Assembly: GCA_019454045.1 (NCBI GenBank)
Contig: SKCR01038878.1
Coordinates: 150,112-214,111 of the forward strand
Reading direction: 5' to 3'
Length of the DNA stretch: 64,000 nucleotides
DNA from: Zanthoxylum bungeanum
Lineage: Eukaryota; Streptophyta; Magnoliopsida; Sapindales; Rutaceae
In this document: piece by piece, positions 1 through 64,000 of the stretch
Layout: each line of letters begins with the position of its first letter
Position numbering within the stretch: the stretch's first letter is position 1
The notes under the pieces: generated by a model
What the model was told of the DNA's origin: nothing
The model's input: the letters and a program-made list of their open reading frames with translations, nothing else
Databases searched by the model: none
Position numbers and translations under genes: made by a program

Positions 1-1746
1 ATTACAAATAGAAAGATAAAATTCATAATAGTTATGGATAAATCGTTCATTATAGAACAATAATATTTAAGGTAAAAGAAATAATTAGAGAGGTATAACA
101 TATATTATGACTCGACTCTAATTATAAGATACTCGTGAAGGGTTAACCTATATGAAATAATTATATCGATAGACGTCGACGTATCTCGGTTTAAATTAAA
201 AAATATGTAGTTGACGAGAGTGTAACTTTAGCTTTTTAGTTGAATAATATAAAGTTAATACTTTAGAATATTTGATTAAAGAGTTTTAATCAATATCCTA
301 TTATTATTGAAGCTTAGAACTATGAGTCCATTTGGTGCATGTGCTATTTGTCATGTCATGCAATTATCCTAATCTGATGTGCAATTTTTGGGACTGCATG
401 TGGTGTTTTTAGGACTGTATTTCACTATTATGATGGTGTAGAATCTGTTCAAAATCACTATGGCACTATGGCACTGTTAGGCTGTTCAGGGTTGCTGATT
501 TTGGTGATTACAGAAATTGCACAATGTCGTTTTCTTCTCTGCAATTTTAGTAGTGAATCTGAAGGGAGCATAAATTTTTTTCCATATTCGATCTTGAGGG
601 CCAAGTGCATTTCTGCTGAGCGAGGTGATTTCCTGTGAAGTGTTTGTGTGGAAATCTAAATAATTGGTATCATAGAATATTGAAAGGTATTCCAAATTCT
701 TAATCTTTTTTAATTATATGATATTTTTTTATGTATTTTATGAATGAAATAAAATGTCAAGATGAGTGGGCAACTGATTAAATATTATTTCTGTGATAAA
801 TCTAATCATGTGATGAATGAACATAAAATTTTCAGGATATTAGTTTTTAATTTTTAGGAAATGTAAGGCTATAAGGCCATTTGCAAATGTTGCAAATAAT
901 TTTAATTTTTCACATAATTAAAATTATGTAATTTTTAGAGTTTATTGTTTTAGATCCCAAAAGAGTGGTAATTGAGCAAGTTTGGTAGAGATGTGGCTCG
1001 CGGTTATGGGAGCTATGATAAGTATAGGCGTGATAAGTTCAACGACATCGTGTTGGGGTAATGACCACACAAAAGCATGTCTTACGAACCAAACTGCTAA
1101 TGTGGTCTGTAGTGTGCACACGACTACATAAAGCCTAATAATCATATATTGTAGTTACTAATCAAATGAGTAAATTGCGCAAGCTATTCCATAAAGCCAA
1201 GAGTTGAAGATCAAGGAATGCCATGGTAATTTTATTTTAAGTTGTATATGTTGGGGTGGATGTGGGACCCCTAGGGTCGGATCGATGTCCTGTACAATGG
1301 AAGTGGGTCTAACCAATGGATATTAAGCATGGGTGTATTTTTAAATTATTTTAATGAAAACTATATTCCGTAAAGAGTCCGTAGGGAAAAACGGGAACCA
1401 AATCAGAGTCTGAAAACTCCGGAATGAAGAAAAGTGAAGTTTCAGAACTAATGACCATCACCTCTCGGCGCATCGCGATTCGCAGGCTTAGGAATTGCAA
1501 TGCCCAATCTGTGAGAGCCGGCATCATGCCGCGCAAAGGTATCGCGACTCTTAATCTGCGAGAGCTCAGCGTCGCGCCGCGCAAGAGTTAGCATCGTGAT
1601 GTTGGGTTAGTGTCGCGACGCGGCCCTGTGTAAATATTGGTAGAGAGCATTTTAACCTTCAAATCAATTCTAAACACTTCTAATTTTCTCTAAACACTTC
1701 TATACACTTAAAATCCAATTTTAACATCAAAACCAACATCAACACA
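1..1746. other. Unassigned AT-rich sequence
   Basis: I recognise no gene in this stretch. It is AT-rich apart from a GC-rich patch at about 1440-1640 with repeated CGCG-type motifs (for example GTCGCGACGCGG near 1612), which looks like part of an LTR U3. A TGTTGGGG at about 1249 could be an LTR end, but I found no partner for it. The short reading frames here match nothing I know and are probably chance. Confidence 0.5.
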
Positions 1747-3818
1747 TGTTATACAACAAACATACATGTATTCTAAATACATATATGTATTTCTTTGAAT
1801 CAAAACACAAATCAAAATAGAATCTCACAATGAAATGACTCATGAACAAATCTAGGTCACTCAAAGGTGGTCAAGTGATTATAGAATGGTAGCCATAGCT
1901 CCAAGCTATAATCTAGAGTTCCAAACTATAATTTAATGTTCATGTCCAACATGAACATATTTGACCCAATTACATGCATATTGTGTTTATGCTTCCAAAG
2001 CATCCATACACAATTCATTAGCATAATTTCAACTTCAAGCTATGTTATTACATATCCAATACATAATACATCAAAATATACTTCATTATTGAAAACAACT
2101 CACTAATGAAAACATAGCTTTAGATAAGATCAAACTCACATAGTAAGCTTGATTCCAAGATCTAATCTTCTTCTCCTTGTTGAAAAAATGTGAAAAACTT
2201 CCAACGTTAGCAAGTTTGACTCCAAGTTCCAATCTTGACTCCAATGCTAGCAAGCTTCATTCCAAGATCCAATCTTGACTCCAATATTTGTAATTCTTGC
2301 TTGTTTTAGCTTTCACAAGCTTAACTTTCTTAAGCTCAAACTTAATTAAAACCTTGCTCAAGCTTGCATTTTATAGCAAAACTTATGCAATTTTTAATTA
2401 ATAAAAGTTCTAATCAACTTTTAGGTGAGCTTAATCCAATTTATCTAAATATGTTTAATTATGTGTGACTAATCATCTTTGTCTACCACTTTGATTGAAT
2501 CCAATTAAATCAAGACAAAGATTAGAAAATGGATTAGTTCATTGTCTACTACTTTGATTTAATCCAATTAAATCAAGCCAAAAACATTTATAATTACATA
2601 TTTTGTAATTACCAAAATATCCTCCATTAGTAGAGATATTTATGAAATTACAATAAAGCCCTTATGTGATTTTGGATTAATCCAATTGGGTCAAAGTAAA
2701 TAATTAATGTTATCCAATAACACTTAATTATTTTAGTTGATAATTATAATATCAAATATTATTTATTATTAAAAATTATCGGCTACCAAAGTGCTCAATG
2801 AGTACACTTGATATTGTGAGACTCTCTAAGTCCAGACACGTTCGTCATATAATCCTAGCATATATGTACACAATTCAGCCACCTACGAATTTTTGAAGAT
2901 ACGAATGGACTTTATGAACTATACAAGTCCAGGTCATCACATATATTTAATAATCCCTCTGTCGTAGACTATCCGAGTTGTGCTTAGGAAACATAGATTA
3001 CACTGTCAAGTTTTCGAGGCGCATAGCTCATGTCGTCATGTCCATAATTCTTTACAACTAATCAGAAACCATTTTTGATATATGCGATCCACCTTTGGTC
3101 ATTGGCTTTGGCACCAAAGTATTAAAAATCGTGACTTACTCACATGGATACCTAAACCTCTTATGGTATATATACGGGCCGACCAATTATATCTTGATAT
3201 GTATTTTATTAACTAGTACATCGATCCACACCTTACAAACATCTAGCGGCTAGACTATGAAAAGTGTCTGACATACATGGCATCAAAATGTGGAGGATTA
3301 CACACAAAATCAATGTTATCCTATAGTCAAAGGATAACAAATGCTACTCGAATCGAGGAGATTCCTATTGACGGTGGTGTGTACTTCCAACTATTAGGAA
3401 TCACCTGTGAGTCATTCAGTATTCGCTCCAACGAATAAATAGATGTCTATACGAGCTTCACATGCTCATGGTTCATCGAATTAAACCATTGGAACTCCAA
3501 TTTCCAATATACGATATATGCTAGTCTTATAATGTATAGGAATTCGACCGTATTCCAAAATCAACGACTATGAATACTTACTTAAAGAATAGTTATAATA
3601 GTAATACTATCCTAATATCCACCTAGTGTCTAATATTACTACTTGACTATTCTAAGGTCGATTTCATTCTTAGTATATTTATATATCAATCTAATATGCA
3701 TAATGACATTACCATTAATAAGGTTTGAAATGAAAAAAATAATTTTTGTATTAATAAAAAATAAAATATAATGTACAATACTTTTTTTGGATTGGCTCTC
3801 CAAGCACCAACTCCAACA
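1747..3818 (-). mobile_element. 3' LTR of copia element A1
   Basis: Read on the minus strand the LTR starts TGTTGGAGTTGG at 3818, directly after a purine tract. A second copy of its first ~510 bp lies in the opposite orientation at 42933-43448, which confirms the start. A TATA-like TATAAAAT is seen at about 2370-2380 (minus sense). Two copies of a block of about 60 bp at 2481-2575 each carry an inverted repeat with CCA spacer (2493-2511, 2556-2574). The far end is uncertain; I place it at TGTT at 1747, which gives about 2.07 kb like the other LTRs in the window. Confidence 0.65.
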
Positions 3819-3835
3819 AACTCCCACTAGTTTAG
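3819..3835 (-). promoter_or_regulatory. Polypurine tract of A1
   Basis: In minus sense it reads ACTAGTGGGAGTT immediately before the LTR start TGTTGGAG. This is the position and composition expected for the plus-strand DNA primer of an LTR retrotransposon. Confidence 0.75.
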
Positions 3836-4783
3836 TGCCAATCCGTATGGTACCGTAGTCTCATCTCCTTCACATGTCTATCAAATAACTTAGGAGGTAT
3901 GGCCTTAGTAAGCGGTTCTGCTATGTTGTCTTGTCCTTGGACCTTTAAGACCACTATGTATTTTCGATCGACAATTTCTCTAATCACGATATATTTAATT
4001 TCCATGTGTTTAGACTTGGAATGCGCTCTCAGCTCCTAGCCTATGCAATGGCTCCACTATTATCACAGTACAATGGGATCAAATCCGCAATACTAGGCAC
4101 AATATCAAGTTCTGTGATAAAATTTCTAATCCAAATACCTTCTTTAGCAGCTTCTGAAGCCGCTATAAATTCATCCTCCGTGGTGGAATCAGCTGTTGAA
4201 CCTTGCTTTGAACATCGCCAACTAATTACACTGCTATTAAGAGTAAATATGTATCCAGATGTAGACTTTCTATCATCTGGATCCCCTTGGAAGTCGGAGT
4301 CTGTATAACCTTTAACTTGTACTCATCTTTTCCATATATGAGAAACTTATCCTTAGTACTCTTAAGATATTTCAGGATATGTTTCACGACTGTCCAATGA
4401 TTATTACCCGGATCGGATTGATATCGGCTAGTCACCTGACGCCGAAACTAATGTCAGGTCTTGTACATAGTATAACATACAATATGCTTCTGATACAAGA
4501 AGCATATGAAAATTTAGACATTCTAACTCTTTCTTCCTCAGTACGAGGTGCCATTTTCTTAGAAAGATGTATGCCGCATCTGAAAGGTACATTTACTGCC
4601 TTGCGGTCGGTAAAACCGCACCTTTCTAACACTTTATCTATGTACGTGGATTGCGAAAACCCTATAAGCTTCCTAACTCTATCCCGGTAGAGCCTTATAC
4701 CCAATATATAAGAAGCTTCACCCATGTCTTTCATGGAGAAGTGTAATCAAAGGTAGGCTTTCACACTTTGCATCAATCCTACA
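3836..4783 (-). pseudogene. A1 copia RT C-terminus and RNase H remnant
   Basis: Minus-strand reading frames give the end of a copia reverse transcriptase (MKDMGEASYILG, then STYIDKVLERCGF, then a CTRPDIS motif) at 4432-4734. The connection with HWTVVKHILKYLKSTKD follows at 4226-4435, and an RNase H with ADSTTEDEF and LYCDNSGA lies at about 3990-4220. Frames are broken between these parts and there is a stop within RNase H, so it is dead. The upstream half of the same gene is at 41575-42932. Gypsy element G interrupts it just after the RT active-site region, and the two halves join in frame once G and one CTACA duplication are discounted. Confidence 0.85.
4779..4783. repeat. Target site duplication CTACA of gypsy G (left)
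   Basis: CTACA sits directly before the LTR start TGATGAG at 4784 and recurs directly after the LTR end GGTCA at 41570-41574. Five bases is the duplication size of plant LTR elements, and the copia RT frame is continuous across it. Confidence 0.85.
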
Positions 4784-5456
4784 TGATGAGTGGTAATTAT
4801 ATCACTATTTCCCACTCATTTAACCTAATTTTGATATTTTCTTGAGTTTTGTGAATATTTTGATGTGTTTTGTGTTATTTTGTAGATAAATAAAGTTTCA
4901 GGACATTTTGGAGGTGATTTGGGGCCAAAATAGTGAAAAACGGACAAAATGGCATTTTCGTCATTTCACACGTCGTGACGAGCAAGCCTTGCGAGTCCCG
5001 ACGCCTAACAAGCACCGAGACTTGCTAACGTGTACCGGGTCCACAAGTCAAAATCTGAGAAGTTTGACTTTGCTAACATGCGCCGTGCCACGTGTCACCA
5101 TCACAGCCGATTTGCTAACGTGCGCCGTGCCACGTGTCATTATCCTACGGTGCCGACAGTCGCCATCGCCATGTGCTGCCACGTGTCACTCCACGTCATC
5201 GTCCACATCACCAGTTGACCAAGTCAAAGTGCTACTCATCATTAGCCAATCACATCATGCCACGTGTCACCATTTTATGGTGCCGACAGTCACTTTCACC
5301 ACATGTCGCCACGTCAGCGCCACGTCTTCGCCCCGTCAGCTCAATCATTCAGCTCCCAGCCGCCTTGCCATGTGTCACCTTATCAACTTATCCATAATCC
5401 CACGTGTCGAGCTCTTAGCACTCCTCGTCGACAATCATGCGCGTCACGAAGCGTAG
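4784..5456 (+). mobile_element. Truncated 5' LTR of gypsy G (G-box-rich U3)
   Basis: It aligns with the start of the 3' LTR at 29158 onward but stops before the position of the TATA box seen at 29843 in that copy. It therefore lacks the core promoter, R and U5. Five perfect CACGTG hexamers, all in the form CACGTGTC, occur at 5089, 5131, 5180, 5261 and 5401. They are part of a repeated unit of about 40 bp. Reading frames across this GC-rich stretch exist in several phases and are by-products of the repeats. Confidence 0.85.
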
Positions 5457-5690
5457 TGACACCTAGGGGTTTAAAGGCTTGTTGCATATGCTAAATACAA
5501 CCGTGATCCCTACGAAAGTGGCTTAGTTAAATTTTATTTTAAAGATGTGTAATGTTATTTTACTCTATGTTTTGCTCGAGGACTAGCAAATGTTAGGTTT
5601 GGGGTGTAATGAGTGGTAATTATATAACTATTCCCCACTCATTTAACCTAATATTTTGTATAGTTTTCTTGAGTTTTGTGAATATTTTGA
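5457..5690 (+). mobile_element. Displaced 3' untranslated/polypurine segment plus LTR start of G
   Basis: Positions 5457-5606 match 29008-29157, the stretch just before the 3' LTR (shared ACACCTAGGGGTTTAAAGG, the TTTTGCT-GAGGACTAGCAAA context and TTAGGTTTGG). Positions 5607-5690 repeat the first ~84 bp of the LTR (TAATGAGTGGTAATTATA...). The sequence then jumps to the protease gene. The order is thus LTR, 3' end, LTR start, protease, which is not normal element order and suggests template switching or ectopic recombination. Confidence 0.75.
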
Positions 5691-6110
5691 GAACATAACT
5701 TTGGTAAGGCTTTATGTGATTTAGGTGCAAGTGTTTAACTTGATGCCTTTTTTCTATTTTCAGAAAACTGCAGATTGGAGAACAATGCCCAGTTCAGTCT
5801 CTCTACAACTTGCTGATAGAACTCTTGTATTTCCAAGAGGCGTGGTTGAGGATGTGCTGGTCAAGGTTGACAAATTCATTTTCCCTCAGCAGATTTTATG
5901 TTTTTGATATTAGGAAGACACAGACGTGCCATTCATCATCGAGAGACCATTTTTGGCTACAGGTCGAACCATTATTGATATACAAAAAGAGAATTAAACC
6001 ATGAGGGTAAACAGGGCCAGGAAGAACATTCAATATTTTCAGGCCTGAATTTCCCAGATGATGAAAAGAGGAGGAATGTTCAGACCTTGATGTGAACACA
6101 GTTTACATTC
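5691..6110 (+). pseudogene. Gypsy G aspartic protease remnant
   Basis: Three-phase translation shows the plant gypsy protease: a DLGAS catalytic motif at about 5730, a stop where the next residues should be, then LMP, SVSLQLADRTL, FPRGVVEDVLVKVDKFIFP, and RDHFWL where the family has GRPFLA. The family's flap and tail residues can be followed to about 6110 through at least two frame changes. Protease would normally cleave the Gag-Pol polyprotein; this copy cannot be made. RT, RNase H and the integrase core, which should follow, are deleted. Confidence 0.85.
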
Positions 6111-6434
6111 GAACATCCAATGCAATGCAAGTTCTCCTGACAAAACTTAAAACATGTCCAATTGCCCCTGTGGAGCCTGAAGATAAAGCCGTCCTTTTGC
6201 ACTGAAAAGGCCAATTCTTGCACTACAAGCAACAAAGAGAAAAAAGTTCCACCAGCTCAACGAATTGGAGGAATGTCACAATTAGCCTTTTGAGGATGCC
6301 AAATTGTATAAAGAAAAGGCAAGGAAAAGACATGATTGAAAGTTATCTCATACAACTGGAACCAGGGCAGAATGTACTTTTAAACCATCCAAAGTTAATT
6401 CTTCCCAAATGGAAGCCAAAATCACGGTGGTCAG
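6111..6434 (+). pseudogene. Gypsy G integrase C-terminal remnant (left part)
   Basis: After a short unrecognised stretch, translation gives QLNELEE, FEDAKLYKEKARKRHD and then NVLLNHPKLILPKWKPKSRW, typical of the end of gypsy integrase (GPY/F region). Stops and a frame change are present. The sequence breaks at 6434 where H1 inserted and resumes at 26092 with the expected next motif. Confidence 0.8.
6430..6434. repeat. Target site duplication GTCAG of H1 (left)
   Basis: GTCAG precedes the LTR end at 6435 and recurs at 26087-26091 directly after the other LTR end. It lies inside the RWSG codons of the gypsy integrase. Confidence 0.9.
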
Positions 6435-8446
6435 TGTTGGTTTTCTATAAGGTCCCAAGATCAAACAAGACATGAAATTATGTGTGAACACATCAACGAG
6501 GTAGCGGAATACTCACATTGATCGGTAGAGTCGATTTGGAGACGATTCAAGCCCAAAAACGCACTGCTTTGTAAGCTCACTGCAGCAGTCCACTGCCCTG
6601 CAAACAGAAAATTGGGTGAAGAAACGAGCTCCAATCTTCGTCGGATGGATCCCGTCTCATGGGGGAACCTCCCTACCACCTTCGCAAGACTCGTAGTGTG
6701 CTAGCACTTGCGGTTTTCACCATGAAAACCCAACTCTTGCTTCCCTAAACTCACGCCCAAACTGGTTCAAAACCAGTGAAGAAATGGCCACCATTACCGT
6801 GAGAGGAGAGAGAAATTTTTGAGAGAAAAATGTGTTATGTTAATTAAAATGATTTACCAAAATCAATTTATATTTATGCCATAATTTATTAAATTAATAA
6901 TAAATTTATGACACAACACATGCAATAGCTTAGAGTGTCAAACACTCAATTTCCATGCAATAACATTGAGTGCATTGTACACTATCTACATGCAAAGCAT
7001 TAGAATGACATGTGTCATGTGGGCCCCACACGTTTCCAAATGAAAGTGGGCCCACGTGCACTCACGCGTTCGGGTTCGATATTTCCGAAATACCGAGCTT
7101 ACGTCGCGACGTTAATTCAATCGAATTTAAATAAATAATTGCGCCTGGCGAAATTATTATTTACGTCGCTAACGAATTAATTCTAAATTAACTCGTTTGC
7201 CCGAATTAAAATCTAATTTTAATTCCGCGTCGAAATCTAATTTCGTTTAATATATCGAATATATTAATTCATCGATTAATTCCAAATTAATCGTTATCTC
7301 TCTCTAGACGATATTTTATCCCGGATAAAATATCTCCGTAATTAATCCTAGATTAATTTTCTCTCTCTTCTATTATAATCCCAGATTATTCAAGAGTGCG
7401 AGTTGTGCGTCATCGGTGGATTATCGGGAAGCGACCCATGAGATCCCCGGATAATCTGGCAGTAAATACGGTCGTCGGAGTATCCGAATCACGTACGTAC
7501 CAAGTACTACGTTCTACCGATTTACGAGACAAGGTCGACTCCTAGCAAAGCACCAAGTCTTCCCGGTTCTCCGGACATATTCATCAAAGAATATCTAGAT
7601 CTGTATCAAGCGTAGTATACAATTGTATTGTGCATATTGGCCCAGTATCGGATAATCACGTGCTAGGGCTGGGGCTGGATAAGTGTCTGCCCCGTCCGAA
7701 ACACATATCGGATGTCTGGTAACTAGTCTCTATAATCGGATATTCATGACCTGGTCATAATATCACGATTGGATGCGCATCACTTTAAGAGCACTAATAC
7801 CGTATCCTGCGTGACATCATCTCCATATGACTGGAGTGACACTTCCGTCTCGACATCACATCCAATACACTACGATTCCTGATAAACCCAGAAGAGGTGA
7901 ACACAGAACCAGTTAAGATCCCCCACCACCAAAACCAAAGTTTACCGATTGTCGTAAGTATTAGCGATGTAAGTCTCAGGTTAAGACTATACACACCTAC
8001 CTTGATTTCGGCCTCCCATAGACACCTAGTCATAATACCAATGGGATTCCGAAGGGTCTATCCAGAGCGAAGCTGTTTCCCGTACCATCGGTGAAACACG
8101 ACCTCCTATCGCACTTGCACAAGTATCCAATACTTATATATATGAGAACTATGCCGTTGTGCCCTCACAACGCGCACAAGTGCAATACTAGCCTATTCCG
8201 CATTATCGATGTCCAGTCTCGATAATACTACGGCTAGGGATATTTAATGATTAATCCTTCGTGGACTGATACTGTCTCATATCATCTCAATCCAGGAACT
8301 AATCATAGGGACCTCTCTTCATTTATATATCTAAGGTGATCTAATCACAAATGACGAGAGTGCAATTTCCTTGTTACATAGTTAATTTGCTACAACAACA
8401 CAATGATCTGTGCAAATAGTGACGCTATGGGTCATTTTGTCCAACA
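6435..8446 (-). mobile_element. 3' LTR of H1
   Basis: In minus sense it runs from TGTTGGACAAAATGACC to AAAACCAACA. A TATA-like ATAAATATAAATT lies at about 6866-6880 (minus sense), followed downstream by a CT-rich tract (about 6805-6835), so U3 is about 1.57 kb and R/U5 about 0.4 kb. U3 holds the inverted-repeat array at 7101-7389 and, near 7794-8033, a reading frame resembling one in D and B1 LTRs. Confidence 0.9.
7101..7389. repeat. U3 array of short inverted repeats (H1)
   Basis: Successive perfect or near-perfect inverted repeats: ACGTCGCGACGT at 7101; a 10-bp stem with CTA spacer at 7203-7225; a 6-bp stem with CTA at 7231-7245; a 9-bp stem with CGA at 7247-7267; a 9-bp stem with CCA at 7273-7293; a 10-bp stem with CCG at 7311-7333; an 8-bp stem with CTA at 7340-7358; a 6-bp stem with CCA at 7375-7389. 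In element sense the spacers are TNG or CGG. The stems differ in sequence from one another. Confidence 0.8.
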
Positions 8447-8462
8447 ATCTCCCACTTGGCAC
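8447..8462 (-). promoter_or_regulatory. Polypurine tract of H1
   Basis: In minus sense it reads GCCAAGTGGGAGAT, abutting the LTR start TGTTGG. The same tract is found in H2 (23571-23586) and D (32221-32236). Confidence 0.85.
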
Positions 8463-11280
8463 GTAGCGAGTCACTCAAGTGTCCTACACCCGAACTATGT
8501 ACGGTTCGCTCAAATTGCTGAGGAAAGGTTTTCGTCAGCGGATTTGTTCGATTATCGTTTGACGCGATTTATACGATCATCACATCGCCACGATGTATGA
8601 TCCGAACGAATCAGATGATATAGAAGTATATATCTGGATCGTCGATGAGACCTTTAATTCCTTAGCCTGTGCTGACGCCTAGCTCAGCTGCTAACAGAAC
8701 TATATCTAATCTAATTAGATTTATTTCGATCCAAATGGCTTCTATTGCTGCCTCAGCTGCAGCAATAATCCGCATTTGTTGTTTATTCGGCAACAGTTAT
8801 CTTGCTTGGAAGATTTCCAGCTCACTGTCCCGTTATTCAAACTTTATAGTACCGCAGTATTTAATCGTTTGGAAACTTGCTGCAGTGATCCCAGTCACTT
8901 CAAGTTCTCCTCTCTCCATAGTTTAAGATAGCATCTTTAGTTCTCAGAGATACTAACAGATGTTCTTAATTTCAATCCAGTGACTGTCACTTGGATTGAC
9001 CTGATTGTGACTCCATATGCTTGAAGCGTATGAGACACCAATACAAGTACATTTTAAATGTACAATTTCCCAGAGAGTGTTAACAAACTCCAAATCTATC
9101 CCAGTAGATCTTTATTCCTTGAATAAAGGTTGTTACTCCCCAGAATTCTACGGAGAATTTCTATGAAGAATATCTATGAAAGCCAAGCTTTCACCAATTG
9201 CTTTATGGGAATTTCACTGTCAGTGCGCTCTCCCACTAACCTCCTTATATACACAAGAATTATTTCGTTTTGAGTCAAATCATAAACCATTATGATTATT
9301 TCAAAAACAGTTCCAAGAACCTTATGCTTGCATCAATCCAAACATGGATCGAATAACCCGCAAACCTTGTTTGTCGGTTATACAAAATCGTCAGGATGTT
9401 GTAAACATCCTCCAAAAGGTTTCCTTTTCAGGAAAGCGATTTTGATCTATAACTGACATATTTCATAAATGAAATATATAGTTATTTTCAAGCATTTTCA
9501 AAATGGATTTACCATGGCAACAGGTAAAAGGTTGAACCGTTATTAACATAATGTTGATAACGATACCTTTCCGTCAAAAGCCTAGCTTTGTACGTTGGTA
9601 TGTTGCCATCCATGTATGTCTTCCTTGAAGACGTTAATGTACTACCATAGGCACAATGCCTTGTGGTACAACAACTAGTATCCAAATAGTTGTTATACAT
9701 GGAATCCATTTCGGACTCATGGCACTTTGCCATAACAGGGAGTCGATACCTCGTATCACTTCCTCATAACGTAGTCGGATGGTACACCTCCATAAGATTG
9801 ACATCTTTATGAGGTTAGATCAGAAACCCATACCCTAGGTTGTTTTCTGACTCTATCCGATCTACGAAGTTCTTGTGTATTTGAAGATTAATGGTATAGA
9901 TTCATCATAGATGAACTATTTGTGTTCCATTAAGGACTTCGTGCCTTGAAGGTATTACTTACTCCGATTTTCATCGAGTATCACTATCCTCCCACTGACC
10001 ACTGCATATCGGTATTCCTCTCAGGAAAACCGCATGGTGAGCAACAATTACATTGTTCTCATGTGGGATTTATAAGTACTATACTTAAGGTTTCCCTTAG
10101 ATAACCTATATTGGCACTTATCCAATTTGGGTCCTTAGTTTGGTATCATCCAAACGCTATGCCTGGCATACCCAAATTATCAGGAATGAGAAACCTCGTT
10201 TCTTCCCTGTTCATATCCTATATGATATCTGTCAAACAGATTTATATGGAACCTTATTCTAAATAAGTTTTGCACTGTTAATACATATCCTGTTGAAGGA
10301 AATAGTAGCTCAGAGCGACTCGTGATAAACCTTATCATGTCCAACAAAATTCGGTTTTAGTTCAGACACACCGTCTAACTGACGTGTCTCGAGAGGAGTC
10401 CTCATCTGAAAGAATACCGTACTCTTTCATGTACGTATGAAACTTACTGCTTAAGTATTTTCCATTACGGTCTTACCGTGGCGGAATAACACTATAGCCG
10501 ATCTGTTTGTCTACTTCGTGTCGAAACTCTAAAGTTTCCGATTTGTGTTCTTCAAAGAAACACATAACCACAACGTGATGTCACACATCCGTTAAGGTCA
10601 CGAAATATTCATGTTCACATCTAGCCTAGCTAGATATGGGCCCACTTACTTCACCATGAATAGGGCTAACAGATCGGTGGCCCTTTTACTATTACCAAGT
10701 AATAGTATTTTAGGTATTTAACCTAATAAACTAGATTCGTAGACCTTATTTGAATAGTCAAATCAGTCCTAGTACCCACTCTTAAAAAGTGTGGATATAC
10801 GAGTCTTGTTTAATTGTGTCCTGACAACAATGCCACAAATAAGTCTCTATTGATCAAATCAATTTGAGCTATTTATTTGTCATTTTATATGTTTGAGATT
10901 TTATTTATATTCAAAATATAAATTCTGTTATTTACATCCAATGTATTTATCTCAGTATCATCTTTATATAATGAAACACTTTAGTGTTCTAGAATATAAA
11001 GGTTTTATCCGCATCGGATTAAACACTGATATAGAGATAATGTCTCTAGTCAAACTAGTTACATTATAACATTTCCTAATTTAAGTACATACCCAAAGGG
11101 TAGTTCCTAAACTTAGGTATCTACGGTCGAAACAGCGACTTTCGTCCCGTTTCCAATTCGCAGAGAAATCTCGGCTTGAAGCCAGTATCCAGCTCACAGC
11201 GGATTCTGAACGTCAATACATATATGTATTATGTACCACACTAAGTATTTAAAATCCAATTTTAATACTAGTAGTGAACA
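8463..11280 (-). pseudogene. H1 copia pol remnant (RNase H, RT, integrase, protease)
   Basis: The sequence is collinear with D and B1 pol when read on the minus strand. RNase H is at about 8463-8930, RT at about 8930-9800 (nucleotides for the MDSMY and DMDGN...TYKARL regions at 9590-9720), integrase at about 9990-10660, and protease/pre-integrase to about 11280. It is riddled with stops, small deletions and frame changes, with no long frame left. Several lesions, such as the replaced stretch around 9630-9680 with CCACAAGGCA-type sequence and the altered AAGACGTT segment, are also in H2. Confidence 0.85.
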
Positions 11281-11650
11281 TAACTTTGACAAATATTTTA
11301 AAGTTAGAGCCTCGCCCTTTCTTTAATTCCTTCGTGTCTTCCATATCCAAATGGTAGTCACTTTGGGATATGTCAATTACCTTTTCAATATTTCACAAAC
11401 CTTTGGCCAAGCCTTGGGTTTAGAATATCGAAATGATGTGCACCTTGTGCTACATGCCCAATTGCAAACTTTGACTTTTCTCCACTAGAATAGTCAATTA
11501 ATTCTCCAAGATTATTAATTGCAATTTTAATACTTTTAAATCTAAAGATAGATTTATTATAAGTATATTAATTAAGCACTAAAGTCATCATCACATAAAT
11601 CTTCCAAAGACTTTATGCTCTACTATTTGCTTAATTATGGCTTAGTATAA
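11281..11650 (-). pseudogene. H1 gag remnant
   Basis: Only scattered pieces of gag survive. Nucleotides corresponding to the VEHELWKTHRDD region lie near 11590-11630, to IGEL near 11510, and to the KREAH and basic region at about 11290-11470, with large deletions between. Functional copies of related gag run about 1.06 kb (B2). The same shortened arrangement is at 20820-21205 in H2, so the deletion predates both insertions. No capsid or zinc knuckle can be made. Confidence 0.75.
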
Positions 11651-14306
11651 TAAGTTATTTTTATTTTATCAAATAAATAAACCTATTATTAATTCCCAAT
11701 TGAAATTAAATCATTTAAAACATTTAATCCAAGGATTATATATTTTAAATATTCAACCTTTTCAATTCTTTCTTGATTTTAATAGTCCAACTATTTAATC
11801 AATTTATTAAGGTACTATTTATTATAATGATTACAATAATCCAATTATTTAATCAACTATAATTTTAATATTGATTACTATAATCCCATTATAAAATCAA
11901 CTATCATTTAATTCAATTATATTGATTACTATAATCCAATTATAAAATCAACTATATATTGAATGAGTTTGTATATAGTCCAACTATATATATTTTAAAA
12001 CAACATAAAATATTAGTCCAACTAATACTTTTGATTAATATGACGAGTAAAATATAATGAGCGTGTTTAGCGAGTAATTGAACGAATGTTGCAAATTCAA
12101 TACTTGCCTCCCACTATTTTTCGTCGAGCCTCTAACCCTCTGTGGAGTACTCGGGAAACCGTGTTTCCTAGTGGGCTAGGATCCCGTTAAATAACACACA
12201 ACCCTGACTTTGGCCAATAAAAGCTGTATGCTATTTAACTAGGTAGATCTCAGATCAATTGGATCTCATCCAATTCCTAGATCCGGTTAGGTGGACATCC
12301 AAGTCCGAAACATATGTATAATGTCAATGTATCCATTACATTTTCCTAACCATATCCTCCGAATCATTAGGCCTTGGCTTTGGCCAAAACACAAACCTAA
12401 TGATTCCAGTTAAGCGGACCCATTGACGAGGAAAGTTTCGTAATCAATGTCATTGGACAAAAGTGATCTGACTTTGGTCAATAAAAATCACGATTTGGAC
12501 AAGACACCGATATGCAAACAACTCTCATGATTCAAGTACATCCTTGATTGACAAAGGTCTTGACTTTGGTCAAAAAAAACCAATGCCAACTTCGGATCTT
12601 GAACAAGAATCATTCAATGGAAGGATATTTGCTTAATATAGAACGAGGGTTTTTTCGCGTGCAAATTGGCTACCAATTTAATTATCTTTGTTAGGTCTCA
12701 TCATCATACACCCTTAAACATGCATTCTAAATACATAATAAAGCGAGTATGAAATAAAATAATAATGATATGCGGATGGATACTTAACACATTGATCCTA
12801 GATCAAATCTCTCCCTTTCTCACTCAAGCTAGCACTTGTACTACTTCTACCCGTTACACTACACTTCTAAAGAAACCTCATATACATAGAGGGAATAGGT
12901 GAGAAGAGAATACAAAGAGAAAGAAGGTGATAAGGCTGGACACGCAGGTCCAATTTAATAAATCGAATTTATTACAACAATTTCTAAAATTGCCCACCCG
13001 ACTAATATCCATCCGATATACATTATTCATTCAACACAACCACGTATTCACACACATAAGCATGCTATCAATCAATCTAATCAAATTAATTAATCTGATA
13101 ATTAAGTGATCATCCAATGTTCAAACAACGATTTGATTTTGTTCGAGTCAAACTCGTTTTTGCGAATAAGTACTCAAAGTACGAATTCATGAATTAAATT
13201 AAACTACATCATTAAATCTAATTTAACATGTATTTAATACTAATTCACTATTCAATTCCAAATTAAATATTACACTTTATTTAATAAACCTTTTACGATT
13301 TAAATTCCAAATCTAATCGTAACGCGTCTCAAAGACCGATTAACGTCCAACGTCAATTCAATTAAAGTCCAATGGGCTTTTGATTGATTTCTTAAGGCGT
13401 GGACTTTTGGTCAACTCGGGTCAAACCGATAACCAAAGTCCAATCCGGGATTTACCCACATAAGCCCATAAATCAATCTTGGCCCATTAGGCCCAATTGA
13501 ACATTAAAGGTTCATTAGTCGCAATTGGGCTTTATGGTTAAGGTTTTGGGCCCAATTGGATCCAATCCACTTGGCCTAAACCAAACTTGATAAATCAAGC
13601 CCAAAAGGCCCAATTACAACATTAAATTCTAATTTCCAAAATTAGGCCCAATTAATTAAATCCAAAAATCCAATTTTCACAATTTAATTACCAAAGTGCA
13701 TTATATGATTAATCGACTAAATCGATATTTCCGAAGCACCAAATTAGTCCAATTAATCATGCTTAATTCATTATTACATGTCAAACCACATAATGAAAAA
13801 TCAAACCCATTTACATGCTTTCATGCTCTCTCGGCCAAGGAGTGATTTCATGTCCATTTCGGTTTCAATCCAATTAATCCGCAATCGACATTAAATACAT
13901 CCCGAATGATTTTCAATACATCCAATTATCAAAATCAAAAATTTCCAAGACAACACTAGGGCATATCCAATTCATTCGGCCAACACATGGATTTTAGGGT
14001 TTATGTTCAATTCAAAGTACAATCCAATTGACATTAAATTAACATCATCCTACATGATTTTAACTCATCCAATGAATTAAAATCAACAAATTCCAATGAT
14101 TCAAAATCATTTGCATTCGGCCAAGGCATATAATTTGGGGAAATAATTCCAAATCATTTTTCATCAAATTAGTCCAACCAAAATGAATTTAAACATGTTA
14201 TAAGCATACTCAAACAAACAATTCATTCAAATCATGCTCAACAAACATTTACCCAAATTTTAAACCCTACAAATTTCATGCTTGCAACATTAGCTCTTGA
14301 TGCCAT
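11651..14306 (-). other. H1 5' untranslated leader
   Basis: This is a non-coding leader between PBS and the gag remnant. It contains a very AT-rich block (11650-12060), a conserved block with CTCCCACTATTTT and ACTCGGGAAACC (12110-12170), and four copies of a motif whose element sense is TTG(T)TGGCCAAAGTCAAG, near 12195, 12370, 12475 and 12560. I see no gene. Reading frames such as 12927-13109 are chance. Confidence 0.75.
14291..14305 (-). promoter_or_regulatory. Primer binding site of H1
   Basis: In minus sense it reads TGGCATCAAGAGC, one base after the 5' LTR end CCAACA. It resembles the initiator-Met tRNA site TGGTATCAGAGC used by plant copia elements, with a T-to-C change and one inserted A. 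Confidence 0.85.
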
Positions 14307-15906
14307 TGTTGGTTTTCTATAAGGTCCCAAGATCAAACAAGACATGAAATTATGTGTGAACACATCAACGGAGGTAGCGGAATACTCACATTGATCGGTA
14401 GAGTCGATTTGGAGACGATTCAAGCCCAAAACGCACTGCCTTTGTAAGCTCACTGCAGCAGTCCACTGCCCTGCAAACAGAAAATTGGGTGAAGAAACGG
14501 AGCTCCAATCTTCGTCGGATGGATCCCGTCTCATGGGGGAACCTCCCTACCACCTTCGCAAGACTCGTAGTGTGCTAGCACTTGCGGTTTTCACCATGAA
14601 AACCCAACTCTTGCTCCCCTAAACTCACGCCCAAACTGGTTCAAAACCAGTGAAGAATGGCCACCATTACCGTGAGAGAGAGAGAAATTTTTGAGAGAAA
14701 ATGTGTTATGTTAATTAAATGATTTACCAAAAATCAATTTATATTTATGCCATAATTTATTAAATTAATAATAAATTTATGACACAACACATGCAATAGC
14801 TTAGAGTGTCAAACACTCAATTTCCATGCAATAACATTGAGTGCAATGTACACTATCTACATGCAAAGCATTAGAATGACATGTGTCATGTGGGCCCCAC
14901 ACGTTTCCAAATGAAAGTGGGCCCACGTGCACTCACGCGTTCGGGTTCGATATTTCCGAAATACCGAGCTTACGTCGCGACGTTAATTCAATCGAATTTA
15001 AATAAATAATTGCGCCTGGCGAAATTATTATTTACGTCGCTAACGAATTAATTCTAAATTAACTCGTTTGCCCGAATTAAAATCTAATTTTAATTCCGCG
15101 TCGAAATCTAATTTCGTTTAATATATCGAATATATTAATTTATCGATTAATTCCAAATTAATCGTTATCTCTCTCTAGACGATTTTATCCTGGATAAAAT
15201 ATCTCCGTATTAATCCTAGATTAATTTTCTCTCTCTTCTATATAATCCCAGATTATTCAAGAGTGCGAGTTGTGCGTCATCGGTGGATTATCGGGAAGCG
15301 ACCCATGAGATCCCCGGATAATCTGGCAGTAAATACGGTCGTCGGAGTATCCGAATCACGTACGTACCAAGTACTACGTTCTACCGATTTACGAGACAAG
15401 GTTGACTCCTAGCAAAGCACCAAGTCTTCCCAGGTTCTCCGGACATATTCATCAAAGAATATCTAGATCTGTATCAAGCGTAGTATACAATTGTATTGTG
15501 CATATTGGCCCAGTATCGGATAATCACGTGCTAGGGCTGGGGCTGGATAAGTGTCTGCCCCATCCGAAACACATATCGGATGTCTGGTAACTAGTCTCTA
15601 ATCGGATATTCATGACCTGGTCATAATATCACGATTGGATGCGCATCACTTTAAGAGCCCAATACCGTATCCTGCGTGACAATCATCTCCATAATGACTG
15701 GAGTGACACTTTCCATCTCGACATCACATCCAATACACTACGATTCCTGATAAACCAGAAAGGTGAACACAGAACCATTAAGATCCCCCACCACCAAAAC
15801 CAAAGTTTACCGATTGTCGTAAGTATTAGCGATGTAATTCTCAGGTTAAGACTATACACACCTACCTTGATTTCGGCCCTCCCATAGACACCTGTCATAA
15901 TACCAA
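14307..15906 (-). mobile_element. 5' LTR of H1, U5-side portion
   Basis: It matches 6435-8010 of the 3' LTR nearly base for base. It stops at 15906 where H2 inserted (ACCAA|TGTTGG), and the remaining ~406 bp are at 25681-26086. It includes its own copy of the U3 inverted-repeat array at about 14973-15260. Confidence 0.9.
15902..15906. repeat. Target site duplication ACCAA of H2 (left)
   Basis: ACCAA precedes H2. CCCAA follows H2 at 25676-25680, a duplication with one mismatch. The uninterrupted site is seen in the other H1 LTR as AATACCAATGGGATTCC near 8034. Confidence 0.8.
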
Positions 15907-17993
15907 TGTTGGTAATATGACCCATAGCGTCACTATTTGTACAGATCACGGTGTTGCTGTACAAATTAACTATGTGACAAGGAAATTGCACTCTCATCAT
16001 CATTTGTGATTAGATCACCATAGATGTATAAATGAAGAGAGGTCCATATGATTAGTTCCTGGATTGAGATGATATGAGACAGTATCAATCCCGAAGGATT
16101 AATCATTAAATATCCCTAGCCGAAGTATTATCGAGACTGGACATCGATAATGCGGAATAGGCTAGTATTGCACTTGTGCGCATTGTGAGGGCACAACGGC
16201 ATAGTTCTCATATATATAAGTATTGGATACTTATGCAAGTGCGATAGGAGGTCGTGTTTCACCGATGGTACGGGAAACAGCTTCGCTCTGGATAGACCCC
16301 TCGGAATCCCATTGGTATTATGACTATGTGTCTATGGGAGGCCGAATCGAGGTAGGTGTGTATAGTCTTAACCTGAGACTTACATCGCTAATACTTGCGA
16401 TAATCGGTAAACTTTGGTCTTGGTGGTACAGGGCTTTAACCGGTTCTGGGTACACCGCTTCTGGGTTTATCAGAGAGTCGTAGTGTATTGGGTGTGATGT
16501 CGAGACGGAAGTGTCACTTCAGTCATATTGGAGAGATGTCACGCAGGATACGGTACTAGTGCTCTTGAGTGTTGCGCAACCAATCGGGATATTGTGACCA
16601 GGTCATGTATATCCGATTATAGAGACTATGTTACCAAACATCCGACATGTGTTTCGGACGGGGCAGACACTTATCCAGCCCCAGCCCTAGCACGTGATTA
16701 TCCGATACTGGGCCGATATACACAATACTACGGTATACTACGCTTGATACAGATCTTAATATTCTTATGAGAATATATCCGGAGAATTGGGAAGACTTGG
16801 TGCTTTGCTAGGAGTCGACCTTGTCTCGTAAATCGGTAGAACGTAGTACTTGGTACGTACGTGATTCGGATACACCGACGACCGTATTTACTGCCAACAT
16901 ATCCGGGGATCTCATGGGTCGCTTCCCAAAGATTCACCGATGACGTATGACTCGCACTTATATTAATCTGGGATTAATATGATGAGAGAGAGAATTAATC
17001 TGGGATTAATTTCGGAGACATTTTATCTAGGATAAAATATCAATTGAAGAGAGAGAAACATTGATTTGGAATTAATCGAGGAATTAATATATTTGATATA
17101 TTAAACGAAATTAGATTTCGACGCGGAATAAAATTAGATTTTAATTCGGGCGAGCGAATTAATTTAGAATTAATTCGTTAGCGACGTGAATAATAATTCC
17201 GCTAGGCGTAATTATTTAATTCTCGTCGCGACGGAAATTAGTTAATTCGGAATTAGCGAATTTGGGCCCGAAAGTGTTTGCGGACACATTCGTATTTTGA
17301 AACGGGTGGAATCCGCAAATCACCGCGATATCTCATTACTTGACACGAATAGATGATGGATGTATCTAGTCACCTTTGAGGGATGATACATTGTCTCTAT
17401 TCTCAAAAGAGGTAATGATGGCATATAATGAATTTTAAAAAGGTGATGTGTGTTTTTGGGAATAAAACCCAAATGTGTTTGAAATGAATTTCAAATGAAA
17501 TTCAAATGCATTTGATGCATAAAGTAAAACACAAAACCGTATACACACAACACTTCATTTTCCCTCCTCTCTCTCTTCTCTTCTTCTCCTCTTCTCTCTC
17601 ACGACATTTCTGGTTTTGCAAGGCAGTGAACTGCCGAATTTAAGAAGCAAAATGGAGGGAAGCAAGTGTGTTTTGTGGCAAAACAAGAGTGCTAGCACAC
17701 TCCGGGATCATGCCAAGGTGATAAGGGAAGTATACCCATGAGCAAGGAACGTTTTGATGAAGCTTGGAGCTCGTTTTTCTTGATCAAAATGGCACAAAAC
17801 AGAAGCCAAAATCTGCAGCAGTGGGCGCACTTGACAGTGACTGCCGTGAGCAGTGGCAGTGGGCAGTGAGTTCGTTTTTTGTGCCAAATCGCATCTCAAC
17901 ACCGCTCGATGTAAGTATTCCGCACTTAAATCGTTGTATTCGCTTATGATTCATGCTTGAGTTTTGATCTTGGGACCTCTAGAAACTCCAACA
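15907..17993 (+). mobile_element. 5' LTR of H2
   Basis: It runs from TGTTGGTAATATGACCC to CTCCAACA. A CT-rich tract at about 17565-17600, following an ATGCATAAAGT stretch, is the likely core promoter zone. U3 holds the inverted-repeat array at 16960-17233. A U3 frame at 16223-16483 resembles those of the other LTRs but ends early. Confidence 0.9.
16960..17233. repeat. U3 array of short inverted repeats (H2)
   Basis: Stems and spacers in order: 9 bp/TGG at 16960-16980; 8 bp/TGG at 16993-17011; 8 bp/TAG at 17020-17038; imperfect/TGG near 17062-17077; 9 bp/TTG at 17084-17104; 6 bp/TAG at 17106-17120; 6 bp/TAG at 17129-17143; 10 bp/TAG at 17155-17177; 11 bp with one mismatch/TAG at 17192-17216; CGTCGCGACG at 17224-17233. 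The spacer is T-N-G throughout although the stems are different sequences. Confidence 0.85.
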
Positions 17994-17994
17994 A

Positions 17995-18012
17995 TGGCAT
18001 CAAGAGCATAGG
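17995..18012 (+). promoter_or_regulatory. Primer binding site of H2
   Basis: TGGCATCAAGAGCATAGG begins one base after the LTR end CCAACA. It is identical in its first 13 bases to the H1 site. Confidence 0.85.
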
Positions 18013-20815
18013 TTAAAAGCATGAAAAATGTTAGGGCTAAAATTTGGGCAAACTTGAATTTGAGCATGATAAATGAAATTGGATGGATTTGTATGCTTAA
18101 TTGTGTTTGTATTGAAGATTGATTATGTCAATTTGAAGAAAATATGATTGGATCAATTTTTCCCCAAATTGCTACCTTGGCCGAAATTGATATTGATTTT
18201 ATGTCTTGGGATTTTTGATTTTTGACAATTGGAAGTGTTGGAAATCATTCGGGATGATGATTTAACGTCAATTGCGGAATCAATTGGATTGAATTCGATT
18301 TGGACGAAAAATCCCCAAATTGCCAAGTATGTCATGAAACTTTAAATTGGGTAAAATTGATTTAAGCATGCAATTATGAAATTGGATGATTAAGTATGCT
18401 TAATACATGTTTTAATTGATGATTGGTTGGATCAATTTGATTAAATATTGTTTGGAACAAATTTCCCCAATTTTGATGTGTTGGCCGAGAGTTATGCCCC
18501 TTTGTGTTCTTGGTGAATTTTGATTTTTGAAACATTGGATGTGTTGAAAATCATTAGAGTATATTGATTTAATGTCGAATTGGGTTTAATTGGATTGAAA
18601 CAAATCGGACATGTAATTAACCTTATTGCCGAGAACAAAGTGAGCATGTAATGGGTTTGATTTTAATCTTAATATGTTGGACATGTGATGATGAAATTGA
18701 GTATGATTAATTGGACTAATTTAGTGTTTTGGAAATGTTGATTTAGTTGATTAATCATGTAATGCACTTTAAGTAATTAAATTGTTAAATTGGATTTATG
18801 TAATTTAATTATTTGAGGCCTTAAATTGGATTTGGGCTTCTAATGTTGTAATTGGGCCTATTGGGCTTGATTTTATCAAGTTGGGTTTGGGGCAAATGGA
18901 TTGGATCCAATTGGGCCCAAAACCTTAACCATAAAGCCCAAATGCAACTAATGGACCTTTGTAATTTAATTGGGCCTAATGGGCCAAAATTAATTTAAAG
19001 GCTTATGGGGTAAATCCCGGATTGGACTTTGGTTGCGGGTTTGACCCGAGTTGACCAAAAGACCACGCCTTAAGAAATTAATTAAAAGCCCATTAGACTT
19101 TAATTAAATTAATATTGGATATTAATCGGGCTTTGAGACCCGTAGCGATTAAATTTGGAATTTAAGTCGAAAAAGGTTTATTAATAAAGTGTGATATTTA
19201 ATTTGGAATTAAATAGTGAATTAGAATTAAATACAAATTGAATTGGATTTAATTGTGTAGTTTAATTTAATTCGGGAATTCGTACTTTAAGTACTTATTC
19301 GCAAAAACGAGTTTGACTCGAACAAAATCAAATCGTTGTTTGAACATTGGATGATCACATAATTATCAGATTAATTAATTTGATTAGATTGATTGATAGC
19401 ATGCTTATATGAGTGAATACATGGTTGTGATGCATGAATAATGTATATCGGATGGATATTAGATGGGTGGGGCAATTTTAGAAATTGTTGTAATAAATTT
19501 TCGATTTATTAATTGGACCTGCGTGTCCAGCCTTATCACCTTCATTCTCTTTGTATTCTCTTCTCACCTATTCCCCTCTATGTATATGAGGTTTCTTTAG
19601 AAGTGTAGTGTAACGGGTAGAAGTAGTACAAGTGCTAGCTTGAGTGAGAAAGGGAGAGATTTGATCTAGGATCAATGTGTTAAGTATCCATCCGCATATC
19701 ATTATTATTTTATTTCATACTCGCTTTATTATGTGTTTAGAATGCATGCTTAAGGGTGTATGATGATGAGACCTTAACAAAGATAATTAAATTGGTAGCC
19801 AATTTGCACGCGAAAAACCCTCGTTAAATATCATGCGTTTTTCCTTCCATTGAGTGATTCTTACTCAAGATCCGAGATTGGCAGGGGTTGTTGGCCAAAG
19901 TCAAGCCCTTGTCCATCAAAGATGTGTTTTAATCACGAGGCTTTGTTCCATATCGGTGTCGTGTCCAAGTTGTGGTTTGTTGGCCAAAGTCAAGACCACT
20001 TCTTGTCCATTGACATTGATTACGAAGCTTCCATGTCAATGGGTCCGCGCTTGACTGGGATCATTAGGTTTGTTGTGCCAAAGCCAAGGCCTAGTTGATT
20101 CAGAGGAAAAGGTTAGGATATACATTCGATGTATAGGCATATATAAGATATATGTTTGGGACTTGGATGTCCACCTACTGGATCTAGGAGTTGGATGAGA
20201 TCCAATTGATCTTCGAGATCTACCTAGTTAATTATCATACAATTTGTTGGCCAAAGTCAAGATTGTGTGATATTTAACGGGATCCTAGCCCACTAGGAAA
20301 CACGGTTTCCCGAGTACTCGACAGAGGGTTAGAGGCTCGACGAAAAATAGTGGGAGGCAAGTATTGAATTTGCAACATTCGTTCGAATACTCGCTAAACG
20401 CGCTCATTTAATTTATTTCGTCGTTATATTAAATGTTAGTTAGACTAATATTTAAATTGTTGTTTTAATAAACAGTTGGACTGTATTATACTTGATTATA
20501 TATAATTGGATTATATTAATCAATATATTTGAATTAATTAATTTCAGTTTACAGTTGATTTTATAATTGGATTATAGTAATCAATGTAATTGAGGTTAAT
20601 TAATTTGGATTATATTTGATTATATAGTTGGACTATTATAATCATTATAATATATAAAGTACCACTAATCGTTGATTAAATAGTTGGACTATTGTAATCA
20701 AGATAAAATTGAAAAGTTGGATATTTAAAATATAATCTGGGATTAAAATATTTTAAATGATTTAATTTTCAAATTGGGAATAAATAATAGGTTACTTTAT
20801 TTGATAAAATAACTT
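18013..20815 (+). other. H2 5' untranslated leader
   Basis: This is a non-coding leader collinear with that of H1 in opposite orientation. Four TTGGCCAAAGTCAAG-type motifs lie at about 19888, 19977, 20071 (variant) and 20244. A very AT-rich stretch with repeated TAGTTGGACTAT-like units is at 20450-20720. I find no gene; the frame at 19850-20098 lies across the motif repeats and is probably chance. Confidence 0.75.
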
Positions 20816-21205
20816 ATTATACCTTAAGCCCAAAATTAAGCAATATAAGTAGAGCATAAAATCTTTGGAAGATTCATGTGATGATGACTTTAATGCTTAA
20901 TTTAATATACTTGTCATAAATCTAATTTTTGGATTTAAGAAGTATTAAAATTGCAATTTATAATTCTTGGAGAATTAATTGACTATTCATGTAAAGTCAA
21001 AGTTTGCAATTGGGCATGTAGCACGAGGTGCACATTCCTTCATATTCTAAAACCCAAGGCTTGGCCTAAGGTTCCTAAAATATTGAAAAGGATAATTGAC
21101 ATATCCCAAAGTGACTACCATTTGGATATGGAAGACACGAAGGAATTAAAGAAAGGGCGAGGCTCTAACTTTAAATATGTTTGTCTTAGTTATGTTCACA
21201 GCTAG
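20816..21205 (+). pseudogene. H2 gag remnant
   Basis: Nucleotides corresponding to the gag VEHELWKTHRDD region are at about 20845-20890, to the IGEL region at about 20965, and to KREAH onward at 21020-21180. Most of the capsid coding and the zinc knuckle are gone. A frame of 84 residues at 20951-21205 crosses deletion junctions and is not a gag product. The junctions match those in H1. Confidence 0.75.
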
Positions 21206-23570
21206 TATTGAAATTAGATTTTAAATACTTAGTGTGGTACATAAAATATATGTATTGATATTCAGAATCTGCTTTGAGCAGGATACTGACTTCAAGCTGA
21301 GATTCCTCTGCGAATCGGAAACGGGACGAAAGTCGCTGTTTCGACCGTAGATACCTAAGTTTAGGAACTAACCTGGGGTGTGTACTTAAATTAGGAACTG
21401 TTATAATGTAACTAGTTTGACTAGAAACATTATCTCTTTATCAGTGTTTAACCCACTGCGGGTGAACCTTTATATTCTAAAACACTAAAGTGTTTTATTA
21501 TATAAGATGATACTGAGATAAATACATTAGATGTAAATAACAGAATTTATATTTTGAATATAATAAAATCTCAAACATATAAATGACAAATTAATAGCTC
21601 AAATTGATTTGATCAATAGAGACTTATTTATGGCATTGTTGTCTAGGACACAATTAAACGAGACATGTCAGTTAGACGGTGTGTCCGAACTAAAACCGAA
21701 TTTTGTTGGACATGATAAGGTTTATCACGAGTCGCTCTGAGCTATCATTTCCTTCAAACAGGATATGTATTAACAGTGCAAAACTTATTTAGAATAAGGT
21801 TCCATGTAAATCTGTTTGACAGATATCGTATAGGATATGAACGGAAAGAAACTGGGTTTCTCATTCCTAACAATTTGGGTATGCCAGGCATAAAGTTTGG
21901 ATGATACCAAACTAAGAACCCAAATTGGATTAGTGCCAATATAGGTTATCCTAAGGGAAACCATAAGTATAGTACTTATAAATCCCACATGAGAACAATG
22001 TGATTGTTGCTCACCATGCGGTTTTCCTGAGAGGAATACCGATATGCAGTGGTCAGTGGGAGGATAGTGATACTCGATGAAAATCGGAGTAATACTATTC
22101 AAGGCACGAAGTCCGTAATGGAACACAAATAGTTCATCTATGATGAATCTATACCATTAATCTTCAAATACACAAGAAACCGCGTAGATCAGAGAGAGTC
22201 AGAAAACAACCTGGGGTATGGGTTTCTGATCTCACCTCATAAAGATTTTAATCTTTTAAGGTACACCAACTGATTACGTATGAGGTAGTGATACACGGTA
22301 TCGACTCCCTATTATGGCAAAGTGCCATGAATCGAAAATGGATTCCATGTTTAACAACTATTTTGGATACTAGTTGTTGTACCACAAGGCATTGTGCCTA
22401 TGGTACATTAAACGTCTTCAAGGAAGACATACATGGAAGGCAACATACCAACGTACAAAGCTGGGCTTTTGACGGAAAGGTATCGTTATCAACATTGTGT
22501 TAATAACGGTTCAACCTTTTACCTGTTGCCATGGTAAATCCATTTTGAAGATGCTTGTTGATAACTGCGTATTTCATTTATGAAATGTGTCAGTTACAGA
22601 TCAAAATCGCTTTCCTGAAAAGGAAACCTTTTGGAGGATGTTTTCAACATCCTGACGATTTTATATAACCGACAAACAAGGTTTGCGGGTTATTCGATCC
22701 ACGTTTGGATCAATGCAAGCATAAGGTTCTTGGAACTGTCGTTTTGAAATAATCATAATGATTTATGATTTAATTCAAAACGAAATAATTCTTGTGTATA
22801 TAAGGAGGTTAGTGGGAGATTGCACTAACAGTGAAATTCCCATAAAGCAATTGGTGAAAGCTTGGCTTTCATAGAAATTCTCCGTAGAATTCTAGGGAGT
22901 AACAACCTTTATTCAAGGAATAAAGATCTACTGGGATAGATTTGGAGTTTGTTAACACTCTCTGGGAAATTGTACATTTAAAATGTACTTGTATTGGTGT
23001 CTCATATGCTTTGAGCATATGGAGTCACAATCGAGTCAATCCAAGTGATAGTCACTGGATTGAAATTAAGAACATCTGTTAGTATCTGAGAGAACTAAAG
23101 ATGTTGTCTTAAACTATGGAGATAGAGAACTTGAAGTGACTGGGATCACTGCTGCAAGTTTCCAAACCGGTAAATACTGCGGTACTATAAATTTGAACAC
23201 TGGGACAGTGAGCTGGAAATCTTCCTAGCAAGATAACTGTTGCCGAATAACAACAAATGCGGATTATTGCTGCAGCTGAGGCAGCAATAGAAGCCATTTG
23301 GATCGATAATAAATCTAATTAGATTAGATATAGTTCTGTTAGCAGCTGAGCTAGGCGTCAGCACAGGCTAAAGAATTAAAGGTCTCATCGACGATCCAGA
23401 TATATACTTCTATATCATCTGATTCGTTCGGATCATACATCGTGGCGATGTGATGATCGTGTAAATCGCGTCAGACGATAATTAAGCAAATCCGCTGACG
23501 AAAACCTTTCCTCAGCAATTTGAGCGAATTGTACATAGTTCGAGTGTTAGACACTCGAGTGACTGGCTAT
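21206..23570 (+). pseudogene. H2 copia pol remnant
   Basis: Protease/pre-integrase at about 21240-21660, integrase at about 21660-22190, RT at about 22240-23130 and RNase H at about 23130-23570 can be followed by nucleotide similarity to D and B2, with many stops and small gaps. In place of the codons for the NQVWTLVD region there is a divergent stretch (about 22360-22400) that is also in H1. No product is possible. Confidence 0.85.
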
Positions 23571-23586
23571 GTGCCAAGTGGGAGAT
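23571..23586 (+). promoter_or_regulatory. Polypurine tract of H2
   Basis: GTGCCAAGTGGGAGAT directly before the 3' LTR start TGTTGG. Confidence 0.85.
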
Positions 23587-25675
23587 TGTTGGATAATATG
23601 ACCCATAGCGTCACTATTTGTACAGATCACGGTGTTGCTGTACAAATTAACTATGTGACAAGGAAATTGCACTCTCATCATTTGTGATTAGATCACCATA
23701 GATGTATAAATGAAGAGAGGTCCATATGATTAGTTCCTGGATTGAGATGATATGAGACAGTATCAGTCCCCGAAGGATTAATCATTAAATATCCCTAGCC
23801 GAAGTATTATCGAGACTGGACATCGATAATGCGGAATAGGCTAGTATTGCACTTGTGCGCGTTGTGAGGGCACAACGGCATAGTTCTCATATATATAAGT
23901 ATTGGATACTTATGCAAGTGCAATAGGAGGTCGTGTTTCACCGATGGTACGGGAAACAGCTTCGCTCTGGATAGACCCCTCGGAATCCCATTGGTATTAT
24001 GACTATGTGTCTATGGGAGGCCGAATCGAGGTAGGTGTGTATAGTCTTAACCTGAGACTTGCATCGCTAATACTTGCGATAATCGGTAAACTCTGGTCTT
24101 GGTGGTACAGGGCTTTAACCGGTTCTGGGTACACCGCTTCTGGGTTTATCAGGGAGTCGTAGTGTATTGGGTGTGATGTCGAGACGGAAGTGTCACTTCA
24201 GTCATATTGGAGTAGATGTCACGCAGGATATGGTACTAGTGCTCTTGAGTGTTGCGCAACCAATCGGGATATTGTGACCAGGTCATGTATATCCGATTAT
24301 AGAGACTATGTTACCAAACATCCGACATGTGTTTCGGACGGGGCAGACACTTATCCAGCCCCAGCCCTAGCACGTGATTATCCGATACTGGGCCGATATA
24401 CACAATACTACTACGTATACTACGCTTGATACAGATCTTAATATTCTTATGAGAATATATCCGGAGAATTGGGAAGACTTGGTGCTTTGCTAGGAGTCGA
24501 CCTTGTCTCGTAAATCGGTAGAACGTAGTACTTGGTACGTACGTGATTCGGATACACCGACGACCGTATTTACTGCCAACATATCCGGGGATCTCATGGG
24601 TCGCTTCCCACAGATTCACCGATGACGTATGACTCGCACTTATATTAATCTGGGATTAATAAGATGAGAGAGAGAATTAATCTGGGATTAATTTCGGAGA
24701 CATTTTATCTAGGATAAAATATCAATTGAAGAGAGAGAAACATTGATTTGGAATTAATCGAGGAATTAATATATTTGATATATTAAACGAAATTAGATTT
24801 CGACGCGGAATAAAATTAGATTTTAATTCGGGCGAGCGAATTAATTTAGAATTAATTCGTTAGCGACGTGAATAATAATTCCGCTAGGCGTAATTATTTA
24901 ATTCTCGTCGCGACGGAAATTAGTTAATTCGGAATTAGCGAATTTGGGCCCGAAAGTGTTTGCGGACACATTCGTATTTTGAAACGGGTGGAATCCGCAA
25001 ATCACATCGCGATATCTCATTACTTGACACGAATAGATGATGGATGTATCTAGTCACCTTTGAGGGATGATACATTGTCTCTATTCTCAAGAGAGGTAAT
25101 GATGGCATTAATGAATTTAAAAAGGTGATGTGTGTGGTTTGGGAATTAAAACCCAAATGTGTTTGAAATGAATTTCAAATGAAATTCAAATGCATTTGAT
25201 GCATAAAGTAAACACAAAACCGTATACACACAACACTTTCATTTTCCCTCCTCTCTCTCTTCTTCTTCTTCTCTCTTCTCTCTCACGACATTTTCTGGTT
25301 TTGCAAAGGCAGTGAACTGCCGAACAGAAGCAAAAATGGAGGGAAGCAAGTGTGTTTTGTGGCAAAACAAGAGTGCTAGCACACTCCGGGATCATGCCAA
25401 GGTGATAAGGGAAGTATACCCATGAGCAAGGAACGTTTTGATGAAGCTTGGAGCTCGTTTTTCTTGATCAAAATGGCACAAAACAGAAGCCAAATCTGCA
25501 GCAGTGGGCGCACATGACAGTGAACTGCCGTGAGCAGTGGCAGTGGGCAGTGAGTTCGTTTTTGTGGCCAAATCGCATCTCCACCGCTCGATGTAAGTAT
25601 TCCGCACTTAAATCGTTGTATTCGCTTATGATTCATGCTTGAGTTTTGATCTTGGGACCTCTAGAAACTCCAACA
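23587..25675 (+). mobile_element. 3' LTR of H2
   Basis: It runs from TGTTGGATAATATGACC to CTCCAACA and is near-identical to 15907-17993. Differences are mainly one- to three-base indels, for example one fewer CAT unit near 23680. It repeats the U3 inverted-repeat array at about 24640-24915. Confidence 0.9.
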
Positions 25676-25680
25676 CCCAA

Positions 25681-26086
25681 TGGGATTTCCGAAGGTCTAT
25701 CCAGAGCGAAGCCTGTTTCCCGTACCATCGGTTAAACACGACCTCCTATCCCGCACTTGCACAAGTATCCATACTTATATAATGAGACTATGCCGTTGTT
25801 CCTCACAAGCGCACAAGTGCAATACTAGCCTATTCCGCATTATCGATGTCCAGTCCTCGTAATACTACGGCTAGGGATATTTAAATGATTAATCCTTCGT
25901 GACTGATACTGTCTCATTCATCTCAATCCACCAGGAACTAATCATAGGGACCTCTCCTTCATTTATAATCTAAGTGATCTCATCACAAAAAAGAGAGTGC
26001 AATTTCCTTTCCTTGTTACATTTAATTTGCTACAAACAACACAATGTCTGTGCAAATAGTGACGCTATGGGTCATTTTGTCCAACA
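25681..26086 (-). mobile_element. 5' LTR of H1, U3-side portion
   Basis: It continues the H1 LTR after the H2 insertion and ends at GTCCAACA (26086), followed by GTCAG. It carries more small indels relative to the 3' LTR (8041-8446) than the rest of the LTR does. Confidence 0.85.
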
Positions 26087-26091
26087 GTCAG
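26087..26091. repeat. Target site duplication GTCAG of H1 (right)
   Basis: It matches 6430-6434. The gypsy integrase resumes directly after it. Confidence 0.9.
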
Positions 26092-26310
26092 GTCCTTTGT
26101 GATCACCAAGGTTTTACCAGACAGAGCCGTTGTACGTGATCCTAAATCCACAAAACTTTCAAGGTTAAACAAGCGTATCACACTACTGGGAGAATCATTT
26201 GAGCGACAAAAAAATAAAGTGTCCTACTTTCAGATCCAGCCTAACATTCGAGAAGTCACCGTCTAGCTGACGACGTTAACTTAGGGCTCGCAGGGAGGCA
26301 ACCCATGCAA
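26092..26310 (+). pseudogene. Gypsy G integrase C-terminal remnant (right part)
   Basis: After one lost base the translation reads VITKVLPDRAVVRDPKS and a tail of about 50 residues to a stop near 26265. This continues the GPF motif begun before H1. The tail is followed at about 26285-26310 by GCAGGGAGGCAACCCATGC, a sequence commonly found just after pol in Athila-type elements. That supports the family call and places everything to 29157 in the post-pol part of G. Confidence 0.8.
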
Positions 26311-26380
26311 TTTGTGTATATATTGTGATCTGTTGTGTTTTATTTTTGTGTGTTTTACTTTTTGCAGGTAAAGTCATTTC

Positions 26381-26602
26381 ATGATGGAAGAAGCTTGCAA
26401 ATCTTCACAAGCAATTTCTCCTCTCTCCCTCAAAATCTCTGATGAAAGTCTACAAAGCTCGCTTGAACGGATGAGGTTACTGAGGATCAAAGGTATTCCT
26501 ACTGACATTTGTTGGATTATTGAAGCACGGGTCCGATTGCAGGTGAGTCTTCTGACTCTTTTATTTCACATCTGCCTGGTTAGGAAGGAGCACTTATGCT
26601 AA
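26381..26602 (+). CDS. Unidentified reading frame after gypsy pol
   Basis: A frame of 73 codons starts at an ATGATG. I do not recognise it. The first ~53 residues are hydrophilic, rich in S, L, E and R, and contain LERMRLLRIKG. They end at CAG followed by GTGAGT, a good splice-donor match. Downstream at about 26670 is TTATTTAG, a possible acceptor, but joining the two does not keep an open frame. It lies where Athila-type elements may carry an envelope-like gene, but no transmembrane segment or other envelope feature is visible. It could be a captured exon. Coding status is uncertain. Confidence 0.3.
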   Translation: MMEEACKSSQAISPLSLKISDESLQSSLERMRLLRIKGIPTDICWIIEARVRLQVSLLTLLFHICLVRKEHLC

Positions 26603-26624
26603 AAGAGAAGAGCCAAAAGAATTT

Positions 26625-26924
26625 GTGTTTGTTATAAATGTGCTGTATTTTTGTGATACTCATTGTCGTTATTTAGGAATGGTGTCTGATAACCGGGAAG
26701 ATAAGATTAATTTCATTAGGGATGACTTGAGTAAGGAGTCTTTGGATGATATATCTAAAACTCTTGAGACGCATCCCAATGGATATGTGTATCACAAAAT
26801 TCGTTTGTTATATGCACAATTTCAAAAAGAAAGACAACATTTAAGTCTTGGGAATCTGACTCAAAAAGACTCTGTTTGCCAATTTATAAGAAAATTAGAT
26901 AGGAAGCTTGTCCCTGACGCATAG
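26625..26924 (+). CDS. Unidentified reading frame upstream of the LOG-like gene
   Basis: A frame of 99 codons; the part from MVSDNRED (about 26680) to the stop is hydrophilic and charged, with a KINFIRDD and a QFQKERQ segment, and may be the real coding part. I do not recognise it. It precedes the LOG-like gene by 250 bp of T-rich sequence containing several CAG-G acceptor-like sites. Like the preceding frame, it may be a piece of a gene picked up by G, or non-coding. Confidence 0.3.
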   Translation: MFVINVLYFCDTHCRYLGMVSDNREDKINFIRDDLSKESLDDISKTLETHPNGYVYHKIRLLYAQFQKERQHLSLGNLTQKDSVCQFIRKLDRKLVPDA

Positions 26925-27174
26925 ACGTCAATCAAGCCGCTACTTTTCTTGTACATATTATATCTCTTTGTCTTTTCTTAATAATTGTAATTTGTTTTGT
27001 TGTTTTCTTTTATTTTCTCCAACAGGATCCATACCTTTTTGACTATCACGATTTCTTTTACTATTAACTAATAATTGTCATTTGGCAGGTACTAGTGCTA
27101 TTATTTTACTCACCCTTTTCAGGTGTTATAAATTCAACTCATCATTGCACTTTTGAAGACATCCAGAGTAAAAC

Positions 27175-27828
27175 ATGGAAGCCACTTCAAGAAGACGAGT
27201 TGTAAACATCTGTGTGTTTTGCGGTACTAGTGTTGGTGTTAAGCCACAATACGTAGAAGCAACACAAGAATTGGGTCGAGTCTTAGCTGCAAGGAATATG
27301 CACTTAGTATATGGCGGAGGCAATCTTGGACTAATGAGGATCGTTTCAAAGGCCGTACAGGAAGGAGGCAGTCACATTTTGGGAATCATCCCAAAACCTT
27401 TGGCAGAGGCAAATCTTATTGAACCATCAAACGGAGAGGAACTGATCGTGCCAAGTATGTCTGAACGATTGGTAGAAATGATTAACCGTGCTGATGCTTT
27501 TATTGTTTTGCCAGGTGGTTTGGGCACATTAGAGGAAATTTTTACAGTGTTATCTTGGGCGAACCTGAACATACACCAGAAACCGCTTGGACTGTACAAC
27601 GTTGAAGGATTTTATGATTTTCTTTGTGTGTTTCTTGATGATGCTCGGAGAAATGGGTTCGTGTCAAAACCTTTAAAAGAACTCTTCTTCACTGCCAGAA
27701 CTGCTCCGGATCTAATTGAGCAAATCTTAGCCTATGAACCACAAGTTGACCCTATCCTTTCAAAGTTAAATTGGTCCGAGGACGATCGTGGTAAGAGGCG
27801 TCTGATTAATCTGGATCTTAACCTTTAA
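27175..27828 (+). CDS. LOG-like: LOG-type cytokinin riboside 5'-monophosphate phosphoribohydrolase, intronless, inside gypsy G
   Basis: The 217-residue protein has the whole LOG/TIGR00730 (lysine decarboxylase-like) fold signature: ICVFCGTS at 12-19, YGGGNLGLM at 46-54, GIIPK at 70-74, Arg98 in SERLVEM, and PGGLGTLEE at 113-121. Family members cleave cytokinin ribotides to free active cytokinin plus ribose 5-phosphate, in cytosol and nucleus. Plant LOG proteins usually have PGGYGTLEE and RKAEM; here they are PGGLGTLEE and RLVEM, and GLMG is GLMR, so activity is uncertain. The C-terminus adds a basic stretch and LDLNL, matching the EAR repressor pattern. The start is in good context (AACATGG). 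Plant LOG genes normally have several introns; this one has none and lies between integrase and 3' LTR of G on the same strand, which suggests capture as cDNA. No stop or frameshift interrupts it, unlike every gene around it. Confidence 0.85.
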   Translation: MEATSRRRVVNICVFCGTSVGVKPQYVEATQELGRVLAARNMHLVYGGGNLGLMRIVSKAVQEGGSHILGIIPKPLAEANLIEPSNGEELIVPSMSERLVEMINRADAFIVLPGGLGTLEEIFTVLSWANLNIHQKPLGLYNVEGFYDFLCVFLDDARRNGFVSKPLKELFFTARTAPDLIEQILAYEPQVDPILSKLNWSEDDRGKRRLINLDLNL

Positions 27829-28370
27829 CTTTTCGTGTAGAATTTCAGTTAACCAGGTACTATCTTCTAAACTATTCTTCTATTGTTTAAGACATTGGGG
27901 ACAATGTCTCATTTAGGTTTGGGGGAGGGAATTAGTTGATCAATTTCTTGTTTTTAGTTGTGTGTTGTTTTTATTTTTACTCCAAAATTTTTCAAAAAAA
28001 ACAAAAAAATTGAAATTTTTTCAAAAATTACAAAAATATTTTGCGTTTTTGTGTTTTTATTTTGACTAAAAAGGTGAAATTGGTGAGAGATAGCTGTGTA
28101 AGGAGTTTCCACTCCTGAGACGTATCTCAAACCTAATTCGGAACAAGTTAATTTTGTTTATTTCATTTTAAATTATTTAATTTATAAATTCTCCATAAAA
28201 CTGACTAAAATGGATCTTCATATGCTCAGTTGGCAGGTATTATCAACATGCATAGTAACATACGAACATGAGCTAAAATTGAAAAGTTCGTAATATTCAG
28301 TGCTCTAGTTTAATTGGAGGAAGCATCTAAAAAAGTGATGGAGTAAAAAAAAAACATCTGAGATCCGTGT
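27829..28370 (+). other. Post-gene region of gypsy G
   Basis: It contains GACATTGGGGACAATGTCTC at about 27890, itself a partial inverted repeat, followed by TTAGGTTTGGGGGAGGG at about 27914. This pair is typical of the untranslated region after the last gene in Athila-type elements. The LOG-like gene therefore lies inside the element transcript and not beside it. The rest is A/T-rich with no gene. Confidence 0.7.
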
Positions 28371-28581
28371 TATTAAGTCCGTAGGGGTGTTTTAACACCT
28401 AGTGCCCTAAAGCCAACTGGTTTGGGAGTCACTGGCCCAAAGCTCGCTACATGGATCAAAGATGATGCAAATATATATATATATATCTGAAGTCTGAGTA
28501 TTAAGTCCGTAGGGGTGTCTTAACACCTGGTGCCCTAAAGCCAACTGGTTTGGGAGCCACTGACCCAACACTCGCTACATA
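28371..28581 (+). repeat. Tandem duplication in the 3' untranslated region of G
   Basis: Two copies of about 85 bp (28371-28453 and about 28499-28581) share TATTAAGTCCGTAGGGGTG, a GGTGTTTTAACACC-type hairpin, and CCAACTGGTTTGGGAG. They are separated by about 45 bp containing a TA dinucleotide run. Copies differ at several positions. Confidence 0.85.
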
Positions 28582-29138
28582 GACGTAAGATATTGTATAT
28601 AAATAAAAAAAAAATCAAAGAAAAAATCAGAAAAATCAGAAAAATTATTCCATTGCTGCAAAAAGGTGTGAATTCTGATAAAACTTTAGGACACAAATAT
28701 TACTCTCTTATCAACTGCACTTATGACTGTTGTGGGCAAAAATGAGTTGTTTAATATTTTGTTTGCTATGTATATGGAGAATGGTAAATATAATCGGAGA
28801 ATTTACTTATTCAATAATTTAGAAATAAAGAAAACAACTAGTAACTTGGAGTAGAAGTTTCACCTGATTAGTCACTAACTTCTTTATTCTATTTTCTCTT
28901 GTCTTTTTGCTTTTGTGTGCATTAGTTTCACTACCTTTTTACTTTTGTAAAATGTTTGTGGGTATCATTGATGTAAACCCTCACGAGACTACAACTCGTC
29001 CACTAAGGACACCTAGGGGTTTAAAGGCTTGTTGCATATGCTAAATGCAACTGTGATCCCTACGGAAGTGGCTTAGTTAAATTTTATTTTAAAGATGTTA
29101 ATGTTATTTTACTCTATGTTTTGCTAGAGGACTAGCAA
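28582..29138 (+). other. 3' untranslated region of G
   Basis: AT-rich and non-coding. Its last part (about 29008-29157) is the segment duplicated near the 5' end at 5457-5606. No gene seen. Confidence 0.6.
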
Positions 29139-29157
29139 AATGTTAGGTTTGGCGGTG
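29139..29157 (+). promoter_or_regulatory. Polypurine-like tract of G
   Basis: AATGTTAGGTTTGGCGGTG immediately precedes the 3' LTR start TGATGAG. The G-rich TTTGG-GGTG string is the expected priming position, and the displaced copy at 5588-5606 has the purer form TTTGGGGTG. Confidence 0.6.
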
Positions 29158-29842
29158 TGATGAGTGGTAATTATATCACCATTTCCCACTCATTTAACCT
29201 AATATTTTGTATAGTTTCTTGAGTTTTATGAATATTTTGATGTGTTTTGTATTATTGTGTAGATAAATAAAGTTTCAGGACATTCTGGAGGTGATTTGTG
29301 GCCAAAATAGTGAAAAACGGACAAAAGGGCATTTTCTTCATTTCGCGTGTTGCGACGCGCCAGCCTTGCGAGTCGCGACGCCTAACATGCACCAAGACTT
29401 GCTAACGTGCGCCGAGTCCACAAGTCAGAATCTTAGAAGTTTGACTTTGCTAACATGCGCCGTGCCACGTGTCACCATCACAGCCGATTTGCTAACGTGC
29501 GCCATGCCACGTGTCATCATCCTACGGCGACGACAGTCGCTATCCCCATGTGCCGCCACGTGTCACTCCACGTCATCATCCACATCACCAGTTGACCGAG
29601 TCAAAGTGCCACGTCATCACCAAGTCATAATTAGCCAATCACAGCATGCCATGTGTCATCATTCTATGGTGCCGACAGTCACTTTCGCCATGTGTCGCCA
29701 CGTCAGCTCAATCATTCAGCTCCCAGCCGCCTTGCCACGTGTCACATTATCACCTTATCCAGAATCCACTGTCGAGCTCTCAGCACTCTACGTCGACAAT
29801 CACGGGGGTCGCGACGCGAGGGCGAGGGGGGTCACCGAGGCC

Positions 29843-29852
29843 TATAAATAAA
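29843..29852 (+). promoter_or_regulatory. TATA box of the G 3' LTR
   Basis: TATAAATAAA lies about 100 bp after the last CACGTG and just after a GC-rich stretch. It is the only good TATA in this LTR, and it is absent from the truncated 5' LTR. Confidence 0.7.
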
Positions 29853-30238
29853 GCTCGAAATTTCAGTGTCAGATGCACCTTCTCTCTAATTCTCGATTGA
29901 TGTAAATAGGGAGTTTTCTATCTAGTTCTTTTAATTTCAGTTTTGTAATTAATTTTAATTACGGTTATATAATAGTTAATAGTAATAGAATTACTTTCTT
30001 TACTTTTTACAAGTTTTTACTATCAACCATTGAGGAGTGGTGGTAACTTCCCCCTGCTAGGTGTGAAGATTGAAAGGTAAGTCTTTACTATGCTATTTAG
30101 ATTAATCTCCCTTAAATATAATATATTCACATTAAAAATATTGACTTATGAGGATACCGCCATATTGGTCGTGGGTAAGTCATTTTAATATGGTTCAAAC
30201 CTGACTAATCAGGAGGATACCGCCAGATTAGGCAGTTG

Positions 30239-30243
30239 GTAAT
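30239..30243. repeat. Target site duplication GTAAT of D (left)
   Basis: GTAAT precedes the LTR end at 30244 and recurs at 40515-40519 after the other LTR end. Confidence 0.95.
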
Positions 30244-31002
30244 TGTTGGTTTCTATAATATGTCCCAAACAAAGATTAAGCATGTGAAATACTATAAAGA
30301 ATATATATGAACATGAAGTATGGCGGAATCATACTTACAATGCCTTGTGATGAAGTAGATGATCAAATGGTAGAAGCTCCAAGTGGTGGAGATTCGGCCA
30401 AGAGGAGGAAGAAGACTTGAAGCTCCAAGCTATTGTATTCCAAGCTCTTTGATGGTTTCCCTATCACCTCTTTTGATCCCTTGCTTGTGCTAGCAAAAAT
30501 GGAGAAATGGAAGATCAAATCTTCCTTGCCCTTGTCAATGGAGTTCACGGCAATTTGAGAGAGAAGAGAGAGTTTTTTGTGTAATGTCTTGATTAATTAA
30601 TTTTTGTATTACCAAAAATCAATTTATATTTATGTTATAATTATTAAATTAATATAAATCTATGACATAAACCATGCAATGGCTTAGAGTGTCAAACACT
30701 CAAACTCCATGCAAAGCCTTTGAGTGAAATGCACACTATCACCATGCAATGCCTTAGAGTGTTTTGTACACTATTAACATGCAATGCCTTATCAATAAAA
30801 TAATGCATATAATGACAAGTGTCATGTGGGCCCCACACGTTTCCCAATGAAAGTGGGCCCACGTCCACTCACGCGTTCGGGTTCGATATTTCCGAAATAC
30901 CGAGCTAGCGTCGCGACGTTAATTAAATCGGATTTAAATAAATAATCGCTCCTAGCGAAATTATTATTTACGTCGCTTACGAATTAATTCTAAATTAACT
31001 CG

Positions 31003-31172
31003 TATGCCCGAATTAAAATCTAATTTTAATTTCGCGTCGAAATCGAATTTCGATTATTATATCGAATATAATAATTTTATCGATTAATTCCAAATTAATC
31101 GTTCTCTCTCTCTGAATAAGGCACTTTATCCGAGATAAAGTTTCTCCGCAATTAATCCAAGATTAATTAAGT
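31003..31172. repeat. U3 array of short inverted repeats (D)
   Basis: Inverted repeats in order: GAATTAAAAT stem with CTA spacer (about 31008), CGAAAT with CGA (about 31039), ATTATTATAT with CGA (about 31052), CGATTAATT with CCA (about 31080), ACTTTATC with CGA (about 31121), AATTAATC with CAA (about 31149). Stem sequences differ from H and B at several places while pairing is kept. The 5' LTR of D has the same array near 39303-39471. Confidence 0.8.
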
Positions 31173-31296
31173 TCGAATCAAATATCATAGGTGAATCTTC
31201 AGGAAGCGACCCAAGAGATCTCCGGATATTTTGGCAGTAAATACGGTCGTCGGATAATCCGAACACGTACGTACCTCGTACTACGTCTTTACCGAT

Positions 31297-31797
31297 TTAC
31301 AAGACAAGGTTGGCTTCTAGCAAAGCGCCATGCCTACCCAATTCTCCAGAAATATTCTTATAGGAATATAAGATCTGTATCAGGCGTAGTATACCGTAGT
31401 ATTGCGTACATCGATCCAGTATCGGATGATCACATGCTAGGCCTAGGGCTGGAGATGTGTCCCCCCGTACGAAACATATATCGGACATCAAGCAACTAGT
31501 CTCTTTAAATCGGACAATCCTGACCTGGTCATATTGTCCCGACGGTTGCAACCTTTTATAGAGTACTAGTTCTGTGCCCTGCGTGATCATCGCCTCCATA
31601 TGTCTGAAGCGATACTTCCATCTTGACATCACATCCAGTACACTACGCTTCTCGATAAACCCAGAAGAGGTGTACACAGAACCGGTTAAGGTCCCCAACC
31701 ACCAAAACCAAAGTTTACCGATTGTCGCAAGTACTAGCGATGTAAGTCTCAGGTTAAGACCATATACACCTACCCTGATGCGGCCTCCCATAGACAC
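31297..31797 (-). other. Long sense reading frame in the D U3
   Basis: A 166-codon frame runs in element sense upstream of the TATA box, identical in start and length in both D LTRs (also 39596-40096). Its first ~75 residues include GLNLRLTSL, IGKLWFWW, GSVYTSSGF and RSVLDVMSRWK. The same residues, without gaps, appear in B1 (44665-44898) and H1 (7794-8033), and in part in H2 (16223-16483). I do not recognise a protein. It may only reflect DNA-level conservation of U3. Confidence 0.25.
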
Positions 31798-32220
31798 ATA
31801 GACATACTACCAATGGGATTCCGCGGGGGGTCTATCCAGAGCGAAGAAGCTGTTTTCCGTACCATCGGTAAAACACAACCTCCTATCGCACTTGCATAAG
31901 TATCCAATACTTAAATATATGAGAACTATGCCGTTGTGCCCTCACAACGTGCACAAGCGCAATACTAGCCTATTCCGCATTATCGATGTCCAGTCTCGAT
32001 AATACTACGGCTAGGGATATTTAATGATTAAACCTTTATGGATTGATACTGTCTCATATCATCTCAATCCAGTACTAATCATATGGACTTTTGCCATTTA
32101 TATTCAAAGTAAAAAAAATTACAAAACGGCAAAAGGCAATTTCATTATCACATAGTTAATTTTGTACAATAATACAATATCATTTACAAACAGTGACGCT
32201 ATGGGACATAATGTCTAACA

Positions 32221-32236
32221 ATCTCCCACTTGGCCT
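32221..32236 (-). promoter_or_regulatory. Polypurine tract of D
   Basis: In minus sense AGGCCAAGTGGGAGAT abuts the LTR start. Confidence 0.85.
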
Positions 32237-32645
32237 ATAGCCAGTCACTCAAGCATCTAATACCCGAACTATGTATGTGTCGTTCAAAAACTTGCTGAAT
32301 GACAGCCTTCGTCAGCGGGTCTGCAATGTTATCATCTGATGTGACCTTCTCGACTTTTACATCGCCACGATGTATGATCTCCCGAATCAGATGGTAACGT
32401 CGAAGAACATGCTTGGACCGTTGATGAGACCTTGGTTCCTTAGCCTGTGCTATGGCCCCGTTATTGTCACAATACAATGGAACGGGCTCTGCTGCTAACG
32501 GAACTACTCCTAATCCGATTAGGAACTTTCGGATCCAAACTGCCTCCTTTGCTGCTTCAGATGCAGCGATGTACTCCGCTTCTGTTGTTGAATCGGCAAC
32601 AGTATCTTGCTTGGAAGATTTCCAGCTCACTGCTCCGTTATTCAA
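32235..32645 (-). CDS. D copia RNase H domain
   Basis: The 136 codons encode a complete copia RNase H end: VSWKSSKQ, ADSTTEAEYIAASEAAKEAVW with the catalytic D and E, LYCDNNGAIAQAKEP, RSKHVLRRYHLIREI and ADPLTKA. RNase H removes genomic RNA during reverse transcription. It is normally the C-terminus of one Pol polyprotein; here a single-base change at about 32746 separates it from RT. The stop falls within the region of the polypurine tract. Confidence 0.9.
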   Translation of the reverse strand: MNNGAVSWKSSKQDTVADSTTEAEYIAASEAAKEAVWIRKFLIGLGVVPLAAEPVPLYCDNNGAIAQAKEPRSHQRSKHVLRRYHLIREIIHRGDVKVEKVTSDDNIADPLTKAVIQQVFERHIHSSGIRCLSDWL

Positions 32646-32743
32646 ACAAAAAATGTACCCGGATTGTGACCTGTAGTCATCCTTGTCGGTTTGGAAACTT
32701 GCATCGGTATACCCAGATACCGCAAGTTCTCCACCTCCATAAA

Positions 32744-34441
32744 TTAAGAAAGCATCCTTAGTTCGTTTAAGATATTAAGGATATTCTTAACTGCTATCCA
32801 GTGACCTTCACCTGGATCGGCCTGATAGCGACTACACATGCTCAAAGCATATGAGACATCAGGTCGTGTACATATCATGGCATACATGATCGATCCGACT
32901 GCCGAGGCGAACGGTATCCGACTCATGTTGTCTCTCTCTTCCTGAGTCTTAGGACACATGTCCTTAGACAGAGAGGTACCACGTATCATTGGAACCAATC
33001 CCTTCTTGGATTGTTCCATGTTGAATCGCTTCAACACTTTATCAATGTATGTACTCTGGGAGAGTCCAAGCAGCTTTCTAGATCTATCCCGGTAGATCTT
33101 TATTCCAAGAATAAAGGCTGCTTCTCCCAGATCTTTCATGGAGAATTTTAATGAAAGCCAAGCTTTCACCGACGTTAGCATGGGAATGTCATTGCCTATC
33201 AGCAATACGTCGTCGACATAAAGGACGATAAAAGTAAGTGCTCTCCCACTAACCTTCTTGTATACACAAGGGTCATCTGCGTTTTGCATGAAATCATATT
33301 CTTTTATGATCTCATCAAAACGTTGATTCCATGACCGTGATGCTTGCTTCAATCCATAAATGGATCGATTTAACTTACAAACCTTGTTTGCAAGTCTTGG
33401 CACGATAAAACCGTCAGGCTGTTGCATATAAACATCCTCCAAAAGGTTTCCGTTAAGGAAAGCGGTTTTAACGTCCATCTGCCATATCTCGAAGTCGAAA
33501 TATGCAGCTATTGCAAGCATTATCCGAATGGATTTAATCATGGCAACGGGTGAGAAGGTCTCGTCATAATCAATACCGTATTGTTGACGATACCCCTTCG
33601 CTACAAGCCTAGCTTTGTACGTTTGTACGTTGCCATCCATGTCGGTCTTCTTCTTGAAGATCCATCTGCATCCAATAGGCTTTACGCCTTCTGGTGCATC
33701 AACCAGTGTCCAAACTTGGTTGGCGTACATGGAATCCATCTCGGACTTCATGGCTTCTTGCCATAAAGCGGAATCGATATTTTGTATCGCTTCCTCATAC
33801 GTAGCCGGCTCATTATCCTCAATAAGATTAATATCTATATGAGGTGAGATCAGGAACCCATACCTCTCAGGTACTGTTCTGACTCTCTCCGACCTACGCG
33901 GTCCTTGTGTATGTGAAGTTTGTGGTACAGACTCATCCCGGACGGTCTGTTCTTGTTCCGTCGTTGATTCATTGCCAGGAACAGTATCACTACGATCTTC
34001 ATCGATTTCTACTTTCCTCCCACTTACCACTGCATTTAGGAATTCCTTCTCAAGGAAAACCGCATGTAGAGCAACAAATACTTTGTTCTCTTGTGGGTAA
34101 TAGAAGTAATATCCTTTGGTTTCCCTAGGATATCCTACGAAAAGGCATTTATCCGATTTGGGTTCAAGTTTGGTACCTTCCAAACGTTTAACATATGCCC
34201 AGCATCCCCAAATCTTTAGGAAAGAGAAACCTGGTTTCCTTCCTGTCCATATCTCATATGGAGTCTGTTCAACAGACTTCGACGGTACCTTATTCAAAAT
34301 AAGTATAGCACTGTTTAATGCGTATCCCCAGAAGGATATTGGTAGCTCAGTGCGACTCATCATTGACCTCACCATGTCCAATAAGGTGCGGTTCTCCGTT
34401 CGGACACACCGTTTAATTGCGGTGTTCCAGGAGGAGTCCAC
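32744..34441 (-). CDS. D copia pol: integrase C-terminus and reverse transcriptase
   Basis: The 565 codons run from the end of the integrase core (NRTLLDMVRSMMSRTELPIS) through its C-terminal region (PYEIWTGRKP, IWGCWAYVKR, residues 61-86), a linker, and the full RT: WTLVDAPEG near 244, QMDVKTAFLNG at 321-331, [13 protein letters not shown] at 355-367, and YVDD at 408-411. RT copies the element RNA into DNA in cytoplasmic particles. The frame ends at VKNILNILN, where a lost base shifts it away from the connection domain. Upstream it is out of phase with the integrase core at about 34430. Residues for polymerisation are all present. Confidence 0.92.
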   Translation of the reverse strand: MDSSWNTAIKRCVRTENRTLLDMVRSMMSRTELPISFWGYALNSAILILNKVPSKSVEQTPYEIWTGRKPGFSFLKIWGCWAYVKRLEGTKLEPKSDKCLFVGYPRETKGYYFYYPQENKVFVALHAVFLEKEFLNAVVSGRKVEIDEDRSDTVPGNESTTEQEQTVRDESVPQTSHTQGPRRSERVRTVPERYGFLISPHIDINLIEDNEPATYEEAIQNIDSALWQEAMKSEMDSMYANQVWTLVDAPEGVKPIGCRWIFKKKTDMDGNVQTYKARLVAKGYRQQYGIDYDETFSPVAMIKSIRIMLAIAAYFDFEIWQMDVKTAFLNGNLLEDVYMQQPDGFIVPRLANKVCKLNRSIYGLKQASRSWNQRFDEIIKEYDFMQNADDPCVYKKVSGRALTFIVLYVDDVLLIGNDIPMLTSVKAWLSLKFSMKDLGEAAFILGIKIYRDRSRKLLGLSQSTYIDKVLKRFNMEQSKKGLVPMIRGTSLSKDMCPKTQEERDNMSRIPFASAVGSIMYAMICTRPDVSYALSMCSRYQADPGEGHWIAVKNILNILNELRMLS

Positions 34442-35300
34442 TGTGAAAGAATACCATATTCTTTCAAGTAATCTTGAAACTCATAACTTAAGTATTCGCC
34501 ACCACGGTCTGACCGTAATGTCTTAATACTCTTCCCTGTTTGTTTCTCCACTTCGTGTCGAAACTCTTTGAATTTCTCAAAAGTTTCCGACTTGTGTCTC
34601 ATAAGATACACATAACCGTAACGAGATGCATCATCTGTAAAGGTTACGAAGTAGTGAAATCCACCTCTAGCCTGGCTAGACATGGGCCCGCATACGTCAG
34701 TATGAACGAGAGCTAACAGTTCTGTGGTACGTTCACCTTTACCGCTAAAAGGTGATTTAGGCATTTTGCCTAAAAGACAAGATTCGCAGACGTCATATGA
34801 ATTGAGATCAAATTCGTCCAAGTACCCACTCTTCGAAAGTGTGGATATGCGAGTCTTGTTAATGTGTCCTAGACGACAATGCCACATATAAGCTTCATCT
34901 TTTAGATTACTCCTTTTGAGCCTTTTGTTTGTCATTTTAGGAGATTCATTTATATTCAAAATATAAAGACCGTTATTTGCAACAGCTATGCAAATTTCTG
35001 CATCATTTTTATATAAATAACACCCAGTGTTTCTAAATACAAAAGTGTAACCCTGCTGGGTTAACAAGGATACAGATATAATATTCCTAGTTAAACTAGG
35101 TACAAAATAACAGTTTAAAAGTTTAAGTACATGCCCTGAGGGCAGTTCTAAAACAAAAGTCCCTACGGCCAAAACAGCAACTGGTGTTCCGTTTCCGACC
35201 CGTAGATCCATCTCCCCTGTCGCCAGCATCCTGCTATCATGCAGATCCTGCACATCAGTACAAATATGAGCACCACAACCAGAATCAAAAATCCAATTTT
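34369..35300 (-). CDS. D copia protease, pre-integrase and integrase core
   Basis: The frame includes the protease motif DSGCGAHIC at about 35260-35290, then GEMDLRVGNG and LAVGTFVL, the pre-integrase zinc region (MWHCRLGHIN, CESCLLGKM), and the integrase core with HTDVCGPM, FVTFTDDASRYGYVY, RSDRGGEY and PGTPQLNGVSER. The catalytic D, D and E of the integrase core are in place. It is shifted out of frame with gag by one missing base before the protease (about 35300) and with RT at about 34430. Confidence 0.9.
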
Positions 35301-35922
35301 AAAACTAGAAGTATTCATATTTATCTCAATAACAAACATACCAGAGGCGGTAGCCTTGCCACCTTGCTATCCTCCTTCTGCACAATGTTTATTTGGCAGT
35401 CACGTTTCCAGTGACCCCTTTGCCGCAGTTAAGGCAGATGTCGCGAGATTTGTCCTTTGGCTTCCTAGAAGCCACTGTCAACTTGCCTTTGCCCTTCTTT
35501 TTGAACTTCCTCTTCCTCGCACCTCCAATTGCCATGGGCCTAGCCTTTGGCGCATGAGAGGTCGATGCATAATGCGCCTCGCGCTTGCTCCCCTTTAGGA
35601 GTTCCCTTTCGGACTCCTTCAGCACGGACAACAACTCTCCAAGAGTGTCGTCAGTATCCATCAACTTATAGTTGACGATGATTTGTTTCCAAGTATCGGG
35701 CAGCGATTGTAATATCATATCAATCGTCAGCTCTGCCTCCAAGACAATGCCCATATTGGCTAACTCATCTATGTCAGCGATCATTTGAGTCCCGTGGGCC
35801 TCAACTGATGCGCCATCTGTCATCCGGGAGCGGAAGAGTTTCCTTACTAGCTCGTACCTCTTCATCCGCTTGTTAGTGCGGTGAAGATCACGCAATCTTG
35901 CCATCATGTTATAGGGATCCAA
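35301..35922 (-). CDS. D gag, C-terminal part with damaged zinc knuckle
   Basis: A 177-codon frame (35389-35922) carries the Gag capsid segment LRDLH, MIADIDELANMG, LQSLPDTWKQIIVNY and GELLSVLKE, a strongly basic linker (RKRKFKKKGKGK), and the start of a CCHC knuckle, CLNCGK. An extra or missing base in the following G run moves GHWKRDC out of frame. Gag forms the particle and binds RNA. The frame change may be real or a sequencing error at the homopolymer. Confidence 0.85.
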
Positions 35923-36182
35923 GTCCCTGTTTTGCGTCTGAAATGCTGGGTCATTGCAGCTAGCATAACTGACTGAGCTTGGTCACAATCGTCACTATGA
36001 GTCTTCCATAACTCTAGCTCCAGTGGCTCAGTGGGTTTAGGCGGGAGAGGCCTCTGAATAGTATACAGTACCCTCTCAGCCCCAAGCACTATCTTGAGGT
36101 TCATTTCCCAGTCGGCAAAGTTTGTCCCTTTGAAGACATTATCGCCCATGATTATGTCGCGGATATTACCTTTGCCAGTCAT
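35904..36182 (-). CDS. D gag, N-terminal part
   Basis: The 92 codons begin MTGKGNIRDIIMGDNVFKG and continue with NFADWEMNLKIVLGAE and ELWKTHSDD, matching B1 and B2 gag N-termini. It is shifted from the rest of gag by one base near 35930, at the RQNKGLDPY equivalent. The ATG is taken as the gag start because the same start is kept in B1 and B2. Confidence 0.88.
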   Translation of the reverse strand: MTGKGNIRDIIMGDNVFKGTNFADWEMNLKIVLGAERVLYTIQRPLPPKPTEPLELELWKTHSDDCDQAQSVMLAAMTQHFRRKTGTWIPIT

Positions 36183-38068
36183 CTTGACAACTATAGTCCA
36201 ACTATAAAGTCAACGATGTTATGGGTACAGTCAAACTGTTACAAGTAAAATAACAATATATTAGTCCAACTAATCAAATAAAATATTGACGAAATAATTT
36301 TGAAAGACGAGTAAGGCTAATTATCTGAACGAGATTGCAAATTCAATAATAGCCTCCCACTATTTTCTTCAAGTTTCTAACCCTCTGTAGACAACTCGGG
36401 AAATCTAATTTCCTAGTGGGCTAGGATCCCGTTAAATAACACACAACCTTGACTTTGGCCAACAAGTTGTATGATATTTAACTAGGTAGATCTCGAAGAT
36501 CAATTGGATCCCATCCAATTCCTAGATCCGGTTAGGTGGACATCCAAGTCCGAAACATATATATCTAATACATATGTCAATGTATCCAATACATTTTCCT
36601 AACCATTTCCTCTGAATCAACTAAGCCTTGGCTTTGGCACAACAAACCTAATGATTCCAGTTAAGCGGGACCCATTGACAAGGAAAATTTCGTAATCAAT
36701 GTCGATGGACAAGAAGTGATCTTGACTTTGGCCAACAAATCACAACTTGGACAGGACACCGATGTGGAACAAAATTCTCATGATTCAAACACATCCTCAA
36801 TTGACAAAGGTCTTGACTTTGGCCAACAAACCAATGCCAATTTCGGATCTTGAGAAAGAATCATTCAACGGAAGGAAAATCGCTTAATATTGTTGAGGGA
36901 TTTTTCGCGTAATTGGCAACCAATTTATTTATCTTTGTTAGGTCTCATCATCATACACCCTTAAGCATGCTTCTAAAACATCATAAAGCGCGTAAAGTAA
37001 AGTAATAGTGATATGCGGATGGATATTTAAACAACTTGTTCCTAGAACAAATCACTCCCTTTCCTCTCCCCGCTAGCACTATTCTACAACTACCCAATTA
37101 CATAATACAATAAGAGAAACCTCATTTACATTGAGGGGAATTAGGTGAGAAGAGAATACAAAGAGATAAAGAGATAAGGCTGGACACGCAGGTCCAATTT
37201 ATAAATTCCAAATTTACAATAATTTCTAAAATTACCCTTTCCCTTCTAATATCCATCCGATATACACTATTCATTCATCACATACATATATATTCAAACA
37301 AGACATGCTTTTACAACCAATCTAATCCAATTAATTAGTCTTGTTTAAAGTGATCATCCAATGTTCAAACAACGGTTTGATTTTGTGCGAGTCCAACTCG
37401 ATTGAGAATAAGTACATAAGGTACGAATTCGCGAATTATATCGAACTACTTATTAAATCTTATTTAATTCGTATTCAATACTAATTCATTATTTAATTCC
37501 AAATTAAATGTTTACACTTTTAATTGCTTTAAAGACTTAGATTCTAAATCTAATCCTATTGGGTCTCAAAGCCCAACTAACATCCAATGTTGAATTTAAT
37601 TCAAGTCAAATGGGCTTAGAATTGATTTATTAAGGCTTGGGCTTTGGTCAATTGGGTCAAACCCAATTGCCAAGCCCAAATAAGGAATCACCCTTAAGTG
37701 CCATAAAACCAATTTTAAGCCCATAAGGCCCAATTAAATTATTAAAGCCCATTAATTAAATTTTAATATTCCAAACATTAAAGTCCAATTAATTAAAGTG
37801 TAATACCAAGATTAATATATTAAACCAAATATTTCAAAAATACCCATTTAATTTATTAATCATGTATTTATCAAATTAAATGTCCAACATTAATTTTATC
37901 AAAAATCAACTCCATTTCATGTCCTTGTACATTCGGCCAAGGTGAGTTTTTGTGTCGATTTGTTTTTCAATCCGATTGAATTACTAATCTACGTCCCGTA
38001 CACGTTCTAAGTCATCTAATGATCTTAAACACAAAATTTCAATCCACTCCAAGTAGCAACACATTCGG

Positions 38069-38470
38069 CCAAGGCATGGATTAGGGGAAAAATCATCCAA
38101 TGCATTTTTCATAAAATTTGATTCCATATAACATCATGTTATACACATGCAAGCATACTTATTAATCAAATTTCATAAGAACACTTATATCAATTTCATC
38201 ATGCCATTCGGCCAAGGTGAAGATATTGGGGAAAAATCATCCAATGCATTTTTCATAAAATTGATTCCATGTAATATCATTCTATATACATGCAAGCATA
38301 CTTATTCATCAAATTTCACAAGAACATGCTTCAATCAATTTTCACACCCATTCGGCCAAGGTCAAATTTTGGGGAAAAATCATCCAATGCATTTTTCATA
38401 AAATTGATTTCATATAATGTCATTTAACATACATCTAAGCATACTCATTCATCAAATTTCACAAGAACAT
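38069..38470. repeat. Tandem leader repeat next to the D PBS
   Basis: Units starting at CATTCGGCCAAGG near 38069, 38207 and 38350 are each followed by GGGGAAAAATCATCCAATGC and CATTTTTCATAAAATT. Related single units occur near 37932 and in the H1 leader (ATTCGGCCAAG near 14110). The repeat is adjacent to the primer binding site. Confidence 0.75.
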
Positions 38471-38523
38471 GCTTCAATCAATTTTCACAAATTTTAACCT
38501 AAAGTATTTCATGCTTAAACCTA

Positions 38524-38537
38524 GCTCAATGATACCA
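38524..38537 (-). promoter_or_regulatory. Primer binding site of D
   Basis: In minus sense TGGTATCATTGAGC, one base from the LTR end CCAACA. It matches initiator-Met tRNA (TGGTATCAGAGC) apart from TT inserted after TCA. Confidence 0.88.
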
Positions 38538-38538
38538 T

Positions 38539-40514
38539 TGTTGGTTTCTATAATATGTCCCAAACAAAGATTAAGCATGTGAAATACTATAAAGAATATA
38601 TATTTAAACATGAAGTATGGCGGAATCATACTTACAATGCCTTGTGATGAAGTAGATGATCAAATGGTAGAAGCTCCAAGTGGTGGAGGATTCGGCCAAG
38701 AGGAGGAAGAAGACTTGAAGCTCCAAGCTTTGTATTCCAAGCTCTTTGATGGTTTCCCTATCACCTCTTTTGATCCCTTGCTTGTGCTAGCAAAAATGGA
38801 GAAATGGAAGATCAAATCTTCCTTGCCCTTGTCAATGGAGTTCACGGCAATTTGAGAGAGAAGAGAGAGTTTTTTGTGTAATGTCTTGATTAATTAATTT
38901 TTGTATTACCAAAAATCAATTTATATTTATGTTATAATTTATTAAATTAATAATAAATCTATGACATAAACCATGCAATGGCTTAGAGTGTCAAACACTC
39001 AAACTCCATGCAAAGCCTTTGAGTGAAATGCACACTATCACCATGCAATGCCTTAGAGTGTTTTGTACACTATTAACATGCAATGCCTTATCAATAAAAT
39101 AATGCATATAATGACAAGTGTCATGTGGGCCCCACACGTTTCCCAATGAAAGTGGGCCCACGTCCACTCACGCGTTCGGGTTCGATATTTCCGAAATACC
39201 GAGCTAGCGTCGCGACGTTAATTAAATCGGATTTAAATAAATAATCGCTCCTAGCGAAATTATTATTTACGTCGCTTACGAATTAATTCTAAATTAACTC
39301 GTATGCCCGAATTAAAATCTAATTTTAATTTCGCGTCGAAATCGAATTTCGATTATTATATCGAATATAATAATTTTATCGATTAATTCCAAATTAATCG
39401 TTCTCTCTCTCTGAATAAGGCACTTTATCCGAGATAAAGTTTCTCCGCAATTAATCCAAGATTAATTAAGTTCGAATCAAATATCATAGGTGAATCTTCA
39501 GGAAGCGACCCAAGAGATCTCCGGATATTTTGGCAGTAAATACGGTCGTCGGATAATCCGAACACGTACGTACCTCGTACTACGTCTTTACCGATTTACA
39601 AGACAAGGTTGGCTTCTAGCAAAGCGCCATGCCTACCCAATTCTCCAGAAATATTCTTATAGGAATATAAGATCTGTATCAGGCGTAGTATACCGTAGTA
39701 TTGCGTACATCGATCCAGTATCGGATGATCACATGCTAGGCCTAGGGCTGGAGATGTGTCTGCCCCGTACGAAAATATATCGGACATCAAGCAACTAGTC
39801 TCTTTAAATCGGACAATCCTGACCTGGTCATATTGTCCCGACGGTTGCAACCTTTTATAGAGTACTAGTTCTGTGCCCTGCGTGATCATCGCCTCCATAT
39901 GTCTGAAGCGATACTTCCATCTTGACATCACATCCAGTACACTACGCTTCTCGATAAACCCAGAAGAGGTGTACACAGAACCGGTTAAGGTCCCCAACCA
40001 CCAAAACCAAAGTTTACCGATTGTCGCAAGTACTAGCGATGTAAGTCTCAGGTTAAGACCATATACACCTACCCTGATGCGGCCTCCCATAGACACATAG
40101 ACATACTACCAATGGGATTCCGCGGGGTCTATCCAGAGCGAAGCTGTTTTCCGTACCATCGGTAAAACACAACCTCCTATTGCACTTGCATAAGTATCCA
40201 ATACTTAAATATATGAGAACTATGCTGTTGTGCCCTCACAACGTGCACAAGCGCAATACTAGCCTATTCCGCATTATCGATGTCCAGTCTCGATAATACT
40301 ACGCTAGGGATATTTAATGATTAAACCTTTATGGATTGATACTGTCTCATATCATCTCAATCCAGTACTAATCATATGGACTTTTGCCATTTATATATCA
40401 AAGTAAATAAAATTACAAAACGGCAAAAGGCAATTTCATTATCACATAGTTAATTTTGTACAATAATACAATATCATTTACAAACAGTGACGCTATGGGA
40501 CATAATGTCTAACA
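38539..40514 (-). mobile_element. 5' LTR of D
   Basis: Near-identical to 30244-32220. Differences noted by eye are mostly indels in runs, for example extra AT/TTA near 38593 and fewer G near 40125, plus a few substitutions such as GTGTCTGCCCC versus GTGTCCCCCC. Confidence 0.95.
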
Positions 40515-40519
40515 GTAAT
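40515..40519. repeat. Target site duplication GTAAT of D (right)
   Basis: Matches 30239-30243 exactly. Confidence 0.95.
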
Positions 40520-41569
40520 TAAATTTCTTACCGCCTATATGCAGGTTGGTTTGGTTTTGGTTCTGCCTTTATGGCTGGTTGGGCCTTATTTGACTTAATC
40601 AGGTTACCGCCTATATGGCCGGTTGTAAAATAGTCACAAGTAATATATTATATTGAATGAGATATCTAAAATAGTAAATAGTAAAAGTTGATCCGTTTAC
40701 CTTAGCATTTTATTTTTTGTAATTTACTTTTCAGCTTTTACTTTACCGCAATTACGTTTCATCATTTTTACTTTATGTCTTTTACTTTTATCTTTTTTAC
40801 TAGCCCTAGTTATGTGTTGTAACTAAGTTATTATCTGGGGTTGTGATGAATTCTAATATCACCTGTTTATAAGGGGTTATTTTATAGTTTGGGTATTTAA
40901 AGGTTTACTTTTTAAGTCTTAAGCTTAATGCGTCTTGTTAATTGGCTACTAATAAGATAGATCTGGTAAATCTAAATAGACTTGACAAAGGAATTTTAGG
41001 TTTCAACCTTAGACTTAATAGCCCACGATCTTCCTTGAGGATAGATAACCCTTTAATAGATTTCCTTACAGGATAGACATATATCTGTCGGGCGGGGGTA
41101 GCCATAATTGGAACTTAAAATTAATGAATCCAAATAATTTGGTTGATATAGACATATGGTTCAATTGGGTTAAACTGGGTATTTGCGTCTGACCATCGAC
41201 AAAGGCTTCCGCATAATTTCGTGTTCGAGGTTAGTAAACCGATAAATTAAACAAACATGAAATAACCAATTCATCTTTAAAATGATATTGGAAGAAATCA
41301 AAACCCTAGATAGTTTTTAATATTTAATTTTCTTATAGTTTTTAATATTGAATTTTCTTAAACCTACTTTCGAACAATTTTATTTACTTATTTTTAAATT
41401 TAAAAATCATCACCATTTCAAATCAATCAATCAACCTATTAGATACTAGTAATCATTTGACCTCATAAAATTATAGATTAGGTATTAAGTCCTCGTGGGA
41501 TCGATACTTTTTATACTACTAGAACGATACGTGCGCTTGCGTTATACGCGTGTGTGTAAGCACCGGTCA
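40520..41569 (+). mobile_element. 3' LTR of gypsy G, second part
   Basis: It continues the G LTR. Four degenerate units with ACCGCC and a TTGG end span the insertion point (about 30155, 30215, 40535, 40605). The last bases are GTGCGCTTGCG...GCACCGGTCA, followed by CTACA. The terminal GATACGTGCGCTTGCG is typical of Athila-like LTR ends. No gene. Confidence 0.85.
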
Positions 41570-41574
41570 CTACA
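41570..41574. repeat. Target site duplication CTACA of G (right)
   Basis: Matches 4779-4783; A1 resumes directly after. Confidence 0.85.
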
Positions 41575-42932
41575 CCATTGCCAATGATAAGGATGTCATC
41601 TACATACAAAAAAGAAATACTATCATGCTTTCACTAACTAACTTCTTATAAACACAAACGCATTTCTTCCTCATTCTTTATAAATCCAGATAATCTAATT
41701 ATCTCATCAAAACGACGATTTCAGCTTCGGGATGCCTGTTTAAGTCCATAAATAGACTTCTGGAGCTTACATACCATGTTTGAAGTCTCATTAGATACGA
41801 AACCCTCTGGTTGTTTCATATAGATATCCTCATCGAGAATTCCATTTAGAAAAAAAAATTTCACGTCCATCTACCATATCTCATAGTTATGATATGCAAC
41901 AATGGCTAAAAGAATCCTAATGGATTTTAGCATGGCTACTGGTGAAAAATTTTCCATCGAGCCATCGTTTCCTTTTACAAACCCATTTACAACCAACATG
42001 TTTAACTCATTCAGGAAGTTAAACTAAGTCCCAGACTTGATTGTCATGTATAGTATCCATTTCATATTTCATGGCATCCTGCCTTTTTTCCGAATCGATA
42101 TCTAATATCGCTTCTTTATATGTATTCAGATCTGTTTCCTCCAAGAGGAAAATATCAAGGCTCACATCAGATGTTAAAAACAGTCTCTGAAGAGGGCTTG
42201 GTATTCTATCCAACTTATGTGAAACATTGTTGTAGATCCTTTACCTAGTTGGATCCCTGGTTCCATCTCACATTCCTTAATGTTAGGATCAAACTCATCG
42301 AGTTCAATCTTTCTACAATTTCCACTTTCTCTCAAAAATTATTTTTTAGGAAAAGTTGTAAAACGAACACCAAATACATTTCGTTGCTCAGAATCATAGA
42401 ATTGATATCCGATGGAATTTTCAGGATATCTAATGAACCTATATTTATACCCTATGGGTGTAAGTTTATCCCGCTGCGCAATTCTAATGTATGCAGGACA
42501 ACCCCAAATCTTTAAACATCTAAGAATTGGATTTCTACCATACCATATCTGATATGGGTCGTAGAAACAACTTTCGATGAAACTCTATTAAGTATGTGGA
42601 CATCAGTAATATGGAAGATCTGTATAGATCATCATGGATCGTACCATATCTAATAAAGTACGATTTGTTCACTCAGAGACACCATTGTGTTGAGCAAATC
42701 CTGGTGGGCTATATTGGGCAAGAATCCCATTCTCCATTAAATAACTTCTAAATTCATCGCTCATAAATTCACCACCTCGATCTGATCGAAGACACTTGAT
42801 GAATTTACCGGTTTTTTCTACTTCATTTCGAAATATTTTGAACTTTTCAAATGTTTTCAATTTACGTCTCATCAAATAGACAAATCTATATCTTGACTTA
42901 TTATCCGTGAAAGTCACGAAGTATGTTGAACC
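41575..42932 (-). pseudogene. A1 copia pol remnant: RT N-terminus and integrase
   Basis: Minus-strand translation gives the RT active-site end (VDDILIIGN at about 41580-41610), the rest of RT to about 42010, a frame at 42019-42213 (EAMK-type DAMKYEMDTIHDNQVWDLV), integrase C-terminus to 42660, and integrase core at 42669-42932 (FVTFTDNKSRYRFVY, RSDRGGEF, HNGVSE). It is the upstream half of the gene ending at 3836. It stops abruptly at 42932 where an A-type LTR in plus orientation begins. Confidence 0.85.
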
Positions 42933-43448
42933 TGTTGGAGTTGGTGCTTGGAGCGCCAATCCGAATAATGTATTGTACATTATATTTTTATTATTTTTTA
43001 ATAAAATAACTAAATTTTCATTTAAAACCTTATTAATGGTAATGTCATTATATTAACATATAAATATGCTAAGAATAACATCGACTTTAGAATAGCCATA
43101 TAGTAATACCGGACACTGGGTGATCCGATATTGGGATAATATTACTATTATAAACTATTCTTAAAGTAAGTATTCATAGTCGTTGGTTTTGGAACACTGT
43201 CGAATTTATTTAACCTAGAATACTATCACATGTCGTATATTGGAATTGCAGTTCCAATGGTTTAACCCGATGAACCATGAGCATGAGAAGCTTGTATAGA
43301 CATGTGGGTATTCGTTGGAGTGAATACTGAATGACTCACACATGATTCCTAATAGTTGGAAGTACACACCACTGTTATTAAGAATCTCCTCGAGTCGAGT
43401 AGCATATGTGATACTTTGACTATAGGATAACATTGATTTTGTGTTTGA
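42933..43448 (+). mobile_element. Partial A-type LTR (A2), plus strand
   Basis: It starts TGTTGGAGTTGGTGCTTGG and matches the reverse complement of about 3300-3818. It is cut at 43448 by B1. A frame starting in it and running back into A1 integrase (42669-42980) crosses the junction and is meaningless. Confidence 0.85.
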
Positions 43449-45320
43449 TGTTAGTGTCCTGGACATGCCCAAAGATCCTAAACAAGATTTATGTGTGAAT
43501 AAATCAAAAGGAGTTGCGGAATACTCACATTGATCGGCTTTGAAATTTTCTAAAAAACTCCACGGATGTAGAAGCTCCAAGCTTTCATTGTTGTTCCAAA
43601 CTCAAGGGTGAGTTTCCCTATCACCTTCTTTTGACTCCCAAAGTGCTAGCTTTCTCAAATTTTTGCAACAAATTTTTTTCTCCAATAGAGAGAGGCTCAC
43701 GGTTTTTGAGCAAGGAAGAACAAAAGAGAGAATTGTGTATAGTAACTTCAAAAGTTGACTTCAAAAAGTTGTGTGTTAAAATTTGTAATAAATACATCAA
43801 ACAACTTCCATCACACTTATGACAAGTTGAGGCAAGTTTGTGGGTCCCACCACTTTGAATTCAAAATTCAAGTTGGCTCACAACACATTTTGGGCCCGGT
43901 TCGTTTAATCCGACTAAACGAATTTTCCGTCGCTAAGTAATTAAATCGAATTTAATTAAATAATAATGCCTCGCAAAATTATTATGAAAGTCGATTACGA
44001 ATTAATTCCAAATTAATTCGTTCGCTTGAATTAAAATCCAATTTTAAATCCGTGTTGAAATCCAATTTCAATTAATATATCCAATATATTATTTTAGCCG
44101 AATTTAAATAAATTAAATAGAAAAATCCAATTTAAGTATTAAATTTTTTTACCGATTAATTCCAAATTAATCGAGTTCTCTCTTCTTCATGAATTAATCC
44201 CAGATTAATTCATGACGCAATTAATCCAAGATTAATTTTCTCTCTCATAATTAATCCCAGATTAATACTGTTCGAGTCAAATGTCATCGGTGATTCTTTG
44301 GGAAGCGAGCCAAGAGATCTCTGGATATGTTGGCAGTAGATACGGTTGTCGGACTATCCGAACACGTGCGTACCCGGTACCACATTCTTACCGATTTACA
44401 AGATATGGTTGGCTTCTAGCAAAGCACCGTGCCTACCCAATTCTCCATAAATATATTCAACATGGAATATATATAATCTGTATCAGGCGTAATATACAAT
44501 GTATTGCATATTACGATCCAGTATCAGATGGCACATGCTAGGCCTGGGGCTGGAATTGTGTCTGCCCCGTACGAAACATATATCAGATCACAAGCAACTA
44601 GTCTCTGTAATCGGATAATCATGACTTAGTCATACTATCCCGATAGCTGCAATATTTAAGAGTACTAGTTCTGTATCCATTGCGTGATCATCATCTCCAT
44701 ATGACTGAAGTGATACTTCCATCTTGACATCACACCCAATACACTACGATTCTCAGTATACCCAGAAGAGGCGTACACAGAACCTGTTAAAGATCCGGAC
44801 GACCAAAACCAAAGTATATTGATTGTCGCAAGTATTAGCGATGCAAGTCTTAGGTTAAGACCACATACACCTACCCTGATACGGATTCCCATAGACACAT
44901 AGTAATACTACCAATGTGATTCCGATGGGTATATCCAGAGCAAAGCGGTTCCCGATCCAACGGCTAACAGAACCTCCTATCACACTTGCATAAATATCCA
45001 ATACTTAAATATATGAGAACTATGCCGTTAAGTTTCCATAACGCGCACAAGTGAAATACTAGCCTATTCCGCATTATCGATGTCCAGTCTTGATAATACT
45101 ACGACTAGGGATATTTAATGATTAAACCTTTCGTGGATTAATATTGTCTCATAGCTTATTAATCTGGTACTAACCATATGGACTTTTATCATTTATATAT
45201 CCAAGTAATCCAATTACAGAATGATAAAAAAGCAATTTCCTTTGTCACATAGTTAATTTGTACAAATAACACACCATGTCTTTTACAAATAGTGATGCTA
45301 TGGGTTATAATTGTCCAATA
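43449..45320 (-). mobile_element. 3' LTR of B1
   Basis: In minus sense it starts TATTGGACAATTATAACCC (expected TGTTGG; second base changed) and ends GGACACTAACA. Length 1,872 bp. It carries the U3 inverted-repeat array (43939-44267) and a U3 frame (44665-44898) similar to that of D. Confidence 0.9.
43939..44267. repeat. U3 array of short inverted repeats (B1)
   Basis: Examples: AATTAAAT with CGA spacer, GAATTAATT with CCA, TTGAAAT with CCA, TAATATAT with CCA, CGATTAATT with CCA, TGAATTAATC with CCA, AATTAATC with CAA, ATTAATC with CCA. Nearly all spacers are three bases (TGG, TTG or TCG in element sense). Confidence 0.8.
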
Positions 45321-45336
45321 ATCTCCCCACTTGGCC
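45321..45336 (-). promoter_or_regulatory. Polypurine tract of B1
   Basis: In minus sense AGGCCAAGTGGGGAGAT next to the LTR start. Confidence 0.75.
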
Positions 45337-47010
45337 TATAGCCAATCACTCAAGTGTCTAACACTTAAACTATGTACGAGTCGCTCAAACTTTTGCTGAG
45401 AAATAGCTTTCGTCAGCGGATCTGCAAAGTTACCATCTGAAACGATCTTTTCGATCATCACATCGCCATGATGTGTGATCTCACGAATCAGATGAAACCA
45501 TCAAAGTACATACTTGGATCATTGATGAGACCGTGATTCCTTAGCCTCTACTATAGCCCAGCTCAGCTGCTAACAGAACTACTCCTAATCCAATTAGGAA
45601 TTTTATAGATCCAAAATGCTTCTTTTGTTACCTCAGCCGCAGCAAAATAATCCGGTTTTGTTGTTGAATCGGCGAGAATATATTGCTAGGAAGATTTCCA
45701 GCTCACTGTTCCGTTGTTCAAATAAAATATGTACCCTTATTGCAACTTATAGTCGTCTTTATCGGTTTGGAAACTTGCATCGGTGAACCCAGTCACCTCA
45801 AGTTCTATATCTCCATAAATTAAGAAAGCATCATTTGTTCGTCTAAGATACTAAATGATGTTCTTAACATCAATCCAGTGACATTCACATGGATCGGCCT
45901 GATAGTAACTACAAATGCTCAAAATATATGAGACATCGGGTCGCGTACATGTTATGGCATACATGATCGATCCGACTGCAGAAGCGAACATGATCCTAAT
46001 TGCATCTCTCTCATCTTGAGTTTTAGGACACATGTCCTTAGATAGAGAGACGCCATGTGACACTGGAAGCAGCCCCTTCTGGGCTGATCCATGTTGAATC
46101 TCTTCAACACTTTATCAAGGTACGAGTTCTCTGAGAGTGCCAACAACTTTTAGATCTATCCCAGTAGATCCTTATTCCTAAAATAAAGGTTGCCTCTCCC
46201 AAGAATTTCATGGAGAATTTTAATGAAAGTTAAGATTTCACCGATTTTAGTATGGGAATGTCATTGTTAAGAAGCAATACATCATCAATGTATAGGACAA
46301 TCATTGTCAGTGCGCTCCCACTAACCTTCTTATAAACACAAGAATCATCATCATTTTGAATGAAACCATATTGTAATATGATCTCATCAAAATGTTGGTT
46401 CCAATAACGTAATGCTTGCTTCAATCCATAAATGGATCGATTTAACTTGCAAACCTTGTTTGCATGTTCTAGCATGACAAAACCGTCAGGCTGTTGTATA
46501 TAAACATCCTCCAAAAGTTTTCCGTTAAGGAAAACGATTTTGACGTCCATCTGCCATATTTCATAATTGAAATATGCAACTATAGCAAGCATTATCCAAA
46601 TGGATTTAATCATGGCAACGGGTAAAAAATTTCGTCGTAATCGACACCATGTTGATGACGATACCCTTTTGCTACAAGTCTAGCTTTGTACGTTTGTATG
46701 TTGCCATCAATGTCTGTCTTCACCATGAAGACTCATTGCTACCAATAGGCACAATGCCTTCTGGTACATTAACCATTGTCCAAACTTGGTTGTATACATG
46801 GAATCCATTTCGGACTTTATGGCATCTTGCCATAAAGCGGAGTCGATACCTTGTATCTCTTCCTCATACGTAGCTGGTTCGTTATCCTCAATAAGATTAA
46901 TATCTACATGAGGTGAGATCATAAACCCATACCTCTCAGGTTTTTTTGACTCTCTTCGACCTACGCGGTTCTTGTGTATTAGAAGATTGTGGAACAATCT
47001 CATCCCTGAT
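45337..47010 (-). pseudogene. B1 RNase H and reverse transcriptase remnant
   Basis: RNase H (45337-45840) is broken. RT pieces are read at 45851-46063 (SKDMCPKTQDERD, CTRPDVSYILS), 46230-46613 ([35 protein letters not shown]) and 46707-47003 (EDNEPATYEE, ALWQDAIKSEMDSMY). The active-site motif is YIDD instead of YVDD. Frame changes separate all the pieces. Confidence 0.85.
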
Positions 47011-47960
47011 GAACTGTTCGTGTTCCGTTAAGGAGTCGGTGCCAGGAATAGTATCACTATGATTTTGATCGAGTTATACTTTCCTCCCACTTACCACTGC
47101 ATTTAGGAATTCCTCTAAGGAAAAACGCATGGAGAGAAACAAATATTTTGTTCTCTTATTGGGTTGTGGAAACAATATCTTTTGGTTTCCCTTAGATAAC
47201 CAATTACAAATAGGCACTTATCAGATTTGGGTTCTAGTTTGGTACCATCCAAACGTTTAACATATGCCCAGCATTCCCAAATCTGTAGGAATGAGAAACC
47301 CGGTTTCTTTACTGTACATATATCATATGAAGTCCGTCCAACAGACTTTGTCGGAACCTTATTCAAAATAAGTATTGCACTGTTCAATGCGTATCCTCTG
47401 AAGGAAATTAGTAGCTCAGTGCGACTCAATATTAACCTTACCATGTCCAATAAAGTTCGGTTTCTCCGTTAGGACACACCACTCAATTGAGGTGTTCCGG
47501 GAGGAGTCCACTGTGAAAGAATACCATACTTTTTTAAGTAATCAAGAAACTCATCGCTCAAGTATTTTCCACCACGGTCCAACGGTGATGTTTTAATAGT
47601 TTTGCCGGTCTATTTTTCAACTTCGTGTCGAAACTCTTTGAATTTCTCAAAAGTTCCGACTTGTGTCTCATAAGACACAAATAACCATAACGCGATGCAA
47701 CATCCGTAAAGGTTACGAAGTATTCAAAACCACCTCTAACCTAGCTAGATATGGGCCCGTATACGTCACTATGATCGAAGGCTAACAGCTCGGTGGCACG
47801 TACACCCATACCGCTAAAAGGCATTTTAGGCATTTTGCCTAATAAACAAGATTCACAGACGTCATTTGAATTGGAATCAAATTCGTCCAAGTATCCACTC
47901 TTCCAAAGAGTGGATATACGAATCTTGTTAATGCGTCCCAGACGACAATGCCACATATAA
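47011..47960 (-). pseudogene. B1 integrase remnant
   Basis: C-terminal region at 47115-47450 (SRTELLISFRGYALN, IWECWAYVKRLDGT), core at about 47460-47740 with frame changes, and pre-integrase zinc region at 47741-47956 (MWHCRLGRIN, CESCLLGKM). The HTDV motif reads HSDV. Confidence 0.8.
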
Positions 47961-48094
47961 GTCTCATCCGTGTTACTTAGTTTGAGCCTTTTGTTTGTTA
48001 TGTTATATGTTTGAGATTCATTTATATTTAAAATATAAAGACTATTATTAACATCTGCTGTACATATAAAAATGTTATCTTATATAAAAAACAC

Positions 48095-48604
48095 CTAGTG
48101 TTCTAGAATACAAAGGTACACCCACAACGGGTTAAACAAAATGTAGAGATGATGTTTCTTAGTCAAACTAGGTACAAAATAACAGTCATCTAATGTAATT
48201 ACACGCCCCAAGGGCAGATACAAAACATAGCTCCCAACAGCCAAAATAATGACTATTGTCCCGTTTCTGACTCGTAGGTCGATCTCGTCTGAAGCCAGTA
48301 TCCTGCTAATTAGCAGATCCTGCACACCAGTACATATGTGAGTACCACATCCAGAATCAAAAATCCAATTTTTAAAACCAGTAGTGGACATGTTTATAAC
48401 AAACATACCTGAAGCCGGAGCCTTGCTCGTCTTCAGTTCCTCCAACTCCGCCTTGTACTCACGGTAGTCACGCTTCCAATGACCCCATTTGCCACAATGT
48501 AGGCAGACGTCTTGGGATATGTCCTTAGTCTTCCTAGAATACTGTGATGATTTAACCTTGCCTTTTTCTTCATTTTCTTCACACCCCCAGAAGCCTTCAG
48601 CCAA
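48095..48604 (-). pseudogene. B1 gag end and protease
   Basis: A 169-codon frame holds a CCHC-type knuckle CLHCGKWGHWKRDY, with the last Cys changed to Tyr, then the protease motif DSGCGTHIC and EIDLRVRNGT...LAVGSYVL. It runs into a shifted pre-integrase region. The catalytic Asp is kept. Confidence 0.85.
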
Positions 48605-49275
48605 GGCTTGGCCATCTGGGATGTCGAAGTAAGGTGCGCCTCACGCTTCTTTCCCTTTAGAAGATCTGGCTCTGCCTATTTCAGCTTCGCCATTAACTCT
48701 CCAATAGTTTTCTCTTGGTTCATCATATTATAGTTTATGATGAACTCGCCCAGCAGTCGGGCAAAGACTATAAGATCAAATCTTTAGAAGTCTCAGCCTC
48801 GAAGGTTATGCCCAGCTGACCTAGCTGTTCGATGTCAACAATCATCTGCGACATATTGCTCGACAGACGTACCCTCTGACATACACGAGCGAAAGAGCTT
48901 CTTGTACAATTCGTGCTTCTGAGATCTAAGATTAGGCCTGTGAAGATCCTTCAACTTCAACATCATACTATAAGAATCCAATCCTTTGTTCTGACGAAGA
49001 AATTGAGGAGTCATTGCGGCAAGCATTACGGATTGAGCACTAAAGTTATCATCACGATGAGTCTTCCAAAGCTCATGCTCTACTATTTGCTCAACTCCGT
49101 GCTCAGGCCCGAGAGGTTTCTCTATGACATAGAGTAACTTTTCGGCTCCCAGGACTATCCTGAGATTCATCTCCCAATCTGGAAAATTGGAGCCGTTAAA
49201 GACATTATCGCCCATGATGATGTCCCTGACGCTAATCCTTCCAGCCATCTTGATTGCAATAGTCCGACTATCCAA
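48605..49275 (-). pseudogene. B1 gag N-terminal and capsid part
   Basis: The frame 48835-49275 encodes KMAGRISVRDIIMGDNVFNG, DWEMNLRIVLGAEKLLYVIE, VEHELWKTHRDD and LKLKDLH, ending at a frame change after SVEQYVADD. The remaining capsid part is at 48605-48830 in other frames. Same protein as B2 gag, with the methionine of MAGR the likely true start. Confidence 0.85.
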
Positions 49276-51494
49276 TCAACGATTCAGGTACACTCAAAAT
49301 GTATTGGTTACTATAGTCCAACTATATAACCAGCTACAAGTGGAGTAGGTCTTGTACAGTCTAACTTTTCAAAGAAAGCAATATTCAATATTATTCCAAC
49401 TAATAATTATAACAACGATAAATAAAATAAAAGAGCGCGTATTGGCAAGTTTTTAAACGAAATTGCAAATTAAATACTAGCCTCCCACTATTTTCGGCGA
49501 GCCTCTAACCCTCTCTGGAGTACTCGGGAAACCTAGTTTCCTAGTGGGCTAGGATCCCGTTAAATAACACACAACCTTGACTTTGGCCAAAAACTGTATG
49601 AAACTTAACTAGTCAGATCTCTAAGATCAATTGGATCCCATCCAATTCGTAGATCCGGTAGGTGACCTCCAAGTACGAGATATATATCCAATATATTTCC
49701 TAACATTTTCCTTAGAATCAACTAAGCCTTGGCTTTGGCTCAACAAGCTTAATGATTCCAGTTAAGCGGACCCATTGATAGTGTGAAAGCTTCGTAATCC
49801 ACATCGATTTACAAGAAGTGACATTGACTTTGGCCAACAAATCACAACTGCCCAAGACATGCGATATGTAGCAAAGCTTTCGTGGTTCAAACACATCCAC
49901 GATGGACAATGATCTTGACTTTGGCCAACAAACCAATGCCAATCTTGGATCTTGAGAGAGAACTATTCAATGGAAGGAAAACGCTTAATATATAATGAGG
50001 GTTTTTCGCGTAAATTGGCAACCAATTATTATTTGATTAGGTCTCATCATACACTTAAACATGCATTCTAAAAGCATAATAAGGCGCAATAAAATAATAA
50101 TGATATGCTGATGGATATATAACAATTTGTTCCTAGAACAAATCTCTCCATTTCCTCTCTCCCGCTAGCACTATTCATTCTTCTACCCAATTACATAATA
50201 CATTAAAGAAACCTCATTTACATTGATGGGAATTGGTGAGAAGAGAAATACAAAGAGAAAAGAGATAATAGCATGGACACGCAGGTCCAATTTAAATAAA
50301 TTCCAAATTTATTACAACCATTTCCAAAATTGCCCTCACCTTTCTAATATCCATCCAATATATATTATTCATACAAATACATCCAAGTATTCAAACAAAG
50401 CATGTTATTCAATCAATCTAATCCAATTAATTAATCTTTTAATTAATGACCATCCAATGTTCAAACAACGATTTGATTTGCGCGAGTCCAACTCGTTTAA
50501 GAATAAATACTCAAAGTACGTATTCTTGAATTAGATCAAACTACAATTTTAAATCCCATTTAATTTGTATTCAATACTAATTCAAATTTAATTCCAAATT
50601 AAATAATTACACTTATTTATGTGCCTTAAAGACTTGGATTCCAAATCCAATCTAAATGGGTCTCAAAGGCCCATTTAGTATCCAATAATATTCAATTAAA
50701 GTCCAATGGGCTTTCAATTAATTTTTAAGGCATGGGCTTTGGCCAATATGGATCAAACCCAAAATGCCAAGGCCCAAATAGGAAACACCTTATTGCCAAA
50801 AATCAATTTAGGCCCAATTAAATTTTTAAAGGCCCAATAGTCATATTTGGACTTTATGGAAATGGTTTTAGGCCCAATTGGATCCAACCCAATTGACCAA
50901 AACCAAACTTGGCCCAACCAAGCCCATTAAGCCAAATATAACAAATTAGTACAATTTAATAAATTCCAAATTTTAAGACTAATACATATTAACATAATAT
51001 TCTAAATATCACATTAATTTTTATTAAAGTGTAATTAACACAATTAATTAATTAATCCAATATTTCCAAAACACCAATTAATCTAATTAATCATGCATAA
51101 TTATCCAATTCATGTCCAACACAAATTGAAGCAAAACCAACTCATTCCAACAGCTATAAGTCACGGCAATACATGAAATTAACATCCAATTTTGATTTCA
51201 ATCCAAGTAAATCAACAATTAATATTCAATTTCATGCCAATAACATATCCAATTGTCAAATTCAAAAAAAATCACCATGAACTATTACTAGGGTGAGTTC
51301 GGGCAAGTGGAGGAATTTGGGGATTTTTGATCCAATCAATTTTTCTCAAATCCAATGAGCACAAATCCAATTCATCATCATACTAACACAACCAAACAAT
51401 CAATTTAGGTAAATTAAGCTCCAAGCAAAAAATCCCAAATTAAAGTCCATAAACCATAGATTTTGAAATCAAGTTTAGGTGGCTCATGATACCA
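49276..51494 (-). other. B1 5' untranslated leader
   Basis: Non-coding; four CTTGACTTTGGCCAACAA-type motifs near 49573, 49727 (variant), 49809 and 49913; block with CTCCCACTATTTTCGG at about 49480. No gene. The PBS is at its upper end. Confidence 0.75.
51481..51494 (-). promoter_or_regulatory. Primer binding site of B1
   Basis: In minus sense TGGTATCATGAGCC one base after the LTR end CTAAAACA. Initiator-Met type with an extra T. Confidence 0.85.
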
Positions 51495-51526
51495 TTGTTT
51501 TAGTGTCCTAGACATGCCCAAGGATC

Positions 51527-53383
51527 TGTTGGACAATTATGACCCATATCATCACTATTTGTAAAAGACAAAACGGTGTTCTTTGTACAAATTAACTATG
51601 TGACAATTGAAATTACTCTTTTAATCATTTTGTAATTGGATTACTTTGATATATGAAGATAAAATCCATATGTTCAGTACCAGATTAATAAGATATGAGA
51701 CAGTATTAATCCATGAAAAGTTTTGATCATTAAATATCCCTAGTCGTTGTATTATCGAGACTGGACATCGATAATACGGAATAGACTAGTATTACACTTG
51801 CGCGGTTATGGAAGCTTAACGGCATAGTTCTCATATATTTATAGTGATACTTATACAAGTGTGATAGGAGGTTCTGTTAGCCGTTGGACTGGGAACAGCT
51901 TCGCTCTGGATAGACCCCTCGGAATCATATTGGTAGTATGACTATGTGTCTATGGGAATCCGAATCAGGGTAGGTGTATATGGTCTTAACCTGAGACTTG
52001 CATTGCTAATACTTGCGACAATCAGTATACTTTGGTTTTGGCATCCGGAGCTTTAACAGGTTCTGTGTATGCCTCTTCTGGGTTTACTGAGAATCGTAGT
52101 GTATTGGGTGTGATGTCAAGATGGAAGTATTACTTCAGTCATATGGAGACGATGATCACGCAGGGATACATAACTAGTACTCTTAAATACTGCAGCTATC
52201 GGGATAGTATGACTAGGTCATGATTATCCGATTACAGAGACTAGTTGCTAGTGATCCGATATATGCTTCATACGGGGAAGACACAATTCCAGCCCTAGGC
52301 CTAGCATGTGACATCCAATACTAGATCGTATTACGCAATACATTGTATACTATGCCTGATACATATTATTTATCCTTGTTGAATATTTCTGGAGAATTGG
52401 GTAGGCACGGTGCTTTGCTAGAAGCCAACCATGTCTTGTAAATCGGTAAGAACGTGGTACCGGGTACGCACGTGTTCGGATAGTCCGATGACCGTATTTA
52501 CTGCCAACATATCCAGGGATCTCTTGGGTCGCTTCCCAAAGATTCACCGATGATATTTCATCGAACGGAATTAATCTGGGATTAATTATGAGAGAGAAAA
52601 TTAATCTAGGATTAATTACGACAAGAATTAATCTGGGATTAATCTTGAGAGAAAATTATTCTGGGATTAATTGCGTCAAGAATTTATCTGGGATTAAATT
52701 CGTCTAGAAGAGAGAACACGATTAATTTGGAATTAATCGGCAAAGTAAATTTAATAGTGAAATTGGATTTTACTATTTAATTTATTTAATTGGGCAAAAA
52801 TAATATATCAGATATATTAATTGAAATTGGATTTCAATACGGAATTAAAATTGGATTTTTAATTCAAGCGAATGAATTAATTTGGAATTAATTCGTAAGC
52901 GACTTTCGTAAGCCCAAAGTCGTGTTGTGTGTGCCAACTAAATTTAGAATTTAAATGGGTGGGACCCATTACTTACATCAACTTGTCACTATTTGTGATG
53001 TAAGTAGTTGAAAAGTAAATGAGGCATTAACTTCACATAACTACACACTTAAACCAACTTTGGAAGTCAACATAAGTATTATGTTTTTGGAAAACAAAAA
53101 TCACTATTCCTCTCTCTTCCTCCTCCAAAACCGTGAGCTCTCCTCTCTCCCTTGGAAATTTTATTGTAAAATTTCAAACAAGCTAGCACTTCAAGAGTTA
53201 AAAGAAGGTGATAGGGAAACTCACCCAAGTGTTGGAAACACTCAACAAAGCTTGGAGCTTTCATACAACAAAGAAAAAGTCTTGAACTTCATCCGATCGT
53301 TGTAAGTTTTTCCGCAACTTATACTTGTTAATTCACACACAAATCAAAGTTTAGAGATTCTTGGCATGTCTAGGACATTAACA
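51527..53383 (+). mobile_element. 5' LTR of B2
   Basis: It runs from TGTTGGACAATTATGACCC to GGACATTAACA, 1,857 bp. U3 inverted-repeat array at 52569-52895. A CT-rich tract at about 53100-53150 marks the likely promoter or early R region. Confidence 0.9.
52569..52895. repeat. U3 array of short inverted repeats (B2)
   Basis: About eleven units: AATTAATC/TGG at 52569, AATTAATC/TAG at 52599, ATTAATC/TGG near 52627, two imperfect TGG units near 52655 and 52680, CGATTAATT/TGG near 52720, a long imperfect stem around AAT-TGG-ATT near 52750-52790, TAATATAT/CAG near 52801, ATTGAAAT/TGG near 52823, AATTAAAAT/TGG near 52845, GAATTAATT/TGG near 52873. It is the clearest array in the window. Confidence 0.85.
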
Positions 53384-53384
53384 A

Positions 53385-53400
53385 TGGTATTAGAGCGCCA
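53385..53400 (+). promoter_or_regulatory. Primer binding site of B2
   Basis: TGGTATTAGAGCGCCA one base after the LTR end. It is the closest match in the window to initiator-Met tRNA (TGGTATCAGAGC), one mismatch and no insertion. Confidence 0.9.
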
Positions 53401-54775
53401 TCCTAAGCTTGATTTGAAATCTAGGGTTTATATACTTTAATTTGGGATTTTATGCTTGGAGCTTGTAAATGCCTAAATTGATTATGTGGTTGTGTTTGGA
53501 TGATGATGGATTTGATTTGTGCATCTTATGATTTGAGAAAAATTGATTGGATCAAAAATCCCCAATTCCTTTGACATGGTCGAATGTACCCTAGTATGTG
53601 TAATGGTGATTTTTTTGAAAATTAGCAATTGGATGTGTTATTGGCATGAAATGTATGTTAAATGTTGATTTAATTAGATTGAAATCAAATTGCTTGATAT
53701 TTCTTTGCCATTACTGTGAGCCTAAGCATGTTATAGAATTGATTTTGCTTCAATTTGTGTTGGACATGAATTGGAGTTAATGAGCATGATTAGTTGGATT
53801 AATTAGTGTTTTTGAAACATTAGATTAGTTGATTAATTATGTTAATTACACTTGAATTGGATTAATATGTAATTTGGAATAGTGTATTAATTAATTTTTT
53901 ATATTTGGGCTAATGGGCTTGGTTGGGCCAAGCATGGTTTTGAACAATTGGGTTGGGCCTAAAACCATTTCCATAAAGTCCAAATATGACAATTGGGCCT
54001 TTAAAATAAAAATTTAATTGAGCCTAATGTGCCAAAATTGATTTTTAGGCAAATGGTGATTCCTTATTGGGCCTTGGCATCTTGGGTTTGATCCATAATG
54101 GCCAAAGCCCATGCCTAAAGAATTAATTGAAAGCCCATTGGACTTTCATTGAATAATATTGGATGCTAATTGGGCCTTTAAGACCAATTAAGATTGGATT
54201 TGGAATCCAAGCCTAAAAGGCACCATTAAAAGTGTAATTATTTAATTTGTATTAAAAATGAATTAGTATGGGATACAAATTAAAAATGAATTAGTTGATT
54301 CAGGGAAAAAGGTTAGGATGATATATTGGATATAAGTTTTGGACTTGAAGGTCCACCTACCGGATCTAAGAATTGGATGGGATCCAATTGATATTAGATA
54401 TCTACCTAGTTAAGTTTCGTACAGCTTGTTGGCCAAAGTCAAGGTTATGTGTTATTTAACGGGATCCTATCCCACTAGGAAACTAGGTTTCCCGAGTACT
54501 CAACAGAGGGTTAGAGGCTCGCCGAAAAATAGTGGGAGGCTAGTATTAAATTTGCAATTTCATTTAAATACTTGCCAATACGCGCTCTTTTATTTTATTT
54601 ATCGTTGTTATAAATATATTAGTTGGACTAATATTGAATATTGCTTTCTTTGAACAGTTAGACTATATAAGACACTACTCCACTTGTAGTTGGTTATATA
54701 GTTGGACTATAGTAACCCTTACATTTTGAGTGTACCCGAAATCGTTGATTGAATAGTTAGACTACTGCAATCGAG
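53401..54775 (+). other. B2 5' untranslated leader, shortened
   Basis: About 0.8 kb shorter than the B1 leader: the stretch holding the first three TTGGCCAAAGTCAAG motifs is missing around 54290-54310 and only one motif (about 54428) remains. No gene. Confidence 0.75.
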
Positions 54776-55840
54776 ATGGCTGGAAAGATTAGCGTTAGGG
54801 ACATCGTCATGGGCGATAATGTCTTTAACAGCTCCAATTATCCAGATTGGGAGATGAACCTCAGGATAGTCCTAGGGGCTGAGAAGTTACTCTATGTCAT
54901 AGATAAACCTCTCAGGCTTGAGCCCGGAGTTGAGCAAATAGTAGAGCATGAGCTTTGGAAGACTCATCGTGATGATAAATTTAGTGCTCAATCCGTCATG
55001 CTTGCCGCAATGAATCCTCAATTTCATCGTCAGAACAAAGGATTGGATCCTTATAGTATGATGTTGAAATTGAAGGATCTTCACAGATTTAACCTAAGAT
55101 CTCAGAAGTATGAATTGCGAAAGAAGCTCTTTCACTCGCGTATGTCAGAGGGTACATCTGTCAAGCACTATGTGTCGCAGATGATTGCTGACATCGAACA
55201 TCTAGGTCATATGGGCATAACCTTCGAGGCCGAGACTTCCATAGATTTGATTTTACAGTATCTGCCCGAGTGCTGGGGCGGGTTCGTCATGAACTACAAT
55301 ATGATGAACCAAGAAAAGACTATTGGAGAGTTAATGGCGATGCTGAAAGAAGTAGAGCCAAAGCTTCTAAAAGGAAAGAAGCGCGAGGCACACCTTACTT
55401 CGACATCCCAGATAGCCAAGGCTTGGCTGAAGGCTTCTAGAGGTGTGAAGAAAAGGAAGAAGAAGGGCAAGGCTAAATCATCACAGTCTTCTGGGAAGAC
55501 TAAGGACATATCCCAAGACGCCTGCCTACATTATGGCAAATGTGGTCACTGGAAGCGTGACTGTCGTGAGTACAAAGAGGAGTTTAAGGAAGTGAAGACG
55601 GGAAAGACTTCGACTTCAGGTATGTTTGTTATAAACATGTCCACCACTGGTTTTAAAAATTGTATTTTTTATTCTGGATGTGGTACTCACATATGTACTG
55701 GTGTGCAGGTTCTACTGATTAGCAGGATACTGGCTTCAGGCGAGATCGACCTACGAGTCAGAAACGAGACAATAGTCGCTATTTTGGCCGTTGGGACCTA
55801 TGTTTTGTATCTGCCCTGGGGGCATTATTACATTAGATGA
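54776..55840 (+). CDS. B2 gag with start of protease
   Basis: 354 codons starting MAGKISVRD. The capsid-type N-terminal domain spans about 1-200 (DWEMNLRIVLGAEKLLY at 24-40, ELWKTHRDD at 59-67, LPECWGGFVMNYNMMN at 163-178), followed by a basic linker (225-235), a zinc knuckle at 250-263 with the second Cys replaced by Tyr253 (CLHYGKCGHWKRDC), and the protease start at about 297. The active-site Asp of DSG is Tyr299 (YSG). It ends at a frame change after YLPWGH. The Gag could form particles, but RNA binding and protease are probably lost. Long and open, so relatively little decayed. Confidence 0.88.
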   Translation: MAGKISVRDIVMGDNVFNSSNYPDWEMNLRIVLGAEKLLYVIDKPLRLEPGVEQIVEHELWKTHRDDKFSAQSVMLAAMNPQFHRQNKGLDPYSMMLKLKDLHRFNLRSQKYELRKKLFHSRMSEGTSVKHYVSQMIADIEHLGHMGITFEAETSIDLILQYLPECWGGFVMNYNMMNQEKTIGELMAMLKEVEPKLLKGKKREAHLTSTSQIAKAWLKASRGVKKRKKKGKAKSSQSSGKTKDISQDACLHYGKCGHWKRDCREYKEEFKEVKTGKTSTSGMFVINMSTTGFKNCIFYSGCGTHICTGVQVLLISRILASGEIDLRVRNETIVAILAVGTYVLYLPWGHYYIR

Positions 55841-58479
55841 CTATTATTTTGTACCTAGTTTGACTAAGGAACATCATCTCTGCATTTTGTTTAACCCGTT
55901 GCGGGTGTACCTTTGTATTCTATAACACTAGGTGTTCTGTATATAAAGATAACATTTTGATATGTACAGTAGATGTTAATAATAGTCTTTATGTTTTGAA
56001 TATAAATGAATCTCAAACATATAACATGACAAACAAAAGGTTCAAACTAAGTAACATAAATGAGACTTATCTGTGGTATTGATGTCTGAGACACATTCTC
56101 AAGACTCGTATATCCACTATTCAGAAGAGTAGATATTTGGACGGATTTGATCATAATTCATATGATGTCTGTGAATCTTGTTTATTAGGCAAAATGCCTT
56201 AAACACATTTTAGCAGTAAAGGTGTACGTGCCACCGAGCTGTTAGCCCTCGCTCATGGTGACGTATGTTGGCCCATGTCTAGCCAGGCTAGAGGTGGATA
56301 TCAATACTTCGTAACCTTTACGGATGTTGCATCGCGTTATGGTTATGTGTATCTTATGACACACAAGTGCAAAACTTTTGAGAAATTCAAAGAGTTTCGA
56401 CATGAAGTAGAGAAACAGACCGGAAAAAGTATTAAAACATTACGGTCGGACCGTGATGGAGAATACTTAAGCAATGAGTTTCTTGATTACTTGAAAGAAT
56501 ATGGTATTCTTTCACAATGGACTCCTCCCAAAACACCTCAATTGAACGGTGTGTCCGAACAGAGAAATCGAACTTTGTTGGATATGGTAAGGTCAATGAT
56601 GAGTCGCACTGAGCTACCAATTTCCTTATAGGGATATGCATTGAACAATGCAATACTTATTTTGAATAAGGTTCCATAAACGTCTGATGGACAGACTCCA
56701 TATGAAATATTGACAGGAAAGAAACTGGGTTTCTCATTCCTGAAGATTTGGGTATGCTGGGCATATATTAAACGTTTGGATGGTGCCAAACTAGAACCCA
56801 AATCGGATAAGTGCCTATTTGTAATTGGTTATCCTAGGGAAACCAAAGGATGTTATTTCCACAACCCATAAGAGAACAAAATATTTGTTGCTCTCCATGC
56901 AGTTTTCCTTAGAGGAATTCCTAAATGCAGTGGTAAGTGGGAGGAAAGTAAAACTCGATGAAAAATCAGAGTAATACTGTTCCTGGCATCGACCCCTACG
57001 GACCACGTATAATTCATCAGGGATGAGACTGTACCGCAATCTTCTGATACAAAAGAACCACGTAGGTCGAAGAGAGTCAGAAAATAACCTTAGAGGTATG
57101 GGTTTCTGATCTCACCTCATGTAGATATTAATCTTATTGAGGATAATGAGCCAGCTACGTATGAGGTAGCGATACAAGGTATCGACTCCGCTATATGGCA
57201 AAGTGCCATGAAGTCTGAAATGGATTCCATGTACACCAACCAAGTGTGGACACTGGTTGATGTACCAGAAGGAATTGTGCCTATTGGTAGCAAATGGGTC
57301 TTCATGGTGAAGACAGACATGGATGGAAACATACAAACGTACAAAGCTAGGCTTGTAGCGAAAAGGTATCGTCATCAACATTGTGTTGATTACGACGAAA
57401 CCTTAACCTGTTGCCATGATTAAATCCATTCGGATAATGCTTGCTAAAGCTGCATATTTCGATTATGAAATATGACAGATGGACATCAAAACCGCTTTCC
57501 TTAACCGAAACCTTTTGGAGGATGTTTATATACAACAGCCTGAAGGTTTTTTCGTGCCATAACATGCAAACAAGGTTTGCAATTTAAATCGATCCATTTA
57601 TGGATTGAAGTAAACATTGCGTTCTTGGAATCAACGTTTTGATGAGATCATATTACAATATGGTTTCATTCAAAATGAAGATGATTCTTGTGTATATAAG
57701 AAGGTTAGTGGGAACGCACTGACAATGATTGTCCTATACGTTGATGATGTATTGCTTCTTAGCAATGACATTCCCATATTAAAATCGGTGAAAGCTTGAC
57801 TTTCATTACAATTCTCCATAAAAACTTGGGATAAATCTAAAAGTTGTTGGCACTCTCTGAGAACTCGTACATTAATACATGGCGTCTCTCTATCTAAGGA
57901 CATGTGTCCTAAATCTCAAGATGAGAGAGATTCAATGATTCAGATCCCGTTCACTTCTGCAGTCGGATCGATCATGTATGCCATGACATGTACGCGACCT
58001 GGTGTCTCATATGCTTTGAGCATCTGCATTCACTATCAGGTCGATCCAGGTGTTGGTCACTGGATTGATGTTAAGAACATCATTTAGTATCTTAGATGAA
58101 CTAAGGATGCTTTCTTAATTTTTGGAGATGGAGAACTTGAGGTGACTGGGATCACCGTTGCAAGTTTCCAAACTGATAAAGACGATTGTAAGTTGCAATC
58201 AGGGTACATATTTTGTTTGAACAACAGAACAGTGAGCAGGAAATCTTCCAAGTAAGATACTGTTACCGATTCAACAATAAAAGCGAATACATTGCTGCGG
58301 CTGAGGCAGCAAAAGAAGCATTTTGGATCATAAAATTCCAAATTGGATTTGGAGTAGTTCTGTTAGTAGCTGAGCTGGGCTACAACACAGGCTAAAGAAT
58401 TGCGGTCTCATAAATTATCCAAGTATGTACTTCGACAGTTTTATCTGATTCGTGAGATCATACATCGTTGCGATGTCAA
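55841..58479 (+). pseudogene. B2 copia pol remnant
   Basis: Pre-integrase at about 56040-56210, integrase core at 56275-56631 (FVTFTDVASRYGYVY, RSDRDGEY, PQLNGVSEQRNRTLLDM), integrase C-terminus to about 56990 with stops, RT pieces at 57208-57423 (WTLVDVPEG, TDMDGNIQTYKARL), 57617-57799 (LYVDDVLLLSND) and 57902-58087 (CTRPGVSYALS), and RNase H at 58213-58479, truncated after the IIHRCDV region. Multiple stops and frame changes. Confidence 0.88.
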
Positions 58480-59020
58480 TGTTAGGGATATGCCCTATAC
58501 TCAACTTGTGGATGGGCTATATGTACATGTATTTGTAATGTTTTCATTAATTAATAAAATGGCAATCTTTATTATACATGTCTTACATAGATTATATAAA
58601 TCATCAAACACTGTAATAAAGTCTTGGAGTAATAAGATGATGGCTTCCACGCCTTTTGAGAATCATTACTCTTAAACGTTCATAGTCATAGTTTTGTGAA
58701 TCATCTGGGCGTTCACAAAGCGGAGAGACTAGCATGATGATATGATCCGCCCTTAAGTTGGGTAGCCGATCTCATAGGCTACTAGCGGAGATCCGCCCGC
58801 TTGGTGTATCACATGGATCCATGAGTTGCTCGTGTCCATCGAACTGACCGCCGAAAGTTTTCACATGGAGTGTTTATCCCATGTGTCTGTGAGAACTTTC
58901 ATGTATCGATTGTATGAATAGTCCTTAGACTTGAGGTCTTTACAATCTTATGTGTGGATCAAATAACTTTGACATTCTCCTTCCCCGGTTCAAAAGATTC
59001 GGTCATAAGGGTATTGTAGG
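58480..59020 (+). mobile_element. LTR-like fragment C
   Basis: It starts TGTTAGGGATATGCCCTA exactly where B2 RNase H is cut, as an LTR end would. Content is AT-rich then moderately GC, with no gene. No second copy is in the window, so the family is unknown and the right boundary (about 59020) is approximate. Confidence 0.5.
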
Positions 59021-59108
59021 ACACAGAAATTGACGACGATGTTCCAGGCTCGGGCCCGGTTGAGAGTACGGAGTAGCCCGCGGGGGAACTAAACCAGAGA
59101 AATAAAAT
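59021..59108 (-). mobile_element. Start of internal region of Tat/Ogre-like element
   Basis: In minus sense this directly follows the PBS. It is a short GC-rich stretch with no gene, cut by fragment C. Confidence 0.45.
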
Positions 59109-59118
59109 GGAGTCGCCA
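59109..59118 (-). promoter_or_regulatory. Primer binding site (Arg-tRNA type) of Tat/Ogre-like element
   Basis: In minus sense TGGCGACTCC, the site typical of Tat/Ogre gypsy elements, five bases after an LTR end CACA at 59124. Confidence 0.75.
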
Positions 59119-59123
59119 CCCAG

Positions 59124-61312
59124 TGTGAAATGGGAAATGATTTAAGGCCGCACTCACCCCTCGCAAGGGAAGACCTCAAACCGTTGGGTTCAGAATGGTT
59201 CCTTACTTATGCCACTTGTAATGAATGGATTTCTGCAATAATCTAACCAAGTCTACGCAACATACATACGCAAGATAACCTACATCTAAGTTCGCATACG
59301 ACCTATATCTAAGTTTGCATGCATAAAAGTAAGTCGAAGTAACGACAAACACACAATCTCATGGACACATTAAATTGATGAATACGGAAACATAAATAAA
59401 TAATCTATTGTCTAAACATAAACATTGAAGAGATATAATTAAGCTCCTAGTGTGAAAGAAACAACTTAATCATGCATAAAAATAACATACTAAACAACTA
59501 AATCATGCATAAAAATAACATACTAAACAACTAAATCATGCATAAAAATAACATGATATTTCTAATAAATAACAAATAAACACAAGATTAGATGAAACAA
59601 AATATGTGCATTTCTCAAGCGGTACATGGAATTGTTTCCCAAGTTCAGACCGCACTACCATCCATTCAGACTCGGTTATGGAATTTACATATGGGTTTCC
59701 ATTCGATATACCACGAGAGATAGCACAAAATAATTCAACCCATGGCCATAACATGCATAAATCAATAATACGCATGCCAAGAAATAGTAATAAATAATGA
59801 AAAAGATGAACGAGAATAAATAAAAGGGTGCCCTTAGGTCTTACCTTTTAAGTCGCCTCTTGGAAGTGCGTTACACAGCCGTCGGAAGGGTTAATGCTCT
59901 GCAACTCCTCCGGTTCACTAGTTTTCTGTTTTCCTTCGTCGCTTCGCTGTTTTGGGCTGCTGTTCACTCTGTTTTGCTGTTGTTTTTTATCATTGTATTT
60001 GGTTACTATTTGCGGTATTTTTGGGAGTGTTTTGGACCGATTTAGGGACTATTTTAGGGGTGTGTTTTGGCGTGAATTCTGGACTGGTTCTGGGACGATT
60101 AAGCTGTGGTTTTAGTTTTTGTTTTGATCGATTAAGGTGTTCTGCTGTGTATGGTCAAGAGATGTGAATGCAGAAGAAGCTAGGGTTTGTTGCTCATGGC
60201 TTTCTTGGTTTCACGTGGTTTAAGGGTTATTCTTGTTTGTTGGATCGGCTAGTGTGGCGTGTATTTGTGGCAGTGGGGCATTTGTTATTGTTCGGTTGGG
60301 TGGCCTTCAGGTGGATGGCATCTTTGTTGGTTTGTTGTGTGAGGTGACTTAGATTTGTTTGGTCGGCATGTGTGTGTAGGAGGTGGGGTGAGAGGTCTGT
60401 GTGCTTACTGCTTAACTGTGCATTTTTTGTTAAAACAGGGGCTGTGTTGCATTTAGGGTTTATGAGTGGAGAGAGGGGAGAGTCCAGGGAGAGATAGGGC
60501 GTGAAGAGATAAGAAGGTTAGGGTTACTGTGGCTGTGTGTCGCCGAGAGAGGTGAATTGGAGGCAGTGCGTGAGGGTGTTGAGCTGTTTTGTGGGCTGTG
60601 TATTTTAGGGTTTATCTTCTTTGATAATTTCAGATAGAGAGAAAGAAGATTGAAGAAGAAGAGAGTTAAGGCGTGAAAGGTTTTCTGGTTTTTTAGGCGT
60701 GAATGCTAAGGTGTGAAGGGTTGGTTTACGGTCATTTTTATAGGAGAGGGTTGAGGTTATCCTTGTACGGGAAGGGAAATGATATTGTGTAATTATGGAG
60801 ATATCTCTAATTAGTGTGTCATAAGGAAAAATCTATCTAATTTAGGGAGTGGATTGTTTTAGTTTAGGCATGTGATTTAATTTAATTAGGAAGGTGATTG
60901 ATGAGATTTGATTTGAATCTTTTAAATTGGGAAGGTTAGTTGTTTTTGATTTCTTTAATTCGGGAATGTGATTTATTTAGATTTTGACACGTGTTTAATG
61001 TGTTTGAATATTTTTGGATGTGATTTAATGGGCTTGGAGGCTTTATGGGCGTGTGGTTGGAAGGCTTGGGCGTGTGGTTGGTTGTTTTGGTGGGCTTGGT
61101 GTGGATTGTGGGGGTTTTGGGCCAAGGATAAGTTCTAAAATAGAGGTTCAACGATCAAACCCTAAGCTAAGCAAACGAATTAAGTCCAACAAGGTATTGA
61201 TTTCTGAATTTCCCTTCCGACGTCCGTTTCCCGCGACTTCTGCAACTTAAAGGGTAGTGCCTCCGTACGCGGCTCATCCTCGGGACTTATATGTAAAAAT
61301 ACAGTGCCTACA
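59124..61312 (-). mobile_element. LTR of a Tat/Ogre-like gypsy element
   Basis: In minus sense it begins TGTAGGCACTGTATTTTTAC at 61312, right after a G-rich polypurine tract, and ends CACACA-type at 59124 before the PBS. Length about 2.19 kb. Reading frames at 59860-60167 are T-rich chance frames. A single LTR with a polypurine tract on one side and a PBS on the other is unusual (see findings). Confidence 0.7.
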
Positions 61313-61328
61313 GTCGCCCCCACTTTGA
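61313..61328 (-). promoter_or_regulatory. Polypurine tract of the Tat/Ogre-like element
   Basis: In minus sense ATCAAAGTGGGGGCGAC directly abuts the LTR start TGTAGGC. The AAAGTGGGGGCGAC form is characteristic of these elements. Confidence 0.75.
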
Positions 61329-61599
61329 TGGGACTTGTGCAATGTGTGACAATGACAATCCTATCAAAGTTATGCAATTCATTTTTACTTACCTGGCTCG
61401 CCAGATGCCACTTGACTTGCCTGTTGCTTTGAACTGAGTTGATATTGTGGTGAGGTGCTTCGACCCCGAGGTTCATCTCTGCAAGATGTTGCGATCTCTA
61501 GGAATCACTACCGAACTGAGCTGATATGGTGGCGAGGTGATTCGACCCCTGGGTTTTGTTCCCGAACCACCGAATGTGGGCTTTATTCCCAAACTGTGC
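61329..61599 (-). mobile_element. Tat/Ogre-like 3' untranslated region next to the LTR
   Basis: Non-coding. From about 61430 it contains degenerate units resembling the minisatellite that follows (GAGCTGATATGGTGGCGAGG and similar). Confidence 0.6.
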
Positions 61600-62310
61600 T
61601 GATGATGCAGTGGGCCTCGAACCTGGGACGCATCCCGAAACTACAACTGATATGTGGGCCTCGACCTTGGGACGCATCCCAAAACTGATGATGCAGTGGG
61701 CCTCGACCCTGGGACGCATCCCGGAACTACAACTGATGTGTGGGCCTCGACCCTGGGACGCATCCCAAAAATGATGAAGCAGTGGGCCTCGACCCTGGGA
61801 CGTATCCTGGAACTGCAACTGACGTGTGGGCCTCGACCTTGGGACGCATCCCAAAACTAATGATGCAGTGGGCTTCGACCCTGGGACTCATCCCAAAACT
61901 GTAACTGATGTGTGGGCCTCGACCTTGGGACGCATCCCAAAACTGATGTTGTGGGCCTCGACTCGGGACGCATCCCAAAACTGATAATGCAGTGGGCCTC
62001 AACCCTGGGACGCATCCCGGAACTGAAACTGATATGTGGGCCTCGACCCTAGGACGCATCCCAAAACTGATACTGATGTGGGCCTCGACACTAGGACTCA
62101 TCCCCAAAACTGATACTGATGTGTGGGCCTCGACCCAGGGACGCATCCCAAAACTACTACTGATGTGGGCATCGACCTTGGGACTCATCCCAAACTACCA
62201 ATGATGTGTGGGCCTTGACCTTGAGACGTATCCCAAACTGCTGATGATGTGTGGGCCTCGACCCTGGGACTCATCCCCAAAACTGATACTGATGTGGGCC
62301 TCGACCCATG
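61600..62310. repeat. Minisatellite of alternating 38- and 48-bp units
   Basis: About 16-17 units share TGTGGGCCTCGACC, TGGGACGCATCCCAAAACTGAT or close variants. A 38-bp unit and a 48-bp unit (extra GATGCAG and ACTACAA-type ends) alternate to give an 86-bp dimer in the first half. The order becomes irregular after about 61950. Each unit holds a short inverted repeat TGGGACGCATCCCA. Open frames on both strands result from the repeats. Isolated units recur at 63273-63330. Confidence 0.9.
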
Positions 62311-63330
62311 CTCCATCTCCGGAGTACCATTCCCGTCATACTGAACCTAATCCTTGAGGCATTACTGATGTGATGGTTCATTCCTGAACCGTGCTGTATG
62401 AGAAAGGGTAGACTGGTCACACCCAGTATCAGTTCATTCTTTTGTTCTTTGCTACTTTCATTAGGTCAAGGTAGATCTTATGATGTGATGTTACATACCC
62501 ACCTACTATACTGCCTCTTCACGAGATAATCCCGATAGCTAAATATATTTTCATCCTCAATGGATGCCTAGCGTCGAAACCAAAGAACCTTCAAAGTACT
62601 TGATACAACTCAAATCCGACCGTTTGAATAAATGATCTGAACTAGACTCCAAGTGTGTGTGTGCCAAGGTTCTTTAACAGCTTAATCCTTAAGCAGGCCA
62701 ACTCGATGATTTTGTCTCGAAGAATGGGATCAGTGGGTCTAACCAACCTAGATGTCTTGATCATACTCTGTGATTACTTCCTCGTACTCACATGATATGG
62801 TTTTCTTCTTCTTTTCTTTCGTCTTTTTTTTTTTCGACACACCTACCATTTAAGGTAGCATTTCTCCTCATAGTGGTCCTAATACTCGCCCATGGGTAGC
62901 TTCACGCTTATCAGTTATAGGTAGTCTATTTTTTTCCTTCCCAAATACTTTTTCTTCATTTCCAACCATATCATATATCGTAACACAAGTAAACCAGGAT
63001 GGATATCTAAGCAAACGGTCATTCACTAATCCGCCATCTCTCCCACTAGTCATCTCGCCGACTTCTCAGGCTTCTACTGCTAAGATCCCGTAATCAAGTG
63101 TTCGCGAGTCTAGCCGCGATCAACCACTCAGAATACCGGATGAGAGCGCATCTCGCACTTATCATTTCTAAGGTTTCACCCTACAACAAACATTGTCATC
63201 ACCGGACATATGCCTGACCATCAAGGTATTCTTTTTTTTTTCCACTCGACTGGAATTCTTCCTTTCAACCGCTGATAATGTGAGCCTCAACCCTGGGATC
63301 AATTCCCGAAACTGACACTGATGTGGGCCT
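62311..63330 (-). mobile_element. Further 3' untranslated region of the Tat/Ogre-like element
   Basis: No gene recognised. Contains a T-run at 62823 and ends with two diverged minisatellite-like units (63273-63330) where H3 inserts after GGCCT. The sequence between the two repeat blocks is unassigned. Confidence 0.5.
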
Positions 63331-63780
63331 TGTTGGATAATATGACCCATAGCGTCACTATTTGCACAGATCATTGTGTTGTTGTAGCAAATTAACTATG
63401 TAATAAGGAAATTGCACTCTCATCATTTGTGATTAGATCACCATAGATATATAAATGAAGAGAGGTCCCTATGATTAGTTCCTGGATTGAGATGATATGA
63501 GACAGTATCAGTCCACGAAGGATTAATCATTAAATATCCCTAGCCGTAGTATTATCGAGGCTGGACATCGATAATGCGGAATAGGCTAGTATTGCACTTG
63601 TGCGCGTTGTGAGGGCACAATGACATAGTTCTCATATATATAAGTATTGGATACTTATGCAAGTGCGATAGGAGGTCGTGTTTCACCGATGGTACGGGAA
63701 ACAGCTTCGCTCTGGATAGACCCCTCGGAATCCCATTGGTATTATGACGATGTGTCTATGGGAGGCCGAAATCAAGGTAG
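63331..63780 (+). mobile_element. Partial H-family LTR (H3), plus strand
   Basis: It starts TGTTGGATAATATGACCC and follows the first 450 bp of the H1-type LTR. It is cut at 63780 by H4. Confidence 0.9.
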
Positions 63781-64000
63781 TGTTGGTTTATTCTAAGGTC
63801 CCAAGATCAAATCAAGACATGAAATTATGTGTGAACACATCAACGGAGGTAGCGGAATACTCACATTGATCGGTTATGTCGATTTGGAGACGATTCAAGC
63901 CCAAAAACGCACTGCCTTTGTAAGCCCACTGCAGCAGCCCACTGCCTACAAAAACAGAAAATGGAGTGAAGAAATGGAGCTCCTAGCTCAGTTGGATGGA
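63781..64000 (-). mobile_element. H-family LTR (H4), minus strand, runs off the window
   Basis: TGTTGGTTTATTCTAAGGTC matches the U5 end of the H1 LTR (6435 onward). It is therefore the 3' end of a minus-strand element that continues past the window, inserted in H3. Confidence 0.9.

Follow-up and report, generated by a model that had tools for sequence, protein, structure and literature searches.

A LOG-type gene maintained under purifying selection in an Athila-like family of gypsy retrotransposons of Zanthoxylum bungeanum

The additional open reading frames of plant gypsy elements mostly have no recognised domain or function. Alvarado-Marchena et al. (2022, PMC9289625), who cite Steinbauerova et al. 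2011, have already reported a LOG-type (YgdH/LOG) domain in Ty3/gypsy elements from Citrus sinensis, C. clementina, and Populus trichocarpa. The LTR elements described here, from Zanthoxylum bungeanum, likewise carry a LOG-type domain. Whereas the accessible part of that paper gives the domain and the species, the present work adds a high copy number, two lineages of LOG, tests of selection, carriers lacking pol or both gag and pol, and a C-terminal tail. Among the open-licence PMC papers listed, PMC9289625 alone was found to place LOG or YgdH in a retrotransposon, which is no proof of absence; in the accessible parts of PMC11963269 and PMC7264820, no mention of cytokinin or lysine decarboxylase was found. 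According to the same part of PMC9289625, orchid Ty3/gypsy elements carry an AlkB-type 2-ODD RNA demethylase together with a dual RNase H, another case of a host-type enzyme fixed as a gypsy additional ORF. The enzyme there is a different one, with an activity demonstrated in vitro, whereas that of the LOG protein is putative, and the dual RNase H belongs to the orchid elements. In Arabidopsis, many Athila copies that lack pol still have an undamaged gag or env ORF subject to purifying selection, and distant lineages recombine (Marco & Marin 2008, PMC2410132). The present family resembles Athila in its pol-less copies that keep a selected ORF and in recombination between lineages, but the post-pol slot holds a homologue of a hormone enzyme, LOG, rather than an env-like ORF.

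The window is the whole 64,000-nucleotide stretch of contig SKCR01038878.1 that was analysed. Its LOG-family gene is one uninterrupted open frame of 217 aa with no intron, matching Lysine_decarbox (PF03641, E 1.3e-35) and also LDcluster4 in Pfam, which bears out the sequence-only reading of an intact LOG-type frame. That reading also called it the only undamaged long gene in the window, which holds only loosely, since the copia-type insertion in the 3' LTR has an open 565-aa frame (32744-34441). A Pfam search with the 94-aa frame upstream of LOG (26640-26921) matched no family. The closest solved structure by sequence is Arabidopsis At2g37210, which we take to be LOG3 (PDB 2a33), just as we take At5g11950 to be LOG8 (PDB 1ydh). 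The predicted model (mean pLDDT 83.6) aligns with At2g37210 at a TM-score of 0.94 (normalised by the target) and with P. aeruginosa LOG bound to AMP at 0.93; by the Pfam match and the structural comparison, the SLOG/Lysine_decarbox fold covers most of the protein. The PGGxGTxxE motif and the catalytic Arg preceding it have established roles in LOG enzymes. Both are present in the window protein (R98; PGGLGTLEE, 113-121) and are shared, like the fold, with At2g37210 and At5g11950, to which structural alignment gives identities of 47% and 41%, respectively. However, the RK pair of plant LOGs is missing and the window reads SERL, whereas LOG1/3-type enzymes keep QRK and lack the basic-plus-LxLxL tail described below. 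The window protein therefore has the LOG fold and belongs to the family, but is not a canonical plant LOG. By family type, it is a putative cytokinin riboside monophosphate phosphoribohydrolase (type I).

The gene lies inside a gypsy retrotransposon, in the same orientation as the element and with integrase before it and the 3' LTR after it, as had been proposed, and the landmarks given for the integrase tail end, post-pol motif, polypurine stretch, and LTR start were about right (Table 1). The LOG context of the interval first assigned to the element (26092-29157) stands, but its extent does not; the true copy is wider and comprises 5689-6434, 26087-30243, and 40520-41569. Two insertions cut it, one flanked by the exact 5-bp target duplication gtcag and the other by gtaat. 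The copia-type insertion in the 3' LTR has LTRs of its own (30242-32220 and 38537-40514) that are 99.0% identical. The window copy is of the pol-less form: RT, RNase H, and most of integrase are absent between its two matching pieces, like in other pol-less copies. Relative to L031, a copy with pol, the upstream remnant matches 2565-2955 and then 5673-5809. Within the non-coding stretch after LOG, a unit of about 82 bp is duplicated (28371-28452 and 28499-28580). Upstream of LOG, the conserved CAG/GT is a possible 3' splice site and TATAAATT a possible internal TATA box.

Table 1. Features of the LOG-bearing element copy and of the insertions that interrupt it (window coordinates)
Feature	Position	Strand	Basis
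Rearranged pieces of the same LOG-element family: LTR start at 4784-5453, followed at 5454-5690 by an internal 3' end with LTR start	4784..5690	+	joined straight to 5689
Upstream remnant, protease-region end fused to integrase tail	5689..6434	+	matches L023 5080-5820 (86%), L025 5106-5852 (89%)
Nested copia-type block in integrase tail	6435..26086	.	gtcag at 6430-6434 and 26087-26091; self-comparison; element resumes at 26087
Integrase C-terminal tail (end approximate)	26087..26266	+	collinear with L031 integrase end
Post-pol motif ggctcgcagggaggcaaccca	26285..26305	+	sequence
Conserved pyrimidine tract leading to CAG/GT at 27122/27123, then TATAAATT at 27127-27134	27105..27134	+	column identities, 20 copies
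LOG gene	27175..27828	+	open frame, Pfam, structure match
C-terminal tail DRGKRRLINLDLNL, basic cluster plus LxLxL	27784..27825	+	alignment of 20 copies
Internal polypurine stretch ggtttgggggaggga	27916..27930	+	sequence
Non-coding stretch with conserved blocks 28065-28330 and 28635-29024	28065..29024	+	pairwise identity mostly 0.89-0.95 in blocks
G-rich stretch right before 3' LTR, at the polypurine-tract position	29143..29157	+	sequence
3' LTR, first part, starting TGATGAG	29158..30243	+	self-comparison, copy alignment
Copia-type element in 3' LTR	30244..40514	.	target duplication gtaat at 30239-30243 and 40515-40519
3' LTR, second part, ending ...accggtca	40520..41569	+	alignment with other copies

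In the 3.96-Gb host assembly, all 150 scored LOG matches cover 216 or 217 of the 217 residues in one frame. A search for further LOG-bearing copies was positive in each of the 19 fetched, which were selected by LOG protein score: all have LOG, the element 3' flank (with gaps in L024 and L034), and the LTR start. For sixteen, alignment with the window begins at the integrase tail (26087); for the other three, it begins essentially only at about 26990. The suggestion of a mobile element that supplies LOG copies is thus well founded. LOG is retained in three forms of the element, namely with pol, without RT, RNase H, and most of integrase, and a third form without recognisable gag or pol, two ORFs of which gave nothing above the Pfam cut-off. 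Eight copies have LTR pairs. The gene is intact in very young copies of both reduced forms, including L029 (pol-less, LTR K2P 0.002) and L036 (third form, 0.0053).

The family has the domain order, LTRs, and primer site of Ty3/gypsy elements, although the window copy itself is without RT and RNase H; in L031, Pfam finds gag, RT, RNase H, and then integrase. The primer site TGGCGCCGTTGCCGGGGA, or a sequence one change from it, follows the LTR end in all seven copies printed and is presumably a match to tRNA-Asp, a primer linked to Athila. The three ORFs of L031, the one copy examined for this, gave no match to a second (archaeal-type) RNase H (RVT_3) or to a chromodomain. Among non-chromoviruses, the second RNase H marks Tat, and tRNA-Asp is one of the primers used (Neumann et al. 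2019, PMC6317226, in the part available). These features suggest an Athila-like element in which LOG would occupy the slot of the Athila env-like ORF. Relatives of the element pol, judged by the best 120 of 7,953 scored, occur in many angiosperms at 59-80% identity.

Two LOG lineages, A and B, are found in the family. In lineage A, the LOG fold, its active-site residues, and the tail are conserved. R98 and PGGxGTxxE are present in the window and in the 19 other A-type copies of the first sample, and a 30-row alignment has no variation at P113, G115, G117, E120, and E121 and almost none at R98. In L053, a copy picked by its flank, S replaces the G of GT in PGGxGTxxE, and four of the 20 copies, including that of the window, have R at position 55, within the GLMG motif. 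The basic residues of the tail and LDLN occur in 20 of 20 copies, the final L being outside the coverage of three. The ending LDLNL fits the LxLxL pattern, and the tail is disordered in the predicted model (pLDDT < 50). By pattern, the basic cluster is a putative NLS and LxLxL a putative EAR motif, which would make the tail a TOPLESS-recruiting one.

Because the first copies were picked by protein score, their dN/dS was not relied on alone, whether pooled (0.23 for 20 copies, moving from 0.45 at dS < 0.08 to 0.15 at dS 0.2-0.3) or as medians by form (0.18 with pol, 0.23 pol-less, and 0.15 in the third form, from 3 pairs). Over most of pol only 6 of the 20 copies align, and pol dN/dS was hence left uninterpreted. 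Eight further copies were selected by non-coding flank instead. One has an open A-type LOG (with the G-to-S change), one an open B-type, and one a B-type open only from residue 23; four have stops, frameshifts, or a deletion, and one has an LTR insertion there. Since most of these are broken, the open frame of the window is not exceptional, and integrity among wrecks is ruled out as an argument for selection. The sequence-only reading had offered recent capture or selection as the cause of that integrity. Selection holds, as a property of the element lineage and not of the window copy; recent capture does not. In the four A-type copies among the flank-picked eight, private changes (N 35, S 10, two stops being outside the N count) give an omega of 1.06, that is, neutral decay of older copies. 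With L049 (LTR insertion) and L052 (last 54 codons only) left out, A-B comparisons in the flank-picked sample give dN/dS of 0.14-0.22 at dS 1.1-1.5, and B-B 0.23. Across seven outgroups, the L036 branch has N 6-8 and S 18-20; with 7/19 as the working value, omega is about 0.11 (Fisher p 5e-8). The L029 branch has N 2-5 and S 6-10. Long-term purifying selection on the element LOG protein is therefore clear. Both branches may include time in pol-bearing elements because LOG moves between forms by recombination; selection within the pol-less forms is likely.

The low dN/dS could conceivably be an artefact of picking by protein score, in a region conserved because of RNA or DNA signals that act in cis. 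Protein score was in fact the basis for choosing the first 19 copies, and the non-coding blocks after LOG are conserved nearly like LOG itself. Nevertheless, the A-B omega stays low in the flank-picked sample, and the L036 branch has 7 replacements where neutrality would give about 63 per 19 silent changes, making this explanation very improbable. We give virtually no credence to the idea of a normal host LOG locus that happens to have retroelements as neighbours: an intact frame of a known enzyme family would suit it, but 3' flank and LTR start are shared at 19 of 19 other places. A single, intron-bearing, unrepeated host locus is ruled out, as 150 of 150 matches lie in one frame and the window gene has no intron. 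That one element took up a host LOG cDNA in a single, recent transduction would explain the intronless frame and is nonetheless extremely improbable, given 150 scored places and two lineages at dS > 1 in one genome. Moreover, identity to Arabidopsis LOGs is 41-47%, while the 120 best-scoring relatives of LOG3, which come from a conifer and many angiosperms, share 74-98% identity with it. Element-type LOGs also form a group separate from LOG1/LOG3/LOG8-type host enzymes (support 100/97, bootstrap not fully settled) in a tree of 27 of the 120 relatives and 16 of the 120 host-type proteins. The A and B proteins are 63-64% identical, yet their 3' flanks are 93-94% identical; such divergence on near-identical flanks, at dS > 1, makes the association of LOG and element old. 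An old capture of a cDNA is the likely origin. A scan of viral contigs for LOG found no relative.

The most serious competitor is that the LOG fold now serves a purpose unrelated to cytokinin, the protein acting to recruit co-repressors in the nucleus, as a factor bound to RNA or particles, or as an enzyme for another nucleotide substrate. In the B lineage, Q replaces the catalytic Arg (MSEQ in L047 and L050), as it does in 9 of 120 relatives of the element LOG (EQI or EQL). This weakens the enzyme reading, and the B lineage is under selection all the same. The K after the catalytic Arg, kept as QRK in 118 of 120 host-type enzymes, has given way to L, I, or M in most of the element LOG's relatives (ERK in 11 of 120). 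LxLxL in the last 14 residues occurs in 84 of 120 relatives and in 0 of 120 LOG1/3-type host enzymes, and LOG is present even in gag/pol-less elements. Against this stand the residues kept in the A-type copies and in the 30-row alignment, which indicate that most of the active site is still under selection. We regard re-use as possible, though on the unlikely side.

On balance, the reading we favour, with some reserve, is a resident accessory gene of an Athila-like family, in which a putative cytokinin enzyme with a nuclear co-repressor tail would favour inheritance of the element. The LOG protein would be translated from the element's own RNA, either after splicing to the candidate acceptor or from a start at the TATA box just after it. 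At least the A-lineage protein would act as a cytokinin-nucleotide phosphoribohydrolase, and the tail would carry it to the nucleus, where it would contact TOPLESS-type co-repressors. In cells transcribing the element, active cytokinin might rise, host genes might be held down, or both, and meristem or germ-line-precursor cells might be kept dividing and permissive. Copies with a working LOG would then leave more inherited copies. Expression, enzyme activity, and benefit to the element are all inferred in this scheme. A diffusible hormone aids every element copy in the cell, so that selection at the level of the element would require some, here hypothetical, preference in cis. It is unlikely that the lineage has kept a hormone-activating enzyme with a nuclear, co-repressor-binding tail for tens of millions of years and that, in the meristem, local cytokinin and repression through TOPLESS steer host cell fate, to the point that elements reduced to LTRs and LOG could spread thanks to it.

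The enzyme fold of the LOG ORF is known, its selection signal is clear, and it is intact in recent copies lacking pol and even recognisable gag. Consequently, a single small protein allows the role of post-pol genes in plant elements to be tested directly. Should this protein prove active, a plant hormone-activation gene would be part of a transposable element's cargo. Counts of LOG genes in plant genomes may also take in element copies.

Sequence relatives of the element LOG from Populus bear host-gene names (LOGL10) and may be such copies.

The sequence-only reading placed LOG, a frame of the cytokinin riboside monophosphate phosphoribohydrolase type, inside a Ty3/gypsy retroelement, and a search of the host genome bears this out. 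Further copies were found with the LOG protein as query against the 3.96-Gb assembly (51,709 contigs): the best-scoring 150 of 70,234 first-look candidates, the window among them, all span 216 or 217 residues at at least 88% identity. A total of 117 of the 150 are stop-free, a figure that overstates integrity because these are the best-scoring places, and some haplotypes may be represented twice, judging from the near-duplicate contigs C20388/C20389. When 19 of the 149 other places were fetched (about 10 kb each), all carried LOG together with the window's downstream non-coding stretch, gapped in L024 and L034, and the start of the LTR. Alignment to the window starts at the integrase tail in 16 of these copies and essentially only from about 26990 in the other three.

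The LTRs are about 2.1 kb long, and in all seven copies inspected the sequence after them holds the primer site TGGCGCCGTTGCCGGGGA or a single-change variant, which we take to fit plant tRNA-Asp. The fetched copy L031 matches Retrotrans_gag, RVT_1, RNase H, Integrase_H2C2, and rve; its protease match is weak and falls short of the cut-off, and it gave no hit to a chromodomain or to a second RNase H. Neumann et al. (PMC6317226) separate Tat from Athila by the second RNase H. The position of LOG, after pol and before the 3' LTR, is the slot of the env-like ORF in Athila. Pol sequence covers most of its length in six fetched copies (L022, L024, L028, L031, L033, and L035, the last with a gap in RT), and no gag was seen in the fetched stretches of L022, L033, and L035. 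Nine copies (L021, L023, L025, L027, L029, L030, L032, L034, and L038) have the protease region joined to the integrase tail, lacking RT, RNase H, and most of the integrase (about L031 2955 to 5628); the window copy is of this pol-less form. A third form (L026, L036, and L037) gave no tblastn match to gag, protease, or pol proteins other than one 26% match to the C-terminal part of gag in L026 and weak translated traces. Frames of about 260–310 aa in L026 (5170–6096) and L036 (5684–6469) match no Pfam family above cut-off. In L039, the match is confined to the integrase tail and what follows it.

LTR divergence (K2P over 0.9–1.03 kb per LTR pair, eight copies) is 0.002 in the pol-less L029, 0.0053 in the third-form L036, and 0.028–0.052 in the other six. 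Substitution rates of 0.65–1.3e-8 per site and year put L029 and L036 at about 0.1–0.4 million years. Consequently, both pol-less and gag/pol-less LOG carriers were mobile recently, with their remaining proteins presumably supplied in trans. According to Marco and Marin (2008, PMC2410132), 70% of the Athila copies with potential activity code for Gag or Env without Pol, under purifying selection. The finding is thus the known pol-less Athila pattern with a homologue of a hormone enzyme where env would sit. PMC9289625, citing Steinbauerova et al. 2011, notes a YgdH (LOG-type) domain in Citrus and Populus gypsy consensus sequences.

Features of the window and LOG copies picked by non-coding flank
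Feature or copy	Position in window	Description	Further detail
Protease-region to integrase-tail fusion	5689–6434	visible in window copy	
Block of nested copia-type elements	6435–26086	splits window LOG element	duplication gtcag
LOG frame	27175–27828	open	217-aa product
Conserved blocks, LOG to 3' LTR	28065–28330; 28635–29024		
Duplicated unit of about 82 bp (gtccgtaggggtgttttaacacc...)	28371–28452; 28499–28580	side by side	93% identical
Copia-type element	30244–40514	splits 3' LTR of window LOG element	5-bp target duplication gtaat; LTRs 99.0% identical; frames of 565, 294 and 177 aa
End of 3' LTR of LOG element	41569		
Tandem array	61599–62307	86-bp unit	half-units of 44 bp; copy number about 8
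L053		A-type LOG, open	G117 to S in PGGxGTxxE motif
L046		A-type LOG	one stop
L048		A-type LOG	one stop
L051		A-type LOG	frameshifts
L052		deletion fuses integrase to about LOG codon 164 (about last 54 codons left)	stop
L049		LTR insertion	
L047		B-type LOG, open	
L050		B-type LOG	open from residue 23

The intactness of the window frame had been read as a sign of recent capture or of selection. Among the 20 protein-picked copies, the pooled dN/dS is 0.23, which is not decisive because picking by protein score lowers dN. A second sample was therefore drawn with the non-coding stretch 28080–28960 as query (best 40 of 6,534 first-look candidates scored); by eye, only the window's own place shares a contig with the LOG list, and eight of the 39 other places (seven fetched plus L046) were compared. 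In the four A-type copies of this sample, of the window's lineage, private changes number 35 replacement to 10 silent (omega 1.06, two stops not counted), which is neutral decay once inserted. Along the L036 branch, however, there are 6–8 replacement and 18–20 silent changes over seven outgroups; taken as 7/19, omega is 0.11 (Fisher p 5e-8). L036 belongs to the protein-picked sample, but neutrality predicts about 63 replacements for 19 silent changes, so protein-score picking cannot account for the seven observed. The L029 branch has 2–5 replacement and 6–10 silent changes. Together with the decay of the flank-picked copies, these branches indicate strong purifying selection on LOG in active lineages, with decay later. 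Selection likely acts within the pol-less forms, although LOG's carrier form could vary along these two branches. A–A pairs, window included, give dN/dS of 0.27–0.60, the B–B pair 0.23, and A–B pairs 0.14–0.22 at dS 1.1–1.5.

Recent capture did not stand. The A–B dS is near saturation and corresponds to some 40–115 million years at the same rates, and in a 49-protein tree, with bootstrap not fully settled, 31 element-type LOGs split from 17 LOG1/LOG3/LOG8-type host enzymes at 100/97. The element-borne state is known only for the own-genome rows of this tree; the public relatives, many on short contigs and some from Populus and Xanthoceras, are likely also element-borne. B-type proteins share 63–64% identity with the window LOG but 87–91% with P0008 and P0010, both public relatives. 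In their flanks, L047 and L050 match the window at 94% and 93% identity, while their LOG genes share about 73% DNA identity with it, likely through template switching between elements carrying different LOGs. Recombination between distant Athila lineages is described for Arabidopsis in PMC2410132.

The window protein matches PF03641 (LOG/lysine-decarboxylase-like fold, E 1.3e-35). Its predicted structure, built from an alignment of 30 relatives (mean pLDDT 83.6), superposes on its best solved relative, At2g37210, and on AMP-bound P. aeruginosa LOG at target-normalised TM 0.94 and 0.93. R98 and PGGxGTxxE, which we take to be catalytic, occur in the window and all 19 copies of the first sample. 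The residue after the catalytic Arg is K in 120/120 host-type enzymes; in element-type relatives it is mostly L, I, or M (ERK in 11/120), and the Arg itself is replaced by Q in 9/120. L047 and L050 read MSEQ, with Q for Arg, as do P0008 and P0010. The A lineage may thus have LOG activity; the chemistry of the B lineage may be lost or changed, though its sequence, too, evolves under constraint.

The window protein ends in DRGKRRLINLDLNL. Basic residues (KRNR in one copy) and LDLN are kept in all 20 copies, with the final L uncovered in three. LxLxL lies within the last 14 residues of 84 of the 120 best relatives (fragments included) versus none of the 120 best LOG3 relatives, and the basic cluster in 105 versus one; this contrast is with LOG1/3-type enzymes. 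EAR repression motifs that bind TOPLESS have this LxLxL pattern, and the basic cluster resembles a nuclear localisation signal.

Upstream of LOG, the TTACTCACCCTTTTCAG/GTGTTATAAATTC stretch is strongly conserved and appears as read-through residues THPFQVYKF in P0009 and THFQVYKF in P0008. It offers a candidate 3' splice site and a candidate TATA box, either of which could yield a separate LOG message. On the simplest reading, cells transcribing the element would be favoured by active cytokinin made by the element or by nuclear use of the LOG protein. In the open stretch 26556–26921, the 94 aa from 26640 matched no Pfam family. Pairwise identity of the two conserved non-coding blocks downstream is mostly 0.89–0.95 among 20 copies, nearly that of the LOG coding region, which suggests possible cis-acting signals. 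The two units of about 82 bp cross-match in 18 of 19 other copies. Farther along the window, a reverse-strand frame of 153 aa runs through much of the tandem array.
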